Source: Streptomyces sp. NBC_01689 (GTDB taxonomy: Bacteria; Actinomycetota; Actinomycetes; Streptomycetales; Streptomycetaceae). From it: DNA of 64,000 bases. A program made the translations under genes and the position numbers. Below, in pieces: positions 1 through 64,000 of the stretch. How positions within the stretch are numbered: position 1 is the stretch's first letter; each line of letters begins with the position of its first letter. The stretch spans positions 496,001 through 560,000 of the forward strand of contig NZ_CP109592.1 of NCBI RefSeq assembly GCF_036250675.1, given 5' to 3'. The notes under the pieces were generated by a model. That model searched no databases. It saw nothing but the letters and a program-made list of their open reading frames with translations, and had not been told where the DNA came from.

Positions 1-2
1 GC

Positions 3-1742
3 GTGCCGATCACCCCCGGCCCCCTGCCCGCCGTGGTACCGATCAGGGCCGGCAGCGCCGAGACACCCGGCTGGGGAGTGCCCGGCGTCCCCGGCTCCTC
101 GGGCGTGAGCCTGATGTTTCCGCTGCGACTGCTCTCCGAGCTGCTGAACCAGGCCACCACTCCCGGTGACGTCGTCGCCGCGGCCCAGGAATGCATCATG
201 GCCCCGCTGCACGCCGACGCCCTGGTCCTGGCCTCGGCCGACGCCACCCACCTGTGGGTCCTGGGGCACAGCGGCAGGTCCTCGGGACTGGTCCGGAACG
301 TCCACGGCGCCGCGCTCAGCGCCTCGACCCCTCTGGCGCAGGCGGCGCGGGGACGCGCGCTGTTCCTCTCCGCGGAGTCTCCGCCGGCCTCTCCCGACGC
401 GTACGACGACCCTCCGCGGGCGGAGGCGTTCCTGCCCCTCATCGCCGGCAGCCGGACCGCCGACCTGGCCCTCGCGGGACGGAAGAACATCGTGGGCGTC
501 TGCTGCCTGTCGTTCCCGGGGCCGCGCGGCTTCCCGCCCGAGGAGAGGGCCACCCTGAGCATGATGGCCGCCCTGCTCGGCGCGGCGGTGCAGCGCGTAG
601 GACTCGGCGAGAAGCAGCGCCGGAGAGCCGAGGGTCTGCAACGACGCCTCCTGCCCTCAACCCTGCCCGAGCTCCCCCGGCTGACGACGGCGGCGCGGTA
701 CCGTCCCGCCACGGTCGCGGCGCGGGTGGGCGGCGACTGGTACGACGTGATCAGGGTGACGGACGAGCGGATCGTGCTGGTCGTCGGCGACGTGGAAGGG
801 CACTCCGTGGAGAGCGCCGCGGTCATGAGCCAGGTACGTACCGCGGTGGCCGCCTACGCATCCGAAGGGCACCGGCCCGCGACGGTGATCGACCGGACCG
901 CGGGACTGCTCTGCGCACTGCGCACGGAACTGCTCGTGACCTGCTGTGTCGTCGCGCTGGACACGGCTGACGGGACGGCGGAGGTGGCCCTGGCCGGACA
1001 TCCGGAACCGCTGGTGCTGCGGCCCGACGGCAGCACCGGCAGGCTGGAGGCACCGGCCAACGTCCCGCTCGGCGTCCGCGCGCAGGACGCCTACCGGGGG
1101 CGTGAGCACACCCTCCCGCCCGGAACGGTGCTGATGCTGTACTCGAACGGCCTGATCGGCGGAAACGCCACCGACCCCTGCTCCAGCGCGCAGACGCTCC
1201 TGCACGCGGGGCACCGTGCCGGATCCACCGACCTCGAACAGTTCGCCGACCGGCTCGTCGCCGAGAGGTCCGACCCGCAGGAGCTCCGGGACGACGCCGT
1301 ACTGCTCCTGGCCCGCTTCGAGGAGACCGTCGGCACGGGGCCGCCACGGACGGCAGGCCTGCGCATTCAGCGGCGGGACGTCCAAGGGGTCAAAGCGGTA
1401 CGGAACTTCGTGAACGACCGGTTGGACGCCTGGGGGCTCTCCGGGCTCTCGGAGTCCCTGCGTCTCGTCGCCTCCGAGATCGTGACCAACGCGCTGATCC
1501 ACGCGGGAAGTGACGTCGATGTCCGGCTGAGGGCGTTCCCGGATCATGTACGTCTGGAGGTACGGGACTCCGACAGCAACCCGCCCGTTCCCTCCCCGCT
1601 GGCCCTCGAAGAGGAGGAGAACGCGGAGGCCGAACACGGCCGCGGCCTCCTCATCGTGGAAGCGCTCGCCGGTGGGTGGCACAGCTTCCCCAACGGCAGG
1701 GGCAAGACGGTGTCACTGGACCTGCCTCTCACGGCTGGATGA
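3..1742 (+). CDS. GAF-PP2C (SpoIIE/RsbU-like) phosphatase with C-terminal HATPase domain
   Basis: Predicted cytoplasmic regulator of a sigma/anti-sigma partner-switching pathway. The N-terminal ~200 residues look like a GAF-type sensor. Residues ~210-440 are a SpoIIE-type PP2C domain with GGDWYD (~242) and GDVEGH (~262) metal-binding segments; the usual GDVxGHG Gly is Ser here. Residues ~455-579 are an RsbW-like HATPase with the N-box EIVTNALIHAG and the G-box HGRGLLIVEAL. A phosphatase that dephosphorylates STAS anti-anti-sigma factors, fused to an anti-sigma kinase module, is a common Streptomyces arrangement. The reading frame opens at a GTG three bases from the window edge, so the true N-terminus may lie outside. 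The targets are unknown; a STAS protein occurs at 29395 but is not linked. Confidence 0.85.
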   Translation: MPITPGPLPAVVPIRAGSAETPGWGVPGVPGSSGVSLMFPLRLLSELLNQATTPGDVVAAAQECIMAPLHADALVLASADATHLWVLGHSGRSSGLVRNVHGAALSASTPLAQAARGRALFLSAESPPASPDAYDDPPRAEAFLPLIAGSRTADLALAGRKNIVGVCCLSFPGPRGFPPEERATLSMMAALLGAAVQRVGLGEKQRRRAEGLQRRLLPSTLPELPRLTTAARYRPATVAARVGGDWYDVIRVTDERIVLVVGDVEGHSVESAAVMSQVRTAVAAYASEGHRPATVIDRTAGLLCALRTELLVTCCVVALDTADGTAEVALAGHPEPLVLRPDGSTGRLEAPANVPLGVRAQDAYRGREHTLPPGTVLMLYSNGLIGGNATDPCSSAQTLLHAGHRAGSTDLEQFADRLVAERSDPQELRDDAVLLLARFEETVGTGPPRTAGLRIQRRDVQGVKAVRNFVNDRLDAWGLSGLSESLRLVASEIVTNALIHAGSDVDVRLRAFPDHVRLEVRDSDSNPPVPSPLALEEEENAEAEHGRGLLIVEALAGGWHSFPNGRGKTVSLDLPLTAG

Positions 1743-1985
1743 ACCTTCCTCACGGCGGCGCGCATCCACGTCACTCTGCGCGTCCGGGCCGTCACGTCGC
1801 AACCGGTCCAGTGCTCCGACGACCGCCGCGGGGGTGGCGGCCTCGGCCTCGCCGCAGGCACGCAGATACGCCTGGATGGCCTGTCGGTTGCGTTGCAGCA
1901 CGTCGATGCGGCGCTCGATGCCGCTGAGTTGACGGCGCAGTCCGTCCGGATCCGCGGGCGCGGGGCGTCTGAGTCGGGCGGGAAC
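1716..1985 (-). pseudogene. Remnant of a MerR-family regulator (C-terminal end only)
   Basis: The minus frame ending at the stop at 1713-1715 reads as a typical MerR-family C-terminal dimerisation helix. Its core is GLRRQLSGIERRIDVLQRN followed by QAIQAYLRAC. No matching N-terminal DNA-binding HTH precedes it: upstream in this frame (towards 2369) the translation is Pro/Arg-rich with no MerR character, and the opposite strand begins a GNAT fragment at about the same point. The 3' end runs into the end of the phosphatase gene. Read as a truncated, non-functional gene; a frameshifted N-terminus that I failed to recognise is the alternative. Confidence 0.5.
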
Positions 1986-2190
1986 CCTTCGCGGCCGAGG
2001 CCCGGGCCGCGTGCTCGGCCGGCTCGCCGGGGTGGTTCCCGGCGAGCCGCTGGTGCTCCGCACCCGGACCGCGGGCGGGCGCCCGATGCGTCTCGCGGCG
2101 CAGCTGGGCTTCACCGAGGTGGAGTGGTGCGAGGGGCGGGGTGCGGAGCAGCGGTCCGGCGGGTGGTCCCCGGTCACGCCGTCCGGTTGA
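1981..2190 (+). pseudogene. Remnant of a GNAT acetyltransferase (C-terminal end only)
   Basis: Read from 1981 to the TGA at 2188-2190, the plus strand gives about 69 residues. These include GEPLVLRTRTAG, then MRLAAQLGFTEVEW, and end SPVTPSG. That is the usual C-terminal third of small Streptomyces GNAT acetyltransferases (beta-strand, the helix before LGF, and the closing W-SPVTPS). The acetyl-CoA pyrophosphate loop and everything before it are missing. An in-frame stop lies at 1930 and no start codon with a ribosome-binding site is visible. It abuts the MerR remnant, as expected at an old deletion junction. Confidence 0.55.
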
Positions 2191-2349
2191 ACTCGTCTTC
2201 CACAGAGAGTGGTTCCCGGTCGGCGGGTTTCGCCCCCCGGTCGGATGGTCACCGTACAACGAGGGCCGTGCCGCCGCCGGCCGGGCCGCGGGGGTCGGCG
2301 TGACGACAACGCGTGGCGCCGGCAGGCCTGATGAGCTGAGCCGACCGCC

Positions 2350-2919
2350 TCACCAGGTGTGGGCGACATCGACCACCAGGCGGTCGGAGAGCTGGGAGAC
2401 GCGGAACGGCAGCCGGGCCCTTACTCCCAGGCCCACTTGCGTGACCCCTTCGAAACTGGCCCCGAACTTCGCGTCACGGAAGGTGCGGTAGCCGGTCAGG
2501 TCGACGCCTGGAAGCGCCTTTCCGCCCTGGCCGGGGTAGGTCGCCGAGTGGGTCTCCGGGTCGTAGGCGGGAGCGGACACCCTGATCTCGATGATCGCCC
2601 CGCCGGAGATCGGAATGCGGATCCCGGACGGGTCCTGGTAGAAGACGTCGACGTACTGCACGGTGTACCCGATCGGCGTCGTGCCCGACGTGGGGACGTC
2701 GAAGACCATCCGGTCGTAGCAGTCGTGCGCGCCGGTCCTGATGTCGGTCAGCGATCCCGTGCTGATGTCCGCGGCGGTCTTCGGGAGACTGCCCCAGCCC
2801 GTCGGGCACACGGCCGCCGCCGTCGTGGCCGCACCCGCCGTGGCGGGCACGGCGACTCCCACGCCCACGCCGGCCATCGTCAGGGCGGCCAGCATCGCCG
2901 CGAATCGTCTCGTACGCAT
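2350..2919 (-). CDS. Secreted AMIN-like domain protein
   Basis: A protein of about 189 residues with a clear Sec signal peptide: MRTRRFAAMLAALTMAG, hydrophobic core, then ATAGAATT. The mature part is beta-rich and matches the Streptomyces AMIN-like family by features such as CPTGWGSLPK, YDRMVFDV, IGYTVQYV and the terminal RLVVDVAHTW. AMIN-type domains usually bind cell-wall or extracellular polymers; no catalytic residues are evident. Two adjacent ATGs occur. AAGGGG is 6 nt before the second one (2919), so I used that rather than the in-frame ATG at 2976. Monocistronic. The substrate is unknown. Confidence 0.75.
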   Translation of the reverse strand: MRTRRFAAMLAALTMAGVGVGVAVPATAGAATTAAAVCPTGWGSLPKTAADISTGSLTDIRTGAHDCYDRMVFDVPTSGTTPIGYTVQYVDVFYQDPSGIRIPISGGAIIEIRVSAPAYDPETHSATYPGQGGKALPGVDLTGYRTFRDAKFGASFEGVTQVGLGVRARLPFRVSQLSDRLVVDVAHTW

Positions 2920-3217
2920 CATTTTCCCCTTGTGCTCGGGCGTTTGGTTTCCTGTCATGTACGACATGCCCGTCACGGGATTGGTTGTACGGGGCGCCCG
3001 GAAAGTGATGATCCATCAGCCTGCGGAGGCCGGGGTGAACACATCGAACCACGCGCGTGCCACGACCCGTTCCGTGGAACCTGCGCGCGCGTCGGGCCCC
3101 GCGGTGGATCTTTTCCTCCCCCCGGCTGAGTCCGAACGGCTCGCCGTGCGTACTGTTCTGTGCCCCCACCAGGCGACGACGGATCGGCGGACCAGCCGAT
3201 GACAGGCAGGAGGAACG

Positions 3218-3946
3218 GTGCAGCGTTCGCGAAATGTGATCGGAACACTCTTTGTCGGGGGTGCCCTCGCCCTGACGCTCAGCGCCCTCGCGTACCCGGC
3301 GATGCTCGGTCTGGACACCGTGTCGACGACGCCCGACCGGGTCATCGCGAACACGCAGTGGGGGCCTCTGACCGAAGGCGAACGGGACTTCGTCGTCAAG
3401 GTGCGCGCGGCCGGCCTGTGGGAGCACCCGCTCGGTCAGATCGGCCTGCAGAAGGGGCAGAGCAAGGCGGTCAAGATCGCCAGTCAGCACCTCGTCGACG
3501 GGCACGCCGCGCTGGACACCAGCTGCCGCAAGATCGCGCCGATGCTGAACATCACGCTGCCGAACGTGGCGAGCCCCCAGCAGGAAGGGTTCGTCACCCA
3601 GTTGAAGGGTGAGTCGGGGAAGCAGTTCGACGTCGACTTCGCCAACATCCTGCGCATGACCCACGGTTCGATCTTCAACACGATCGCCAAGGTCCGCTCG
3701 ACCACCAAGAACACGTTGATCCGCGCCCTGGCCAACCAGGCCAACGCCACGGTCCTCGATCACATCACCGTGATGGAGAAGACCGGGCTCGTCGACTTCG
3801 ACACCACGGTCTTCAACCAGACCACCCCGCCGAAGCTGCCCAAGTCCGACATGACTCCGCCGAACCCGGTGCCCGGCCAGCCCCAGGTCATCCTCAGCCC
3901 GCCGCCCAACCCGACCTCCAAGCCGCTGGACCTCAACGCTCCCTGA
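3218..3946 (+). CDS. DUF4142-type exported protein
   Basis: A 242-residue protein. Residues 1-27 form a signal or anchor segment (VIGTLFVGGALALTLSALAY). The rest is a helical DUF4142 domain with the typical pattern: GPLTEGERDFVVKVRAAGLWE, HPLGQIGLQKGQ, SQHLVDGHAALD, then a four-helix ferritin-like region ending VLDHITVMEKTGLV. The C-terminus is a Pro-rich tail. The GTG start is set by AGGAGG at 3208-3213, 4 nt upstream. Family members are cell-envelope proteins of undetermined biochemical role; some actinobacterial ones are linked to stress. Divergent from the AMIN-like gene; the ~300 bp between them holds both promoters, but no operator is recognisable. Confidence 0.8.
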   Translation: MQRSRNVIGTLFVGGALALTLSALAYPAMLGLDTVSTTPDRVIANTQWGPLTEGERDFVVKVRAAGLWEHPLGQIGLQKGQSKAVKIASQHLVDGHAALDTSCRKIAPMLNITLPNVASPQQEGFVTQLKGESGKQFDVDFANILRMTHGSIFNTIAKVRSTTKNTLIRALANQANATVLDHITVMEKTGLVDFDTTVFNQTTPPKLPKSDMTPPNPVPGQPQVILSPPPNPTSKPLDLNAP

Positions 3947-4031
3947 TCTGGCCGGCGGACGCCGTGACCGATCCACGCCGGACCGCCTGGTGCGTCAACC
4001 CGGCGGCCGGTGAGCGGACTTGCCGGGCGGG

Positions 4032-5381
4032 TCAGTCGGCGGCCGGGGCGGTCAGCCGGGCCAGGGCGGCCGTGGCGAGCGCGGTCGTTCCGGTCTCCAG
4101 GGTGAGGCGGGCGCTCGGCAGGTAGCGGGGCGAATGGTTGCCGGGCAGGCTGCGGAGTTTCTCGGCGGCCCCGGTTCCGGGGGCCGCCGCCCACTGTGCG
4201 GGGCCGATCGCACCGAGCATCCAGTAGGCGCCGCGAATGCCGGGGTGTCCGTGCAGATGGGCACCCGCCCCGGTCAGCAGGGGGAAGTCCTCGGTGGCCG
4301 AGGTGGCGGGCCAGCCGGTGACACGGGAGGTACCGAAGGCGGTCACGTGTGCGGCGCGGACGGAGGCTGTGACGTCCGCGTCGGCGAGCGTGACGCCGGA
4401 GCGGGACGACCGCGCGACGGTGACCCGCGGTGGCCTGGCCGCGGAAGCCGCCTCGGCTCGGGCGATCCGCTCCACGGCGACGGCCGCGCGGTCGAGGGCC
4501 GCCTCCGAGAAGGCCCGGACGGTGATGTGCAGCACCGCCCGGGAGGCGATCACGTTCCCGGAACGCCCCGCGTCGACCGTCCGCAGCGAGGAAGCCGAGA
4601 CGACCAGCCGCTCCGCGGGGTCGGTCTCCCGGGCGACGATCGTGGACAGGCGCGTCACCGTCCCCGCCGCGGCGAGGAGCGGGTCGGCGGTGAGATACGG
4701 AGTGGCGGCATGGCCGCCGTCGCCCTCGAACGTCACCTCCAGCGTCAGGCTGCCGGCCAGGACCGGGCCGTCGGCATGGGCGACCATGCCCGCCGGGAAG
4801 GACGCCGTGTGCTGCGCGAGCACCACGTCGGGCGGCGTTATCCGGTCGTACAGGCCGTCCTCCAGCATCGCGCGGGCGCCGCTGAGGGTCTCCTCCGCGG
4901 GCTGCCCGACGACGAGCAGGGTGCCGCGCCAGCTGACGCGCCGGGCCGCGAGCCATCGAGCGGCGGCCGCCGCACAGGCCAGGTGGGCGTCGTGGCCGCA
5001 GGCGTGCATCACAGGGACCGGGTGGCCGTCCGGTCCGGGCGCGGTCACGGTGCTCGCGTAGGGCACGCCGGTCCGCTCTGCCACGGGCAGCGCGTCGAGT
5101 TCGGCGCGCAGCAGGACGGCCGGACCCGCGCCGTTGGACAGGGACGCCGCCACGCCGTGGCCTCCGATGCCCCGCAGTACGTCAAAGCCGTCCGCCGCCA
5201 GCCAGTCCGCGAACCGGGCCGCCGTTCGGCTTTCGGCGCCGGAGAGTTCGGGATGACGGTGCAGGTCGAGGTAGAGCTCGGTGGTGGCGGGCAGCAGGCT
5301 GTCCAGGCCCGGAAGCGCGGGCCCGGCCGGGGATCGGTCGGGGCCCTGCGGGGTGCGGGGTCCGGTGTGGTCGGTGGTCAC
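4032..5381 (-). CDS. M20-family amidohydrolase
   Basis: A 449-residue zinc-dependent amidohydrolase of the hippurate/N-acyl-amino-acid hydrolase (M20D-like) type. Visible landmarks in order: LHRHPELSGAES (~40), AELDALPV, the metal-binding HACGHDAHLA, and PAEETLSGARAMLEDGLYD with the catalytic Glu. The inserted dimerisation domain contains GGHAATP, and NHSPRY lies near the end. Members hydrolyse N-acyl or peptide amide bonds in the cytoplasm. It starts with GTG behind GAGGAG. It is transcribed divergently from the RiPP precursor, sharing ~357 bp, so it may be a cluster-edge gene (processing or self-protection) or an unrelated neighbour. Nothing in the sequence decides between these. Confidence 0.8.
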   Translation of the reverse strand: MTTDHTGPRTPQGPDRSPAGPALPGLDSLLPATTELYLDLHRHPELSGAESRTAARFADWLAADGFDVLRGIGGHGVAASLSNGAGPAVLLRAELDALPVAERTGVPYASTVTAPGPDGHPVPVMHACGHDAHLACAAAAARWLAARRVSWRGTLLVVGQPAEETLSGARAMLEDGLYDRITPPDVVLAQHTASFPAGMVAHADGPVLAGSLTLEVTFEGDGGHAATPYLTADPLLAAAGTVTRLSTIVARETDPAERLVVSASSLRTVDAGRSGNVIASRAVLHITVRAFSEAALDRAAVAVERIARAEAASAARPPRVTVARSSRSGVTLADADVTASVRAAHVTAFGTSRVTGWPATSATEDFPLLTGAGAHLHGHPGIRGAYWMLGAIGPAQWAAAPGTGAAEKLRSLPGNHSPRYLPSARLTLETGTTALATAALARLTAPAAD

Positions 5382-5738
5382 GGGCGGGGCTCCTCAAGTG
5401 GTGGCCGCCCGCGCGTCGGTGGCGGGGCGGCGAAGTGGTCTGCGGCGGGCGGAGGGCGCCCGGGGCGGCGGACGTCTGCCGGGGTCGCCGCCGGTCCGGG
5501 GGCTCGGCGGCCAACTGGGTGTCGGCGGCCGGGTGGTCGGTCCGGATGCCGGTGGAACGGTCGGGAGGCGGGATCACGGAGGTGGTGTCAGCGGGGTGAC
5601 AGCGGGGAGCCAGGGCGCTGACGTCGGTACCGCGTAGAAAGGTGGAAGCCCGAGGTCCTGGCCTCCGGCAGGTTCAGCGCGTCGCCGGCCGGGGCTGTCC
5701 CGGTCGGTACCCGGTCCCCGCACTCCCAAGGAGACACC
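5382..5738. other. Intergenic region between amidohydrolase and RiPP precursor
   Basis: 357 bp of divergent control region. The left half (about 5400-5580) is extremely GC-rich and I see no gene in it. The right half carries the 11-bp-period direct repeats and -10-like element listed separately. The precursor's AAGGAGA ribosome-binding site lies at about 5728-5734. With the proposed -10 at 5635, the precursor mRNA would have an unusually long leader of roughly 90 nt. Confidence 0.6.
5590..5640 (+). promoter_or_regulatory. Candidate SARP-box promoter of the precursor gene
   Basis: AGCGGGG occurs at 5590-5596 and again at 5601-5607, exactly 11 bp apart. A weaker third copy, AGGGCGC, follows at 5612-5618. 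A -10-like TAGAAA lies at 5635-5640. SARP activators are known to bind heptamer direct repeats with 11-bp spacing just upstream of the -10, replacing the -35. A SARP gene lies in this cluster (21605-22681), so direct control of the precursor is a reasonable inference. The distance from the second repeat to the -10 (27 bp) is longer than usual unless the weaker third repeat is used. Confidence 0.4.
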
Positions 5739-5903
5739 ATGGCTGACAACACCCTCGCCTCCCTCGCCCAGGAGATCCTGGACCTCGAGTCGGAGACCTT
5801 CGAGATCACGGACTACTCGGACGCCAGCGAGGTCATGCTCGGCTCCTCCACCAGCTGCTCCTCGACGAGCACCTGCTCCAGCACCACCTCCTGCACCGCC
5901 TGA
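5739..5903 (+). CDS. RiPP precursor peptide, Ser/Thr/Cys-only core (TOMM / thiopeptide-type leader)
   Basis: A 54-residue peptide, ATG preceded by AAGGAGA. The leader (residues ~1-35) is acidic, MADNTLASLAQEILDLE then ETFEITDYSDASEVMLG. The ETFEI-DY segment resembles leaders of thiopeptide precursors. The tail (36-54) has 9 Ser, 6 Thr, 3 Cys and a final Ala, and reads as near-repeats SSTSC / SSTSTC / SSTTSC / TA, with Cys at 40, 46 and 52. Substrate of the YcaO, dehydrogenase and LanB-type enzymes encoded opposite: Cys would give thiazoles, and Ser/Thr oxazoles or dehydroamino acids. The likely cleavage is near Gly35, which is inferred. A separate transcription unit with its own promoter and a strong terminator, as expected for a precursor needed in excess. 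I do not recognise the core as any known compound. Confidence 0.88.
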   Translation: MADNTLASLAQEILDLESETFEITDYSDASEVMLGSSTSCSSTSTCSSTTSCTA

Positions 5904-5957
5904 CGTCCGACGTCGGGTTCGACGGTCCCCGCGCGCGGGTGCGCGCCGGGGACCGTC
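5904..5957 (+). terminator. Hairpin terminator after the precursor
   Basis: Inverted repeat at 5921-5957 with outer arms GACGGTCCCCG and CGGGGACCGTC (11 bp) around a further GC-rich inner part. It begins 18 nt after the precursor stop and lies between it and the end of the convergent YcaO gene, so it could stop transcription from both sides. There is no U-tract, as is common for actinobacterial terminators. Confidence 0.7.
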
Positions 5958-6100
5958 CTCGTTCCACGCGAGTGCCGGGGCCCGGCCTCCACCTCGCCCG
6001 TCGGCGCTCGCCCGCGCCTCTGTGCCCGCCCGCTCGTGGTGTGATCGTCCGCACGTGGATGTCGTCCCCAACGCCTCTTCCTCGATGGGGACTTCGGACG

Positions 6101-8101
6101 TCACGGGAACGGGTGCGGCACGCGCCGCAGGTCCTCCTCACCCAGCGGCTCGGGGACCAGGCCCGCGCGGTACGGCGCGGTCCGCAGGCGCGGCATGTGC
6201 AGGGCGCGCTGCCGCGGCCAGCCGAAGTCGATCGGCAGCAGTCCTGGGGCGAGCGTGGCCACCGTGCGCAGCCCCATCCGGCGCTGTTCCGGGGTGGTCT
6301 GGTCGACGGCGATGACATCGCATCCGGCGACCGCGAGCAGGTCGCGCAGGAGCAGCAGGTCGTCGCGGAGATCCGCGGTGCGCGGGCGGCGTTCCTCCCA
6401 GTCGGCGAAGAGTCGGCCGGGTGAGCCGGTGCGGGGCGGGGTGAGGTAGTTCTCGGCGTGCCGGCGCATCGCGGGCAGTCCGAACAGCGCGGCGTGGTCC
6501 GGCAGCCGTGCGACGAGGTCGAAGTCCTCGGCCATGGCGGCGAGTTCGTCGGGCCGTTCGGCCACCTGGCCGGGCAGGTGCGGGATGTAGGTGAGGATCT
6601 CGGAGACGGCGGACTCGATGGCGGTCTCCGGGTCGAAGGACGCGCCGGCCGCGAACGCCAGGGTGCCGGGTCCGTCGTCGCGGCGGACCGCGAGGCCGGT
6701 GACGACGGGGACCGGCAGGTCCACGCGGTTGTCGAAGACGTGGACGTCGTAGCCCTGGAGCGCGGCCCGCGCCACCATGGCCCGTACCTTCGGTCCGCGT
6801 ACCGACTCCAGGTCGATCTCGGGCAGGGGAAGGCCGCCGTACCAGCCCAGCAGGAAGGCGTCCCGTTCGACGAGTTCGAGGAGGCCGAAAAACACGGCTT
6901 CCTCCCATGTACCGCCCGTGGCACAGCCGTTGGAGCACTCGAAGACGAAGTTGTCCTCACGCGTGCCCGCGCTGTAGTAGACGAGCCGGGCCGGGACGAG
7001 CACCGGGCGTTCGTCGCGCAGCGACCACCCGGTGACCCAGGGCAGGGGCCGGGCGGGATCGAAGGGCTCGACCATCGGGTCCCGGGCGTAGGTGCGGGGT
7101 TCGTAGAGGCCGCACAGGCGGGGGTCGAGGGCTCGGTCGCCCAGTTCGTCGAGGGAGGCGGTGACGACCGGGCGACGGTGGCGGCGGTGGGTGCCCGCGT
7201 ACCGCTCCAGACCCTCAAGGAACGCCAGGTCGCGACTGCCCGCGTAGGAGTTGGCCTGGCCGCTCCAGGTGACGTCGGTGAGTCCGGCGTAACCGCGCAT
7301 GAAGACACTGCCCGCGACCGGCGCGGTCGTGGGCGAGGTGACGTCGATCCAGGTGCCGCCGCCCAGCACCCCGCAGACCGGGTTGGCAAGTCCCTTGACC
7401 GGCAGCGGGTAGTCGGCGGGGCGGCGCAGCCGGTAGGCGTCCGGGCGCGGTTTCGGGAGCGAGGCCGGTGCCGTGGCGGTGGCCTCCTCGGCGGCCTCGC
7501 GGGCGGCCCGCTCGGTGAACGGCCGGCAGTGCGGGCACATCGGCTCGGGCACCAGCGGGAAGGTGCGCACCCGGAGGGTCTCCAGGTCGAGTTCGGTGAC
7601 GCGCGGCAGTGCGGCGTCGGCGCCCTCGACGCTGTGCCGGGCGGCGCCCGAGGCGACGAGGCGGTGCAGGGACCACACGGCGTCCACGGTGTGGTCCGGC
7701 AGGACGGGCCAGTGACCGGCCGCGGTGGTCTCCGTACCCGTCTCCAGCGCCTCCCGTTCGGTCCGGGTGCGCAGCCGCTGGCGGCGCATGGCCAGGCAGG
7801 TGCCGCAGGCGGGGCCTGCCTCGGAGGCACCGCCCCAGGGTCCGAACAGGACGGCCTGCGCGGTGAGATGGATGCCGGCCGTGTCCGAGAGCACGGCCGG
7901 CGGGCCGGGGTGGACCGCGGCCGTTCCCGGGGATCCGGGCCGGACGGCCGGACGGCCGAGGACATCGGCGTCGCCGATGCGGGAGACGGCCGGGGCGGGC
8001 AGTCCGGCCGCCGCGGAGCGGGTCGCCAGGCGTGCCTGGAGTTCCGCGCGTGCGGCTTCCAGGGGCGAGACGGTCGGCGCGATGCGCGTGGCGGTGGTCA
8101 T
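6101..8101 (-). CDS. YcaO cyclodehydratase 1 (TOMM/SagD type)
   Basis: A 666-residue ATP-dependent azoline-forming enzyme that activates backbone amides of the precursor so Cys/Ser/Thr side chains cyclise. The N-terminal part keeps two CxxC pairs (C99/C102 and C189/C192), a zinc site of the E1-like region usually next to these enzymes. The YcaO domain starts near 235, with LEGLERYAG (~295-303), SNGCATGG (390-397) and ELVERDAF (409-416) supplying ATP/Mg-binding glutamates, then DFGWPRQRALHMPRL. The end is PHPFP, the Pro-rich C-terminus typical of TOMM YcaO proteins. The ATG at 8101 overlaps the permease stop (ATGA); I rejected the much longer upstream frame. Last gene of the operon and the nearest enzyme to the precursor. 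A second full YcaO lies at 17235. Confidence 0.9.
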   Translation of the reverse strand: MTTATRIAPTVSPLEAARAELQARLATRSAAAGLPAPAVSRIGDADVLGRPAVRPGSPGTAAVHPGPPAVLSDTAGIHLTAQAVLFGPWGGASEAGPACGTCLAMRRQRLRTRTEREALETGTETTAAGHWPVLPDHTVDAVWSLHRLVASGAARHSVEGADAALPRVTELDLETLRVRTFPLVPEPMCPHCRPFTERAAREAAEEATATAPASLPKPRPDAYRLRRPADYPLPVKGLANPVCGVLGGGTWIDVTSPTTAPVAGSVFMRGYAGLTDVTWSGQANSYAGSRDLAFLEGLERYAGTHRRHRRPVVTASLDELGDRALDPRLCGLYEPRTYARDPMVEPFDPARPLPWVTGWSLRDERPVLVPARLVYYSAGTREDNFVFECSNGCATGGTWEEAVFFGLLELVERDAFLLGWYGGLPLPEIDLESVRGPKVRAMVARAALQGYDVHVFDNRVDLPVPVVTGLAVRRDDGPGTLAFAAGASFDPETAIESAVSEILTYIPHLPGQVAERPDELAAMAEDFDLVARLPDHAALFGLPAMRRHAENYLTPPRTGSPGRLFADWEERRPRTADLRDDLLLLRDLLAVAGCDVIAVDQTTPEQRRMGLRTVATLAPGLLPIDFGWPRQRALHMPRLRTAPYRAGLVPEPLGEEDLRRVPHPFP

Positions 8102-8846
8102 GGCCGGTTGCTCCAGCGGAAGATCCGGGTGGCGATCAGGCCGAAGACCAGCGCGAACACGGCGAGCCCCGCGCAGTCCACGGCGATGTCGCCGAGGTCG
8201 CCACGTCCGCCGTAGGCGTCGGTGATCCCGTCGTTGAGGTAGTGGAGCGGCAGCACCTTGGCGACGGCACGCAGCCAGCCCGGCATGAGGTCGTCGGGGA
8301 AGAACGAGCCGGAGAGGAAGGCCATGGGCACCATGACGATGTTGGCGATGGCCGCGACCGCTTCCGGGGTGTTCGCGACGCTGCCGACGATCAGTCCCAT
8401 GGCGAGGAAGGCGGTGACCCCCAGGAGCAGCAGTGGGGCCGCCGCCCACCAGGGTCCGGCGAGGCGCAGGCCGAAGAACGGCAGCAGGGCGATGGCGGTG
8501 AAGAGCACCGTCTGCACGAGGGCGACGCACAGCGCGACGGTCCAGCGGGAGGCGAGCAGGGTGCGCAGGGGGGTCGGGGTACGCCAGATGAGGCGGAGCA
8601 GGTCGTCGCGGCGCCACTGCATGAGGGCGAAGGCGACGGAGAACACCGCCGCGTTGCCCACGCCCCAGGAGAGTACGCCGGGGGCGATGTAGTTGATGGA
8701 CGACAGGCCGCCGTCGACGTGCTGGCCCTGGAAGATCAGGCCGAAGAGGACCAGGAAGGCGAGCGGGAAGGCGAAGGTGAAGAACAGGGTTGTCTTGTCG
8801 CGGACGCTCGCGACGTAGGTGGCCCTGGTCAGTGCGGCGTAGGCGC

Positions 8847-8850
<4 letters not shown>
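8098..8850 (-). CDS. ABC-2 type permease
   Basis: A 250-residue integral membrane protein of the DrrB/NodJ type with about six hydrophobic segments, e.g. LFFTFAFPLAFLVLFGLIF, LRLAGPWWAAAPLLLLG, AIANIVMVPMAFLSGSFF. It contains the loop FPDDLMPGWLRAVAKVLPLHYLNDG, seen in drug/peptide exporters. It overlaps the ATPase gene upstream and the YcaO gene downstream by 4 nt each, so it is translationally coupled. With the ATPase domain encoded just before it, it probably exports the finished peptide and gives self-resistance; this is inferred from context. Confidence 0.88.
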
Positions 8851-11314
<2,464 letters not shown>

Positions 11315-11318
<4 letters not shown>

Positions 11319-12607
11319 CCCTCGCCTCCCGGCGCCCGGCCGCGGGCCGCCGCGCCCTCGGTGGCGGTGGCTTCGGCGCTCGCCTCGCTCGGAGCCACGG
11401 CGGTCTCCGGCTGCCCCGCGCCTCCGTCGCGCAGGGCGCGGGCCAGGACGTAGGAGAGGAAGGCCTCGTCGCGGATGGTCATGCTCAGCCGGTTGTTGGT
11501 CATGTGCAGATAGGGCGAGAGCAGCATGGGCAGCGCCTGGGCAGGGTCGGTGGGGCGGATGTCCCGGCTGCCGTCCCACGCGCGGAAGGTCAGGTCGCCG
11601 CGCAGCGTCAACTCCGCGGCCCGGTCGCGCAGTTCGGTGCTGTGTTCGGCCCAGCCGCGCAGGAACGCCGGAAGCCGGTCCGTCTCGCCCCGGGCGACCG
11701 CGTCCCTGATGCGCCGGAAACGCTCGGGAAGGCTCGCGCCCATCTCGGTGTAGGCGCGGTCGTAGCCCTGGGCCGCGGTGTAGTTCGTCCCGCTGAACGC
11801 CCGGTCCCAGAAGGCGTGATAGCGGTCGAGGAAGGTGAGCAGTGCCTCGTCGTCCTTCAGGAACGTGCCGGACATGACCATCATCAGCTGGGCGGAGAGT
11901 CCGAGCAGCACCGTGCGCAGGTGGAGGTTCATGCTCCGCGCGGCTTCGACGACCAGGTCGCTGGAGTGCTGGAAGTGCCACTCGGCGAGCGCGACACCGC
12001 CGGGGCCGCCGTATTTGCCGTACTCGGGCTCGTACGGCCGGTCCTCGAAGCTGTTGTTGGGGCGCAGCCGCATCCGCCCGTCGGCGCCGAGGAACTCGGC
12101 GCGCTGCTCCTCGGTGTACTCCAGGGTGAACAGGGTCTCGTACAGGTCGGCGAGGAAACCCGCCTTCACCTCGTAGAGCGCGGGGCGTTCCCGCAGGAAC
12201 GTGGCGAGCGCGGTGTGGGCACGTTCCCGGACGGCGGGGGCGTCGGCGGCCCGTCGAGGGCGCAGGCGCAGCCGCAGATGCGGGCCCTCCAGCCAGTAGT
12301 TGATGAAGAAGTACCCGGCGAGCAGGCCTTCTCGGGTGAGGTCGTCCACCAGCGGCTTGACGCACTGCAGGAGCAGCGGGCGAGGGCTGGCGGCGTAGAA
12401 GACGTGCACGGCGAGCCAGTCGCCCGGGGCGTCGGCGTCGTGCGGGGCGTCGGAGTCGTGCGGGGCGTCGGAGTCGTGCGGGCCGGTGACCGTGGCGGAG
12501 GCGGGGACGCCGGAAGAAGGAGCGGGTGCGGAAGAGAGGGTGGGTCCGGACGAAGGGGTGGGTCCGGAAGCAGGGGTGGGCGCGGAGGAAGCGGTGGGTG
12601 CGGTCAT
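11315..12607 (-). CDS. Thiopeptide-type (SpaB_C) dehydration/elimination protein
   Basis: A 430-residue protein of the SpaB C-terminal / thiopeptide-type biosynthesis family. In split LanB systems this part eliminates glutamate from Ser/Thr glutamyl esters to give dehydroalanine/dehydrobutyrine; related proteins build the thiopeptide pyridine ring. Family features: VFYAASPRPLLLQCVKPLVDDL (~66-90), FFINYWLEGPHLRLRLR, and the hallmark SPYLHMTNNRLSMTIRDE near 375-392. The first ~60 residues are a low-complexity Pro/Ala/Ser/Asp extension with PHDSDA repeats, unusual for the family. Its ATG overlaps the dehydratase stop (ATGA), matching a GodF/GodG-like pair. As the only SpaB_C protein here, I assign it elimination rather than cycloaddition. 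That assignment is inferred. Confidence 0.82.
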
Positions 12608-15381
12608 GGGGTGGGGTCCTCTTCGGGCAGGCCGGCCGGGGCGGGGAGCATTTCTACGGCGAGTTCGGCGACGTGCCGGCCGCGCGGTGAGGTCACATGG
12701 AGTTCGCTCTCGCCGGGCAGCATCTCCTCGAAGACGGTGCGGGCCCGTTTACCGGCCAGGAGGCCTTCGAGCGCGGTGAGCGACAGCGGGCTCTCGAAGT
12801 CGACGTACTGGGGTTTGGACCCGCCGAACCAGCCGGCACCCTCGCCGGTCGTCTCCTCGTGCACGGTGGCGAAGGCCTGGGCGGGCAGCCCGTGCCGGAC
12901 GCGCCAGCGGTGCCAGCCGAGGTACCACTGGCCGGCGGTGGTGTCGGGGGCGCGCAGCGGGAGACTGCCGTCGGCGGCCGTCCAGGACCGCCGATGGAGC
13001 ACGAGGGAGTGGTGGCGGACGCGCGGCCGGCGGGTGACGCCCTCGGTCTCCGGACCGGACGGTACCCCGCGCCACACGTCCGGCACGGACCGGGCGGTCG
13101 GTGAGAACAGGAGGAGGGTGCGGGGGATCTCGGGCAGGACCATGGGGACGAGGTAGCCGAGGTAGAGCGGAACCACCTCGCGGTCCAGGCGGCGTGAGCG
13201 CAGGACGAGCCGGTCGGTGTCCGTGTCGTGCACGGCGTGGAGGTCCTCGAGGTGGAGCCGCGCCTCTTCCGGGGCGGTGCTGTGCTCACCGGGGCAGACG
13301 ATCTCGTAGTCGGTCAGCCGGCCGTGGAGGTTGAGGTTGGTGGTGGTGGCGCCCGCGGTGATCTCGGCGAAGACCGCCCCGGGCGGGAGCAGTCCGCGCA
13401 GTTCCGCGCGGAGCGCGTCCGTGAGGCCGGTGGTCTCGTCCGTGCCGTCGAAGCAGTGGGTGAAACGGGTGAAGGGGAAGCACAGGCCGCCGAAGGAGTC
13501 GTTGAGCACGACGAGTGGATCGCCGTCGCGGCGGGCGAGTTGGAGGAAGTGGCTGTGCGGCTGGAAGGCGGGCCCGGCGGCGCCCAGTGCTTCGGCCACC
13601 TCGTTCACGGTGTCCTCGTCGAGGACGAACTCCTCAGCTTCGGGGTTCAGTTCGGCCCAGTTCGCGCGCATCCGGGCGGTCAGGGTCGCGCGCGCCCGGT
13701 CGACCGCGGCGATCTCCGGCATGCCGAGCCAGTTCTCCTCCGGTGCGTGGCTGCCGTCGGGGAGGCGGTCCTCCTTGGTCGCGGTGAACTGGAGGTACTG
13801 CCGGAAGATGTCCTCGTGGAAGTCGTGGACGAGCCGCAGCAGGTCCTCGCACCGTCCACCGCGTCCGAAGCGGGCGAGGAAGAAGCCTTTGAGCGTGAGC
13901 CGCTGGGGCAGGGCGACGTCGAAGGCGGGCAGCACCCGGCCGACCGAGCGGAGCGGGCGGGCGGCGAGCGCCGTCCACTCGTCGAGGGCGGCGGAGGTGG
14001 TCCCGGCCGACACGTCCTCGTAGACAAGGGTCTGCGGGAGCACGGGCCGTTCGGCGCCGAGGTCGGACTGGAGGGCGAGGAGGTCGGCACGGAGTGCTCT
14101 GAGCAGGGCGCGGCGGCCGGGGACGTCCGCCGCCGGGTATCCGGCGAGGAGTTGGGCGGGGCCGTCCAGGCGGGTCGCGAGGTCGTCCGCCCAGGGTCGT
14201 TCGAGTGCGCGGAGCGACCGCTGGACGGCGGCTATGGGATCGGGCTCGTGCACCGCGAGGGAGAGCGTCGGCAGTTGGAGCATGCCGAGGTCGAGCAGGG
14301 CGGTGAGGTAGTGTCCGGCCGCCTCGTCGTCGGCACCGGTGGTGGTGGCCAGCCAGTTGGCCAGGTCGCCGTGGCGGCAGGTGCCGTCGTGGTCCCGCAG
14401 CAGGGCGAGCATCGCGTCCAGCGTGCCTCGGCGGCGGAGGAAGAGCAGCCGGTCCTGGGCGGCGTCGAAGCTGACCGGCGCGCTGTCGTCGCCCGCGGTG
14501 ACGGCCCGCTGGACGTAGCGGATCCGGTCGTCGTCCAGTTTCCACCCGGAGGCGAGGGCCACCGGCAGGTCGGCGCGGCGCCGTGGGTCGGCGGCGATCA
14601 GTTCGGCGAGCCGGGTGAGCACGACGACGTTGAGCCTGCAGTGTCCGGTCCAGTCGTCGTCGACACGGGTCGCCGCGGGGGTGTCGTCGTCGGCCGGTGC
14701 CCGGAAGCCGCCGAGGGCGACTCCGGTGAGGGTGCTGAAGGGGCTGGTCTTGCACGCGGTGCGGTAGACGTAGGAGAGCAGCGAGCGTTCCATCTTGCGG
14801 GTCCGTTTGCCGGGGACCGCGGCCGGGTCGGCAGGGTCGGCGGCGAACGCGTCGAGCCGCTCCTCGAGGGTGGGTGAGGCGAGCAGCAGGCCTCGGCGGA
14901 GCCGGTCGTCCAGGGCCAGTTCGCGCAGGGCGGTGCGGGTGCGGGCGAGCCCGGACGCGAGGACGGCCTCACCCTCGGCGCGCAGTCCGTCCCAGCGGAC
15001 GCGGGCGTCGAGCCAGGCCGTGAGGTCGGCCCCGGTGCTGCCGCCGAGGCCGGCGGCCAGGGCGCGGGCCTCTTCGAGGTCGTTCGGCAGGCGGTTGTTG
15101 AAGACGGTGCGGCGCAGCGCGAGCAGCCGGCGGCGCAGCGCGGCGTCCTCGGTGGCGCCGACCACGTCGGACAACGGATCGCTGAGCGCGGCGCCGAGGG
15201 CGCCGAGACGGTCCTCCTCGGCGGCGGCCCGGACGGCCCAGTCCGTCGCCTCGGGGGCGCGCAGGGCCACGACCGTGTCGACGGGCAGCCCCGCGACGCG
15301 CAGCATGAAACGTCCGTGCAGGCGGGCGGAGCCGTCGGCGGTGGGGGCGTCCTGGGCCGGGCTGGTGGCGGTGGGGCTCAC
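12604..15381 (-). CDS. LanB-type lantibiotic dehydratase (glutamylation subunit)
   Basis: A 925-residue protein with the full Lant_dehydr_N architecture. In split systems (goadsporin, thiopeptides) this subunit transfers glutamate from glutamyl-tRNA to precursor Ser/Thr hydroxyls. Recognisable segments include VFNNRLPNDLEEARALAAGL (~114), SLLSYVYRTACKTSPFSTLTG (~200; the KTSPFSTLTG block is diagnostic), NDSFGGLCFPFTRF (~625), and LHLEDLHAVHDTDTDRL followed by LRSRRLDREVVPLYLGYL (~705-735). The C-terminal elimination domain of full-length NisB is absent; the next gene supplies it. It starts at GTG 15381 behind a GGGGGAGG-like site, 178 nt after the dehydrogenase gene. Length and order fit a working enzyme. 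Confidence 0.9.
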   Translation of the reverse strand: MSPTATSPAQDAPTADGSARLHGRFMLRVAGLPVDTVVALRAPEATDWAVRAAAEEDRLGALGAALSDPLSDVVGATEDAALRRRLLALRRTVFNNRLPNDLEEARALAAGLGGSTGADLTAWLDARVRWDGLRAEGEAVLASGLARTRTALRELALDDRLRRGLLLASPTLEERLDAFAADPADPAAVPGKRTRKMERSLLSYVYRTACKTSPFSTLTGVALGGFRAPADDDTPAATRVDDDWTGHCRLNVVVLTRLAELIAADPRRRADLPVALASGWKLDDDRIRYVQRAVTAGDDSAPVSFDAAQDRLLFLRRRGTLDAMLALLRDHDGTCRHGDLANWLATTTGADDEAAGHYLTALLDLGMLQLPTLSLAVHEPDPIAAVQRSLRALERPWADDLATRLDGPAQLLAGYPAADVPGRRALLRALRADLLALQSDLGAERPVLPQTLVYEDVSAGTTSAALDEWTALAARPLRSVGRVLPAFDVALPQRLTLKGFFLARFGRGGRCEDLLRLVHDFHEDIFRQYLQFTATKEDRLPDGSHAPEENWLGMPEIAAVDRARATLTARMRANWAELNPEAEEFVLDEDTVNEVAEALGAAGPAFQPHSHFLQLARRDGDPLVVLNDSFGGLCFPFTRFTHCFDGTDETTGLTDALRAELRGLLPPGAVFAEITAGATTTNLNLHGRLTDYEIVCPGEHSTAPEEARLHLEDLHAVHDTDTDRLVLRSRRLDREVVPLYLGYLVPMVLPEIPRTLLLFSPTARSVPDVWRGVPSGPETEGVTRRPRVRHHSLVLHRRSWTAADGSLPLRAPDTTAGQWYLGWHRWRVRHGLPAQAFATVHEETTGEGAGWFGGSKPQYVDFESPLSLTALEGLLAGKRARTVFEEMLPGESELHVTSPRGRHVAELAVEMLPAPAGLPEEDPTP

Positions 15382-15559
15382 GCCCTCCCCCTTTCCTGTG
15401 GGGTGTGCTGCCGTCCGCTGGAGGGGCGGCCCGTCGGCCGACGGGTCACGGACGGGAACGGAACGGGATGTCGGGTGGCGCCGGGGCTTCGGGGGGAAAC
15501 GGGGAGATGTGCGGGAACCGGAACGGGGACGGGGATGCGCGGGGGCGCCGGGGTGCGGG

Positions 15560-17149
15560 TCACGGCGCGACGATGTCGTAGCGGTAGTCGGCGGAGCGGG
15601 AGCGCTCGTGACCGATCATCATGATCAGGAGCGGGATCTCGCCCCGTTCGGCCAGCCCGAGGCGCTCCTCGAAGGAGACGCTGTCGAAGCCGAGGGCGAC
15701 ACCGCAGCCGGTTCCGGCTGCCGAGGCGGTGGTGTAGACGGCCTGGGCGACGGCCCCGACGACGGCGTTGACCAGCCGGTAGCCACGGTCGCCGACGGCG
15801 TCCAGTACGGCGTGGGTACGGGCCACGGGCACCAGGACGGCCGCGGCCTGCTCCACGTTGTAGTTGGCGAGGAAGTAGTTCTGCTGGAGAAAGGCGCCGT
15901 GGTCCCCGGTGCGCAGCACGACCAGCTCGCCGGTGTCGCGGTCGTACTCGTAGAGGCCCGCGGGCACGTCGCGGACATGGTTGACGAAGACGCACAGCCG
16001 GGCCAGCGGTGCGCCGCCCGGGGATTCGGTGTCGCTGTCCAGCGTGCCCGCCGCGACGGCGGCCCGCAGGACGACGGCGAGCCGGGCCGCGTCCAGGGGC
16101 TCGGCGGAGGTGAACCGGCCGAAGCTGCTGCGGCGTTCGCGCAGTGCCCGGCGCACCGGGACCGCCAACGGCGTGGGCTCCGGAAGCGGGACGCGGTCGC
16201 CGGGTCCGGCGGGGGCGGCGAGGGCGCCGTCCAGGACGCCGGGTGCGGGCCGTTCGTCGGCGCCTGCCAGGGTCGCGGTGTGGATGTGGCGCAGGGTCGG
16301 GAAGGACAGCACCCTGCGCGACTTCTCGTCGGGCACCCGCCGCACGGAGGCAGCGGGCGTCGGCGGTGCCGGAACCTCCGGAGCGGCGCCGGCCCAGCGC
16401 AGCGGTACGACGGCGAAGACACCGTCCTCCTCCGGATCCAGTCCGAGCAGCCGGCCGAGCCGGGGCTCGTCGAACCAGAGGGCGGTACCGAGGTGGAGCC
16501 CGTGCGCGCGGGCCCACATCCGCCAGGTCTGCACGAGGGCGCCGATGTCCATCGTCACGGCGTGGTAGCAGAAGCTGTTGTACTTGAAGGAGTTCTGCCA
16601 GAACGTCACGCCGAGGACGAGGAACTGGTCGGTCCCGGCGGCTTCCTCCAGGTCGCCGAGGGCGGCGCGGACCTCGGCGCTCACGTCGCCCGACAGGAGC
16701 CGGGTGAGGCGGTGGTGCGGGGTGTCGTAGTAGTGGACGCCCGGTGTGAGGGGTCCGCTCGCGCCGCTGATCCAGTGCACCCCGATGGGGTACAGACCGC
16801 CCCCGGAGGCCGTGCCCCGTGACCAGTTGGCGTGCGAGTAGAACGGCAGGGAACCCAGGTCGGTGTTGGCCTGGACGGCGAGGCGGCGCCCGGTCAGACC
16901 GTAGGAGTCCCGGAGCATCGCGCCGAGCAGCGGCAGCGTGAACGCTCCGGTGCCGGCCCGGCCGAACAGGCCCTGGCCGAGTGTGGCGTCCTCGGCGCAG
17001 CCGCCGTCCGGCAGCGGCACGGACGGCGCGCCGGGGAAGAACTTCCCCTTGCGGGGTCGGTCGGACCAGTCCGGGACGAAGTCGGCCGGTTCCATGGGGA
17101 CCCGGCCCCGCCGCATCACCGCGGTCGCGTACTCATGGGCGTATCCCAC
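15560..17149 (-). CDS. SagB/McbC-type azoline dehydrogenase
   Basis: A 529-residue FMN-dependent oxidoreductase expected to oxidise thiazolines/oxazolines to thiazoles/oxazoles. It consists of two nitroreductase-like halves. The first carries GTASGGGLYPIGVHW (~105-122), equivalent to the SagB family's SGGALYP signature. The second starts near ALRERRSSFGRF (~333) and includes NYNVEQAAAVLVPVA and a Gly-rich end region (GTGCGVALGFDSVSFEE). The GTG at 17149 was chosen because GAGGGAG lies 5 nt before it; the upstream start at 17197 has no such site. It sits between YcaO 2 and the dehydratase in the same operon. Nothing suggests an added elimination domain of the LazF kind. Confidence 0.88.
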   Translation of the reverse strand: MGYAHEYATAVMRRGRVPMEPADFVPDWSDRPRKGKFFPGAPSVPLPDGGCAEDATLGQGLFGRAGTGAFTLPLLGAMLRDSYGLTGRRLAVQANTDLGSLPFYSHANWSRGTASGGGLYPIGVHWISGASGPLTPGVHYYDTPHHRLTRLLSGDVSAEVRAALGDLEEAAGTDQFLVLGVTFWQNSFKYNSFCYHAVTMDIGALVQTWRMWARAHGLHLGTALWFDEPRLGRLLGLDPEEDGVFAVVPLRWAGAAPEVPAPPTPAASVRRVPDEKSRRVLSFPTLRHIHTATLAGADERPAPGVLDGALAAPAGPGDRVPLPEPTPLAVPVRRALRERRSSFGRFTSAEPLDAARLAVVLRAAVAAGTLDSDTESPGGAPLARLCVFVNHVRDVPAGLYEYDRDTGELVVLRTGDHGAFLQQNYFLANYNVEQAAAVLVPVARTHAVLDAVGDRGYRLVNAVVGAVAQAVYTTASAAGTGCGVALGFDSVSFEERLGLAERGEIPLLIMMIGHERSRSADYRYDIVAP

Positions 17150-17234
17150 GGTCACTCCCTCTTCTGCTCGTGGTCGTCCGAGACGGCCGCCGGACACTGC
17201 GGTGTCCGGCGCCGGTCGTTGGGTGGTGCGGGTG

Positions 17235-19199
17235 TCAGGGGAAGGGGTGCGGGGCCGGGTTGAGGCCGTCCGGTGACAGGTCGTCGGTTCGGAGTCCCGC
17301 CTCGCGCAACGCGGTGCGGGCCCTGGGCATCAGCGGCCCCCGCTGCCGGCTCCAGCCGAAGTCGATGGGGATCAGACCGGGCACCAGCACCTTGACCGTG
17401 TGGAATCCCAGTGACCGCTGTTCGACGACCGTCTGGTCGACGACCACCACGTCGAAGCCGCGCGCTGTCACGGCGGCGACGCAGGCCTCCACGTCCTCGC
17501 GCAGGTCGGCGGCAGCCCGCGGGGTGCCGGGCGCGGAGGTCAGTGAGTTCAGCGGTACCCGGTCCGACTCCTCCCGGCCGCGCAGCAGGAAGTCGGTGTA
17601 CCGGCCCATCTCGGGCAGCCCGTACAGGAGCGGGTGATCGTGCAGGACGCGCACCTCTCCGAAGTCGTCCGCCATGCGCCGCAGTCGGCGCTCCTCGCGG
17701 GCGGTGCGCCTGCGGAGGTTGACGGAGTCGGTGGCGATCTCGCAGAGGCCGCCGGCGAGCGCGTCCTCGGGGTCGAGGGAGGCGCCCGCGCCGAAGCAGA
17801 GCAGTCCGGGTCCGCCGTCGACGCGCTCGGCGACCGCGGTCACGACCGGTACGGGGAAGGTGACGCGGGTGTCGAAGAACCGTGCCCGGTAGCCGTACAT
17901 GGCCAGCCGGTCGACCATGGCGCGGGTCGCCGGGCGGGTGCTGCTCGACGGGTCGATCTCGGGCAGTCGGGCCCTTCCGAACCAGGCCAGCAGGAACGCG
18001 TCGCGTTCGACGGTCTCCATCAGCCCGTGGTAGACGGCCTCGGTCGGACTGCCCCCGGACGCACAGCCGTTGGAGCTCTCCTGCACGAAACGCCGCCGCA
18101 CGCCACCGGGTGCGTGGTAGTAGGCGACGATCTCCGGCACCAGCACGGGCCGGTCGTCGCGCAGCGACCAGCCCCACACCCAGCGCACGGGGCGGTCCGG
18201 GGCGAAGCGCGGCGCGTCGGGTTCGGCGGCGTGGAAGGCGTCGGAGTACAGACCGGTGACCCGCGGGTCGACCGCCGTGTCGCCCAGGTCGTCGAAGGCC
18301 GCGGTCACCGTGGTCCGCTTGGCGCGGGCCCGCATCCCGGCGTACCGCTCGAGCCCCTCCAGCAGTCCCACCCGCACGCTCGTGCCGTACGTCCCCGTGT
18401 GGCCGCCCCAGAAGCACTCCCGCAGGTAGTCGCCCGAGCGGGTGGTGAACGCGCCCACGGTGGACGAGGTCGAGGCGGACGTCAGGTCGGGGACGACGGA
18501 CGGTCCGAGCATCCCCGTGACCGGGTTGGCGAACGCCTCCAACGGCAGGTCGTACGCGTGCAGCGGGCGCAGCCGGAAACCGCCCGGTGCGTGCTTGGGG
18601 GCGGGGTCCAGAGCGATCCTGGCGGCCTCGGCGGTGTCGTCGGGGCACGTTCCGCAGGACGGGCACTCGCCGTCCGACACCAGCGGGAACCGGGCGACGC
18701 GGAGCGTCTCCAGGTCCAGCAGCCAGACCCAGGGGTGGCGGCCTGGGCGCGGTTGCCGGGCCGCCGCCGCGACGAGGGCGGACAGGGTGTCCGCCACGAA
18801 GTCGGCGCGCCACGGCGGGGTTCCGGTCGCCCGGGTCTCCTCGCCGCGCTCGACGGCGTCCCGCAGGTGCCCGGCCCGTACCGACTGCCAGCGGCGGGCC
18901 AGGCACCTCGGACAGCCCGTGGCACCGTCCGCGGCCGGCGGGCCGACCACGGCATGGTGTCCGTACAACCCGACCGGTACGACCCCGGGCCCGAACTCCG
19001 TTTCCTGTTGGTCCAGTTCGTGCAGTTCGTCGCGGACACCGAGCGGGGTCACCACCGCCCGCGGTGTGCCGGGGTGGCGTGCCGCGCGCTCGGCGAGCGC
19101 CGTGGTCAGTGCGGAGCACACCTCGTCCCACGGCCCCGGGGGTCGGGGTTCCCGTGGTGCGGCCTCGTCGCGCGGCGCTGCCATGGTCTCAGTCGGCAC
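17235..19199 (-). CDS. YcaO cyclodehydratase 2 (TOMM/SagD type)
   Basis: A 654-residue second complete YcaO cyclodehydratase. It has the same layout as the 6101-8101 enzyme: an N-terminal region with CPRC (~98) and CPSCGTC (~180) zinc-type cysteines, then LEGLERYAG, SSNGCASGG (~373) and ETVERDAFLLAW (~393), FGWSRQRGPLMPRA, and a terminal PHPFP. All residues expected for ATP activation are present, so neither copy looks dead. The two differ across the substrate-facing middle. GTG 19199 has GGAGAG upstream and overlaps the F-protein gene by 11 nt; an ATG at 19184 is possible. Two YcaO enzymes sharing one F protein could divide Cys from Ser/Thr, or different core positions; this is inference. 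Confidence 0.9.
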   Translation of the reverse strand: MPTETMAAPRDEAAPREPRPPGPWDEVCSALTTALAERAARHPGTPRAVVTPLGVRDELHELDQQETEFGPGVVPVGLYGHHAVVGPPAADGATGCPRCLARRWQSVRAGHLRDAVERGEETRATGTPPWRADFVADTLSALVAAAARQPRPGRHPWVWLLDLETLRVARFPLVSDGECPSCGTCPDDTAEAARIALDPAPKHAPGGFRLRPLHAYDLPLEAFANPVTGMLGPSVVPDLTSASTSSTVGAFTTRSGDYLRECFWGGHTGTYGTSVRVGLLEGLERYAGMRARAKRTTVTAAFDDLGDTAVDPRVTGLYSDAFHAAEPDAPRFAPDRPVRWVWGWSLRDDRPVLVPEIVAYYHAPGGVRRRFVQESSNGCASGGSPTEAVYHGLMETVERDAFLLAWFGRARLPEIDPSSSTRPATRAMVDRLAMYGYRARFFDTRVTFPVPVVTAVAERVDGGPGLLCFGAGASLDPEDALAGGLCEIATDSVNLRRRTAREERRLRRMADDFGEVRVLHDHPLLYGLPEMGRYTDFLLRGREESDRVPLNSLTSAPGTPRAAADLREDVEACVAAVTARGFDVVVVDQTVVEQRSLGFHTVKVLVPGLIPIDFGWSRQRGPLMPRARTALREAGLRTDDLSPDGLNPAPHPFP

Positions 19200-21567
19200 G
19201 GTGCTCTCCGCGGGTCAGCAGGACGCGCACCGCGTGCAGGTGGCCGGCCGCGAGGTCCGGGGCGGGCACCGGTACCGCGAAGGCGTCCCGGCCGACGGCG
19301 GCGAGACCGTCGAGCACGGCGGCCCAGGTGGTGCCGGTGTCCGGAAGCGGTGCGGCGGGGCCGGCGACGAGGGTGGAGGCGTCGAGGTCGGCCCACAGCG
19401 GGTCACCGGTGTCGATCCCGTCGGCGGCGGCGCGCAGTTGCTCGGCGCCGAGCAGGTCGCGCAGAGCCTCGAGTACGGCGTCGCGGTGCCGCAGGCCGCT
19501 GCCGGTCGCCCAGCGCACCGCCCCGGTCTCCGGGTCGGTGAGGCGCGCCAGGGCGACGGGCAGCAGACCGCCGCCGGCGGCGGTGAGGTCCAGGATCTCC
19601 ACGGTGGTGCCGAGGTTCTCGGCCGAGCGCAGCAGGAAGAGCGCCTCTGGACCGGCGGCGGCCACGGAGGAGTGGTCGACGGCGGGCAGGGCGGCATGGC
19701 GGCGGACGGCGCCGCGCAGACCGTCGAGGGCGAGCGCGGTGCCCAGGGCACGGGTGAGCGCGGCCCGGGGGCTGCCGGCGGCGCCGGTGCCCGCCGAGGT
19801 CCGCTCGAAGTGACCCCGGTCGTTCCAGCCGCCGAGGGTGCGGACGGCGCCCGCGGGCACCAGGACGGTCCGCCCGTCGGTCAGGGAGACGGCTTCGCTC
19901 CAGTGGGCGACCTGGTCGGAGGGGACGTCGAGTCCGCTGCGGACGGTCAGTTCGGCGGGTGCGACGCGCGTCCACCTGCCGATGGCGGCCCGCAGTGTCC
20001 AGGCGTCGAGGACGCGGGGCGGGACGACGTGTTCGGCGTAGACCTCGGCGGCGCGGAACAGCGCGGTGAGGCGGGCACCGGCCACGGTGTGGATGTCGAC
20101 GGCGGAGATCCGTCGCTTCCGGCCGGGCGCGACGCCCAGGAGGACGGTACTGACCTTGAGCGGGGTCTGCTCCCAGTCCTCGTCGGCGAACGCGGTGAAG
20201 ACACCGGCCCGTTCGTGGACGAGGACGTCGCGCCGCTCGAGGGCCGCGAGCAGCGTCCTGGCGGCATCCTCGTCGGCGGCTCCGTCGGCGGGCGGCGCGG
20301 TGAGCTCGTCGTCCGGGTGGGGGGCGCGGAGCAAGTCGCCCGGGAGCGGGCGGGGTTCGACCGTTGCGGCGTTCTCCGTGGCGGGGGTGTCCCACGCGGC
20401 GGTGACACCGTCCTCCGACGCGCAGTACGGGCAGTGAGGGTGCGGCAGCAGCGGCTCGGTCAGGACATCGAGGGAGTCGAGGTCCTGGACGACGATCTGG
20501 TTGCGGGTCTCCGCGGGCAACGCCCCGGTCACGAGGCGGAACACCTCGAAGGCGAGAAGGTTGCCGAGCATGCCCGCGAGAGGGCCGGAGAGGCCGGGCG
20601 GGAGAGCGCCGAGCGGCGCCGCCGGGCCCACCGAGGCCCACAGGTCCGCGCTGTCGGTGGCGTCGGCGCCCGCACCGAGCCGCAGGGCGGCGCAGCACCA
20701 GCAGCCAGGAGTATCCGCGGTCATCACCGGGCCGACGACGGCGCGGTTGCCGAACGTCCAGGTGCCCAGCAGGCGGCGGCCGGCGGGGACGCCCTCGGCG
20801 AGCAGCCGGAGCAGTTGACGGCGCCCGTTCGCGCCGGTGACCAGGACGGTGTCCCAGCCGTCGAGGTCCTGCCAGCCGTACGTACTGTCCTCCGACCCGG
20901 CCCCCACGGCGGGCGGGGCTCCCGCGGGCGAGACCCCGGCGGGCGGGGGCAGGCGTTCCAGGCGGGGGACGCAGCCCGCTTCGGTGAGGGCCGCGGCCTC
21001 CGCGTCGAGATCGTCGGTGCCGTCGACACCGTGGAGCTCGCGGGTCAGCACGTCGTGCGGCGGGTTCGGTGCGGTGACGGCCACGGCGGCGCAGCCGTTG
21101 CGGAGCAGGCCGAGCGCCGCCCACCGGGCCACCGCGTCGTCGCCCAGGACCGCGACCGCGGTGGAGCGGAAGCGCAGGAAGCGGCCGGGCGCGTCGTCCG
21201 CGTAGTGGTCGAGGTAGTCGAGCTGATGGGAGAAACGTTTCATCACCTGCGATGACAAAGCGTCCGCCGGTGGGGTGAGCCCGGCGTCCCGGGCGAAACC
21301 ACGCGCGTAGAGTGCGCGCACGAGTTGGACCACCATGTCGCGCTGCTTGTCCCCCAGGCCGGCACAGAGTTCCTCTACCCGGCGTTCGCCGTCGAGGTGG
21401 GGGACGATCAGCGTGGCGAAGCGGTACGCGGACTGCGTGACGACGTTGAACCCGCCGTGGGCGTTGTGGAAAAGCACTCCGGACGGGGTCCGGGTGAACA
21501 GGACGTCCCTGCGGATGCGGGGCCGGGACTGAGCGATGTCCTCGTGGGACGCGGGGGCCTGAGCCAT
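19189..21567 (-). CDS. F protein: RRE + Ocin-ThiF-like leader-binding protein with degenerate YcaO-like C-terminus
   Basis: A 792-residue protein that should bind the precursor leader and present it to the YcaO enzymes. Residues ~14-100 form a PqqD-like RNA... more precisely RiPP-recognition element (RRIRRDVLF-type start adjusted: RPRIRRDVLFTRTPSGVLF ... ALYARGF). Residues ~110-400 are ThiF/E1-like with a Rossmann start AVAVLGDDAVARWAALGLL (~135), CWCC (~287) and CPYC (~375) as the zinc tetrathiolate. From ~590 the sequence aligns by eye with YcaO (ENLGTTVEILDLTAAGGG, RHRDAVLEALRDLL) but lacks the SNGCA and ERDAF motifs, so it is non-catalytic. The ATG at 21567 is 12 nt after GGAGG, 37 nt downstream of the SARP gene. 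Family assignment is by motif and order. Confidence 0.85.
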   Translation of the reverse strand: MAQAPASHEDIAQSRPRIRRDVLFTRTPSGVLFHNAHGGFNVVTQSAYRFATLIVPHLDGERRVEELCAGLGDKQRDMVVQLVRALYARGFARDAGLTPPADALSSQVMKRFSHQLDYLDHYADDAPGRFLRFRSTAVAVLGDDAVARWAALGLLRNGCAAVAVTAPNPPHDVLTRELHGVDGTDDLDAEAAALTEAGCVPRLERLPPPAGVSPAGAPPAVGAGSEDSTYGWQDLDGWDTVLVTGANGRRQLLRLLAEGVPAGRRLLGTWTFGNRAVVGPVMTADTPGCWCCAALRLGAGADATDSADLWASVGPAAPLGALPPGLSGPLAGMLGNLLAFEVFRLVTGALPAETRNQIVVQDLDSLDVLTEPLLPHPHCPYCASEDGVTAAWDTPATENAATVEPRPLPGDLLRAPHPDDELTAPPADGAADEDAARTLLAALERRDVLVHERAGVFTAFADEDWEQTPLKVSTVLLGVAPGRKRRISAVDIHTVAGARLTALFRAAEVYAEHVVPPRVLDAWTLRAAIGRWTRVAPAELTVRSGLDVPSDQVAHWSEAVSLTDGRTVLVPAGAVRTLGGWNDRGHFERTSAGTGAAGSPRAALTRALGTALALDGLRGAVRRHAALPAVDHSSVAAAGPEALFLLRSAENLGTTVEILDLTAAGGGLLPVALARLTDPETGAVRWATGSGLRHRDAVLEALRDLLGAEQLRAAADGIDTGDPLWADLDASTLVAGPAAPLPDTGTTWAAVLDGLAAVGRDAFAVPVPAPDLAAGHLHAVRVLLTRGEHRAD

Positions 21568-21604
21568 GGGGTGGGTGAACCTCCGAAGTGCAGGGGAGCG
21601 ACGG

Positions 21605-22681
21605 TCAGCCGGTGGCCGGCGGGGGAGAGTCCGTCGTGTCGGGCGGTGCGGCGGTCGGGAGGCTGGTACCGGCCGCCTGGACGAACAGCCGGAGCAGGTC
21701 GTGGACGCGGTAGCGGCCGGACGGATCCTCTTCCAGCAGCCCGGCGTTGACCAGGGCGCGCAGGACCAGGGTGCCCGGGGCCGGGGGTGAGGCCCGTCCG
21801 AGTCCGGGCGACGCCGCGGGGGCGGGCGGCGGGACACCCGTGGCGCCGGCCCCGGTGGCCGCGCCGGTCGGTTCCCCGCGCAGGACGGCGCCGTGCAGGT
21901 CACGCAGCGCGGGGCCGGGTTCCACACCCAGTTCCGACGTGAGGTGCGTGTGGATCCTGCGGTATTCGGCGAGCGCCTCGGCGCGTCGGCCGGAGCGGTA
22001 CAGGGCTTCGATCAGCAGGGCGGACAGGCCCTCGTGACCGGGGTCGGCGCGGACCGCCTCGCGGGCGTCGGCGACCATCTCCCGGTGCCGTCCCAGGCGC
22101 AGTTCGCCGTCGAAGACGCGCTCGACGGCGAGGAGCCGCTCCTCGGTCAGGCGGGGCACCAGGTCGCGATGGAGTTCGTCCGAGTGGACGTTGCCGAGGA
22201 CCGGGCCCTTCCAGAGCCGCAGGGCGGTCCGGGCGAGGAGCAGCGCGGTCTCGGGATCGTCGGTGGCACGGGCGCGTTGCAGCAACTCGCGGAACCGGAG
22301 CAGGTCGAGGGTGTCGGCGTCGGCGTGCAGCCGGTAGCCGCCGGGGACGGCCTCGATCGCGTGGTCGGCCACGCCGTACTTCGCGAACAGCCGGCGCAGC
22401 CGCAGCACGCAGGTGTGCAGCGCCGACCGGCCGCCCGCGGGTGGCCGGGTGCCCCAGACCACCCGTTGGAGCAGGTCGGCGGAGACGACGGCGCCGGGAT
22501 GCAGGAGTAACGCGGCGAGCAGCGAACCGGGTTTGGAGGGTTGCAGCACGACCGTCTCATGGCCGTCGGTGATGGCCAGGAGGCCGAGCACCAGGAACCG
22601 GGGTCGGTCGCCGGCCGCTGCCGCGGTGGTCGTCAGCTCAGGGAGGGCGCCGTCGGGCGCGGGGGCACCGGTCTTCACCAC
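21605..22681 (-). CDS. SARP-family transcriptional activator
   Basis: A 358-residue pathway-specific regulator. Residues ~28-115 form the OmpR-like winged-helix DNA-binding domain (FLVLGLLAITDGHETVVLQ, ALHTCVLRLRRLF, VPGGYRLHAD). Residues ~120-265 are the BTAD domain, ending YRRIHTHLTSELGVEPGPAL. After a Pro/Gly/Ala linker, ~305-345 (LRALVNAGLLEEDPSGRYRV then HDLLRLF) resembles the winged-helix that follows the NB-ARC ATPase in large AfsR-type SARPs, though no ATPase is present. First gene of the minus-strand operon, 37 nt ahead of the F-protein gene. It probably activates the operon and the precursor. Two tandem GTG codons (22681, 22678) follow AAAGG; either may start. Confidence 0.88.
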   Translation of the reverse strand: MVKTGAPAPDGALPELTTTAAAAGDRPRFLVLGLLAITDGHETVVLQPSKPGSLLAALLLHPGAVVSADLLQRVVWGTRPPAGGRSALHTCVLRLRRLFAKYGVADHAIEAVPGGYRLHADADTLDLLRFRELLQRARATDDPETALLLARTALRLWKGPVLGNVHSDELHRDLVPRLTEERLLAVERVFDGELRLGRHREMVADAREAVRADPGHEGLSALLIEALYRSGRRAEALAEYRRIHTHLTSELGVEPGPALRDLHGAVLRGEPTGAATGAGATGVPPPAPAASPGLGRASPPAPGTLVLRALVNAGLLEEDPSGRYRVHDLLRLFVQAAGTSLPTAAPPDTTDSPPPATG

Positions 22682-22974
22682 AGCCTTTCACGTCGCACGG
22701 TGGGTGGGGTGGTCCACCAAAGGCATCGCAGAGCAACGCACTTGGCCCACGCCGGGGATGTGTGGCGGGTACAAGTGCGGTGCCGAGTGGGGAACTTAGA
22801 TTCGATCAGGACACCACGTCCAGTGGTTGGCATGAAACAACTCGTTACGGATGCGGATACCCGGGCCGGAGACACCCGGCGACGGGTGTGTGGTTTTGGC
22901 AGGTGGTCCGGCAGGGCATACGCTCCGGGAGAAGTGCCGGACGATCTCCGTGCGCCGCACTCAGGGGAGGATTC
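22682..22974. other. Divergent promoter region of SARP and small membrane protein genes
   Basis: About 290 bp. A short inverted repeat GGTGG-T-CCACC lies near 22710, within 50 bp of the SARP start, and could be a regulator site. I see no convincing -10/-35 pair for either direction and no coding sequence. Confidence 0.35.
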
Positions 22975-23175
22975 ATGCCGTGGTGGGGGCTGATCCCGGT
23001 CGTCTCGATGATCACCGGGCCCGTCGCTCTGTACCTCATGACCCGGAGCAAGCGCCGGCCCGAGGTCGCCGACGACCGCTACGAGGAGCTCTCACGGAAG
23101 TACACCGCCCTGCTGGAGGACTCCACGGCGGGTGAACTGCCCAACGGCCGCGCCCGCTATCCGGAGTCGCACTGA
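22975..23175 (+). CDS. Small single-pass membrane protein of unknown function
   Basis: A 66-residue protein with an ATG 4 nt after AGGGGAGG (22963-22970), one of the better ribosome-binding sites in the window. MPWWGLIPVVSMITGPVAL begins an N-terminal membrane helix. It is followed by a basic stop-transfer (TRSKRRPE) and a charged helical tail (DDRYEELSRKYTALLEDS). I recognise no family. It is divergent from the cluster's SARP and precedes the flavin hydroxylase, so a self-protection or accessory role is conceivable, but only position suggests it. Confidence 0.65.
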   Translation: MPWWGLIPVVSMITGPVALYLMTRSKRRPEVADDRYEELSRKYTALLEDSTAGELPNGRARYPESH

Positions 23176-23701
23176 CAGACAAGTGACCCGGCCGTCCCGA
23201 TGCCTCCTCGTGCTCCGGGGCCACGGCAGGACGCAGGTCACGCCACTCCCCCATGTCCCGGGCGGGCCGACGAGGACCCCGCTGTCCGCCGTCGCCGACC
23301 GCAACTCCGCCGCGAGTGAACCCGGTTCGGGCCGCACAGAGTCCCCGCGTCCGTGCACCCTGCGGGTGAGCATCGCGGCGACACCCGCCCTGAAAGGGAC
23401 CGTGGCCCGACACACCGCGGGTTCTCGCGTGCCACACCGGCCCGCGCGCTCGGTACCGGCCCGCGTATTTGGTGCCTGACGCGTCGTCGCCGGGCCGTAA
23501 GAACACACCCAGGAAGTCGTCGTCGGGCGACCCGCGCTCACACGTGTCACCTCTCTCCCCGCCCGCCCGAGGGCCGTGGACCCGGTCGGCCCCCTCGCGA
23601 ACCCGGTGTCCCGAGGCGCGATGATCTCTTTGCCGTTCGGGCCGCGCATTCAGGTGATTTCGGTGCGACCAGGCAATTTGGCCTCCCTAGTATCTGTTTC
23701 C
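23176..23701. other. Long non-coding stretch before the flavin monooxygenase
   Basis: 526 bp. Frames here are either shadows or lack ribosome-binding sites. The only element I can point to is TAGTAT at 23688-23693, a -10-like hexamer 8 nt before the GTG of the next gene. No -35 of clear consensus is seen 16-18 bp upstream. Confidence 0.4.
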
Positions 23702-24910
23702 GTGACAGACACGAACCGTCGGCGGCGGGCCGACCACGCGACCGATGTGGTCGTCCTCGGAGCAGGGCCGGCGGGGCTCGTGCTCGGCAACATCCTCGTG
23801 GACCGGGGTATCGACTGCGTCGTCCTGGAGCGGGCCGAGCGCACACATGTGCAGACACGTGCCCGTGCCGGATTCCTGGCGGCCGGCACCGTGCGGATCC
23901 TGGCACGGCACGGTCTCGACGAGGGGCTGCGCCGGCACGGGCGGACCCACGGCACCTGTGAGTTCCGTACCGAGGACGGCCGGTTCCGGCTGGACTACAG
24001 CGGACTCGGCCAGGGCGACCCACACACCGTGTATCCCCAACAGGACCTGGTGACCGACCTGTTGGCGCGATACCTGGAACGCGGCGGCCGGATCCGTTTC
24101 GGCACCGAGGCCGTGGCCGTGCGCGCGGCCGACAGCGACCGGCCCGAGGTGGACGTGCGGGAGGCCGACGGGCGGTCCGGCCTGTGGCGTGCGCGATACG
24201 TGGCCGGCTGCGACGGGCGCCATGGCGCGGCCCGGCGTTCCCTGCCGGCCGGTACGGTCCGCCACCACCGCGATCACGGCGTGACCTGGCTCGGCCTGCT
24301 CGCCGAGGCACCGCCCAGTCTGGACGCCGTCGGGTACGCGACGCACGAGCACGGGTTCGCCGGGCACATGGCGCGCACCAGCGACATCACCCGCTACTAC
24401 CTCCAGTGCGAGCGGGGTACTCCGGCCGACGCGTGGTCCGAGGAGTACATCTGGGACGAACTGGAGCTGCGGATGCGGGCCCGGGAGTACGGCCCGCTGC
24501 GCCGCGGGCGCGTCGTGCAGCGTTCCGTCGTGGACCTGGAGTCCGACGTGCTCGAACCGCTGCGCCACGGCGCGCTGTTCCTCGTGGGTGACGCCGCCGG
24601 CCTGATCAGCCCGTCCGCCGCGAAGGGAGCCAATCTCGCGGTCCTCGAAGCGTCGGTCCTGGCCCACGCCCTGATCGACGACCTCACCGCCGGCGACTCC
24701 GAGGGGGTCGACACGTACTCGGCCCGTTGCCTGCCACACATCTGGCGCGCACAGGAGTTCTCGCACTGGATGATCGGGCTGCTGCACGGACCGTCCGGGG
24801 CGGACGGCGAATCGCTGTTCCACAACTCCCTGCGCCGTGCCCGCCTCACCTCGCTGCGCACCTCGCGCAGTCAGCAGGACTGGTTCGCCGAGCACTACGT
24901 CGGCGTATAG
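23702..24910 (+). CDS. FAD-dependent aromatic hydroxylase, 4-hydroxybenzoate 3-monooxygenase-like
   Basis: A 402-residue class A flavoprotein monooxygenase. The FAD-binding Rossmann motif is VVVLGAGPAGLVLGNILVD near residue 17; TRARAGFLAAGTVRILARHG corresponds to the substrate-pocket block of PobA. VYPQQDLVTDLLARYL follows, then the DG motif VAGCDGRHGAARR (~165) and the GD motif LFLVGDAAGLISPSAAKGAN (~295). Whole-length agreement with PobA suggests a hydroxylated aromatic acid substrate, but the true substrate is unknown. GTG at 23702 is preferred: no ribosome-binding site is seen, but a -10-like TAGTAT ends 8 nt before it, consistent with a leaderless transcript. Followed after 101 nt by a methyltransferase that could act on its product. 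Confidence 0.82.
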   Translation: MTDTNRRRRADHATDVVVLGAGPAGLVLGNILVDRGIDCVVLERAERTHVQTRARAGFLAAGTVRILARHGLDEGLRRHGRTHGTCEFRTEDGRFRLDYSGLGQGDPHTVYPQQDLVTDLLARYLERGGRIRFGTEAVAVRAADSDRPEVDVREADGRSGLWRARYVAGCDGRHGAARRSLPAGTVRHHRDHGVTWLGLLAEAPPSLDAVGYATHEHGFAGHMARTSDITRYYLQCERGTPADAWSEEYIWDELELRMRAREYGPLRRGRVVQRSVVDLESDVLEPLRHGALFLVGDAAGLISPSAAKGANLAVLEASVLAHALIDDLTAGDSEGVDTYSARCLPHIWRAQEFSHWMIGLLHGPSGADGESLFHNSLRRARLTSLRTSRSQQDWFAEHYVGV

Positions 24911-25011
24911 CCCCTCCCCCGAACCCCTCTCCCCGAACCCCGCACCGCGTACATCCGTGTGCGGACAACCGCATGCGTACATCCGAACCCCGGAATGAGG
25001 ATCTCCCCGCG

Positions 25012-26760
25012 ATGATCACGGCATTGTCGGGCGACACGTCCCGCCTGCGCGCGACGGTCGACTTCGTCAAGGAGCAGGACACCGCCACGCTGCTCCCGCT
25101 CCTGCTTCCCGGGCTCGACGGCCCGGAGCTGCGGACCCTGGTGGAGCGCTGCGCGTTCTCGCACGCGGCGCTGCTCGTCTTCCCGCCCGACGCGGCGGCG
25201 CTGGATGCCACGCTCGCCGGCTGCGGGATCGTCGCGGACGCACCGCCGCAGCCCAGCGTCGTCGTGCGGGAACGTCTCTCCGCACGGCACCGGCGAAGCG
25301 CGGCCGAACTCGACGTCGGCATCCTCCGCCTGGCGGTGGAGTGCACGGACGGAGCGCGGCGGACGGTCGAGGTGTTCGCGCTGACCGTGCCACCGGGTTC
25401 GGACCTCGCCGCCGTCGCCGCGCACGAGCGCGAGCGACAGCACGAGACACATGTCGCCTTCGAGGTCGAGGCACCGGACCCCCTGGTGCTGCGCGGACTG
25501 TGCGCGGCCTTCCGACGGTACGGCGCCGCCCCCGACGGGGGCGGCTACAACCCCCACGAGAACGGCACGGTCTTCTACTTCACCGCGTCCGCCGAAGCCA
25601 AGGCCGGGTACCGGCGCGTGGAGTTGTACGTGCCCGGGGACCACCGCGACGTCCTCGCCGCGCATCTCGACGAGCACCGCAGGCGTCAGCCCGCCGAGAG
25701 CCTGCTGCGTCTGCTGACCGGAGCGTGGACGACACAGGCTCTCGCCGCGTTCGCACGGCTGGAGGTGGCCGACGCGATGGACGGCGAACGGAGCGTCCCG
25801 GTCGCGCAACTGGCCCGTGCCGCCGGTGCCTTCCCGCCCAACCTGGCCACGTTGCTGCGCTACCTCGCCATGCTCGGCCTGGTGAGCGAGCACCACGACG
25901 GGTTCCGGCTCACGGAGACCGGCGGGCTGCTGCGCGCGGACGCCGAGGGGTCGATGCGGCCCCTGGCGCTGATGTACGGCGGACCGTTCTACGAGTCGTT
26001 CGCGGGCCTCGACCACACCGTGCCCACCGGCCAGGTCGCCTTCGAACGGCGCTTCGGCGAGAACCACTTCGACCACTTCGCCCGCGACCCCGAACTCGCC
26101 GGACTCTTCGACCTGTCGATGGCGGCCGGTGCGCGGATGTTCGACCCGCTGCCCGCCCACCCCGTCCTCACGGCGGCGGCCGAGGGCGCCACGGTGGTCG
26201 ACATCGCGGGAGGCAACGGCGAACTGCTCAGCCGAATCCTTTCCGCGCACCCCCGTCTGCACGGCATCCTGCTGGAACGCCCGCACACCGTCGAGACCGC
26301 GCGCCGCCTCCTCGGGGCGGCCGGTCACGGCGAGCGTTGCACGCTCCACGCGGGCGACTTCGCGGACGTGCCCCCGGGTGGCGACGTCTACGTCCTGTCC
26401 CGCGTCCTGCACGACTGGGACGACGACCGCTGCCGCGAGATCCTGCGCCACTGCGCCCGCGCCATGCACGAGACCGCCGACCTGCTCGTCGTCGAGCGCG
26501 TCCTGCCCTCCGACGGCTCGGCCTCGCTGGCCACGGCCTGGGACCTGCACATGATGTGCAATGTCGGCGGCCGCGAGCGTCGTGCCGACCACTACGCCCG
26601 CCTGTTCGCCGACGCGGGTCTCACTCTGGTGGACCGGACGCCGCTGCCCCTGGACGGGAGCGTGCTGCACGTCCGCCGGGCCGCGTCCACGGATTCCGGG
26701 CACCGGCCGCACGTGGTGCCGTCACATGTCACGCCCGCCCCAGGAGCGGAGCGGGGGTGA
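25012..26760 (+). CDS. O-methyltransferase with ~220-residue N-terminal extension
   Basis: A 582-residue protein. The C-terminal ~350 residues are a Methyltransf_2-type O-methyltransferase: dimerisation winged helix (LARAAGAFPPNLATLLRYLA), SAM-binding VVDIAGGNGELLSRIL, then LSRVLHDWDDDRCREILRHC with the conserved HDW-D, and a distal R-Y/F-D closing domain. The N-terminal ~220 residues are not part of that family and I do not recognise them. They have mixed alpha/beta character with DGGGYNPHENGTVFYFTAS and YVPGDHRDVLAAHL. ATG 25012 is 11 nt after GAGG; an in-frame ATG at 24973 lacks a site. Downstream of the flavin hydroxylase, suggesting hydroxylation then methylation of an aromatic. Confidence 0.75.
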   Translation: MITALSGDTSRLRATVDFVKEQDTATLLPLLLPGLDGPELRTLVERCAFSHAALLVFPPDAAALDATLAGCGIVADAPPQPSVVVRERLSARHRRSAAELDVGILRLAVECTDGARRTVEVFALTVPPGSDLAAVAAHERERQHETHVAFEVEAPDPLVLRGLCAAFRRYGAAPDGGGYNPHENGTVFYFTASAEAKAGYRRVELYVPGDHRDVLAAHLDEHRRRQPAESLLRLLTGAWTTQALAAFARLEVADAMDGERSVPVAQLARAAGAFPPNLATLLRYLAMLGLVSEHHDGFRLTETGGLLRADAEGSMRPLALMYGGPFYESFAGLDHTVPTGQVAFERRFGENHFDHFARDPELAGLFDLSMAAGARMFDPLPAHPVLTAAAEGATVVDIAGGNGELLSRILSAHPRLHGILLERPHTVETARRLLGAAGHGERCTLHAGDFADVPPGGDVYVLSRVLHDWDDDRCREILRHCARAMHETADLLVVERVLPSDGSASLATAWDLHMMCNVGGRERRADHYARLFADAGLTLVDRTPLPLDGSVLHVRRAASTDSGHRPHVVPSHVTPAPGAERG

Positions 26761-26846
26761 CCGATGTCAGGCGGGCCCTGCGGCGGCCTGCCGCTCCGGC
26801 CGGCCCGCCCTGACCGACTGCTTGCCACCACACGTCATGGGCTCCT

Positions 26847-26899
26847 GGTCGGCGACGCCTGGGGCCGGGACGTCGTCCCGGCCCCAGGCGTCGCCGACC
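26847..26899. terminator. Perfect 25-bp-stem bidirectional terminator
   Basis: Two perfectly complementary 25-nt arms (starting GGTCGGCGACGCC and ending GGCGTCGCCGACC) separated by only GTC. It lies between the convergent methyltransferase (stop 26760) and phosphoesterase (stop 26921) genes, so it can serve both. No U-tract. Confidence 0.85.
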
Positions 26900-26920
26900 G
26901 TGGCCGCTGGTCGCGGTCGG

Positions 26921-28537
26921 TCAGTGGTGACCGTGACCGCCGTCGCTGCGACGGCGTTGGAGCGTGAACTTCTCGAAGACCGACAGCTCACCCGTGGGCG
27001 TGATGATGTTGTAGTAGGTGACGTGGATGCGGGTCATGTCACCGGGGTGACGGCCCGGGTCGACGGAGAACTCGGCGAAGCCGTACGGGTGCTCCGCGTC
27101 GCGGACGCCGATCCAGACCGCCGTCTCCTTCTCCTTGACCGAGTTGAACTTGCCGACGTGCTCCGTCTGGACGTAGGCCGAGTGGTGCCCGTGACCGTCC
27201 GCGTCGTCGTTGGTGAAGCTGTTGTTGGTGACGCCGGACACGCCGCCACCGCCGAGGATCATGTGCGTGGTGCCGTGCTCGCTCTCGATCACGTCGAGCG
27301 CGGCCTGACTCGGGTTGGGCGTGAGGGTGACGCTGCCGGGGACCACGCCGCGCACCGCCAACGAGCGCTCGTAGTCGTGCTCGTGGCCACAGAGCACCAG
27401 GTCGACGCCATACTTGTCGAACAGCGGGCCGTACGCCGCGCGCAGCGCGAGGTCGGCGCCGTTCGCGGCGGTCGCCGAGCTGATCATCACCTGGTGCATG
27501 CAGATGACGATCCAGTCGATGTCCTTCGAAGCCCGTGCCGACTTGAGCTCCTTCTCCAGCCAGACGAGCTGCCGACCGCCCGAGTAGCCCTTGATGTAGA
27601 TGTCGCCGCCCTCCTGCAGGGCGATCTCGTCGTTCTGCAGGACGATCACCTTCACCGAGCCGACGGCGAAGGAGTACCAGAGGTTGTCGAGTTCGGGCTG
27701 GGTCTCGGTCGAGGGCAGCTCGAAGTAGGTCTGGTACGCGTCGAGACCGAGCTTGCCGTTGCCGAGCTCGATCTCGTGGTTGCCGGCGGCCGGCATCCAC
27801 GGGCGGAATCGCGCCGAGCGGCTGTTGTTGGTGAGGAAGTCGCGCCAGACGCGGACGCGGTCCGGCCCGGTGTTGGCGTAGCAGAGGTCGCCGTTGAGGA
27901 GGTTGAACAGCGGGCCGACCTTCTCGATGCCGGTGACGATGTCGGCAGCGGCCGGCGTGGCGTTGGGCTCGAAGTCCCGGCCCGAGGCGTCGGCCGGGTT
28001 CGCTCCGGTCTTCCACGTCACACTGGGCGCACCCTGGTCACCGAAGCTGGTGAAGGTGAACGGAGCTCTGCCGGACGGCGCCGTGTGGAAGGTGCCGGCG
28101 TCGGGGGTGGCGCCGTCGTGCTGGGCCGCGTACAGGTAGTCGGTGTCGGCCCTGAGCCTGCTGATCAGCGCGTGATGGACCCAGACGGTCCGCCCGGAGG
28201 CGCCGTCCACGTAGGTCTTCGTCGTCGCGTGCACGGTGGAACCGAAGCCGCCACTCAGCGTGCCGTAGACCACCCGGGGGTTCTTGACGGCCGCGTCGGT
28301 GACCCACGAGACGACCATCTGGCTGCGCGGGTCGGCGCCGAAGGTCAGGTGCAGGCCCTGGACGGGGGTGGTGGCCGAGCCGGTACGGAGACCGGTGACC
28401 TCCGAGTTCGCCGGCATCGCCTCGGCGGTTCCGGCGCCGAGGACCAGTGGTCCGGCGGCCGCGCCGGACACCGTCGCGCCGAACAGGCCGAGCGCGTTGC
28501 GACGGGAGATTCTGGTTTGCTTGGGTTCTTCGGACAT
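26921..28537 (-). CDS. Tat-exported purple-acid-phosphatase-like metallophosphoesterase
   Basis: A 538-residue secreted enzyme. The N-terminus carries a twin-arginine signal (SRRNALGLFGATVSGAAAG). Residues ~50-150 form a fibronectin-like N-terminal domain typical of purple acid phosphatases (LTFGADPRSQMVVSWVTD). The calcineurin-like domain has GDQG, LLNGDLCYAN, AAGNHEIE, VICMHQVMI and CGHEHDYERS, which supply the two-metal ligands. The C-terminus is beta-rich and ends in an His-rich tail (GGHGHH). It likely releases phosphate from extracellular phosphomonoesters. ATG 28537 gives the shortest frame containing the whole signal; the AAAGG site upstream is weak. I found no convincing PHO box. Confidence 0.88.
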   Translation of the reverse strand: MSEEPKQTRISRRNALGLFGATVSGAAAGPLVLGAGTAEAMPANSEVTGLRTGSATTPVQGLHLTFGADPRSQMVVSWVTDAAVKNPRVVYGTLSGGFGSTVHATTKTYVDGASGRTVWVHHALISRLRADTDYLYAAQHDGATPDAGTFHTAPSGRAPFTFTSFGDQGAPSVTWKTGANPADASGRDFEPNATPAAADIVTGIEKVGPLFNLLNGDLCYANTGPDRVRVWRDFLTNNSRSARFRPWMPAAGNHEIELGNGKLGLDAYQTYFELPSTETQPELDNLWYSFAVGSVKVIVLQNDEIALQEGGDIYIKGYSGGRQLVWLEKELKSARASKDIDWIVICMHQVMISSATAANGADLALRAAYGPLFDKYGVDLVLCGHEHDYERSLAVRGVVPGSVTLTPNPSQAALDVIESEHGTTHMILGGGGVSGVTNNSFTNDDADGHGHHSAYVQTEHVGKFNSVKEKETAVWIGVRDAEHPYGFAEFSVDPGRHPGDMTRIHVTYYNIITPTGELSVFEKFTLQRRRSDGGHGHH

Positions 28538-29394
28538 TCCAGGGGCCTTTCGCGTCGTCGGGTGCGGTCGCACACCGACCGGACCGCAGCGCTCCGAACC
28601 TGACAGGGGCTGCGGCAGGTCAGCGGTGCGCGCACTCACGAACGCTAGGAAGCACGGTCGACCGGAGCAGTGGGACAGGTGTGAACGCCAGATGGCGGTC
28701 ACCGCAACGGACGGCGATTCCCGGCCTCATGGCCTGTCTTGGCCAACCCCGAGGAGCGATGGGGGTGTTCGGGCGTACTCCCGTCAATCGTGAAGAAGCC
28801 GGCGCCGCGAGGCCCGCGCGCCGTCTCCCCGGCACGGGTCTCCGCGACGTTCGACGTCCCGGTGCGGGACGTCACGTCGGCTGCCCGTGGGAGGAACCTG
28901 TCCCGGACCGAAGGAGCCCGTGCCTGCGGCGCGACGAGGACGGGACCGGTATGGACACCGCAAAACGAAGAGCCCTCGGTGCCTCCACCGCACTCCTGCG
29001 CCTCTCGTCGGCGGCGCCGGCAAGGCGACGGCAAGGCGACGGCGCAGAGGAGATGACCCGGAGGAGTACCCTGACCAGTACCGAGAGTATTTCGCACGCC
29101 GGCTTCCACGCCGGGTCGTTCCCGGTGAACGAAGAATCCCGGGCCGCTGCCCCAGGGGCGACCCGGAGAACAGGTCCGCGTGATGTTCGCGCCCTTCGAA
29201 GCAGACCTGCCGCGGTCCGGACCCGTCGCGGCCCCGCCGGTCCGCCTCGCGTCGACCGCCGCCCCCTCCGGCCGCGCACCGGACAGCACCATGTGGTCGC
29301 GCCCGCGCCTCAGGGCAGGCGCACCGCCCACGCCGACAGGCACCTCGGCTCCTGTGCGGCACCACGGCAGACGAGCCCCAGGATCCGAGGCCTC
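28538..29394. other. 857-bp region without a supported gene
   Basis: It lies between the divergent phosphoesterase and STAS genes. Several open frames cross it on both strands, but none has coding-type third-position bias together with a ribosome-binding site and recognisable protein features. An ATG at 28951 (MDTAKRRALGAST...) lacks a convincing upstream site. It may hold degraded sequence or unusually long 5' regions. Confidence 0.45.
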
Positions 29395-29787
29395 ATGTCC
29401 CTTCCCCGCCTGAACATCTACCGGCACGACGTCAGGAGCCGGGCGCTGATCACCCTGGCCGGTGACATCGACCCCGGCACCGCCCCCCAGGTGCGCGCCG
29501 TCCTGGCGGAGTGCCTGGACGACGGCATCAGTACCATCGACATCGATCTGACCACCCTCGGCTCCTGCGACATCACCGGTCTGCGGGTGTTCCTGGAGGC
29601 AGCGAAGCGCGCGACCACCACGCACTCCTCGCTGCGCCTCCACCATCCTTCCGCGCAGACCGAGCGACTCCTCCTGCGGACCGGCTCGAGTCCCCTGCTG
29701 TTCGCCGCGCCGCGCGACCGGGTGCCGCCGCCCCCGCCGCACGACCTCCGGGAGGGGTCGCGCGCCACGAGCCCGTACGGGCTGTGA
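29395..29787 (+). CDS. STAS-domain anti-anti-sigma factor-like protein
   Basis: A 130-residue protein with ATG 4 nt after GAGG. Residues ~8-105 form a STAS fold: LNIYRHDVRSRALITLAGDI, DPGTAPQVRAVLAECLDDG, and the conserved IDLTTLGSCDITGLRVFLEA segment. The Ser/Asp positions there match the phosphorylatable serine region of RsbV/SpoIIAA proteins. A Pro-rich tail follows (RVPPPPPHD). Such proteins bind anti-sigma kinases when dephosphorylated by SpoIIE-type phosphatases; two such phosphatases are encoded at 3-1742 and 33448-35220, but partnership is only a guess. Confidence 0.82.
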   Translation: MSLPRLNIYRHDVRSRALITLAGDIDPGTAPQVRAVLAECLDDGISTIDIDLTTLGSCDITGLRVFLEAAKRATTTHSSLRLHHPSAQTERLLLRTGSSPLLFAAPRDRVPPPPPHDLREGSRATSPYGL

Positions 29788-29947
29788 GCATCACCGCGGG
29801 ACCGACCGCCGGGCGGGCCCGGCGTGCCGGGCCACGCTCCGGCGACCTGCTGGTTCTCTCGGCGAGGGCCGGCAGGTCAGGAGGGACCGGCCACCCGGCC
29901 GACCGATCACGACGGAGCAAGGAGTTCTCGAACGTCCCCGTGCGGTA

Positions 29948-30000
29948 AGGACTTCGCTGCGGGGGACAGGACTTCCCTGCGGGGGAGAGGACTTCACTGC
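29948..30000. repeat. 20-bp tandem repeat, 2.6 copies
   Basis: Unit AGGACTTCNCTGCGGGGGAN at 29948, 29968 and (partial) 29988. The variable base after CTTC is g, c, a. The third copy overlaps the stop codon of the minus-strand F5/8C protein gene. Possibly slipped-strand duplication of the gene's 3' end. Confidence 0.85.
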
Positions 30001-31571
30001 TTCAGGTACGCCGCCAATTTCCCGATGAGCCGGGCGGCGTCGTCCAAGCCGCGGGCTGTGTCGCCCAGGTCGCCGGCGAGCAGATTCTGCAGGGTGTGCG
30101 CCGCTTCCCGCCCCTCCTCCCGGCCCGCGACGTCGGACCATGGTCCGGGGACGGCCGTTCCCCGGTACCCGACAGGGTCGCCCCCACGCGGCGCGCGGTA
30201 GCCGATGAAGTCGGCCGCACCGCGCGCCGGTCCGTCGACGGTGACCTCGCGGGCGAGGAACTCGACCCGGGAGAGCTGGGTCTGGTCGGACCCGTGATTG
30301 CCGGTGATGCTCAGGCGATAGCGAGGGTAGGCGGCGGGAGACACGACGGCGTACTCCTTGGTCTCGTGGCGCCGCCTGAAGCGTTGGCCGGTGCGGGAGT
30401 CCACGGTCGTCCAGTGATCGCCGTCGTGGGAACCCTCGAGCCTCCAGTCCTCCGGGTCCCGGTCGGGTGCGTCGTTCGCCGAGGTCAGCCGGTAGACGGA
30501 GACCGTGGCGGGATGTTCCAGGGTGAAGTCGAGCTCGGCGGTGTCGTCGTTCGCCAGCCACTTGCTCCGCGACTTGCTCAGCAGGTTCTCCGCCACCTCC
30601 CCGGCCATGTCGAACTCGTCGCTCGCCTCGATACCGCTCACGGCACCGGTGATGTCCCGCAATGCGCCCGCGGATTCCCGCGGGTCCGTCCTGCCGGTGC
30701 CGCCCAGAACCACGGAGGCGGTGGTTCCTCGCCGGTCGGTCCAGGACACGCGCTCGACGGGAGCTCCTCCGTCGTCGAGCAGCAGGCGCAGTTCGCCGGA
30801 GGGGGACCATGCACCGTCATGTCCCTCCTCGGTCGAGAACCGGTGCAGCGGGGCTCCGGTCGTGCCCTCGGGGTAGGCCCAGCGGTCGGCGAGCGTACCG
30901 CGGTACTCGGTGGCCGTTCCGTCGGCCGTCCTCCGGTGTCCGAGGAAGCCGGAGAGGTCCGCGCGCAGCCCGATCGCTGCCTCCGACCCGTCCGCCGCGC
31001 CCCAGGCGAGGTGGGCGGGCACGGCCCGCTCGCCGCAGTCGACATGCAGAAGCAACCGGGGAGCGCTCTGCCAGGCGGTGGATCCGGGGGCGCGGACCTC
31101 AGTGGTGAAGGCGACGACGGACCGTCTGGCCGTCCGGGCGGCCCTGGCGCGCTCCGACCGGTCCCGGTCGTGCGCGGGGTCCACGGTGACGGCACACACA
31201 CGCAGCAGACCGTCCGCGCCCTCGGGATTGCGCACCTCGAGAAGGTTGTCACCCGTGGCCAGGGTTTCCCCGGGCACACTGACGAGGGTGACCAGCGGAT
31301 CTCCCTGTCCGCCGTCGCCCGGGATCGCCAGCCGCTCGGCGAGGGCCTTGCCGTTGAGCAGGACGTCCATCGGGGCGCCCGCGTCCAGAAGGGTCACCGT
31401 GACGACGGCTTCGACGATCTCCTCCCGCTCCCCCACCGTGAAGTCCACCCCGATGTGCCCGCCCGCGCCCAGCGCGACGTGCGAGGGGGCGATCCCGCAA
31501 CGGTGGTGGGTGACCACGGCGTTGGACAGTTGGGCCGGGGTGGTGGAGAAGTCGGCGAATACGGGTTCCAT
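29994..31571 (-). CDS. F5/8 type C (discoidin) domain protein without signal peptide
   Basis: A 525-residue protein of unclear function. The C-terminal part (~345-460) is an F5/8C galactose-binding-like domain: KWLANDDTAELDFTLEHPAT, VSVYRLTSANDAPDRDPEDW, LEGSHDGDHWTTVDSRTGQ, YRLSITGNHGSDQTQLSRVEFL. N-terminal residues ~10-135 form a beta-rich module (HHRCGIAPSHVALGAGGHIG) of no family I recognise. The middle shows LRADLSGFLGHRR. No Sec, Tat or lipobox signal is visible, odd for a domain that usually binds carbohydrate outside the cell. ATG 31571 follows AGGGA. The last ~50 residues are helical. Confidence 0.7.
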   Translation of the reverse strand: MEPVFADFSTTPAQLSNAVVTHHRCGIAPSHVALGAGGHIGVDFTVGEREEIVEAVVTVTLLDAGAPMDVLLNGKALAERLAIPGDGGQGDPLVTLVSVPGETLATGDNLLEVRNPEGADGLLRVCAVTVDPAHDRDRSERARAARTARRSVVAFTTEVRAPGSTAWQSAPRLLLHVDCGERAVPAHLAWGAADGSEAAIGLRADLSGFLGHRRTADGTATEYRGTLADRWAYPEGTTGAPLHRFSTEEGHDGAWSPSGELRLLLDDGGAPVERVSWTDRRGTTASVVLGGTGRTDPRESAGALRDITGAVSGIEASDEFDMAGEVAENLLSKSRSKWLANDDTAELDFTLEHPATVSVYRLTSANDAPDRDPEDWRLEGSHDGDHWTTVDSRTGQRFRRRHETKEYAVVSPAAYPRYRLSITGNHGSDQTQLSRVEFLAREVTVDGPARGAADFIGYRAPRGGDPVGYRGTAVPGPWSDVAGREEGREAAHTLQNLLAGDLGDTARGLDDAARLIGKLAAYLKQ

Positions 31572-32110
31572 GCGTGTCCCTACGTCGTCCGTGGCGTACC
31601 GGGCAATCCGGCAGCGAAGTGTCTGGTTGGCCTTGCGGCCCGCTTACGCGTACAGAACCTACCGGCGGCCACTGACAACGATCTGCACAACCTTCTCTGT
31701 GCGTACGGGAGTTGACCGTGCCAGAGGGCAACGGTCCGTGACCGGCGGGGCATCCGCCCTGTCGATCGGCGCAGTGGGCGCCGACGACGAAGGGGTCTGC
31801 CGGACGGCGCGGACATGCGCCGCCTGGACTCCGACCGTGTGCTCGCCGACCGGATCCGCGCGGCTCCGGACGGGCCAGGGGTGTCGCGCGGTCGTCGATC
31901 TCCTGGCACGGCCGTTCGCGGACCGGGGCGACCGGGAAGTCCCGATGGGGGCCGGCACTGAGCCCGCCGTTCAAGTGCCCCACCATGCGGCCCGTGCGCG
32001 CTTTGAGGTGCGCGAGCCACCCCGTGGGGTCATCGTGGCAGGTGGTGCGAGTTTAAGCATGATCGACCGGCCGGGGCGAGGGGGCCGCCGTCCGTCAGGA
32101 GGCTGCATTG
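31572..32110. other. 539-bp divergent region, no gene seen
   Basis: Between the F5/8C gene and the SDR gene. GTTGACCGTGCC near 31711 could be a -35 element, but no partner is clear. Long frames on both strands are shadows without start signals. It contains the SDR ribosome-binding site AGGAGG at 32097-32102. Confidence 0.45.
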
Positions 32111-33019
32111 ATGCATGGCCGGCTCTGTGGGCGGGTTGCGGTGGTCACCGGCGCGGCACGGGGAGTGGGCGAGGCGACATCGCGCGACCTCGCGCGACGC
32201 GGAATGCGGGTGGCGCTGCTGGGGCGGGAGCTGGAGTCCCTGCGGCGGGTGGCCGACAGTCTGCCCACCGTCACGTGCTGTTTCGAGGTGGACGTCACCG
32301 ACGAGGCCGCCATGCAGGGCGCGGCGCGCGATGTCCAGGCGCGGCTGGGGCCCGCGTCGGTGGTCGTGGCGAACGCCGGGATCGCCGCCGCGGGCCCGTT
32401 CGCCTCCAGTGAAGCGGCGCTGTTCAACCGGGTCATCGACGTCAACCTCATCGGCAGCGCGAACACGGCCCGTGTCTTCCTCGCCCAGCTCCTGGTCACA
32501 CACGGCTACTTCCTGCAGATCGCCTCCACCGCCGCCTTCGGCTCGGCCCCCCTCATGAGCGCCTACTGCGCCTCCAAAGCGGGAGTGGAGTCCTTCGCCC
32601 AGGCCCTGCGCACCGAACTGCGGCCCGAGGGCGTCGGCGTCGGCATCGCCTACCTCCACTGGACCGGCACCGACATGATCAACGCCCGCGATGACCACCC
32701 CGTCCTACGCGCCCTGCGCTCGCACCAGCCCGCGCCCGTCCGCCGGGTCCACACGCCCGACCAGGTCGCCGCCTGGCTGACCCGCGGCATCGAACACCGC
32801 GCCACCAGCATCTACGCGCCACCCTGGCTGCGTCTCGTCCAACCCCTGCGCCCCCTGTTGCCGCTGCTCGTCTCCCGCATCGCCCGCAACTCCCTCGCCG
32901 AACTCTCCGCCGCGGATCTGCACCGCACCACGGGTGTCCTGGGACCGGGCGGCCTCGCGGACTGGGTGGCCCACCGGCCGGAGCCTCCGATGCCGCCCGT
33001 CAGCCCACCGCAGGACTGA
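32111..33019 (+). CDS. Short-chain dehydrogenase/reductase
   Basis: A 302-residue classical SDR. The cofactor motif is VVTGAARGVGEATSRDLARR, with an Arg-rich following strand (LLGRELESLRR) that favours NADP(H). The structural NAG is VVANAGIAAAGPF; the catalytic set is Ser in IASTAAFG and Tyr/Lys in YCASKAG. The C-terminal ~60 residues extend beyond the core, with a hydrophobic segment (LRPLLPLLVSRIA) that may associate with membrane. ATG 32111 is 8 nt after AGGAGG; a TTG 3 nt upstream is possible. The substrate is unknown and there is no operon partner. Confidence 0.88.
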   Translation: MHGRLCGRVAVVTGAARGVGEATSRDLARRGMRVALLGRELESLRRVADSLPTVTCCFEVDVTDEAAMQGAARDVQARLGPASVVVANAGIAAAGPFASSEAALFNRVIDVNLIGSANTARVFLAQLLVTHGYFLQIASTAAFGSAPLMSAYCASKAGVESFAQALRTELRPEGVGVGIAYLHWTGTDMINARDDHPVLRALRSHQPAPVRRVHTPDQVAAWLTRGIEHRATSIYAPPWLRLVQPLRPLLPLLVSRIARNSLAELSAADLHRTTGVLGPGGLADWVAHRPEPPMPPVSPPQD

Positions 33020-33447
33020 CAGGTCCCTCGCGAGCGGCGGGCACACGGGGTGGAACGGGCCACACCAGGGGTCGACGTCGAGGAACGCGACGTTCACCGA
33101 AACTCCGATCAGGTCAGGTCATGGCCTCCTGTCACACCGAGTGATGTCCGCCTGCCGGCTGTCGCACAACGTGTGACGGCTACGGTCCGGCTGCGTGCAG
33201 GTCACCTCCTCCCCCGGTTCCCGCCGCCTCGCCGAAGCGAGGCGCCGGTGCGGGGCGGGACCGGCAGCCGCCTCGCGGCACCGAGCGACTGCCGGGCGGC
33301 CTCTGTCTCGGTGGTGACACCGGGCCACGGCCCACCTGCGGTCCGCACCGGGGCGGAGGGCGCCTGGAGGCGTTCGGCCGCGGCGTGACATAGCGTGGCA
33401 TTGACGGTCCGGAGCCGACAGCGGCGATACGGGACGGCGGATCAGCG
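33020..33447. other. 428-bp upstream region of the phosphatase gene
   Basis: No coding sequence supported. A CATTGACGG element near 33398 precedes the GTG start of the GAF-PP2C gene by about 50 bp and may belong to its promoter. Confidence 0.35.
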
Positions 33448-35220
33448 GTGGAGCAGCACGAGGACGATGCCTCCTGTCAGGCGGATGACGCATGGTGGTC
33501 CGGCCGCCTGCATGAGCTCTGGTGTATCGCCGACGGGGCCCAGGACGTGATGGGGCTGGCCGACCCGCTCTACGGCCTGCTGCTCCGCATGCCCGGCGTG
33601 CTGGCCGTCGTCGGCGCCCGGTGGAGCGGTGGGCTGCTGCACTATGTGCGCGGCGTCACCCGGGCGGAGCCGACCCCGTCATTCCAAGAATTCGAACAGG
33701 ATTTCGGCGCATCTGCCGCTGCCGAAGCGCCGGACGGTGATACGACGGTCACGGTTCACGAGGTGTCGGACCTGGACGCCGCCATGCCGCACGTCCAGAT
33801 TCTGACCGCCGCGGGCGCGCGGATCGTGGCCGTGTGCGCCGTGCCGCTGGGGCAGGGCGGCTGGGCGTCCTTCATGGTCGGCACCGCGGACCGGAACACG
33901 GTGGGTGTGACCCTACGGGCACGGTTGAAGCAGGTCGCCGAGGTGACCATGATCACCGACAGGCGCATCACGTCGCGGCGGCGGGATGAGCTGCGCCAGG
34001 TGAGTGACGCCTTCCTGGCGGAGGCGTCGTTGCAGATGGATTCGAGCCTCGATGTCGAGAAGACGGTGAGCCGGGTGGCTCGGACAGCGGTTCCCGCCGT
34101 CGCCGAGGGCTGCCTTCTCCATCTGCAGCTTTCCGGCAGACTGAGTCCCGTGGCCTTCACCCACGTGGATGCGGGCGAACAGCAGTGGCTCGGTGTGATC
34201 GCGGCCGAGGACCGCTGGCTCAGGGACGTGCTGCGGCAGGTCGTCGCCCGCGGGCAGGGACTGGTGTTGCAAGGTGGCGAGCTGGCCGGAGGACCCTTCG
34301 GGCCCACCTCGTCCGGCACGGGGCGGGCTGTACGTGCGCTCAGTGTGAATCCGCTCAGGGCTCGGGGGCGGTCTCTGGGCACCCTGACGTTCCTCTACCA
34401 CCGGGTGGACATCGCCGAGGTGACCTCTCGGTTCCTCGCCGATCTCGCGGACCGGGCCGCATTGGCCATCGACACCACCACCCTGTACGAACAGCGGCGT
34501 CAGCACGTGATCTCCCTGCAGCGATATCTGATTCCGAGAGAGCTGCCCCGCATTTCGGGTCTGGTTCTCAGTTCGGCATACGAAGTGGGCGACGTCTCGC
34601 TCGACGTGGGCGGTGACTTCTATGACGTCGTCCCGCGTTCACGCGGCGGTGTCACACTCCTCGTGGGTGACGTCTGCGGTCGCGGCGCGGAGGCCGCCGC
34701 ACTCACCGGTCTGGCCCGCCACACCTTGAGAACCCTGCTCGAGGACGGCAGCACGCCCGAACACGCGCTGGGACGACTGAACCAGGCACTGCTCAGGGAG
34801 CACACCTCCCGCTTCGTGACAGCACTCGTCGCGGTGCTGGTGCCGGACGGGAAAGGGTTCGGTCTGCGCTGCTGGAGTGCCGGACATCCGGCGCCCCTGG
34901 TCCGGCGCGAGGGTGGCACGGTGGAGGAACTCGCTCCGCACGGGGATCTGCTGGGTGTGCTGGAGGAGATCGAGTACGGCTCCGGCGGAACCTACCTGGC
35001 GCCCGGCGACGCGCTGGTGCTGTTCACCGACGGGGTGACCGAGGCGCGAGCGGCCGACGGAACCTTCTTCGAAACCCGCCTGCAGGACGCTGTGACCCAG
35101 CAGGGGAGCAGTGAGGCCCAGACGTTCGCAGGGCGGCTGGCGGCTGCCGTCGTGGATTTCCGGGCGGCGGGTACGGACGACATCGCCGTGCTCGTCGCGC
35201 AAGTGGAGAAGTACCCATGA
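33448..35220 (+). CDS. GAF-PP2C (SpoIIE/RsbU-like) phosphatase
   Basis: A 590-residue signalling phosphatase. The N-terminal ~165 residues form a sensor of no clear family; residues ~180-350 are a GAF domain (FLAEASLQMDSSLDVEKT ... LADLADRAALAIDTTTLYEQ). Residues ~365-588 are the SpoIIE PP2C domain: LPRISGLVLSSAYEVGD, GGDFYDVVP, VGDVCGRGAEAAALTGLARH, CWSAGHPAPLVRR, LFTDGVTEAR and TDDIAVLVAQV. All expected metal-binding Asp positions are present, though GDVxGHG is GDVCGRG. The stop codon overlaps the response-regulator ATG (ATGA), so the two are co-translated. The next minus-strand gene encodes a phytochrome, suggesting a light-responsive module. Confidence 0.87.
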   Translation: MEQHEDDASCQADDAWWSGRLHELWCIADGAQDVMGLADPLYGLLLRMPGVLAVVGARWSGGLLHYVRGVTRAEPTPSFQEFEQDFGASAAAEAPDGDTTVTVHEVSDLDAAMPHVQILTAAGARIVAVCAVPLGQGGWASFMVGTADRNTVGVTLRARLKQVAEVTMITDRRITSRRRDELRQVSDAFLAEASLQMDSSLDVEKTVSRVARTAVPAVAEGCLLHLQLSGRLSPVAFTHVDAGEQQWLGVIAAEDRWLRDVLRQVVARGQGLVLQGGELAGGPFGPTSSGTGRAVRALSVNPLRARGRSLGTLTFLYHRVDIAEVTSRFLADLADRAALAIDTTTLYEQRRQHVISLQRYLIPRELPRISGLVLSSAYEVGDVSLDVGGDFYDVVPRSRGGVTLLVGDVCGRGAEAAALTGLARHTLRTLLEDGSTPEHALGRLNQALLREHTSRFVTALVAVLVPDGKGFGLRCWSAGHPAPLVRREGGTVEELAPHGDLLGVLEEIEYGSGGTYLAPGDALVLFTDGVTEARAADGTFFETRLQDAVTQQGSSEAQTFAGRLAAAVVDFRAAGTDDIAVLVAQVEKYP

Positions 35221-35684
35221 GTGGGTCGGCCGCGGATCCGAGAATCGATCGCGACTTCGTCTGGGTGGTCGAGGATTCGGCGGAGGACGCCGAGGCCATT
35301 CAGCGGGCGCTCGGGCGCACGCATCCGGGTCTGAGGCTGGAGTTCACCGAAAGAGGGGCCGGAGTCGCCGAACGGTTGCTGAATGCCGGACGCCGGCCGG
35401 GGCTCGTCATCCTCGATCTGCGCCTGCCCGGCCTCAGTGGGAGCGAGGTGCTCCGGTCGATCCGCTCCATGCCGGAACTGGACCAGGTGACCGTGGTCGT
35501 CTTCACCGCGTCCACGGCGCCGGAGGACGTCGACGCGACCTACGCGGCAGGGGCCGACAGTTACATCTACAAGCCGGTGAACTTCGAACTGTTCCGCACC
35601 GTTCTGAAGGGTGCTGTGGACTACTGGCAGCGGAGAGCGAACGGTGAGGACGAGGGCCCTGCCGCTCAGTCGCCGTCTGCTTGA
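35217..35684 (+). CDS. Stand-alone response regulator (Rcp1-like receiver)
   Basis: A 155-residue single receiver domain with no output domain. VWVVEDSAEDAEAIQRALGR carries the acidic pair, LVILDLRLPGLSGSEVL the phospho-acceptor Asp, VVVFTASTAPEDV the Thr/Ser switch, and YIYKPVNFELF the Lys-Pro. Its length and the long alpha5 (VDYWQRR) match the Rcp1-type regulators paired with cyanobacterial and bacterial phytochromes. Its 3' end overlaps the convergent phytochrome gene by 19 nt. The likely phospho-donor is that kinase, with signal passing to the co-transcribed phosphatase. Confidence 0.88.
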   Translation: MSGSAADPRIDRDFVWVVEDSAEDAEAIQRALGRTHPGLRLEFTERGAGVAERLLNAGRRPGLVILDLRLPGLSGSEVLRSIRSMPELDQVTVVVFTASTAPEDVDATYAAGADSYIYKPVNFELFRTVLKGAVDYWQRRANGEDEGPAAQSPSA

Positions 35685-37951
35685 CCCAGCGTGAAGCAGA
35701 AGCTGGTCCCCCGGCCCGGCTCGCTGTCGACCCACAGCTCGCCGCCGTGCCGTTCGACGATCCGTTTGACGATCGCGAGGCCCACTCCGGTGCCTCCGCC
35801 ACGCTCGTCCGGCCCGTGCAGTCTGCGGAAGAGCTCGAAGACCTCTCCCTGGTGATCGGCCGGAATGCCGATGCCGTTGTCGCGGACCACGATCGTCTGC
35901 TGCGGTCTCCCGCCCGTCGGCGTGCGGAGTGTGTCGACGAAGACCTCGACCGTGCGGTCTCCCTCGTCCGCGGCGTACTTGGCGGCGTTCACCAAGAGGT
36001 TGACCAGGATTTCGTGGAGCCGGTGTTCATCGGCGCGGACCTCGGGCAGATCTGTCCGGACGACCCGCACGCGGGCCTCGGCCAGACGTTCTCCGGCCAC
36101 CTCGAGTGCGGAGTCGAGCACCCGGTCGAGTGGTACGAGGATGCGCTGGAGTCCGCCTCGGCCCAGCCGGCTGAAGTACAGCAGCGAGTCGAGCAGGTCG
36201 TCCATCCGGACGGCCAGTCGCCGCATGGTGTGCATCCGACGGAGGGTCCCCGCGTCGAGGTCCGCCGCCGCGTCCTCGATGGCGAAGGTCACGGCATTGG
36301 AGATGCCCCGCAGTGGTTCCTTCAGGTCATGCGCTGCCGCATGGGCGAACGAATCGAGGTCGGAGTTCGCGACGCGCAGTCGTTCGTTGAGTGCGGTCAG
36401 TTCGGCCTCGTTCCGCAGCACGAGACCGGTCAGCGTGCGCCAGAACTCCTGTGCGGCGGCGCGGTCGGCCGACGTCCAGGGCAGGCTCTGCCCGCGTACC
36501 AGCGCCTGGAAGACGGCACCTGACCCACGAGGCGTGAGACGCTCGCCCCGCGGGCCGGCCTGGACGGGCCGGGAAGGGTCGGCGGCCCACTGCCGGACGA
36601 CGGGCCGCTCCCGGCGGAACCAGGCGAGGAAGTCGCCCGACCGGCTCAGCGTCACCATCAGCACGCCCGCCGGACCGCTCGTCACGTCGCCTCCGGGCCG
36701 GTCCGGTTCCTCGGACACACGGTCCGTACTCCACACGGTGCCCGGTGACAGCTCTGCCGCACGTACCTGGAGTGCCTCCAGCAGAGCGGGCGCGACACTC
36801 ATCCCGGCGGAGTGGCTGCACCCGTTGCGGCAGAGCGTCGCCCCATCCGCGTCCAGCAACGTTCTCAAAGCGTCACCGCCCTCGAGAAGCGGCGCCTCCA
36901 GGCCGGAGCCGACCAGGGAAACGATCCGATCGAGCCGCTCACGGGACGCGGCGAGCGCCTCGGCCTGCTCTCGTTCCTGGATGACCGCGAGTTGCAGGGA
37001 GAAGGCGACGCCGAAGAACTCGCAAGCCGCCCGCAGCTCCGGGGGGACCGCCGTGGCGGTGTCGCCGTGACAGGCGATCAGCCCCCACAGCTCTCCTTCC
37101 CGGAGGACACTCACCGACATGGACGACCTCACACCGATGTTCCGCAGGTACTCCAGATGAAAGCCGGACACGGTACGCAGGACCGAATTCGACAGGTCCA
37201 GCGGGAGCCCCGTATCGGCACGTAGCGGGGGGTGCAAGCCCACACTGGCGTCGTCCACGTCGACGATCACGCGGATCCAGTTGTCGCGGTAGAGCCGCCT
37301 CGCCTGGGGCGGGATGTCACTGGCGGGGAACCAGAGTCCCAGCCAGGGCTCGTGGCCGTCGGCGACTTCCTCCGCGACCACCTCCCCCGGCCCGTCCACG
37401 CCCTCGAAGCGGTAGACGACGACGCGGTCGAAGCCGGTCAGTGCCCGGATCTCATGGGCCGCCGCCTGGCAGCACTCGGCTGCCGTCATCGACGACCGCA
37501 GTCGTGTCAGCGCTCGCCGAACCCCCTGGTAGTAACGCGCGAAATGCGGCAGGGCGACAGTTCGTGGTTCGCACTCCAGGATCAGGAGGGTCCCCTGCCG
37601 GTGTGCGCTCACGTCGAAGGTCCGGGCGGCGCCCGCCGCGCCGATGGCGAAAGGGAGGACCAGGCTTACCGCTTCGGGGCGAGCGCCGGCTTCGACAGCA
37701 TCGGCCCAGTCCCCTGGGCGCATCACCCGCGTGATGTGTCCACCGACCAGCTCCCTGGCCTCGACCCCCAGCAGGGAACAGGTGTTCAGAGCCGCGGTGT
37801 CCACGATGCCGGTACCGGCCTCCACCGCGAGCAGGGTGCCATGGGACTGGATCCTGCCCAGCAGCTGGATGGGCTCCTGGACACACTCGCTGAGGTCGAA
37901 GCCCATCGCCGCCGCGGCCGCGGCCTCCCGCTCCGGGTCCGGAAGGGACAT
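35666..37951 (-). CDS. Bacteriophytochrome histidine kinase
   Basis: A 761-residue red/far-red photoreceptor kinase. PAS: SECVQEPIQLLGRIQSHGTL, where C23 sits at the biliverdin attachment site of bacteriophytochromes. GAF (~155-325): FPASDIPPQARRLY keeps the DIP motif; HLEYLRNIGVRSSMSVSVL keeps the chromophore His region. PHY (~335-520): FLAWFRRE, and the tongue reads TPRGSGAVF where PRxSF is usual, so the Phe is lost. HisKA: FAHAAAHDLKEPLRGISNA; HATPase: NLLVNAAKYA, DNGIGIP, GGGTGVGLAIVK. ATG 37951 follows GGGAG. No heme oxygenase gene lies in the window, so biliverdin must come from elsewhere. Convergent with the response-regulator gene. Confidence 0.92.
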   Translation of the reverse strand: MSLPDPEREAAAAAAMGFDLSECVQEPIQLLGRIQSHGTLLAVEAGTGIVDTAALNTCSLLGVEARELVGGHITRVMRPGDWADAVEAGARPEAVSLVLPFAIGAAGAARTFDVSAHRQGTLLILECEPRTVALPHFARYYQGVRRALTRLRSSMTAAECCQAAAHEIRALTGFDRVVVYRFEGVDGPGEVVAEEVADGHEPWLGLWFPASDIPPQARRLYRDNWIRVIVDVDDASVGLHPPLRADTGLPLDLSNSVLRTVSGFHLEYLRNIGVRSSMSVSVLREGELWGLIACHGDTATAVPPELRAACEFFGVAFSLQLAVIQEREQAEALAASRERLDRIVSLVGSGLEAPLLEGGDALRTLLDADGATLCRNGCSHSAGMSVAPALLEALQVRAAELSPGTVWSTDRVSEEPDRPGGDVTSGPAGVLMVTLSRSGDFLAWFRRERPVVRQWAADPSRPVQAGPRGERLTPRGSGAVFQALVRGQSLPWTSADRAAAQEFWRTLTGLVLRNEAELTALNERLRVANSDLDSFAHAAAHDLKEPLRGISNAVTFAIEDAAADLDAGTLRRMHTMRRLAVRMDDLLDSLLYFSRLGRGGLQRILVPLDRVLDSALEVAGERLAEARVRVVRTDLPEVRADEHRLHEILVNLLVNAAKYAADEGDRTVEVFVDTLRTPTGGRPQQTIVVRDNGIGIPADHQGEVFELFRRLHGPDERGGGTGVGLAIVKRIVERHGGELWVDSEPGRGTSFCFTLGQADGD

Positions 37952-38265
37952 CTTTTCTCCCACGCACCGCTCTCGATCCGGTCTGCTCGGCCGTCGGCCC
38001 GCTGAGATCCTTCCACGCCACCCTGGCGCGAAGGAGTGGTGGCGCACGCGTGTCGGGCCGCGCACCCGTACTCCCACAGGTCCGCAGACCGCACCCACGA
38101 GCGCCGTGTACCGGCCGCGGGTGCTCGCACGGACAGGGGGTGAGCCCAGCCCCTTCCGCAGCACTCCTACTCGCCCTTCGGCCGCGCCGGGATCCCGCAC
38201 GATTGACAGCGGAGGCTAATAGCCTTAGCTTTTAGCTAATGACGTTAACTTCTCGGGAGGAAGTC
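37952..38265. other. Divergent region between phytochrome and hydrolase-TetR operon
   Basis: 314 bp. The right part holds the promoter/operator described separately (38203-38239). The left ~250 bp shows no gene or clear regulatory element. Confidence 0.45.
38203..38239 (+). promoter_or_regulatory. Promoter with overlapping palindromic operator for the hydrolase-TetR operon
   Basis: TTGACA at 38203-38208 and TAGCTT at 38226-38231 are spaced 17 bp. Across the -10, half-sites form two nested inverted repeats: GCTAA-N5-TTAGC (38215-38229) and TTAGCT-TTT-AGCTAA (38225-38239). The AT-rich palindromes overlap the promoter of an operon whose second gene is a TetR repressor, so autoregulation is the natural reading. 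Confidence 0.6.
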
Positions 38266-39102
38266 ATGACCGAACACCTTGCCGTCGACGGCGGAACGAT
38301 CGCCTACGACGTGACGGGAGACGGACCGTTGATCGTTCTGGCGCACGGCATGGGTGACAGCCGCGCCGCGTACCGGGCGGTGACCCCGCGGCTGGTGGCG
38401 GCCGGTTACCGCGTCGCAGCGGTCGATCTGCGCGGTTGCGGCGACTCCAGTGCCGGCTGGCCGGTCTGGAGCCGCACGGCCATCGCCACCGACCTGCTCG
38501 CCGTGATCCGGCACCTGGGAGGCCCGGCCCTGCTCGTCGGCCACTCGATCTCCGGCGGAGCCGCCACCATCGCCACGGCCCTGGAGCCCTCGCTCGTCAC
38601 CGCGGTCGTGGAGCTGGCGCCGTTCACCCGCAAGCAGTCGGTCCGGCTCGGCGACCTGCGGGTCAAGCGCTTCCGGCAGGGCATGCTGCGCCTCCTCGGC
38701 GTGGGCGTGTTCGGCAGCGCGGCACTGTGGCGTTCGTACCTCGACGTCGCCTACCCGGGCGTGAAGCCGGACGACTGGGCCGAGCGGCTCGGCCGCATCG
38801 ACGCGCTGCTGCACGAGCCGGGCCGGATGAAGGCGTTGAAGGGCATGGGCCGCACCGCACCGACCGACGCCGGCGCACAGCTCGGCAACGTCCGCTGCCC
38901 GGTGCTGGTCGTCATGGGCACGCTCGACCCCGACTGGGCCGATCCGCACGCGGAGGGTTCAGCGGTCGTCGACGCCCTGCCGTCCGGCCTCGGCCGCCTG
39001 GAGATGATCGAGGGCGCCGGACACTACCCGCACGACCAGTTCTCGGATCAGGTGGTCGCCCTCATGCTCTCCTTCTTCCGTTCGGTGGCCAATCGTGCCT
39101 AG
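38266..39102 (+). CDS. Alpha/beta-fold hydrolase
   Basis: A 278-residue alpha/beta hydrolase. HGMGDSRAAYR (~25) supplies the oxyanion region, DLRGCGDSS follows, and the nucleophile elbow is GHSISGG (Ser ~96). The acid is probably Asp in MGTLDPDWADPH, and the His lies in EGAGHYPHDQF near the end. The substrate is unknown; the overall pattern is esterase/epoxide-hydrolase-like. ATG 38266 was chosen for GGGAGG 5 nt upstream; an in-frame ATG at 38239 falls inside the operator. The 3' end overlaps the TetR gene by 8 nt, so the two are one operon under the palindromic promoter. Confidence 0.87.
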   Translation: MTEHLAVDGGTIAYDVTGDGPLIVLAHGMGDSRAAYRAVTPRLVAAGYRVAAVDLRGCGDSSAGWPVWSRTAIATDLLAVIRHLGGPALLVGHSISGGAATIATALEPSLVTAVVELAPFTRKQSVRLGDLRVKRFRQGMLRLLGVGVFGSAALWRSYLDVAYPGVKPDDWAERLGRIDALLHEPGRMKALKGMGRTAPTDAGAQLGNVRCPVLVVMGTLDPDWADPHAEGSAVVDALPSGLGRLEMIEGAGHYPHDQFSDQVVALMLSFFRSVANRA

Positions 39103-39658
39103 GGCCGGTCTGGACCCCGCGGCCGTCGTGGAGGCCGGTGCCGCCCTCGCCGACGAGGTGGGCTTCGCCAACCTGACGATGGGTCTGCTGGCCGAGCGGG
39201 TCGGCGTACGGACCCCGTCCCTGTACAAGCACGTGGGCGGGCAGGAAGACCTCAACAGGCGGATCGCGGTCCTCGCGTTGAGCGAGGCCGCCGACGCCGT
39301 GGGGAGCGCGGTCCAGGGGTATGCCGGCCGCGACGCCCTGGCGTCTGCCGCACGCGCCTTCCGGGCCTTCGTCCTGGAGCACCCGGGCCGATATGCCGCG
39401 ACGATCGGGGCGGAACCGTCCGGCGCGGACGATCCCCTGGCGACCGCGGGTCAGCGGCTGCTCGATGCCTTCGTGACGGTGCTGCGCGACTACGAGATCG
39501 CGGAGTCCGACGTGGATCACGCCCTGCGCATGCTGCGCAGCCTCTGCCACGGCTTCGCCACCTTGCAGGCGGACAACGCCTTTCAGTGGAGCGTCGACGT
39601 CGACGAGAGCTTCGAGTGGCTGATCGCCTTCGCCGACCGCGGCCTGCGCGCCCTGTAG
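39095..39658 (+). CDS. TetR/AcrR-family repressor
   Basis: A 187-residue protein starting at GTG 39095 inside the end of the hydrolase gene. The N-terminal HTH is VVEAGAALADEVGFANLT, then AERVGVRTPSLYKHVGGQED, with the TetR-type recognition helix. The C-terminal domain (RAFVLEHPGRYAATIG ... LRSLCHGFATLQADNAFQW) matches the WHG/TetR_C_33 type. It likely represses its own operon by binding the nested palindromes near 38215-38239. The ligand is unknown, probably related to the hydrolase substrate. Confidence 0.88.
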   Translation: MPRAGLDPAAVVEAGAALADEVGFANLTMGLLAERVGVRTPSLYKHVGGQEDLNRRIAVLALSEAADAVGSAVQGYAGRDALASAARAFRAFVLEHPGRYAATIGAEPSGADDPLATAGQRLLDAFVTVLRDYEIAESDVDHALRMLRSLCHGFATLQADNAFQWSVDVDESFEWLIAFADRGLRAL

Positions 39659-39791
39659 GGGGGGCCGCCGCGCGGGGAGCCGAACGCGAACTCGTGGAAC
39701 CGGACCGGCCCACGGTGCGCGGCCACACGGCGAAGTCGACCCCGGCCACCGGCCAGGTGCGTGTCCGACAGGCGCGCCCGCCTCCGCGCCG

Positions 39792-40831
39792 TCAGTCGTT
39801 CGCGGGAGCTCGACCGGGTCGGTCGCACAACGCGTGGTCGATCAGCGCCTGGACGGACCGGTTCACCCTGTCCTGGTCGATCCGGGCGGTGGTCGTCGTC
39901 ATCGCGATCGTGACGGCACGCCGTCCGTCCTCCGAGACCGCGGGGCGTCCGTACACGCCGAGACCGTCGCCTTCATGGGCGTAGTACACCGATCCGCAGG
40001 TCAGCGGGACGACGCGCAGCCCGAGTCCGTAGCCGCCCGGCCGGACGGCGGTACGGGCAGGTCGTCGCAGGGCACGGTCCGGCGCATCTCTTCCGACAGG
40101 GCGGCCGGCAGGAGACGGTTGCCGGCCAGCGCGCGGAAGAAGGTGTCGAGATCCGAGGGCGTGCTCACGCCGCCGGAGTCGGCGGTGTGCTGGAGGCTCT
40201 GCTCGGTGAGGTCCAGGACGGCGCCGTTCGCGTCCTTGACCGCCACCCGCTCGTGGGGGCCCGTCAGAAAGGGATTCGCGCCGGGGATGTAGGTGTGCCG
40301 CAGGCCCAGTGGTGCGATCACGCGGTGCTCCACCAGTTCGCGCCAGTCGAGTCCGGACGCCTTCTCGGCGATCATGGCGGCCAGGAGATAGTCCGTGTTC
40401 GAGTAGGCCCACCGGCGCGGCCCGTCTCCGGGCACGACGAGGGGACGGTGCCGCATCGCGACGGCCACGAGGTTCTGGGCCGGGGTGTCGTCGTAGCGGC
40501 TCTCCTCGAAGTGCTCGGTCAGTTCGCTCCGCACGCGCGGATCGTCGACGTAGTCGTACAGGCCGCTGGTGTGGCGCAGCAGATCGCGCAGCATGACACG
40601 CGAGCCGTCGTTCCCGTGGCCCGATACGACGCCGGGCAGCCAGTGCTCGACGGTGTCGTCCAGCGACAGGACCTGCTCGGCAGCGAGTTGCAGGACGACG
40701 GCCGTGAACGTCTTCGTCGTACTGGCCACACGGAACCGCGGATCGTCGGGCACGGGCGCCTTCGAACCGAGACCCGCGGTGCCGGAGCGGGCCAGCAGGG
40801 TCGTCCTGCCCGCGCGGCGGAGTCCCTCCCG
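39792..40831 (-). pseudogene. Broken serine hydrolase (beta-lactamase class C / D-Ala carboxypeptidase type)
   Basis: The family signature is intact at first: RFRVASTTKTFTAVVLQLA with the SxxK serine, HTSGLYDYVDD, WAYSNTDYLLAAMI with the YxN motif. Near 40035-40060 the frame breaks: one frame ends DLPVPPSG then a stop at 40001. The expected continuation GGYGLGLRVVPL ... YYAHEGDGLGVYG lies in another frame, running to 39792. The 5' end is also abnormal: homology fades above about 40831, where the sequence becomes an operator region and no start codon with a ribosome-binding site is available. Both ends support a decaying gene; a single sequencing error would explain the frameshift but not the missing start. 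Confidence 0.75.
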
Positions 40832-40847
40832 AGGAAACCAGAAAACT

Positions 40848-40878
40848 ATCTCGCCATCAAGTATCTTGACATCAAGAT
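40848..40878. promoter_or_regulatory. Tandem MarR-type operator upstream of the MFS gene
   Basis: ATCTTGA-CA-TCAAGAT at 40863-40878 is a perfect 7-bp inverted repeat. A degenerate copy, ATCTCGCCATCAAG, starts 15 bp earlier at 40848. TTGACATCAAG palindromes of this kind are typical MarR-family sites in actinobacteria. It lies 62 bp before the MFS start and reads into the truncated 5' end of the serine hydrolase. No MarR gene is in the window. Confidence 0.6.
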
Positions 40879-40940
40879 GCCCACCTTGCAGGCTCCTCGG
40901 GTCGCAGTACTCCAGGACGTCGACGAGCGAGGGGGACGAA

Positions 40941-42254
40941 GTGCGTCGTGCCGGACCGGGCGCAGGCACCGAGGAACGGGAGAGCGGGAGGGGGCTCCTG
41001 GGGCAGTTCCGTCACCCGCCGGGCGGGCGGGACGCCCGGGTCATGCTGCTCGCGCTGGCGATCGACCGCATCGGCACCGGACTGTGGGCCGCGTCCTCGG
41101 TCCTGTACCTCACCTACGTGGAACATCTGGCTCCCGGGCGGATCGGTGCGCTTCTGGGCGCGGCCGGGGCCGTGGGCATCGCCGGATCGCCCGCGGCGGG
41201 ACGCCTCGCGGACCGCTTCCCGGTACGCGGCCTCCTCATCGGCTGCCACCTGCTGCGCCTGGTGACCCTGGCCCTCGTCCTCTGCTGCCACGGCTTCGTG
41301 ACCCTGCTCCCGGTCATCGCGGTCACCGCGTCGGCCGACCGTGCGGCCAAGACCCTGGAGATGGTGTTCGCGACACGCACGGCGGGCGAACGCCGTGTGA
41401 TCTACCAGGCGTTGTCCCGCAGTGCGGCCAACGCGGGGTACGGAGTCGGTGCGGGGCTCGCCGCCATCGGCCTCGCGGTCGGCACCACGGACGCCTACCG
41501 GGTCCTGCTTCTGGGCAACTCCCTGTCGTTCGCCGTCGCCGCGCTGCTGGTGTGGCGTACGGGCGAGCCGACCGACGCCGGATCCCGATCGGCGGGTACG
41601 GCGCCCAATGCCTCCCCGACCGCCGCCGTACGCCCCCGGACCACGAACAGCCCGTGGCGGGACCCGGGTTATCTCCGCTTCGTCCTGCTCGACATACCGA
41701 TGAACCTCGACGACTCGGTCCTCGGCGTCGGCCTGCCCCTGTGGCTGGTGAGCCGCACGTCCGCGCCCCACGCCCTTGTCCCGGCGTTCCTCGTCATCAA
41801 CACGACGCTCGTCGTGGCCCTGCAACTGTCCGTCTCCAGAAGGGTGGAAGGCCCACGACGCGTGACCTCGGCCGTCCTGGCAGGCGGATTGCTGATGTTC
41901 GTCTGCTGTGCCCTGCTGGCCCTGGCGGGCAGCTCCGGCTCCTGGGCGGCGGCGGTCCTGCTCGCCGTGGCGGCCGGAGTCACCCTGGCTGAGCTCATGC
42001 GCTCCGTGAGCTCGTGGGAACTGGCCGTGCTGCTCGCACCCGACGACGCACGGGCCACCTATCTGGGGGTGGCGGGCATGTCCCAGTCCATCCAGAAGTC
42101 ACTGGGCCCGCCACTGCTGACCGGCGTGGTGATGGCTGCCGGGCCGGCGGGGTGGCTGGTGTTCGGAACGGCGGTCGCCGGTGTGGCCGTGGCGCAGCGC
42201 AGACTCTGCACGCGACGCCTGCGCCTCTTCGCCACGGACGGACTGACCTGCTAG
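40941..42254 (+). CDS. Major facilitator superfamily transporter
   Basis: A 437-residue polytopic membrane protein with about 12 hydrophobic segments split by a polar loop at ~200-235. The N-terminal half shows the MFS motif-A-like GRLADRFPVRGLLIG after TM2 and helices such as LGAAGAVGIAGSPAAG. The C-terminal half has MLFV... type helices (GGLLMFVCCALLALAG, VLLAVAAGVTLAEL). Similar actinobacterial proteins are drug/metabolite exporters. The substrate is unknown. GTG 40941 follows GAGGGGGAC. Probably controlled by the tandem MarR-type operator; no signal links it to the RiPP. Confidence 0.85.
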   Translation: MRRAGPGAGTEERESGRGLLGQFRHPPGGRDARVMLLALAIDRIGTGLWAASSVLYLTYVEHLAPGRIGALLGAAGAVGIAGSPAAGRLADRFPVRGLLIGCHLLRLVTLALVLCCHGFVTLLPVIAVTASADRAAKTLEMVFATRTAGERRVIYQALSRSAANAGYGVGAGLAAIGLAVGTTDAYRVLLLGNSLSFAVAALLVWRTGEPTDAGSRSAGTAPNASPTAAVRPRTTNSPWRDPGYLRFVLLDIPMNLDDSVLGVGLPLWLVSRTSAPHALVPAFLVINTTLVVALQLSVSRRVEGPRRVTSAVLAGGLLMFVCCALLALAGSSGSWAAAVLLAVAAGVTLAELMRSVSSWELAVLLAPDDARATYLGVAGMSQSIQKSLGPPLLTGVVMAAGPAGWLVFGTAVAGVAVAQRRLCTRRLRLFATDGLTC

Positions 42255-42366
42255 GGGCGTCCGACGCGGACCACGGGGTGACGACCGGCGTGCGCAACGC
42301 CCGGTGTCCGGACACCCGTACGGCGGCGGGCTCTCCCAACTGGTCCGCAGGGAGTGCGACTTCGGC

Positions 42367-43083
42367 TCACAGCTGCTCACGTACGCCGGGTTCGCCGTGG
42401 AGTCCGGCCGGGGAGGCGCTGAGCCTGCCTTCCATGGCGGCCACGGCCTCGCCGCGCCGAAGAAGGGGGAGGACTGCGCGGGGCCAGGCATTCTCGATGA
42501 GCAGGGCGAAACCGAGGTAGGCGGCCCCCAGAGCGGCGGCCACCGCTACGCATCCGGCGGCGCGTTGGAGTCCGGAGGAGCCCGTCAGGACGTGGAGCCC
42601 GTCGAGCACGGCTCGCAGGGAACACAGGACGAGGACCGCGGAGATCAGGGGCTTGGCACGCGAGGAGACGACCGCCAGCCCCGCGACGACGAGACCGAAG
42701 GAGAGGGAGAACACCCCGAGCACCGTCGGCGTGGACCCTGGACGGCTGAGGATGTCCACGAGGCCGAACGCCAGCCAGCTCGTGGTGAACAGACCGAGGG
42801 TGGTGGCTCCCACGGTGTCCCGCCCGAGGTACGCCATGACGGTGGCGACGAGTTGCAGCGGGAAGGCATAGGCCGCCAACAGGACCCCGACCAGCACCTG
42901 TTCGCCCTCCACCCAGCCGAGACTGTCTGCGGCCAGGACGATCATCCCCAGACCGAACGCCAGGTACCCGAGGGGAAGGCTGGTGGCGACGGGCCTCAGC
43001 ATCACCCGGGGCACCGCGCCCCCTCCCCCGTGGAAGTCCTGCTCCGGGGAGGGACGATCGGGGTCATGTGGCGGTGTGGTCAT
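42367..43083 (-). CDS. GPR1/FUN34/YaaH (SatP)-like membrane protein
   Basis: A 238-residue protein with six hydrophobic segments: SLPLGYLAFGLGMIVLAAD, GVLLAAYAFPLQLVATVMAY, TLGLFTTSWLAFGLVDI, VFSLSFGLVVAGLAVV and others. The start RVMLRPVATSLPLGYLAFG corresponds to the N-P-[AP]-PLG entry of the acetate/succinate permease family, although the NPAP motif itself is degenerate (TSLPLG). Streptomyces have a branch of such proteins with unproven substrates. ATG 43083 follows GTGGAGAAG. It precedes no partner gene; the cofilin homologue is the next gene upstream on the same strand, 182 nt away. Confidence 0.68.
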   Translation of the reverse strand: MTTPPHDPDRPSPEQDFHGGGGAVPRVMLRPVATSLPLGYLAFGLGMIVLAADSLGWVEGEQVLVGVLLAAYAFPLQLVATVMAYLGRDTVGATTLGLFTTSWLAFGLVDILSRPGSTPTVLGVFSLSFGLVVAGLAVVSSRAKPLISAVLVLCSLRAVLDGLHVLTGSSGLQRAAGCVAVAAALGAAYLGFALLIENAWPRAVLPLLRRGEAVAAMEGRLSASPAGLHGEPGVREQL

Positions 43084-43265
43084 CGACTTCTCCACAGGCT
43101 GGTGCGTGAGACCGCGCCCAGGACGCGACGGCTCTACGGTTCGACGGCGGACGGGGCAGGCTCCGGCGGGGGCACGAGAGCGCCACGGCCCGGCGTGAGT
43201 CCGCCACGCCGGGCGGTGGCCCGACCGAGCGCGATCACTCCGCACCGCCGGGCAGGACCGGTGGG

Positions 43266-43670
43266 TCACGAGGACCGGGACACGAGCGCCTTGTACTGCA
43301 CGTCGGACATCTCCGTGGCCGGTACGTAGACCTGGACGCCCTCCAGCAGGTCCCGCAGTGAGGCGTACCCGGACGAAGCCGCGGTCTTCTCCTCGGCCGT
43401 CGCCCGCGCCGGGCACCAGGAGATCAGCACGACCTTCTCCTGCCGGGCCCCGTCCGGTGACGCGAACAGCAGGTCGTGAACGACGTGCCGGGGCTCGTCG
43501 GCCGGGAGGGTCTTCAGCAGTTCGTCGTGCGTCAGGTTGCCCACGGACTCCAGGACGACAGACTCCAGGCTGTCGCTGAGCCGGCAGACCACCGTGTTGA
43601 CGTCCCGGCGCCCTTTCAGCTCCTGGAAGGCGTCGAGACAGCTGTCGTCCACTGGGATATGTCCGCTCAC
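43266..43670 (-). CDS. Actin-depolymerizing factor / cofilin-like protein
   Basis: A 134-residue single ADF-homology domain, the size of yeast cofilin, with no signal peptide. Correspondences run the full length: VDDSCLDAFQELKGRR (7-22; cofilin start), VCRLSDSLESVVLES (28-42), ELLKTLPADEPRHVVHDLLF (50-69; the LP-x-D-x-R/C-Y-x-x-YD block), KVVLISWCPARATAEEK (79-95; the I-F-x-x-W-P block), ASLRDLLEGVQVYVPATEMS (103-122) and DVQYKALV at the end. The actin-binding long helix is partly changed: SKM becomes EKT and the following SSKDALRR becomes SSGYASLRD. In eukaryotes the family severs and depolymerises actin filaments; a bacterial partner (actin-like ParM/MreB/Alp filament?) is not identifiable here. 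Starts at GTG 43670 behind AAGGA. Confidence 0.82.
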   Translation of the reverse strand: MSGHIPVDDSCLDAFQELKGRRDVNTVVCRLSDSLESVVLESVGNLTHDELLKTLPADEPRHVVHDLLFASPDGARQEKVVLISWCPARATAEEKTAASSGYASLRDLLEGVQVYVPATEMSDVQYKALVSRSS

Positions 43671-43814
43671 GAGGAGTCCTTCCGATCACGGGGAGACCAT
43701 GCCGAGCGGCTCAACGAACCCGCTCCCCGAGAGGTTCTGGCCCACTGGCGTCGATCTTGACCACGGACCGTAATCGGGTTGCCGTCACCCCGGTGATCGG
43801 GCATCGTCCGGATC

Positions 43815-44312
43815 ATGCTCGAACTGCGCACCGTGGAATCGGACGACTGGCCCCTCTGGCGCGAGCTGCGCCTCGCGGCGCTCGCCGAGGCACCCCACGC
43901 CTTCGGATCGACACTGGCCGACTGGCAGGGGCCGGGTGACCGGGAGGAGCGCTGGCGTGGCCGTCTGTCGATCCCCGGCGCGCGGGACCTCGTCGCACTC
44001 CTCGACGGGCTCCCGGTGGGCATGGCCAGCGGGGTGCCGGACGAGGACGGACAGAGCGTGGAGCTGATCTCCCTGTGGGTCGGCCCCCGGGCTCGGGGCC
44101 GGGGCGTCGGTGACCGTCTGGTCCAGGCGGTCGAACGCTGGGCGGCGGAGCGCGGTGCGAGAACGCTTCGGCTGTCCGTGATGCCGGACAACCACACCGC
44201 GGTCGCGCTCTACGAACGCCACGGCTACACGGACACCGGCGAACCGGGCGACCTCCTGCCCGACGGCACGGGCCGGGAGCGGGTGATGGCCAAGAACCTG
44301 GTCGTCGTGTGA
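43815..44312 (+). CDS. GNAT-family N-acetyltransferase
   Basis: A 165-residue GNAT enzyme. ELRTVESDDWPLWRELRLAAL opens the fold; VELISLWVGPRARGRGVGDRL carries the acetyl-CoA pyrophosphate loop (R-x-x-G-x-G). LRLSVMPDNHTAVALYERHGY is the usual acetyl-CoA/substrate helix. The acceptor is unknown; many homologues acetylate small amines or ribosomal-protein N-termini. ATG start at 43815. Convergent with the methyltransferase downstream. Confidence 0.88.
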   Translation: MLELRTVESDDWPLWRELRLAALAEAPHAFGSTLADWQGPGDREERWRGRLSIPGARDLVALLDGLPVGMASGVPDEDGQSVELISLWVGPRARGRGVGDRLVQAVERWAAERGARTLRLSVMPDNHTAVALYERHGYTDTGEPGDLLPDGTGRERVMAKNLVVV

Positions 44313-44430
44313 CCGGCGACCGCGCGGTTCACCGTCGCCGCGCACGCTGCTCCGTCCCAGCTCCGCCGGATCGCCCGGGCGGCCTCGCCCCGCACCGCGC
44401 GCAGATCTGCCTCACGCGGCCTGGCGCCGA

Positions 44431-45219
44431 TCAGGTCATCAGGGCCGTGAGCACGGAGACCCGGACGCTTTCGGGATACGGGCCCGGCGGGAGCGCCCTG
44501 CGCATCCGCTCGGCGAACGCAGGCCGATCATCCCGCCGCGGAAGTTCGTTCGCCGGGATCGCCGAGAACACGCTGCCGATGAGCTGGTCGAGGGTCATCT
44601 CCGTGTCGTACTCGATCAACGTTTCCCTTACATCGGTGAACCCCGTGGTCCGGAGCGCCTTCGCGTAACGGCGCCGGTCCTCTGCGCCGCTTCCGCAGGT
44701 CGCCTGCAGCGTCGTACCGAAGTGGGCTTCCATAAAGGCGCGCAAAGCACGTGACCACGCCCGGTCCTGCAGCCACAACGGTGTGCCATTGGCCACCACC
44801 GCGATGCCTCCGCCCGCGCGGAACAGGGGCGCCAGCGTGCGGAAGAGTTCCTCGTGCCGCATCCAGTGAAGTGCCTGGCTGATCACCGTCATGGCCAGGG
44901 ATCTCCGCCCGACCGCCGCTCCCACCGCGGGAACGTCGGTGTCGGCGCCCAACACCCAGGTCACGTTGCGCACACCCTGTCGCGCGGCTGATTCCCCCGC
45001 GAGCCGCAACATGTCCGGTTCCGGGTCCATCCCGATGACGGAACGGACCCGGGAGGCGAGAGGGAGAGCGAGTTGACCGGTGCCGCAGCCGAGGTCCAGC
45101 ACGATGTCCTCGATGTCGAGTGCGAAGACCACACGCAGGGCCTCGATGACCGGAGGCGGGTACCCGGGACGGTACTTGGCGTAGTACTCGGCGACCTCAC
45201 CACTGAAACCCGGAGTCAT
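44431..45219 (-). CDS. Class I SAM-dependent methyltransferase (UbiE/trans-aconitate-like)
   Basis: A 262-residue protein. The SAM-binding motif I is IVLDLGCGTGQL (39-50), motif II GMDPEPDMLRLAGE, then TVISQALHWM in the motif-IV position, as in the small-molecule methyltransferases that act on free acids or phenols. YYAKYRPGYP at the N-terminus is common in this subgroup. ATG 45219 was preferred because GAGG is 3-4 nt upstream; a GTG at 45228 is possible. The substrate is unknown. Confidence 0.85.
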   Translation of the reverse strand: MTPGFSGEVAEYYAKYRPGYPPPVIEALRVVFALDIEDIVLDLGCGTGQLALPLASRVRSVIGMDPEPDMLRLAGESAARQGVRNVTWVLGADTDVPAVGAAVGRRSLAMTVISQALHWMRHEELFRTLAPLFRAGGGIAVVANGTPLWLQDRAWSRALRAFMEAHFGTTLQATCGSGAEDRRRYAKALRTTGFTDVRETLIEYDTEMTLDQLIGSVFSAIPANELPRRDDRPAFAERMRRALPPGPYPESVRVSVLTALMT

Positions 45220-45346
45220 GGACCTCACCCTGGCAAGGACGGGCCGATCGGGACAGCGTTCGGGCGCGCTGATCGCTACCGGCGGAAAGCGAGGCAGGTC
45301 CCCCGCGAGTGGCCCGGAGAAAGGCGTGTCCCATGACCTGCGCCTG

Positions 45347-45392
45347 CCGAGGGTGGAACTCCCCCTGCAGGCAGGGGGAGTTCCACCCTCGG
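45347..45392. terminator. Perfect 21-bp-stem terminator
   Basis: Arms CCGAGGGTGGAACTCCCCCTG and its exact complement flank CAGG. It lies 28-73 nt after the stop of the large discoidin gene (minus strand) and upstream of the methyltransferase gene, so it should isolate the two transcription units. Confidence 0.82.
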
Positions 45393-45419
45393 AAGGCGAT
45401 CAGGAGGTGGGGAGGCCGG

Positions 45420-48400
45420 TCAGCGTACGGAGAAGCTCGTCAGCCGGGCGGCGTCGCGCTGACCCGCTTCGGTCGCCAGAGCCACGTAACGGGCGGTGGC
45501 GTCGGTGGTGAGCCCGCGGCTTCTGCCGTGTCCCGTGAGCCGGCCGGCCCGGGTGTAGGTCAGACCGTCGCTGCTGAGTTCCACCGCGAGGCCGGGGACG
45601 TGACCGCCGGTCCACTCGGTACTGATCTCCCGTACAGGATGCTCGGCACCGAGGTCGACGACCATGCGGCCGTCGGGGCCGGGCTTCCAGGCCGTGTGCG
45701 GGTCGCCGTCCACCGCCGCCGAGGGGTCCGACATGCCGGGCGGGAGCGGGTTGGTCGGGAAGACCGTGCGGGCCAGGGCGAGATCGTCCGACGGATAGGC
45801 CCGGGCGCCCCGCAGGGTGACGGTGGTGGTACGGCCGGCGCGGACCTCGGTCACCTCGCTGTGGCCCTGGCCGGTCACCCGGAGGCGGCAGGACGCGCCG
45901 CTGAAGCGCACGGTGGCCGCGTCGACGACCTCCGCCCGGAGCCCGGCGGGCAGCCGCCCTCCGAACAGCGCGTCGACCACCATGCGGGGCGGCAGCAGTT
46001 CGGCCGTGGCGGCGTCGAGACGGGCCTCGTAGGCCGTGCCTTGGGCGGTGAGGGTCTGGCGTCCCTCGAACAGCACGGCGTGCGAACCGGATCGAGGAAG
46101 GTCGACGCGAGTCGTCACCTGCCGGTCGGACAGGTTGAACAAGCTGAGGTGATCCTCGGTGAGAGCCGCGCGGACACCCGCGTCCTGCGTCTGCGGAGCG
46201 GTCCCGCGGGCGAGTTCGCGGAGCTTGTCGGGAGACATGCTCGGGTACCCCTCGGCCAGCAGGGCCGACGCCGGACCGTCGGCGAGGACGACCGTGTCGC
46301 CGTACACCGCGAGCGGTCGCTCGGTTCCCCTCACGACGAGGCCGGCCCGGCCGTCGACGTCGAGCCAGCCGCCCTTGCTGGAGACGTCCGGCTCGGGCCA
46401 GGAGACGAGGTCGCTCCACTGCTGTCCGTCGGCCGAACCCTGCACGGTGTACGCGCGACCGGCGGCGGCCTCCCAGCGGAGGGTGACCCGGTCCACCGTG
46501 TGCGCCGCTCCGAGGTCGACGGCGAGCCAGCTGTCGGCGCGGGGCCGGTCGGCCCTCGACACCGCCCACCGGCTCGTGGCGTTGCCGTCCACCGCCAGCG
46601 CCGGCTCCTTACCGGTGTCGTACGAGGACGCGGTCGCCGTACCGCCCTGGGCGAGGTCGGCGCCGCCCGAACCGTCGCGGGCCTCGAAGGCGTAGAGGGA
46701 GTAGCCGTACGTCGGATCGGGGAGCACGCCCCGCATACGAAGGTGCCGCACCTCCGTCCTGGCGAAGGTCACCTCGTCCACACGCGCGCCGCCGGCCGCC
46801 GGCCGGGCGTCCTGCGCGGTCACCGTGGCGCTGCCCTCCTCGAAGCGGTAGGTACGCGCACCCGTCAGGCCCGGCATGCCGGGCATGGTGAGGTTGTGGA
46901 TCTCCAGGTGCCCTTCCCCCGCCGCCACCCCGGTCGTCGCGTAGACGACGGCGCCCGAGGGCAAGGTGGTGAGGCCGGCGCGACCGGAGGTCAGGCTCAG
47001 CAGGGTGGCACTGCCGTCGAACCCGTCGCGGAGTCTGCTGTACGTCCGCACCTGGCGGCCGGTCACCTGTGCCGCCGTGCTGGGCAGGAACATGGGGTTG
47101 GCGCCGCTGAGCTTGAACAGCCAGTCGTCGTGCGCCGGTTGCCAGGCGAACTTCACGAAGCCCGGCTTGGTCACGGCTCCCGCCCACGCGCCGGCGGTCT
47201 GGTGGGACACCAGTCCGGGGCCGGTGCCGAAGTCGGTGACCCCCGAGGCCTGTTCGAAGAGTTCCCGGTCGGTCAGGGGGCGCACCGTGCGGCCCTGACC
47301 CGCGGCCCACAGGTGCAGGAGATAGCTGATGGCCACCTCGGCGCGTGCCTCCGGCTCGTACTTCGGCTCACCCGAGAACTTCGCCAGCCGGTACTCGGGC
47401 GGGTACTTCTGATACGCCTCCAGTCGCTCCGCGAGCGCCGCTTCCGCCCGGGCCGCCGCGCGGTCGCCGGCCACCTGGGCGAGGAAGGCGAGGGGGATGA
47501 CGTCACGGCCGTAGAGGTGCTCCCGGTCGTTTACCATCGGCATCAGCGGCTCGCCGGCATCGCTCATCACCCCGAGCAGGGTGCGCCACAGCTCGTCCCC
47601 GTTCGGCTGGTTGGTGAGCACCTCGGGCAACGGGCGCCCGGCGGCGATGAAGTGAGCGGCGTTGCGGCCGGACGTGCGCCACAGCTCCTCCTGATAGTGC
47701 GGGCCGAAGGAGCCGTGGTTCTCGACGATGAAGGTGTCGTACAGATTGCGGGCGGTGTTGTCGGAGACGCGGACGCCGTCGACCCGGGCCGGGTTGGCCA
47801 GGTCCGCCTGGGGCAGCCCCGCCTCGTTGCGCGACCACTTGCCGAAGGCCTTGTCCCAGTCGGCGTGCCGCGCGTCGTCCGTGGCCCAGGCCAGCCCGGG
47901 GGCCAGGGACTGCGCGTAGACACCCATCTCCTCCAGCTTGGTGTCACCCACGTGGCCGCCGAGCAGGCCGTCCGGGGTCCAGCTGCCCGAGTTCGGGTCG
48001 TCGCCCGTGCCCAGTCCCGTGGTGTAGGCGGCCTGTTCGCGGGCGATCGTGTCGACGTCGGCCCGCGTGGCCTCGTCCAGCTCGTCCCACAACAGCCGTG
48101 CGGCCAGCACGAAGTAGAGCTGGAAGGTGGTGTCGAAGAAGAGCGTCCGGCCCCACTGGGTGCCGCCGGCGAGCCGGTTCGACGCGGCGAAGTGCTGGAT
48201 CGTGGCGATCGTCCTGGCCTTCAGGGTCTTCTCGTCGATCCCGGCGCGGTCGCTGTCGAAAGCGCCGTGGGTGAGCAGGACGGCGTTGCCGAGCACCACG
48301 GCGAAGCCGAAGTCCTTGTCCGTGTAGTAGCCGCGCGCCTGGTCCCACTGCGTCTCCGACCAGTGGGTGTGGTTCAGCAGGACACGGTAGTACGTGTCCG

Positions 48401-48545
48401 CGATGGCGTCGGGAGCCGCGCCCGGCCGCCCTTGGGCATGCGCGCTGCCGCTTCCGAGCGTGACGGGGACGGTCGCCACGAGCGCGGCGGCGCCCAGGAG
48501 TTGGACGAAACGACGGCGGTCGACATACACGGACGCATCGGACAC
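45420..48545 (-). CDS. Large Tat-exported protein with toroid domain and two F5/8C (discoidin) domains
   Basis: 1041 residues. Twin-arginine signal VDRRRFVQLLGAAALVA then SAHA. Residues ~35-430 are helical and Trp/Tyr-rich (ADTYYRVLLNHTHWSETQWD, WSRNEAGLPQADLANPARVD, YQKYPPEYRLAKF), suggesting an alpha/alpha-toroid like heparinase/alginate-lyase families. The middle (~430-640) is beta-rich. An F5/8C domain spans ~650-760 (GGTATASSYDTGKEPALAVD, WLAVDLGAAHTVDRVTLRWE). A second C-terminal one (~935-1041) includes PSAAVDGDPHTAWKPGPDGR and VVDLGAEHPVREI. Likely an extracellular polysaccharide-active enzyme; the substrate is unknown. GTG 48545 chosen for GGAAGG 8 nt upstream; the ATG at 48578 falls in a palindromic operator. 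Confidence 0.75.
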   Translation of the reverse strand: MSDASVYVDRRRFVQLLGAAALVATVPVTLGSGSAHAQGRPGAAPDAIADTYYRVLLNHTHWSETQWDQARGYYTDKDFGFAVVLGNAVLLTHGAFDSDRAGIDEKTLKARTIATIQHFAASNRLAGGTQWGRTLFFDTTFQLYFVLAARLLWDELDEATRADVDTIAREQAAYTTGLGTGDDPNSGSWTPDGLLGGHVGDTKLEEMGVYAQSLAPGLAWATDDARHADWDKAFGKWSRNEAGLPQADLANPARVDGVRVSDNTARNLYDTFIVENHGSFGPHYQEELWRTSGRNAAHFIAAGRPLPEVLTNQPNGDELWRTLLGVMSDAGEPLMPMVNDREHLYGRDVIPLAFLAQVAGDRAAARAEAALAERLEAYQKYPPEYRLAKFSGEPKYEPEARAEVAISYLLHLWAAGQGRTVRPLTDRELFEQASGVTDFGTGPGLVSHQTAGAWAGAVTKPGFVKFAWQPAHDDWLFKLSGANPMFLPSTAAQVTGRQVRTYSRLRDGFDGSATLLSLTSGRAGLTTLPSGAVVYATTGVAAGEGHLEIHNLTMPGMPGLTGARTYRFEEGSATVTAQDARPAAGGARVDEVTFARTEVRHLRMRGVLPDPTYGYSLYAFEARDGSGGADLAQGGTATASSYDTGKEPALAVDGNATSRWAVSRADRPRADSWLAVDLGAAHTVDRVTLRWEAAAGRAYTVQGSADGQQWSDLVSWPEPDVSSKGGWLDVDGRAGLVVRGTERPLAVYGDTVVLADGPASALLAEGYPSMSPDKLRELARGTAPQTQDAGVRAALTEDHLSLFNLSDRQVTTRVDLPRSGSHAVLFEGRQTLTAQGTAYEARLDAATAELLPPRMVVDALFGGRLPAGLRAEVVDAATVRFSGASCRLRVTGQGHSEVTEVRAGRTTTVTLRGARAYPSDDLALARTVFPTNPLPPGMSDPSAAVDGDPHTAWKPGPDGRMVVDLGAEHPVREISTEWTGGHVPGLAVELSSDGLTYTRAGRLTGHGRSRGLTTDATARYVALATEAGQRDAARLTSFSVR

Positions 48546-48564
48546 GCTTGACGCCTTCCACAAA

Positions 48565-48576
48565 GACAACGTTGTC
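48565..48576. promoter_or_regulatory. LacI/GalR-type palindromic operator
   Basis: GACAACGTTGTC is a perfect 12-bp palindrome with the central CG step typical of LacI-family operators. It lies 20 bp upstream of the chosen GTG of the large discoidin-domain gene, well placed to repress it until a sugar inducer is present. No LacI gene is in the window. Confidence 0.6.
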
Positions 48577-48578
48577 AT

Positions 48579-49007
48579 ACGGCTGACTGAAATTGTTCGT
48601 CCGAAATCGTCCGCGCGTCAAGGGGTGCGTCAGGAAAGATCGTTGCCTCCACGGTGTGCGGCAGCGTCCATCGGCGCGGCACGCCGGACGGCACGGGACC
48701 GTGGGGCGGCGCGCAAGTCCCGTGCGGCGGCGCGGACTTCATCGCCCGAAAGTCGGGCCCGACGCTTCGCGCGACGCACCGTGTTCCGTGGTCGGCGGTC
48801 AGCCCCCTCGCGCTCCCCGGCCCTTGGCCGTGCCGCGATCGGCCGCGCGGAGCCAGGGCCGCCGACGGCCACTCAGCGGCGCCCCCACTCCGGGTGGCCG
48901 GCCGCGCCCGGCAGGGGTCCGGGTGGACGCCGACGTCGTCGGTGGGCCGGACCTTGCCTTCCCAGGAGCCGGTCAAGGTGCGGCCGCGGCCGGGAGGAGT
49001 CGAGGGT
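48579..49007. other. 429-bp region upstream of the large discoidin gene
   Basis: It contains that gene's promoter on the minus strand (AT-richer stretch near 48585-48600) and the 3' flank of the next small gene. No coding sequence is supported. Confidence 0.4.
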
Positions 49008-49298
49008 TCAGGACTTCTCAGCGGCGTCCGCGTCCCCGTCGGACCGCGCTGCCTCGTCCTCCGCCATGCCCAGGAAGCGTCGAATCGTCTCGACCGGCAT
49101 GTCGAGGCCCTCGGACGCGGACTGCTCGTCACCGAAGACCTGGACCGCCTCGGTGACGGCCACGGCCAGTTCGGTCTCCGCCTTCCGGACCTTGAGTTCG
49201 GCCTTGTCCACGGTGTCGACCACCGCGAGCTGGCGGCGCTGCTTCTCCTGCAGCCGCTGCTTGCGGGAGACGGTCTTGTCAGAGTTCTGCACAGTCAT
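49008..49298 (-). CDS. Small charged helical protein, unknown function
   Basis: A 96-residue, highly charged protein: SRKQRLQEKQRRQLAVVDTV, DKAELKVRKAETELAVAV, then LDMPVETIRRFLGMAED and an acidic tail. The middle looks like a coiled coil; VFGDEQSASEGLDMPVETIR resembles a short HTH such as those in small actinobacterial DNA-binding proteins. I do not recognise the family. On the minus strand TATGAT ends 7 nt before the ATG with no Shine-Dalgarno sequence, so the transcript may be leaderless. Longer starts at 49310 and 49343 are less likely for that reason. Confidence 0.6.
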   Translation of the reverse strand: MTVQNSDKTVSRKQRLQEKQRRQLAVVDTVDKAELKVRKAETELAVAVTEAVQVFGDEQSASEGLDMPVETIRRFLGMAEDEAARSDGDADAAEKS

Positions 49299-49639
49299 GA
49301 ACAAGATCATAAACGGGTGCCGTCGCCGACGTGAAATCGCCAACTTGCCTGGTGCGGGCCATCGTTCGCCGCTATGGGCGCCGCGAGGACCCGCCGCCCC
49401 GCCCGGTGGCGCGCACTCCGGCGAGCGAGGCCGCCAGGTCGCGGCGGCCGCCCTCGCACACGGATGGCGCCGGGACGTTCCCGACCCCGGTGAGAACTCC
49501 GGCCGCGCCGCGTGACCCTGACCGGCCCTCCCGGGAGCAATCGTTCGCTCAGCCGACGGCCGGAGGGCCCGCGGCCGACGGGCCTACGACGCTCGCGTCA
49601 GGAAGCAGGAAGTACGACGTGCGGAACCGCGCCGCGCGG
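49299..49639. other. 341-bp region, no gene seen
   Basis: Promoter side of the small helical protein gene and 3' flank of the next minus-strand gene. The only visible element is the TATGAT -10-like hexamer at about 49306-49311. Confidence 0.35.
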
Positions 49640-50125
49640 TCACCGCTCGGCGCACTTGTTCCCGACGAGCTCGGCGGCGTAGTCCCAGTCGAGCTGCGCT
49701 TCGCCGGCACGGCTGCCCGCCGCCATCTGCTCGGCGGCCCAGTGCCGGCCGTAGAGGTCGATGCCCGCGCACATCATGTCCTTGCGGGATTCGGCGAAAC
49801 CCTGCCAGGCGAGGGTGACGCTGAGCTTCGTGAGCGCGTGCCGGCTCGACGTCGGCGTCGCGTCGACGGCCGGGTCTCCGTCGGTCGCCCCTGCCTCGTC
49901 GGACCGGGTGTCGCTCGCGCTGGTGCTCCTGTCGCCCCGAGGTCCGTCCGCCCGGCCCTGGCCCTGGTCCGGGTCGGAGCCGGATGCCGCGCCGATGACA
50001 CCACAGACGATCAGGAACGCGAGGACGCCGAGGCAGCCCAGGCCCGCGGCCCTGCCGCCCGAGGGCTTTCCGGCGGCGGGCTCCGCCGGCTGGACGGGTG
50101 GCTGTGGCGGGTACTGGTCGTGCAT
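49640..50125 (-). CDS. Membrane-anchored protein of unknown function with Pro-rich N-terminus
   Basis: A 161-residue protein. A Pro/Gln/Ala-rich cytoplasmic start (MHDQYPPQPPVQPAEP) is followed by one membrane helix (LGCLGVLAFLIVCGVIGAA), then an acidic low-complexity extracellular linker. A conserved-looking end region has two Cys: QGFAESRKDMMCAGIDLYG ... AAELVGNKC. The ATG at 50125 is 4 nt after GGGGGAG; the open frame extends upstream to 50716 but without coding character. No family recognised. The paired cysteines could form a disulfide outside the membrane. Confidence 0.65.
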   Translation of the reverse strand: MHDQYPPQPPVQPAEPAAGKPSGGRAAGLGCLGVLAFLIVCGVIGAASGSDPDQGQGRADGPRGDRSTSASDTRSDEAGATDGDPAVDATPTSSRHALTKLSVTLAWQGFAESRKDMMCAGIDLYGRHWAAEQMAAGSRAGEAQLDWDYAAELVGNKCAER

Positions 50126-50564
50126 GGTCTCCCCCGGATTCGAGTGGCGTGTGCGGTACGACTCGCCGGGGTGCGGGGCGAGTTGCGTTACCGGCGGGTC
50201 ATCCCTGGAACGGGTGAAGCGGTGTGATTCCCGGGACATGCGTGGAGGGTGGGAGTGCCCGTCGTACGGGGGGGACCGCGACCACGCGGGGCGAGCGTCC
50301 GTCGGGTCCGGCTGACGTGGACGTACGGAGGCTCGGCGGTCGCGGGCGTACGGAGGATGCGCGATCGTCCGTGCGCGGGGATCTGCGGTCGTCGGCGCCC
50401 GGGGATCGGCGCTTCGGCCGCGAGCCGGGTACGCGTCCCGCCGCTGCCGCACACGGCCGATCACCACGAGCGGTAGATTAGGCATGCCTAAGAACGTCCA
50501 CACCCCTTCGATGGGCCGGGTGTGCGCACCGCACCCTGTGCGGCCGCCGAGGAACGGGAGAGAG
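50126..50564. other. Divergent region before the BlaI/M56 operon
   Basis: 439 bp. It contains the palindrome at 50478-50491 and the BlaI ribosome-binding site. Frames in it are shadows. Confidence 0.4.
50478..50491. promoter_or_regulatory. Perfect 14-bp palindrome, probable BlaI operator
   Basis: TTAGGCATGCCTAA, overlapping a -10-like TAGATT at 50474-50479, 74 bp before the BlaI start. Its position argues for autoregulation by the BlaI-type repressor. The half-sites TTAGG/CCTAA also occur in DtxR/IdeR boxes, but those have a 9-bp gap rather than 4. Confidence 0.55.
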
Positions 50565-50948
50565 ATGCCGGGCAAGGGCCGAGACGACAGACGTCCGCAC
50601 GGTGAGCTCGTCGCGGACGTGCTCGCGGTGCTGTGGGACGCGGGCAGGCCGATGACCGCGCAGCAGGTCAACGCGGTGCTCGACAAGGGGCTGGCGAGAA
50701 CGACGACGGCCACCATCCTGACCCGCCTCTACGACAAGGGCACCCTGCGCCGGACCCCGTCGGGCCGCGGCTTCGCCTACGAGCCGGTGGAGGACGCACC
50801 CGGGCTCGTCGCCGGCCGTATGCGCCGTGAGCTGGAGAGCGAGCCGCGGCGGGACCTGGTGCTGCGGCGGTTCGTGTCCTCCCTGTCGGACGACGACGAG
50901 GAGACCCTGCGCCGTCTGCTCCTCGACGCCGAGGACGACTCCGAGTGA
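50565..50948 (+). CDS. BlaI/MecI-family transcriptional repressor
   Basis: A 127-residue winged-helix protein: GELVADVLAVLWDAGRPMTA, QQVNAVLDKGLARTTTATIL, TRLYDKGTLRRTPSGRGFAY is the standard BlaI HTH and wing. The C-terminal helices (MRRELESEPRRDLVLRRFV, DDDEETLRRLLLDA) form the dimerisation part. BlaI repressors are inactivated by proteolysis triggered by a co-encoded membrane protease. ATG 50565 follows GGGAG; an ATG at 50484 is inside the palindrome and is rejected. The stop overlaps the M56 start (GTGA). Confidence 0.9.
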   Translation: MPGKGRDDRRPHGELVADVLAVLWDAGRPMTAQQVNAVLDKGLARTTTATILTRLYDKGTLRRTPSGRGFAYEPVEDAPGLVAGRMRRELESEPRRDLVLRRFVSSLSDDDEETLRRLLLDAEDDSE

Positions 50949-51889
50949 CGTTCGTCCTGGTCATGGTCGTGCCGGCCCTCGCCTTCCCGTGGGGCGCCGC
51001 AGCGGTGGCCCGTCGCCTGGCCGGGCTCCTCCCGCCCCGGGAGGCGTCCTGGACACTGGCGGCCACGGCGGTCCTGGCCGCCGCCGGCACGATCGCGGCG
51101 CTCGTCGGGCTGTTCCACGTCCCGTTCCTCGCCTCGCTCGAACAGGTCCCCCTCCGGCGGGTGCTGGAGGTCTGGCCGGCGGTGGTTCCGGCGGCGGGCG
51201 CGGCCGGTTCGGTCCTGCTCGTGCAGACGGTTCTGCTGGTCCGGCGCTGGTTCACGCACCGGGCCGTGCTCGGGCACGCCTGGCGGCTGGCAGCCCGAGG
51301 GACGGCCGACGGCGACCTGTTGGTGGTGGCGGAGGACGAGGTGGACGCCTTCGCGCTTCCCGGCCACCGGGGCCGCCGGGGGCGGATCGTGGTGACCTCC
51401 GGCATGCTGAACGCCCTCAAGCCAGGCGAGCGCGAGGTGCTGCTGGCCCACGAGCGCGCCCATCTGTCCGCCCGCCACCACCTCTTCTCCGTGGCGGCGG
51501 ACCTCTCCACGGCGGTCCACCCCGCGCTGCGGAGCCTGCGGGAGTCGCTCGGGTTCCACCTCGAACGCTGGGCGGACGAAACGGCGGCCGCGGCCGTCGG
51601 CAACCGCAAAGTCGCGGCCGCCGCCATCGCCAGGGCGGCCCTGGCCGGCTCTCCGAAGCGGGACGCCGACGCCGGGCACCCCCTGCTGTCGGTGGCGACC
51701 GGACCCGTACCGCAGCGGGTCGAGGCGCTGCTCCTGCCGGAGCCCGTGGCGCCGCGCGGCGGCGCCCGCCGGGCCGGCGCCGTCGCCCTGGCGGTCGCCG
51801 TGACGGTCTCGGCACTGGCCGCGATCGCGCTGGCCTACGGACTGCACGAGTACGTGGAGTACGCGGCCGTGGCCGTACGCGCGGGCTGA
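50945..51889 (+). CDS. M56-family membrane metallopeptidase (BlaR1-like)
   Basis: A 314-residue protein. Membrane helices lie near 5-25, 35-60, 80-105 and 280-300. The zinc-binding LLAHERAHLSARHH sits near residue 168, with a downstream acidic ligand in ERWADETAAAA. It lacks the penicillin-binding sensor domain of BlaR1, like most Streptomyces M56 proteins. With the BlaI repressor it forms a two-gene sensor-protease/repressor module; the signal and targets are unknown. The GTG at 50945 overlaps the BlaI stop by 4 nt. Confidence 0.88.
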   Translation: MTFVLVMVVPALAFPWGAAAVARRLAGLLPPREASWTLAATAVLAAAGTIAALVGLFHVPFLASLEQVPLRRVLEVWPAVVPAAGAAGSVLLVQTVLLVRRWFTHRAVLGHAWRLAARGTADGDLLVVAEDEVDAFALPGHRGRRGRIVVTSGMLNALKPGEREVLLAHERAHLSARHHLFSVAADLSTAVHPALRSLRESLGFHLERWADETAAAAVGNRKVAAAAIARAALAGSPKRDADAGHPLLSVATGPVPQRVEALLLPEPVAPRGGARRAGAVALAVAVTVSALAAIALAYGLHEYVEYAAVAVRAG

Positions 51890-52294
51890 TCCCCGGCCGG
51901 GCATGGGGGCCTCCCGCCTCTCGTACGGCTCCCCGGTGCGCCTCTCCACGGACCCCGTCGCCTCCCGGAACCGCCGCCGCGGCGATGTCATGCCGATGAA
52001 CTCCGGCCACCGTCGTCGGCCGTCCGCTGTCGATCCGCGCCGACCGCCGTGCCGGGCGCGGCAGTCGGGAGGGGATGCCTTCGCATGGCGTACCTCCTCG
52101 CCAGGGCTCGGCAGTGACGATGCTTACCCGGCCTCTTACCGACGTGTCCTACCCTCCACGCTCATCGCGGATTTCCCTTCGGACACACGTCCGTTCCCGC
52201 GCCGCCGCCATGAATCCGACGTACCTGCTTCACACGCCGTCCATCTGCCGTATCCACTACGGTCGGGACCACACCCGTTGCACAAGGGGGAGTT
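51890..52294. other. 405-bp region upstream of the glycosyltransferase
   Basis: No gene supported. It holds the glycosyltransferase ribosome-binding site AAGGGGGAG near 52284. No operator or hairpin stands out. Confidence 0.4.
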
Positions 52295-53500
52295 GTGACC
52301 GTGTCCCAGCCTGATGTGACCGTCGTCATCGGGGCGTACGAGGCGATGCCCTACCTCGTCGACTGCCTGGCGTCCGTGGAGGCGCAGACCATCGAGCCGG
52401 ACCGTGTCGAGGTCATCGTGGTGGACGACGGGTCCACCGACGGAACGGGCGAGTATCTGGAGGAGTTCGCGGAGCGCGCGGCCTTCCCGGTCACGGTGGT
52501 CCGGCAGGACAACTCCGGTGGCCCCAGCGGCCCGCGGAACATCGGACTCTCCAAGGCCGCGGGCCGCTACGTCTTCTTCCTCGACGCGGACGACAGGCTC
52601 GGTCACGAGGCGCTGGAGCGCATGGTCGCGATGGCCGACCGCCATGGCACCGACGTGGTCCTCGGTCGCGTCGAAGGGGTCAACCGCACGGCACCCCGGA
52701 CGATGTGGGACGCGACGCTGGGCCGCACGGACGTCTTCACGTCCAGTATCAAGTTCGCGCTCAGCGCGCAGAAACTGTTCCGCCGAGCGTTCCTCGAACG
52801 GCATGCCATGCGTTTCGACGAGTCCTTGTGGACCGGCGAGGACGCGCTGTTCACGATGGAGGCCTATCTGCGGGCCGACGGGGTCTCCGTGCTCGCCGAC
52901 TACACCTGCTATTACCTGGTGGGGCGGGAGGACGGCAAACACGTCACGAAAAGCGGGAGTTACACCCGCCGCTTCGACTCGGCGCGTGCCCTCATGCATC
53001 TCATCGCCGATATGGTCCCCGCGGGAGAGCGGCGGGACTCCCTGATGGTGCGCCCCTTCCTCATCACCCTGGCGCCGCAGTTCGGCGCGGTTTTCACAAA
53101 GGACGACGAGGATATAAGGCGCCACAAGTTCGCTCTGGCGAAGCCGTTGATGGAGAGGTACTGGCACGAGGGAGTCGCCCGTCGACTCAAGGTCGGGGAG
53201 CGGCTGCGCCTCCACCTCGTGGCGGAGGAGCGCGCCGACCTGCTCCTGGACGTGGCCGCGTTCGCGCGGTCGAAGAAGCAGGCGGCGGCCGTCCTGGAAC
53301 GCAACGGGTCCCAGGTGTACTTGGCCTATCCGCACTTCCGTGACCGGGCGTCCGGCATCCCGGACGAGGTCTACCGGGCCGAGCCCTCCGAGGCCCGCGC
53401 CTTTCACGGCTACCGTGAACACACCGTCGGCTCGTTGGGCCGCCGCGCGTTCCGGAAGGTGCGCCGTACCTTGTCCCGGATCACTGCCCGTAGCGCCTGA
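52295..53500 (+). CDS. Family 2 glycosyltransferase
   Basis: A 401-residue GT-A enzyme. VTVVIGAYEAMPYLVDCLAS starts the fold; EVIVVDDGSTDGTGEYLEEF carries the nucleotide-binding DDGS; GRYVFFLDADDRLGHEAL carries the DxD-type metal motif; LWTGEDALFTMEAYLRADG carries the ED catalytic region. The C-terminal ~150 residues are basic and helical, as in Streptomyces wall-polymer glycosyltransferases (teichoic/teichulosonic-acid type). Donor and acceptor are unknown. GTG 52295 follows AAGGGGGAG. Stands alone. Confidence 0.88.
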   Translation: MTVSQPDVTVVIGAYEAMPYLVDCLASVEAQTIEPDRVEVIVVDDGSTDGTGEYLEEFAERAAFPVTVVRQDNSGGPSGPRNIGLSKAAGRYVFFLDADDRLGHEALERMVAMADRHGTDVVLGRVEGVNRTAPRTMWDATLGRTDVFTSSIKFALSAQKLFRRAFLERHAMRFDESLWTGEDALFTMEAYLRADGVSVLADYTCYYLVGREDGKHVTKSGSYTRRFDSARALMHLIADMVPAGERRDSLMVRPFLITLAPQFGAVFTKDDEDIRRHKFALAKPLMERYWHEGVARRLKVGERLRLHLVAEERADLLLDVAAFARSKKQAAAVLERNGSQVYLAYPHFRDRASGIPDEVYRAEPSEARAFHGYREHTVGSLGRRAFRKVRRTLSRITARSA

Positions 53501-53829
53501 AGTCGGCGTGCAGCCGCGGACCTATTGCTCGCCCCGGCTGATGATGGGCCCGCGGCCCGCAGCAGCACGCCGCCGCACCTCGGGGTTCCAGCGATCGGCG
53601 CTCACCGGCTGCCCCGCCCCCGTCGCTCGACCAGCCGGGACGAGAAGGCATCCCCCGTTCCATGCCCTCCGGGTCACCCCGCCCCACCCATCGCCTACAG
53701 TTCAGTAGACCGTCTACGTCGACGTAGTCGATCGGTGTCGGTCGGTGCCGGTAGGTGTCGGTCGATTTCAATCGGCGTCGGTCGCTGTCGGGCGGTCACT
53801 CACTTCAGGTCGTGGAGCAGGGGCGGGCG
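53501..53829. other. 329-bp region with palindromes and degenerate GTCGG repeats
   Basis: Holds the overlapping palindromes at 53705-53727, followed to about 53795 by degenerate repeats built on GTCGGTCGG/GTGTCGG. Otherwise no coding signal. It probably controls the downstream conserved hypothetical gene. Confidence 0.45.
53705..53727. promoter_or_regulatory. Two overlapping palindromes (possible operator)
   Basis: GTAGAC-C-GTCTAC at 53705-53717 overlaps CTACGTCGACGTAG at 53714-53727. Both are perfect. Such nested dyads are typical of TetR-family binding sites. No TetR gene is adjacent. Confidence 0.45.
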
Positions 53830-54441
53830 GTGTACGAACCGGAGGAGCCGGAGATCGGTCGGCGCGCGGCCCATGTCGTGGCGTGGCTCAGCGCGCGCGA
53901 GGAGATCGAGGCCGCGTTGCGCGAGCCTCTCGGTGATCTGCCGAGCCAGCAGGACGAGACCGCGTCCCGGATGGCCGGCGTACTGCAGGCCACCGCGCTG
54001 GGGCTCGGTCCCGACGCGGCGGCGGTATGGGCCGGGGTCTCCGACCGCGTGCTGCACGGCTGGCTGGAGAGGGACACCGTGTTCGCCGCGGCGGTGAAGT
54101 CGGCCGGCGAGCTGGCGGCCGCCCACGGGTCCGGCCTCCAGGGCAAGGTGACGGCCGCGCAGCTGCGGGTGGTACTGGTCGCCATCAGCCGGGGCGAGAC
54201 CTGGCCGTCGGCCGCCCGGCTCGCGGGCATCTCGACGCACCGGTACCGCACGCTGTGGGGCTCCTCGCCGGCCGTGGTCGCCCTGGTGAACGCCGCTCGC
54301 GCCGTACGGCCGCGGAAGCTCAGGCACCTCGCGCCTCCCGCACGCCGGCGGATGTGGCCCGCGTCCACCGACCGGAAGAGCTATCGTCTCGTCCGGCGTG
54401 ACGACCCTCAGCCGCCGGCGGGGACGCCGGAGGCCGAATGA
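53830..54441 (+). CDS. Conserved hypothetical protein with HTH-like segments
   Basis: A 203-residue, basic protein with two helix-turn-helix-like stretches: AAAVWAGVSDRVLHGWLERD (~65-85) and TWPSAARLAGISTHRYRTLW (~130-150). The latter resembles a transposase/terminase-small-subunit type HTH. The C-terminus is Arg-rich. It is of a type I associate with Streptomyces chromosomal conserved hypotheticals, possibly DNA-binding. The start is uncertain: GTG 53830 (YEPEEPEIGRRAAH) after a G-rich stretch is preferred; GTGs at 53812 and 53755 are open alternatives. Confidence 0.6.
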   Translation: MYEPEEPEIGRRAAHVVAWLSAREEIEAALREPLGDLPSQQDETASRMAGVLQATALGLGPDAAAVWAGVSDRVLHGWLERDTVFAAAVKSAGELAAAHGSGLQGKVTAAQLRVVLVAISRGETWPSAARLAGISTHRYRTLWGSSPAVVALVNAARAVRPRKLRHLAPPARRRMWPASTDRKSYRLVRRDDPQPPAGTPEAE

Positions 54442-54677
54442 CCCGGTGCTCGCATCCCCTCGATACGAGCACCGCACACCCCCTCTCCCGCGGAGGCGCC
54501 GAGGAACGACGGACCGGATACCGCGCTCCGCAGTCCGGATTCTGTTCATGGAACGTCGATTTCCGGTCACAATTCGGCCAAGCCCGCTCCTCCCTCGCTT
54601 ACCTCGCCGCGCGCGGTCTGAAAAGATCACCGGAGATCTGAGGAAGTGGACACATCGGAGTTACGGGGGGAAGCCGG

Positions 54678-57600
54678 GTGACGGCGTACGGGGGGAGCAC
54701 GAAGGTGCGTTCGGGGCGTACCGCGCTCGTCCTGGCGAGAGCCCGGGCGCATCGCACCCTGATCGCCGCCGCCCTGGTCACGGTGTTGCTGACCACGTCC
54801 GTGCTGGCGTCCCTGGCCGCCTACTCGACCGCGATAGGCGACGCGGCGCTGCGCCACTCCCTCGCCGAACCGCGCAACGCGGCCGACGCCGCGCTCGTCG
54901 TCAAGGCCGAGGTGGCGGCCGACCGTCGCCGGGCCGCCGACACGGCCGTGCGAGCCGGAGCGCGCCGTACCTTCGACGGGTTGCCGGTCACCGTGCGGAC
55001 GCTGGTGCGCTCCGGCCCGTACTCCCTGCCCGCGAGCACCCGGGCCGAAGGCGCCCGCTCCGGCGGCGACCCGGACCTCACCCACTTCGCCGCACTCGAC
55101 CCCGCCCAGGTGCGGCTCGGCAAGGGGCGTCTGCCCCGCGCGGGCACGTCGGACGTCGAGGTCGCGCTGCCCGAGACCGCCGCGCGGCGGCTGAGGCTGG
55201 CGCCGGGCGCCCGCCTCACCGTCACCGACCGGCTCGACGGACCCTCCGTACGGATCCTCGTCACCGGCTTGTACCGGCCCGCCGAACCCGCCTCCCCCTA
55301 CTGGCTCCTGGACGAGCTGGGCGGCCGGGGCGTACGGACGTCCGCCTTCACCACGTACGGTCCCCTCTTGACGGCGCCCTCCGTCGTCACCGGCGGCAGG
55401 CTGAGCGACGGGACGACGGCGTGGCTCGCCACCGCCGACTTCGCCCGTCTCACCGCCGACCGCATCGACTCCCTGCGTGCCTCCGCGCGCACCGGTCCGG
55501 CCGCCCTGCGCAAGCTGTCCACCGGGGACGCCACCATGGGCGGTACGGCGGGCCGGGCGACCGCGACGACCGCGCTCCCCGAGGCCCTCGACCGGATCGA
55601 CCGCTCACTGCTCGTCTCCCGCTCCACCCTCCTGATCGTCGCCCTTCAGCTCGCCCTGCTCGCGGCCTGCGCACTGCTGCTAGTGTCCCGGCTGCTCGCC
55701 GCCGAACGCACCGGCGAGACCCGGCTGCTGCGCGCTCGCGGCGCCTCCCGCTCCGCCCTCGCCGGCCTCGCCGCCCGGGAGGCCCTGCTGCTGGCCGGGC
55801 CCGCGCTGCTGATCGCCCCGCTGCTGGCCGGCCCGCTGGTCCGGCTGCTCGCCGGGCGGGGGGCGCTGGCCCGGCTCGGACTGCGTTTGGAGGTGCCCGC
55901 CGGCGGCGGGCCCGCGGTCTGGCTGACCGCGGCCGGAGTGGCGCTGGGATGTGCGCTGGCGGTGACCATCCCGGCGGTCGCGTCGACCGGGTTCCGTACG
56001 TCCCGCGCCCGCGCCCTGCCCGCTCCCCTGCGGGCCGGCGCGGACCTGGGGCTGGTGGCGGTGGCCGGGGTCGCCTACTGGCAGCTGAACAGCCGCACGT
56101 CGGGAGCCGTGAGCGCGGACAAGGGCGGCGCCTGGGGCATCGATCCACTGCTGGTCGCCGCGCCCGCCCTCGCGCTGCTCGCCGGCGCGGTCCTGACCCT
56201 GCGGCTGCTCCCGGTGGCCGCCCGGCTCGTCGAACGCCGTTCGACGGGCGGGCGGGGACTGGCCGCCGCGCTGGCCGGCTGGCAGCTCAGCCGCCGCCCG
56301 GGTCGCGGCGCCGGGCCCGTCCTCCTGCTCGTCCTGGCCGTCGCGCTCGGCATCCTGGCCATCGGCCAGGGCTCCTCCTGGGAGCGCTCGCAGGACGACC
56401 AGGCCGACTTCGCGGCGGGCGCTCCGGTCCGGGTCCTCGGCAACGGGCCCGGCGAGCTCGGCAGCACACAGGACTACGCGTCCGTGCCCCATGTGCGCAC
56501 GGCCGTCCCCGCGGTACGGACGACCCTGCCCCTGTCCGGGGACCGCACGGCGACGGTGCTGGCCCTGGACACCACGCACGCCACGGACACCGTCCTGATG
56601 CGCCCCGACCTGGCGTCCGCCCCGGCGAAACGACTGCTGGCGGAGCTGGGACCGTCCGGCGGAACGGCGGGAGCGCACGTGCCCGCGGGAACCACACGGC
56701 TGACGCTGACGGCCACCCTGCGCAGTTCGCAGCGAGGCACGACGAGCACCGCGACGGTGATGCAGACGCTGAAGGACGGTCACGGCGTCCCGTACCCGCT
56801 GCCGTCCGGGAGCCTCCCCGTCGACGGCCACCCGCACCCGCTGACCATCGATCTGCCGGGCGACCAGGGGCCGTTGACCCTCACCGGGGTACAGCTCGTG
56901 CTGCCCATGCCGCCCCTCCACGCCGAACGGCACACCCTGACCCTCGACGCCCTCACCGCGACCACCGCCGCCGGCAGGGCCCAGCGGGTGTCACTGCCGA
57001 CGTCCTGGACCGCGGCCTCCGACACCTACGGGGAGGGCGCCTCGGACCCCCGGACCGCCCCGACCCGGCCGCGCGTACGGGCCGCCGGACATCCGACCCT
57101 GACGTACGACACGGGTTACGTCCCGGCCGAACAGGCGTGGCTCACGCCGTCCCTGGCGCTGCGGATGCAGGTGACGCAGCCCCGGACCACCACGGTGGCC
57201 GCCCTCGCCACCGACCGTTTCCTCGCCTCCGGCGGTGCACATGCCGGTCAGACGCTGGACCTCACCTTCGAGGGACAGAGCGTGCCCGTTCGGATCGTGC
57301 GCGCCGTGCGGCAGCTGCCGACGGCCGACGGCGAGGAGGCGGACGGCGGCGCCGTGCTCGTCGACCTGGACGCCGTGAACCGCGTCCTCCAGGCACGCTA
57401 CGGGGCTGCCGTCGGCCCCACCGAGTGGTGGCTGCGACCGGACTCGCCCTCGGCCGACGCGGGCATCGCCACCGCCCTGCGCGCCCGGCCCGACCTCGAT
57501 CCGGGGCAGGTCGTCGTGCGGGACGAGATCGCCGCCGAGCTGCGCGACGATCCGTTCGGGGCGGCCCCGGAGGCCGCGTTCACCGCGGCGGCCGTCGCGG

Positions 57601-57980
57601 CGACGGTGCTGGCCGCGCTCGGATTCGCGGTCAGCGCGACCGGCGCGATGCGGGAGCGGAACGCCGAGTTCGCGATCCTGCGTGCCCTGGGCGCGCCCCG
57701 GCGGCGGCTGGCCCGTGCCGTCGCCGCCGAGCACGGCGTGCTGGTCGCGCTGGCGCTGGCCGTGGGCACCGGCCTGGGGGTCGCCCTGACCCGCGCGGTG
57801 CTGCCCCTCATCGTCCTCACCGGCCAGGCCACCCGCCCCGTGCCGGATCTGCTGGTGGAACTGCCACCGCTGCGGGTGGCCGTCCTGCTCGCGGCCGTGG
57901 CCGCCGTCCCGGTCGCCGTCGTGGCGCTGCTGGCGGTGCGGCGGAGCGATCCGGTGCGGGTACTGCGGGAGGGGCAGTGA
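54678..57980 (+). CDS. FtsX/MacB-type ABC transporter permease 1
   Basis: A 1100-residue permease of the lipoprotein/peptide-export (type VII ABC) fold. The N-terminal TM helix is LIAAALVTVLLTTSVLASLA (~30), followed by a ~270-residue extracytoplasmic domain. A TM block lies near 315-500 (IVALQLALLAACALLLVSRL ... LRARGASRSALAGLAAREA, the FtsX coupling loop). A second large outer region (~590-960) precedes the last three helices with a second FtsX loop (ERNAEFAILRALGAPRRRLA). Two permease repeats in one chain. GTG 54678. One base separates its stop from the next permease's ATG; the ATPase follows, so the three form an operon. Confidence 0.88.
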   Translation: MTAYGGSTKVRSGRTALVLARARAHRTLIAAALVTVLLTTSVLASLAAYSTAIGDAALRHSLAEPRNAADAALVVKAEVAADRRRAADTAVRAGARRTFDGLPVTVRTLVRSGPYSLPASTRAEGARSGGDPDLTHFAALDPAQVRLGKGRLPRAGTSDVEVALPETAARRLRLAPGARLTVTDRLDGPSVRILVTGLYRPAEPASPYWLLDELGGRGVRTSAFTTYGPLLTAPSVVTGGRLSDGTTAWLATADFARLTADRIDSLRASARTGPAALRKLSTGDATMGGTAGRATATTALPEALDRIDRSLLVSRSTLLIVALQLALLAACALLLVSRLLAAERTGETRLLRARGASRSALAGLAAREALLLAGPALLIAPLLAGPLVRLLAGRGALARLGLRLEVPAGGGPAVWLTAAGVALGCALAVTIPAVASTGFRTSRARALPAPLRAGADLGLVAVAGVAYWQLNSRTSGAVSADKGGAWGIDPLLVAAPALALLAGAVLTLRLLPVAARLVERRSTGGRGLAAALAGWQLSRRPGRGAGPVLLLVLAVALGILAIGQGSSWERSQDDQADFAAGAPVRVLGNGPGELGSTQDYASVPHVRTAVPAVRTTLPLSGDRTATVLALDTTHATDTVLMRPDLASAPAKRLLAELGPSGGTAGAHVPAGTTRLTLTATLRSSQRGTTSTATVMQTLKDGHGVPYPLPSGSLPVDGHPHPLTIDLPGDQGPLTLTGVQLVLPMPPLHAERHTLTLDALTATTAAGRAQRVSLPTSWTAASDTYGEGASDPRTAPTRPRVRAAGHPTLTYDTGYVPAEQAWLTPSLALRMQVTQPRTTTVAALATDRFLASGGAHAGQTLDLTFEGQSVPVRIVRAVRQLPTADGEEADGGAVLVDLDAVNRVLQARYGAAVGPTEWWLRPDSPSADAGIATALRARPDLDPGQVVVRDEIAAELRDDPFGAAPEAAFTAAAVAATVLAALGFAVSATGAMRERNAEFAILRALGAPRRRLARAVAAEHGVLVALALAVGTGLGVALTRAVLPLIVLTGQATRPVPDLLVELPPLRVAVLLAAVAAVPVAVVALLAVRRSDPVRVLREGQ

Positions 57981-57981
57981 C

Positions 57982-60753
57982 ATGGTGATCCCGTTCCGGC
58001 GCGTGGACCGCGCCGTCGCCCCCTGGGTGCGCACCCGTCTGCGGTCGGCTCCCGGTGCCGCGCTCTCCCTCGCGCTGCTGGTCGCGGTGACCGCCTGCCT
58101 GGCCGCCGCGTTCCCGCGCGCGCTGGAGCGGTACGAGGACGGGGGCCTGCGCCACGCCGTCGAACAGGCGCCGCCGTCCCGGAGCGTCGTCCGTCTGACC
58201 TCCCCCGGACCCCTGACGGACCTCCCCAACCTGCCGGACCTGCCACAGGACCGGCGCGAGCAGGCACTGCGCCCCGCCACCTTGAAGGGCCAGTACGACA
58301 GCGTCGTCGGCAAGGTCCGGCGTCCCCTCGTCCCCGACCCCGGCCTGTCGTCGTACGGTGTGACCACGACGGTCAACCAGCAGGTGCCCGACGCCTGGCT
58401 GCCCCGGCCGGACGCGCGGCCCGCCAAGATCGCTCTCGTGGCGCCGGCGGACCTGGCCGGGCACGCCCGGCTGACGGAGGGCCGGCTGCCCCGCGCGTCC
58501 GGCGCGGTCACCGCCAGGACGCCCGAGGTGGAGGCGGCGGTCAGCACGGACACCGCCAAGACCCTGCACGCCCGGGTGGGTTCCGTCCTGCACGTCCCCG
58601 GTGCGGGCCGGGGCGCGCTCACCGTCCGGATCACCGGCATCGTCGCCCCGCGCGACCGTGACGGCGTCTACTGGGCGACGGAACCCCTGTTCCGCACGCC
58701 CGTCCTGAAGCTCACGGACCCCTCCGACCCGTACTCGCCCCGGTACTGGCTCGGCGCCGTGCTGCTGCCGCCCGACGCGGCGCCCGTTCTCCTGGGCACG
58801 CAGGGACGGCCGTACCGCTACTGGTGGCTGGCCCCCTCCTCCGCCGGCCTGCACCACCGCGACCTGGGCGGGCTCCGGTCCTCGCTCGCCTCCCTGGTGT
58901 CCGGACCCGGTCTGCACGAGGTGAGCACGGTCACCGGCCCGCTCACGGACGCCGACACCGATCTCGACGACGTGCTCGCCGCCTACGCGCAGCTGCACTC
59001 CGGCGTCGCCACGCTGATCGCCGTCGCCGCCCTCGGCAGCGGTACGGTCGCCCTCGTCGTCCTGGCGATGGCGGCCGGTCTCACCGCCGACCGCCGCCGC
59101 ACCGAGATGGCGCTGCTGCGGGCCCGCGGCGCGTCGCTACGGGGCCTCGTCGGCCGCCTGTTCGCTGAGACGGCGGTGATCGCCGTTCCGGCCGGGGCGC
59201 TCGGCCTGGCCGTGGCGGTGCGGTTCCTCCCCGGTGCCAGGGCCCTGCCCGCCGTGCTGGCCGCCCTCGCGGTGACGGTCGTCGCCTGCGCGGCCCTCCC
59301 GCTGCGCGCGGCGGCCGCCCACCGGCTCGTCCGGGTCCCCGCGCTCCGCCACGACGTGACGTCCGTACGTCCTTCCCGGCGCCGGACGGTGGCGGAACTG
59401 ACGCTGATGGCGCTGGCCGTCGGCGCGGTCGTGAGCCTGCGCCGGCAGGGCACGTCCGCCGGGACCGGCAATCAGCTGATCTCGGCGGCCCCCGTCCTGG
59501 TAGGGGTGATCGCCGCGCTGCTGCTGGTCCGCCTCTACCCCCTTCCCCTGCGCGGGCTGGCCCGTCCGGCCGGGCGGCTGCGCGGTGTGGTCACCCATCT
59601 CTCGCTGGCCCGGGCCGGCCGCAGTTCGGCGTCGGCGGTACTGCCGTTGCTCGCCCTGCTCACCGCACTGACCACGGCGTCGTTCGGCGGCTCGGTCCTG
59701 GCGGGCGTCGGCGACGCGCGGGACCACTCGGCGCTGCTGGCCGTCCGGGCCGACGCCCGAGTGGAATCGGCGATGGAGCCCCTGCCCGCCGGACTGACCG
59801 ACCGGGTGCGGCGGGTCTCCGGCGTGCGGGACGTGACGGCGGTGAGCGTCACGTACCGGGCGAGGCCGAAGGACGGACGCCAGACGGTGCCGGTGGTGGG
59901 CGTCGATCCCGGCGACTACGCTGAGCTGACGGCGCGGACGGGCATCGGCGCCTTCCCCGCCGGAGCGCTGAAGGTGGCTCGGGGCGGTCCGGGAGCCGTA
60001 CTGCCCGTCGTGGCCTCCCCGAGCGTGGCACACACCTACGGCTCGGCCCCGTTCCCCGTCAGCATGGAGGACGGCGGCAGGATCACCGTCCGCGTCGTCG
60101 CCGTCCGTCACCTCACCCCGGCCGTCCTGGGCGACGACTTCCTGGTGGTGGACCGCGCCGGTCTCGGCGCCGCCGCGGCCAGGCCGACGACCCTCCTGGT
60201 CACGGGCCCTGACGCGGACGGCCGTGCCCTGCGCGAGGCGGCCGGGGACGCCGCGGCGGTCAGCCTCCGCGCCGAACAGCGGGCCCAGTACGTCGACTCC
60301 CCGCTCCAGACCGGTGTGGAGCGTCTCTACACCGCGGCGGTGGCGGCCGGCGCCGGCTACGCGGTGCTCGCGCTGCTCCTGTCCCTGCTGCGCGCCGCCC
60401 CCGAACGCATCGCGCTGCTCGCCCGCCTCCGCACCATGGGCCTCACCCGGCCCCAGGGCCGCCGCCTGCTCGTCCTGGAGTCCCTGCCGCAGGCCGTCCT
60501 CGCCGCGGCCGGCGGCGTACTCACCGGCTGGGCCGCGATCAGCCTGCTCTCCCCCGGCATGGACCTCACCGCGGTGGCACTCCCTCCCTCGGACGCCCCT
60601 CTCGACCGCATCCCGCTGCACATCGACGCCTGGTCGCTGACGATTCCGGCGCTGGCCGTGGTGGCGGTCACGGTGGGCATCGCCGCGCTGCAGGCGTGGT
60701 GGGCGGGCAGGAAGGGCGCGGTACGGGAGTTGAGAGCGGGTGACACGCGGTGA
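57982..60753 (+). CDS. FtsX/MacB-type ABC transporter permease 2
   Basis: A 923-residue partner permease. N-terminal helix PGAALSLALLVAVTACLAAA, extracytoplasmic domain to ~330. TM block with FtsX coupling loop DRRRTEMALLRARGASLRGL (~365), further helices to ~520, a second outer domain, and the final helices with ARLRTMGLTRPQGRRLLVLE (~815). The size and repeat structure match permease 1, so the two probably pair as a heterodimer. Cargo is unknown; large FtsX-type systems move lipids, lipoproteins or peptides, or do mechanical work at the envelope. Confidence 0.88.
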   Translation: MVIPFRRVDRAVAPWVRTRLRSAPGAALSLALLVAVTACLAAAFPRALERYEDGGLRHAVEQAPPSRSVVRLTSPGPLTDLPNLPDLPQDRREQALRPATLKGQYDSVVGKVRRPLVPDPGLSSYGVTTTVNQQVPDAWLPRPDARPAKIALVAPADLAGHARLTEGRLPRASGAVTARTPEVEAAVSTDTAKTLHARVGSVLHVPGAGRGALTVRITGIVAPRDRDGVYWATEPLFRTPVLKLTDPSDPYSPRYWLGAVLLPPDAAPVLLGTQGRPYRYWWLAPSSAGLHHRDLGGLRSSLASLVSGPGLHEVSTVTGPLTDADTDLDDVLAAYAQLHSGVATLIAVAALGSGTVALVVLAMAAGLTADRRRTEMALLRARGASLRGLVGRLFAETAVIAVPAGALGLAVAVRFLPGARALPAVLAALAVTVVACAALPLRAAAAHRLVRVPALRHDVTSVRPSRRRTVAELTLMALAVGAVVSLRRQGTSAGTGNQLISAAPVLVGVIAALLLVRLYPLPLRGLARPAGRLRGVVTHLSLARAGRSSASAVLPLLALLTALTTASFGGSVLAGVGDARDHSALLAVRADARVESAMEPLPAGLTDRVRRVSGVRDVTAVSVTYRARPKDGRQTVPVVGVDPGDYAELTARTGIGAFPAGALKVARGGPGAVLPVVASPSVAHTYGSAPFPVSMEDGGRITVRVVAVRHLTPAVLGDDFLVVDRAGLGAAAARPTTLLVTGPDADGRALREAAGDAAAVSLRAEQRAQYVDSPLQTGVERLYTAAVAAGAGYAVLALLLSLLRAAPERIALLARLRTMGLTRPQGRRLLVLESLPQAVLAAAGGVLTGWAAISLLSPGMDLTAVALPPSDAPLDRIPLHIDAWSLTIPALAVVAVTVGIAALQAWWAGRKGAVRELRAGDTR

Positions 60754-60862
60754 GAAGGACAGCACACCTCGCGCCCGGCCTCCGGTCCGGCGGCCCCCTG
60801 CCGGACCCGGCAGCCCCGACCCGCCGCCGGCCGTCCGCGCCCCTCACCGACCAAGGAGTCCG

Positions 60863-61819
60863 ATGACGACGAGTCCCACCCTCGCCGAACTGGCCGACAG
60901 GGCGACCGCCTCCCGCGCCCGGCCCGCGTACGGCCACGACGCCCTCATCGCCTGCGACCGGCTGGTCCGTGTCTTCTCCGCGGACGGCGTGGAGGTGCAG
61001 GCCCTCCAAGGCCTCGATCTGCTCGTCCGCCAGGGCGAACTCATGGCCCTGGTGGGAGCGTCGGGCAGCGGCAAGTCCACCCTGATGAACATCCTGGCCG
61101 GCCTGGACACCCCCACCGCCGGGGCGGCTCAGGTGGCCGGTCACAACCTGCTGGCCATGACCGCGAAGGACCGCCTGCACTACCGGCGCCAGGTGGTCGG
61201 CTTCATCTGGCAGCAGACCTCCCGCAACCTGCTGCCGTATCTCACCGCGGCCCAGAACGTCGCCCTTCCCCTCCAACTGGCGGGCGTACGGCGCCGGTCC
61301 AGGGCACGCGCCGAACGCGCCCAGGAACTCATGGAGTTGCTGCAGGTCGCCGACTGCCGGGACCGCCGTCCGCACGAGATGTCCGGCGGTCAGCAGCAGC
61401 GGGTCGCGATCGCCGTGGCCCTCGCCTGCGACCCGGCGGTACTGCTCGCCGACGAACCCACCGGCGAACTCGACTCCCAGACCGCCCAACAGGTCTTCGC
61501 CGCCTTCCGCACGGCGAACGAGGAGCTCGGCACCACCATCGTCATCGTCACCCATGACCGCGCCGTGGCCGGCGAGGTGCGGCGCACGGTCGCCATCCGT
61601 GACGGCCGCACCTCCACGGAGGTCCTGCGCCGCAGCGAGGTCGACGAGACCACCGGCCACGAGACCCTGGTGGCCCGCGAGTACGCGATGCTCGACCGGG
61701 CCGGCCGCCTCCAGCTGCCCGCCGAGTACACGGAGACACTGGGCATGCGCGACCGGGTGGCGCTGGGTCTGGAGGAGGACCACATCACCGTATGGCCGGA
61801 CGACAGCGGGCACGGCTGA
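60863..61819 (+). CDS. ABC transporter ATPase (MacB/LolD type) with AbrB-like C-terminal tail
   Basis: A 318-residue ATPase: Walker A GASGSGKSTLMNILAGLDTP, FIWQQTSRNLLPYLTAAQN (Q-loop), MSGGQQQRVAIAVALA, Walker B VLLADEPTGELD, and a switch His in IVTHDRAVAG. Residues ~280-318 (AGRLQLPAEYTETLGMRDRV then ALGLEEDHITVW) look like an AbrB/SpoVT-type swapped-hairpin, an addition I see in some actinobacterial ATPases of this class. ATG 60863 follows AAGGAG. Third gene of the permease operon, its likely motor. Confidence 0.88.
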   Translation: MTTSPTLAELADRATASRARPAYGHDALIACDRLVRVFSADGVEVQALQGLDLLVRQGELMALVGASGSGKSTLMNILAGLDTPTAGAAQVAGHNLLAMTAKDRLHYRRQVVGFIWQQTSRNLLPYLTAAQNVALPLQLAGVRRRSRARAERAQELMELLQVADCRDRRPHEMSGGQQQRVAIAVALACDPAVLLADEPTGELDSQTAQQVFAAFRTANEELGTTIVIVTHDRAVAGEVRRTVAIRDGRTSTEVLRRSEVDETTGHETLVAREYAMLDRAGRLQLPAEYTETLGMRDRVALGLEEDHITVWPDDSGHG

Positions 61820-61879
61820 CCGTCCGCCTTCACCGGGCGGCCGGTGCGCGGACCGCACGTCACGTCGGCACGCGCCGGG

Positions 61880-61920
61880 GATCGGGCCGGGTCCCACGCG
61901 TCGGGGGACCCGGCCCGATC
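61880..61920. terminator. 16-bp-stem hairpin between convergent ATPase genes
   Basis: Arms GATCGGGCCGGGTCCC and GGGACCCGGCCCGATC around a 9-nt loop. It lies 61 nt after the plus-strand ATPase and before the end of the minus-strand ATPase. Probably bidirectional. Confidence 0.75.
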
Positions 61921-62069
61921 CAGTCCCCCCACGCCGACCACCCCGGCGCCGTCCCGACCCGGTCTCCCTCCGTCCCGACACCCGGGCCGGTGCCGGGACG
62001 GCGGCCCACGGCCCCGGCCCCGGCACCGGCCCGAAAATCGGGGAACACATCCGTCGGCGACGACCCGGC

Positions 62070-62771
62070 CTACCCCCCCGTCACGTCCCGTATCTCCCCG
62101 TCGCGCATTTCCAGCACCCGGTCGGCGAGGTCGAGCAGGGTCGCGTCGTGCGTGGCCACCAGGGCGGTGACCTGCTCGCTGCGCACCACCGCCCGCAGCA
62201 GTTCCATCACGGCATGGCCGGTCTCCGCGTCCAGCTGTCCGGTGGGCTCGTCGGCGATCAGCAACGACGGGTTGTTGGCCAGCGCGCGGGCGATGGCGAC
62301 CCGCTGCTGCTGGCCGCCGGAGAGCTCGCCGGGCCGCTGCGCCGCGTGGTCCGCGAGACCCACCAGGGACAGCAGCAGCTCGACGCGCTCCTCCCGCTCC
62401 CGTACGCCGGCCCGGCGCATGCGCATCGGCACACCCACGTTCTCCGCGGCCGTCAGGATCGGTATGAGGCCGAAGGACTGGAAGACGAAGCCGATCCGGT
62501 CCCGGCGCATCGCCAGCAGGCCGTCCTCACCGAGCTCCGACAGATCCGTGCCGTCCACGATGACCCGCCCCCGGTCGGGTGTGTCCAGCCCTCCGACGAT
62601 GTTCAGGAGGGTGGTCTTCCCGGAGCCCGACCGGCCCTTGAGCGCGATGAGTTCACCGCGGGGGATGTCGAAGGAGACACCGCGCAGGGCATGGACGGCG
62701 GCGGCGCCGTGACCGTACGACTTGTGGATGTCCTCGACACGCACCATGGCCCCTGTGACGACCTGGCTCAT
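62070..62771 (-). CDS. ABC transporter ATPase (MacB/LolD type)
   Basis: A 233-residue ATPase: VEDIHKSYGHGAAAVHALRG, Walker A KGRSGSGKTTLLNIVGGLDT, Q-loop FVFQSFGLIPILTAAENVGV, LSGGQQQRVAIARALANNPS, Walker B LLIADEPTGQLD, switch ATHDATLLDLADRVLEMRDG. The length is standard, without the AbrB-like tail of its neighbour. ATG 62771 follows GGGAG. Convergent with the permease operon; it may serve the same permeases as an alternative or second nucleotide-binding subunit, since no other permease is nearby. Confidence 0.86.
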   Translation of the reverse strand: MSQVVTGAMVRVEDIHKSYGHGAAAVHALRGVSFDIPRGELIALKGRSGSGKTTLLNIVGGLDTPDRGRVIVDGTDLSELGEDGLLAMRRDRIGFVFQSFGLIPILTAAENVGVPMRMRRAGVREREERVELLLSLVGLADHAAQRPGELSGGQQQRVAIARALANNPSLLIADEPTGQLDAETGHAVMELLRAVVRSEQVTALVATHDATLLDLADRVLEMRDGEIRDVTGG

Positions 62772-62960
62772 ATGTACTCCCTTGATCCTCCGTGGGCCGG
62801 GCATCAGTATCGCGGCCTTCCGTGCGGCCCTCAATGCTTCCACGGACCTTCACCTGCGTCGGCACGGATCACGCCCTTGACGTGGTCGAAGGGGCGTCCT
62901 GTCACATTCCCCGGACCTCCGCGGTCATCCCTGCGGGGTCGCGCACGGAGGTGAGTGGGC

Positions 62961-63629
62961 ATGGACGTCTACGAAGCGGTCGCCGGCCGACGCGCGGTGC
63001 GCGGGTTCACCGGCCGGCCGGTGCCGGGCGAGGTGCTGGAGCGCGTACTGTCGGCCGCGGCCCAAGCCCCGTCCGCGTCCAACCTCCAGCCGTGGCACGT
63101 CTATGTGCTCACCGGCCGGCCGCTGGCCGAGCTCAAGAAACGCGCGGGCGAACGCGTGGCCTCGGGCGACCCGTGGGACGAACCCGAGTACGAGCAGTAC
63201 CCGCCGACGTTGAAGTCCCCCTACCGGGAGCGCCGGTCCGCCTTCGGTGAGCAGCGTTACGGCGCGCTCGGCATCCCGCGCGAGGACCTGGAAGCTCGTC
63301 AGAGGGCCGCCGCCGCGAACTGGGACTGCTTCGGCGCACCCGCCGCGCTGTTCTGCTACATCGATCGCGACATGGGCCGGCCCCAGTGGTCCGACGTCGG
63401 CATGTATCTGCAGACCGTCATGCTGCTGCTCCGCGCCGAAGGCCTGCACAGCTGCGCCCAGATGGCCTGGGCGAAATACCGCACGACCGTGGCGGAGATC
63501 CTTTCGCCACCGGACGGCCTCATCCTGTTCTGCGGCATGTCGGTCGGGTTCGAGGACCCGACGGCGGAGGTCTCCCGCACGGGCCGCGCACCGCTCGGCG
63601 AGACGGTCACGTTCGTCGGGGACCAGTAG
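62961..63629 (+). CDS. Nitroreductase-family FMN oxidoreductase
   Basis: A 222-residue nitroreductase: YEAVAGRRAVRGFTGRPVPG (FMN-binding Arg pair), AAAQAPSASNLQPWHVYVLT (the APSxxNxQPW motif), SDVGMYLQTVMLLLRAEGLH, and a C-terminal LFCGMSVGFEDP with Arg/Gly phosphate contacts. Homologues reduce nitro, quinone or enone substrates with NAD(P)H. ATG 62961 has GGAGG 9 nt upstream; GTG 62955 is possible. It stands alone; no link to the azoline dehydrogenase of the RiPP cluster is implied. Confidence 0.88.
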   Translation: MDVYEAVAGRRAVRGFTGRPVPGEVLERVLSAAAQAPSASNLQPWHVYVLTGRPLAELKKRAGERVASGDPWDEPEYEQYPPTLKSPYRERRSAFGEQRYGALGIPREDLEARQRAAAANWDCFGAPAALFCYIDRDMGRPQWSDVGMYLQTVMLLLRAEGLHSCAQMAWAKYRTTVAEILSPPDGLILFCGMSVGFEDPTAEVSRTGRAPLGETVTFVGDQ

Positions 63630-63947
63630 CCGCCCACCTCTCCCGGCGTCGACGTCCAGGTGTTTCAGATCGGGCACCCATGTCGGTGGGTTCACGTCCA
63701 GTGCCCATGTCCAGTGCCCATGTCCAGTGCCTACGTCCAGTGCCTACGTCCAGTACGCACGTCCGGGCGCCCGCCCGCGGACGCTCGCCCCAGTACCCGG
63801 GCGCCCGCGCCCCGGGCTGCCACCCCGGTCCCAGGTCCCGCAGGACCCGACCGGTCCACATGGCGGACAGCCGGTCCGGAATCCGTGGCACAGCCACGTA
63901 GAATGTTGTCGCGTCAAGTATTTTTCTCTAAGAGGAACACGACCAGC
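63630..63947. other. Intergenic region with tandem repeat and promoter
   Basis: 318 bp holding the 13-bp tandem repeat (63696-63760) and, at the right, a -10-like TAGAAT (63899-63904) followed by an AT-richer leader with AAGAGGAA (63930-63937) before the last gene. Confidence 0.5.
63696..63760. repeat. 13-bp tandem repeat, five copies
   Basis: Unit GTCCAGTGCCCAT, five consecutive copies starting at 63696, 63709, 63722, 63735 and 63748. The first two are identical; later copies carry CTAC or ACGCAC endings. Head-to-tail with no spacers, so not a CRISPR. Confidence 0.92.
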
Positions 63948-64000
63948 GTGAACTCATACACCATACGCACGGCCTCACTGTTCGACGGTCACGAGCTGTC
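63948..64000 (+). CDS. Start of an unidentified gene, cut by the window edge
   Basis: GTG at 63948 preceded by AAGAGGAA and a -10-like TAGAAT. Only 17 codons are visible (MNSYTIRTASLFDGHEL). The LFDGHEL stretch is reminiscent of an amidohydrolase N-terminus, but that is too little to assign. Confidence 0.4.
   Translation, partial: MNSYTIRTASLFDGHEL

Follow-up and report, generated by a model that had tools for sequence, protein, structure and literature searches.

The window, that is, the whole stretch of 64,000 nucleotides of Streptomyces sp. NBC_01689 DNA that was analysed, contains a conserved gene cluster at positions 4032-22681, from an M20 peptidase gene to a gene for a SARP-family regulator:

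4032-5381, minus strand: M20-family amidohydrolase/peptidase (PF01546, TIGR01891)
5728-5733, plus strand: ribosome-binding site AAGGAG of the precursor gene, read in the sequence
5739-5843, plus strand: leader peptide of the precursor, M1-G35, with a putative cleavage point
5844-5900, plus strand: core of the precursor, SSTSCSSTSTCSSTTSCTA, followed by the stop codon at 5901-5903
5921-5957, no strand assigned: GC-rich hairpin in the gap where the precursor and YcaO2 genes converge (fold of 5904-5975)
6101-8101, minus strand: YcaO2, a fused C-D cyclodehydratase (TIGR03604, 341.5 bits; TIGR03882, 83.9 bits; ends PHPFP)
8098-8850, minus strand: ABC-2 permease (PF01061, 90.5 bits)
8847-11318, minus strand: M50 (site-2-protease type) metalloprotease and ABC ATPase in one frame (HELAH and LDGY motifs)
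11315-12607, minus strand: C-terminal half of LanB (LanB-C), most likely a glutamate-elimination enzyme, not a pyridine synthase
12604-15381, minus strand: N-terminal half of LanB (LanB-N), predicted tRNA-Glu-dependent glutamylation enzyme (PF04738; match to 6ec7_A)
15560-17197, minus strand: SagB-type flavin azoline dehydrogenase with two nitroreductase-like regions (TIGR03605, PF00881)
17235-19199, minus strand: YcaO1, the second fused C-D cyclodehydratase (TIGR03604, 308.8 bits; TIGR03882, 114.1 bits; ends PHPFP)
19189-21567, minus strand: F protein with an N-terminal leader-binding RRE-like region, a ThiF-like region and a divergent YcaO region
21605-22681, minus strand: SARP-family regulator (PF03704, 132.8 bits)

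YcaO2 resembles the solved YcaO proteins MusD, LynD and TruD, and YcaO1 resembles LynD, TruD and MusD, all of which we take to be azoline-forming enzymes. The F protein matches the PbtF chain 8t19 over its residues 17-95 (E = 7.9e-4); it scores 61 bits with TIGR03693, far under the cut-off of 562, 61.8 bits with TIGR03882, above the cut-off, and 49 bits with PF02624. The M50 protease and the ABC ATPase share a single frame of 823 codons in the window and in three relatives (G206, G176 and G036), whereas each has a frame of its own in the remaining relatives; an ATG at 9908, inside the fused frame and preceded by AGAGG, could start the ATPase alone. The fold of 5904-5975 reaches -44 kcal/mol (z = -2.44, with 4 of 200 shuffles equally good), and its hairpin is a possible two-way transcription terminator for the precursor and YcaO2 genes. 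Among the proteins scanned from window positions 1-33019, Pfam scans matched no LanC-type family, no LanM-type DUF4135 dehydratase and no acetyltransferase family; the TfuA family is absent from the same proteins, and thioamidation was accordingly rejected. Two nearby genes, for an FAD monooxygenase (23576-24910) and an O-methyltransferase (within 24727-26760), were discarded as tailoring candidates because the 20 compared genomes, covered to 20 kb on each flank, gave no match above 60 bits for either. The minus strand further encodes OAA-family lectin domains with a weak F5/8 type C match (29994-31571) and a phytochrome-type histidine kinase (PAS_2, GAF, PHY, HisKA and HATPase domains; 35666-38200).

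The precursor gene (5739-5903, plus strand) is translated to a peptide of 54 amino acids with the C-terminus SSTSCSSTSTCSSTTSCTA. The composition given for it in the preliminary description is exact on re-translation: the final 19 residues include 18 that are Ser, Thr or Cys, with Cys at 40, 46 and 52. Stretches of 19 codons in which 18 or more encode Ser, Thr or Cys were counted in six frames of 1,487,963 bases from 72 sources, namely the window and those 71 of the 80 named loci that are longer than 15 kb. This 1.49 Mb holds 71 such stretches, and all 71, classed by motif and not by position, carry one of six short precursor-family motifs, which rules out chance composition of the tail; the window contributes one, the precursor itself.

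The peptide exceeds the cut-offs of NF033400 (45.9 bits against 30) and TIGR03892 (39.8 bits against 25), both labelled 'thiazolylpeptide-type bacteriocin', and is the single NF033400 match in the 9.96-Mb genome of the host. As had been claimed, the peptide is a RiPP precursor, and its neighbours are two YcaO proteins of the thiazole/oxazole-forming type, a dehydrogenase and a split LanB dehydratase. The family is a large one: 73 of the 84 scored candidates from a set of 5.8 billion proteins are relatives at E <= 0.01, and the precursor occurs in 47 of 295 Streptomyces genomes (the host's own counted) and in 20 of 394 genomes of a class-wide draw. Eight of these 20 lie outside Streptomyces, and most of the eight carry arrays of two to four precursors. 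In named genomes, 165 places encode a precursor relative, of which 80 were kept for comparison; these come from Streptomyces, Kitasatospora, Actinacidiphila, Streptacidiphilus, Streptantibioticus and a few other genera. The core had been put forward as unfamiliar, and this stands for the literature, since no paper with the core strings was found in open-licence PMC; it does not stand for the precursor, which belongs to the catalogued family just described. We recognised no open-licence PMC paper describing the cluster; as far as this literature goes, the product stands as an unknown compound, and a published product is possible because subscription journals were outside the search. PMC10118248 mentions the precursor label for a Streptomyces genome.

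In 20 genomes chosen by hand from the 46 other Streptomyces carriers, the complete set of cluster genes, M20 peptidase and SARP included, was found in every case, and 17 of the 20 share the gene order of the window. The M20 gene sits between the precursor and YcaO2 in G036, and the precursor adjoins the SARP gene in G092 and G025. Among the named loci, each covering up to 20 kb, the visible order is identical in 60 of 80, the other 20 being variants or incomplete stretches; two Streptacidiphilus loci each have another gene order and a pair of precursors. The C-terminal PHPFP of both YcaO proteins is kept in 19 of the 20 Streptomyces loci. The exception is G171 (L050-L051), where both YcaO genes and LanB-C are frame-broken and the precursor is intact, through either cluster decay or assembly error. 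The distant set consists of seven clusters from two other families, taken from seven of the eight carrier genomes outside Streptomyces. All seven encode the F protein, a YcaO, the dehydrogenase, both LanB halves and the M50/ABC protein; a second YcaO and a SARP are each found in three of the seven, and the M20 peptidase gene in none of them. The HExxH and LDG motifs of the M50 protein are kept in 27 of 27 loci. Four of the seven distant clusters combine one YcaO with Cys-rich cores, and in the arrays L163-L182 and L183-L196, from other actinomycete families, as many as four precursors, their cores rich in Ser, Thr and Cys, lie beside homologous enzymes.

A thiopeptide is implied by the label of the precursor family, but not by the gene set. 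LanB-C is the only Lant_dehydr_C match in the host genome, and six of the 20 relatives likewise have just one. Nowhere in the host genome does NF045556 exceed its cut-off. With the TbtD/PbtD model, LanB-C scores 91.5 bits; ten proteins that pass this model score 371-502 bits and their non-cyclase neighbours 52-106 bits (10 of 10). In a FastTree tree, LanB-C groups with the elimination enzymes and not with the pyridine synthases (support 0.991). It carries Glu195 and His368, as do 8 of 8 elimination-type neighbours and all 27 rows of the family, and these residues align with stretches of MibB; 8 of 8 pyridine synthases carry Arg and Tyr at the same sites. The predicted fold points the other way, being nearer to the synthases TbtD and PbtD, in a comparison made without control folds of an elimination enzyme or a synthase by the same method. 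LanB-C is thus most likely a glutamate-elimination enzyme and not a pyridine synthase, the fold comparison notwithstanding. Because it groups in this way and is the sole Lant_dehydr_C protein, the thiopeptide [4+2] enzyme is probably absent from the cluster and the genome, and therefore no thiopeptide macrocycle is expected. A second stand-alone Lant_dehydr_C gene with an elimination-like motif occurs in L036 (15908 onward) and G272 (G272:C1:5040169-5040987), with a YcaO match alongside, about 3 kb from the precursor and on its opposite side; possibly, a second RiPP cluster lies there side by side with the precursor cluster.

A true thiopeptide would require that the single LanB-C, or a gene that we did not recognise, perform the [4+2] reaction and close a pyridine macrocycle. 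The name and the models of the precursor family, the fold of LanB-C and the PbtF-like F protein favour this reading, which we nevertheless consider unlikely on gene content: the tree, the score range and the motif residues are those of elimination enzymes, and dehydration itself requires an elimination enzyme, a role for which the genome yielded no candidate other than LanB-C. Slightly less probable still is a peptide with azoles only, in which the LanB pair would act elsewhere or tag the peptide with an amino acid and no elimination would follow. Amino-acid addition alone is known from small LanB-like proteins. LanB-N, however, is full length, matching chain 6ec7_A ('Lantibiotic dehydratase domain protein'; E = 5.8e-32), which we take to be TbtB, in stretches towards both ends, and it is accompanied by an elimination-type partner in all 20 Streptomyces and all seven distant clusters.

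The substitution pattern of the core bears on the fate of its individual residues. Position counts are based on 176 precursor records with 23 distinct 22-residue cores in one register; 25 other tail types, that of the window included, were left out. In 96 distinct in-register DNA sequences, core positions 4, 6, 7, 9, 12, 13, 16 and 19 encode Ser in 767 of 768 codons, and both TCN and AGY codons occur at each of the eight. Given that TCN and AGY are not interchangeable by a single silent change, it is Ser itself that is kept at these positions. Cys occupies 15 of 161 cells at the Thr positions and 0 of 184 at the eight Ser positions (p = 7.5e-6, this and the following p-values being indicative only, as the sequences share ancestry). 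When position 2 is added to the Ser set, its Cys count becomes 6 of 207 (p = 0.012). Without three cores of doubtful register, the counts are 12 of 140 for Thr and 0 of 160 for Ser (p = 8.2e-5), or 5 of 180 for Ser with position 2 added (p = 0.025); when a core from a metagenome-assembled genome (MAG) is removed as well, they are 7 of 133 and 0 of 152 (p = 0.0044). The Thr positions show the Cys even though a Ser codon needs one base change to become a Cys codon and a Thr codon needs two. The MAG core, ASCSCSSCSTCSSCCSCTSCCA, belongs to L103 (8056-8163), has Cys in place of Thr at 6 of 8 sites and comes from a contig that ends after one YcaO. Since cyclisation is the fate that Cys and Thr have in common, the Cys/Thr positions are likely azole sites, and the fixed Ser would be sites of dehydroalanine (Dha) or unmodified.

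The same exchange speaks against a lanthipeptide, in which the LanB would dehydrate Ser and Thr and the Cys would close thioether rings: Cys and Thr swap at the same core positions, which suits cyclisation of both. The split LanB and the three core Cys fit a lanthipeptide, but the LanC-type domain is missing from the proteins scanned, and what is conserved in its place (20 of 20) is a pair of cyclodehydratases with a dehydrogenase, so that we regard thioether rings as very improbable.

The Cys of the window core recur every six residues, and this hexad period had been taken to suggest an alternating azole/dehydroamino-acid chain. The compared loci yielded 102 distinct precursor DNA sequences, however, and the Cys spacings 6 and 6 occur in that of the window alone; the hexads were therefore rejected as a design feature. 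The common form of the core, with Cys spacings of 6 and 9, is SSTSCSSTSTCSSTTSTTSC(S/T/C)A, in which Gly may also stand in first place. In the near relative L072 (S. bauhiniae), AGCACCACC is found twice in tandem before TCCTGC, and in the window only once; removal of one S-T-T unit, a copy of the 9-bp tandem repeat, turns the spacings 6 and 9 into 6 and 6. The simplest explanation is that the repeat slipped and one copy was lost, although an assembly error is possible. That the missing unit reflects relaxed constraint on the core of a decaying cluster is as improbable as thioether rings: the shortened core does occur in the window genome only (1 of 102), yet the reading frame is kept and what the tandem repeat lacks is one complete S-T-T unit. 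The cluster genes also have open frames with their domains matched, and the several broken genes of G171 illustrate the appearance of a decayed cluster.

We consider it probable that the cluster makes a linear RiPP that carries both azol(in)es and dehydroamino acids, in a goadsporin-like mode. The mixed chain proposed at the outset is indeed the most likely product, judging from the two YcaO proteins, the dehydrogenase and the split LanB that adjoin the precursor. In the pathway that we propose, the SARP would switch the operon on, the RRE-like region of the F protein would bind the leader, and one or both YcaO proteins would cyclise the core Cys and Thr and perhaps some Ser, the cyclised residues then being oxidised to azoles by the SagB-type dehydrogenase. 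After azole formation, Ser residues immediately preceding an azole would be glutamylated by the stand-alone LanB-N; the stand-alone LanB-C would then eliminate the glutamate to leave dehydroalanine. Leader removal and export would fall to the M50 protease and the ABC transporter, and the M20 enzyme may trim an end or protect the host. In the 22-residue register, azoles are predicted at 3, 5, 8, 10 and/or 11, 14, 15, 17, 18 and 20, and dehydroalanines at the Ser before azoles, namely 4, 7, 9, 13, 16, 19 and perhaps 2. For the shortened core of the window, this would amount to up to about eight azoles (-20 Da each) and five to six dehydroalanines (-18 Da each).

The goadsporin gene set, a YcaO, a dehydrogenase and a split LanB without a pyridine synthase, is also that of the window cluster. 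The goadsporin core is not confined to Ser, Thr and Cys. As described in PMC5303826 and PMC4603692, the god cluster of Streptomyces sp. TP-A0584 has the LanB halves GodF and GodG and no pyridine synthase, and PMC5303826 reports that dehydroalanine formation in goadsporin depends on adjacent azoles. The window cluster differs in its two YcaO proteins, the F protein, the M20 enzyme and the SARP, and in that no acetyltransferase was seen to correspond to the N-acetyltransferase GodH; the god ABC transporter has a peptidase domain, whereas the window encodes the M50/ABC protein, a distinction drawn from descriptions. The nearest described gene set is that of the coryneazolisins (Cox et al. 2015, PMC4603692), which according to the account given there share two D proteins, LanB-like dehydratases, the lack of a [4+2] protein and a core almost entirely of Cys, Ser and Thr, with no product known in that account. 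Compared by description, they differ in being described only from Corynebacterium, in that one of the two D proteins is discrete, and in a core of ten C/S/T residues, Ile and five to seven C/S/T residues (PMC4603692); the window core has no Ile, nor has any of the 23 in-register core types. 'Coryneazolicin' is mentioned in PMC11278768.

With the thiopeptide systems for thiomuracin (Tbt) and GE2270 (Pbt), the cluster shares the precursor models, a cyclodehydratase with a PbtF-like F protein, and a TbtB-like glutamylation enzyme with its elimination partner as a split LanB pair; they differ in the pyridine synthase, none being recognised in the window genome. The dehydrazoles, including carnazolamide, have many dehydroalanines directly before azoles in an S/T/C-rich core, as predicted here; their description in PMC10676384 gives a LanM-type (DUF4135) dehydration and a nitrile-hydratase-type leader, in contrast to the split LanB and short leader of the window. 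Among the TfuA-YcaO clusters in PMC8120280, some share the precursor label, a likeness by label only, and some share a fused YcaO cyclodehydratase, a dehydrogenase and a split LanB and are likened to goadsporin by the authors; they differ in containing TfuA (thioamides), which is lacking among the scanned window proteins. All told, the cluster is a widespread, chemically uncharacterised and probably pyridine-less relative of the thiopeptide clusters.

More tentatively, and with less than even confidence, we suggest that these clusters form a separate and widespread actinomycete RiPP class, pyridine-less, in which an all-S/T/C core would become a near-continuous azole/dehydroalanine chain (up to about nine azoles and six dehydroalanines in 22 residues) and the second YcaO would act specifically on Thr, yielding methyloxazoles. 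The ratio T/(T+C) of the core is 0.31-0.35 in four distant one-YcaO clusters and 0.58 in two two-YcaO clusters, a comparison that lacks the third two-YcaO cluster (G438) and in which the four one-YcaO clusters are so alike as to represent about one event. Mean pairwise identity over the 96 sequences is 0.914 for the core and 0.859 for the leader. Nei-Gojobori pN/pS is 0.735 for the core and 0.397 for the leader, which alone speaks against stronger constraint on the core; it was set aside in favour of plain identities because TCN/AGY switches of Ser are counted as amino-acid changes. A core at least as fixed as the leader would suggest one conserved target or signal and not an arms-race antibiotic.

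The cluster, which is carried by 47 of the 295 sampled Streptomyces genomes and by culture-collection strains, goes under the label of a thiopeptide even though the defining enzyme seems to be missing, and correcting the label points chemists to a linear azole/dehydroalanine peptide, not a macrocycle. How YcaO and LanB divide the same Ser and Thr residues between them is, according to PMC10676384, not yet known. The natural Cys/Thr exchanges amount to a residue-by-residue prediction of azole and dehydroalanine sites, and since either fate is possible for almost all residues of the core, the division would be directly testable with the cluster of the window.
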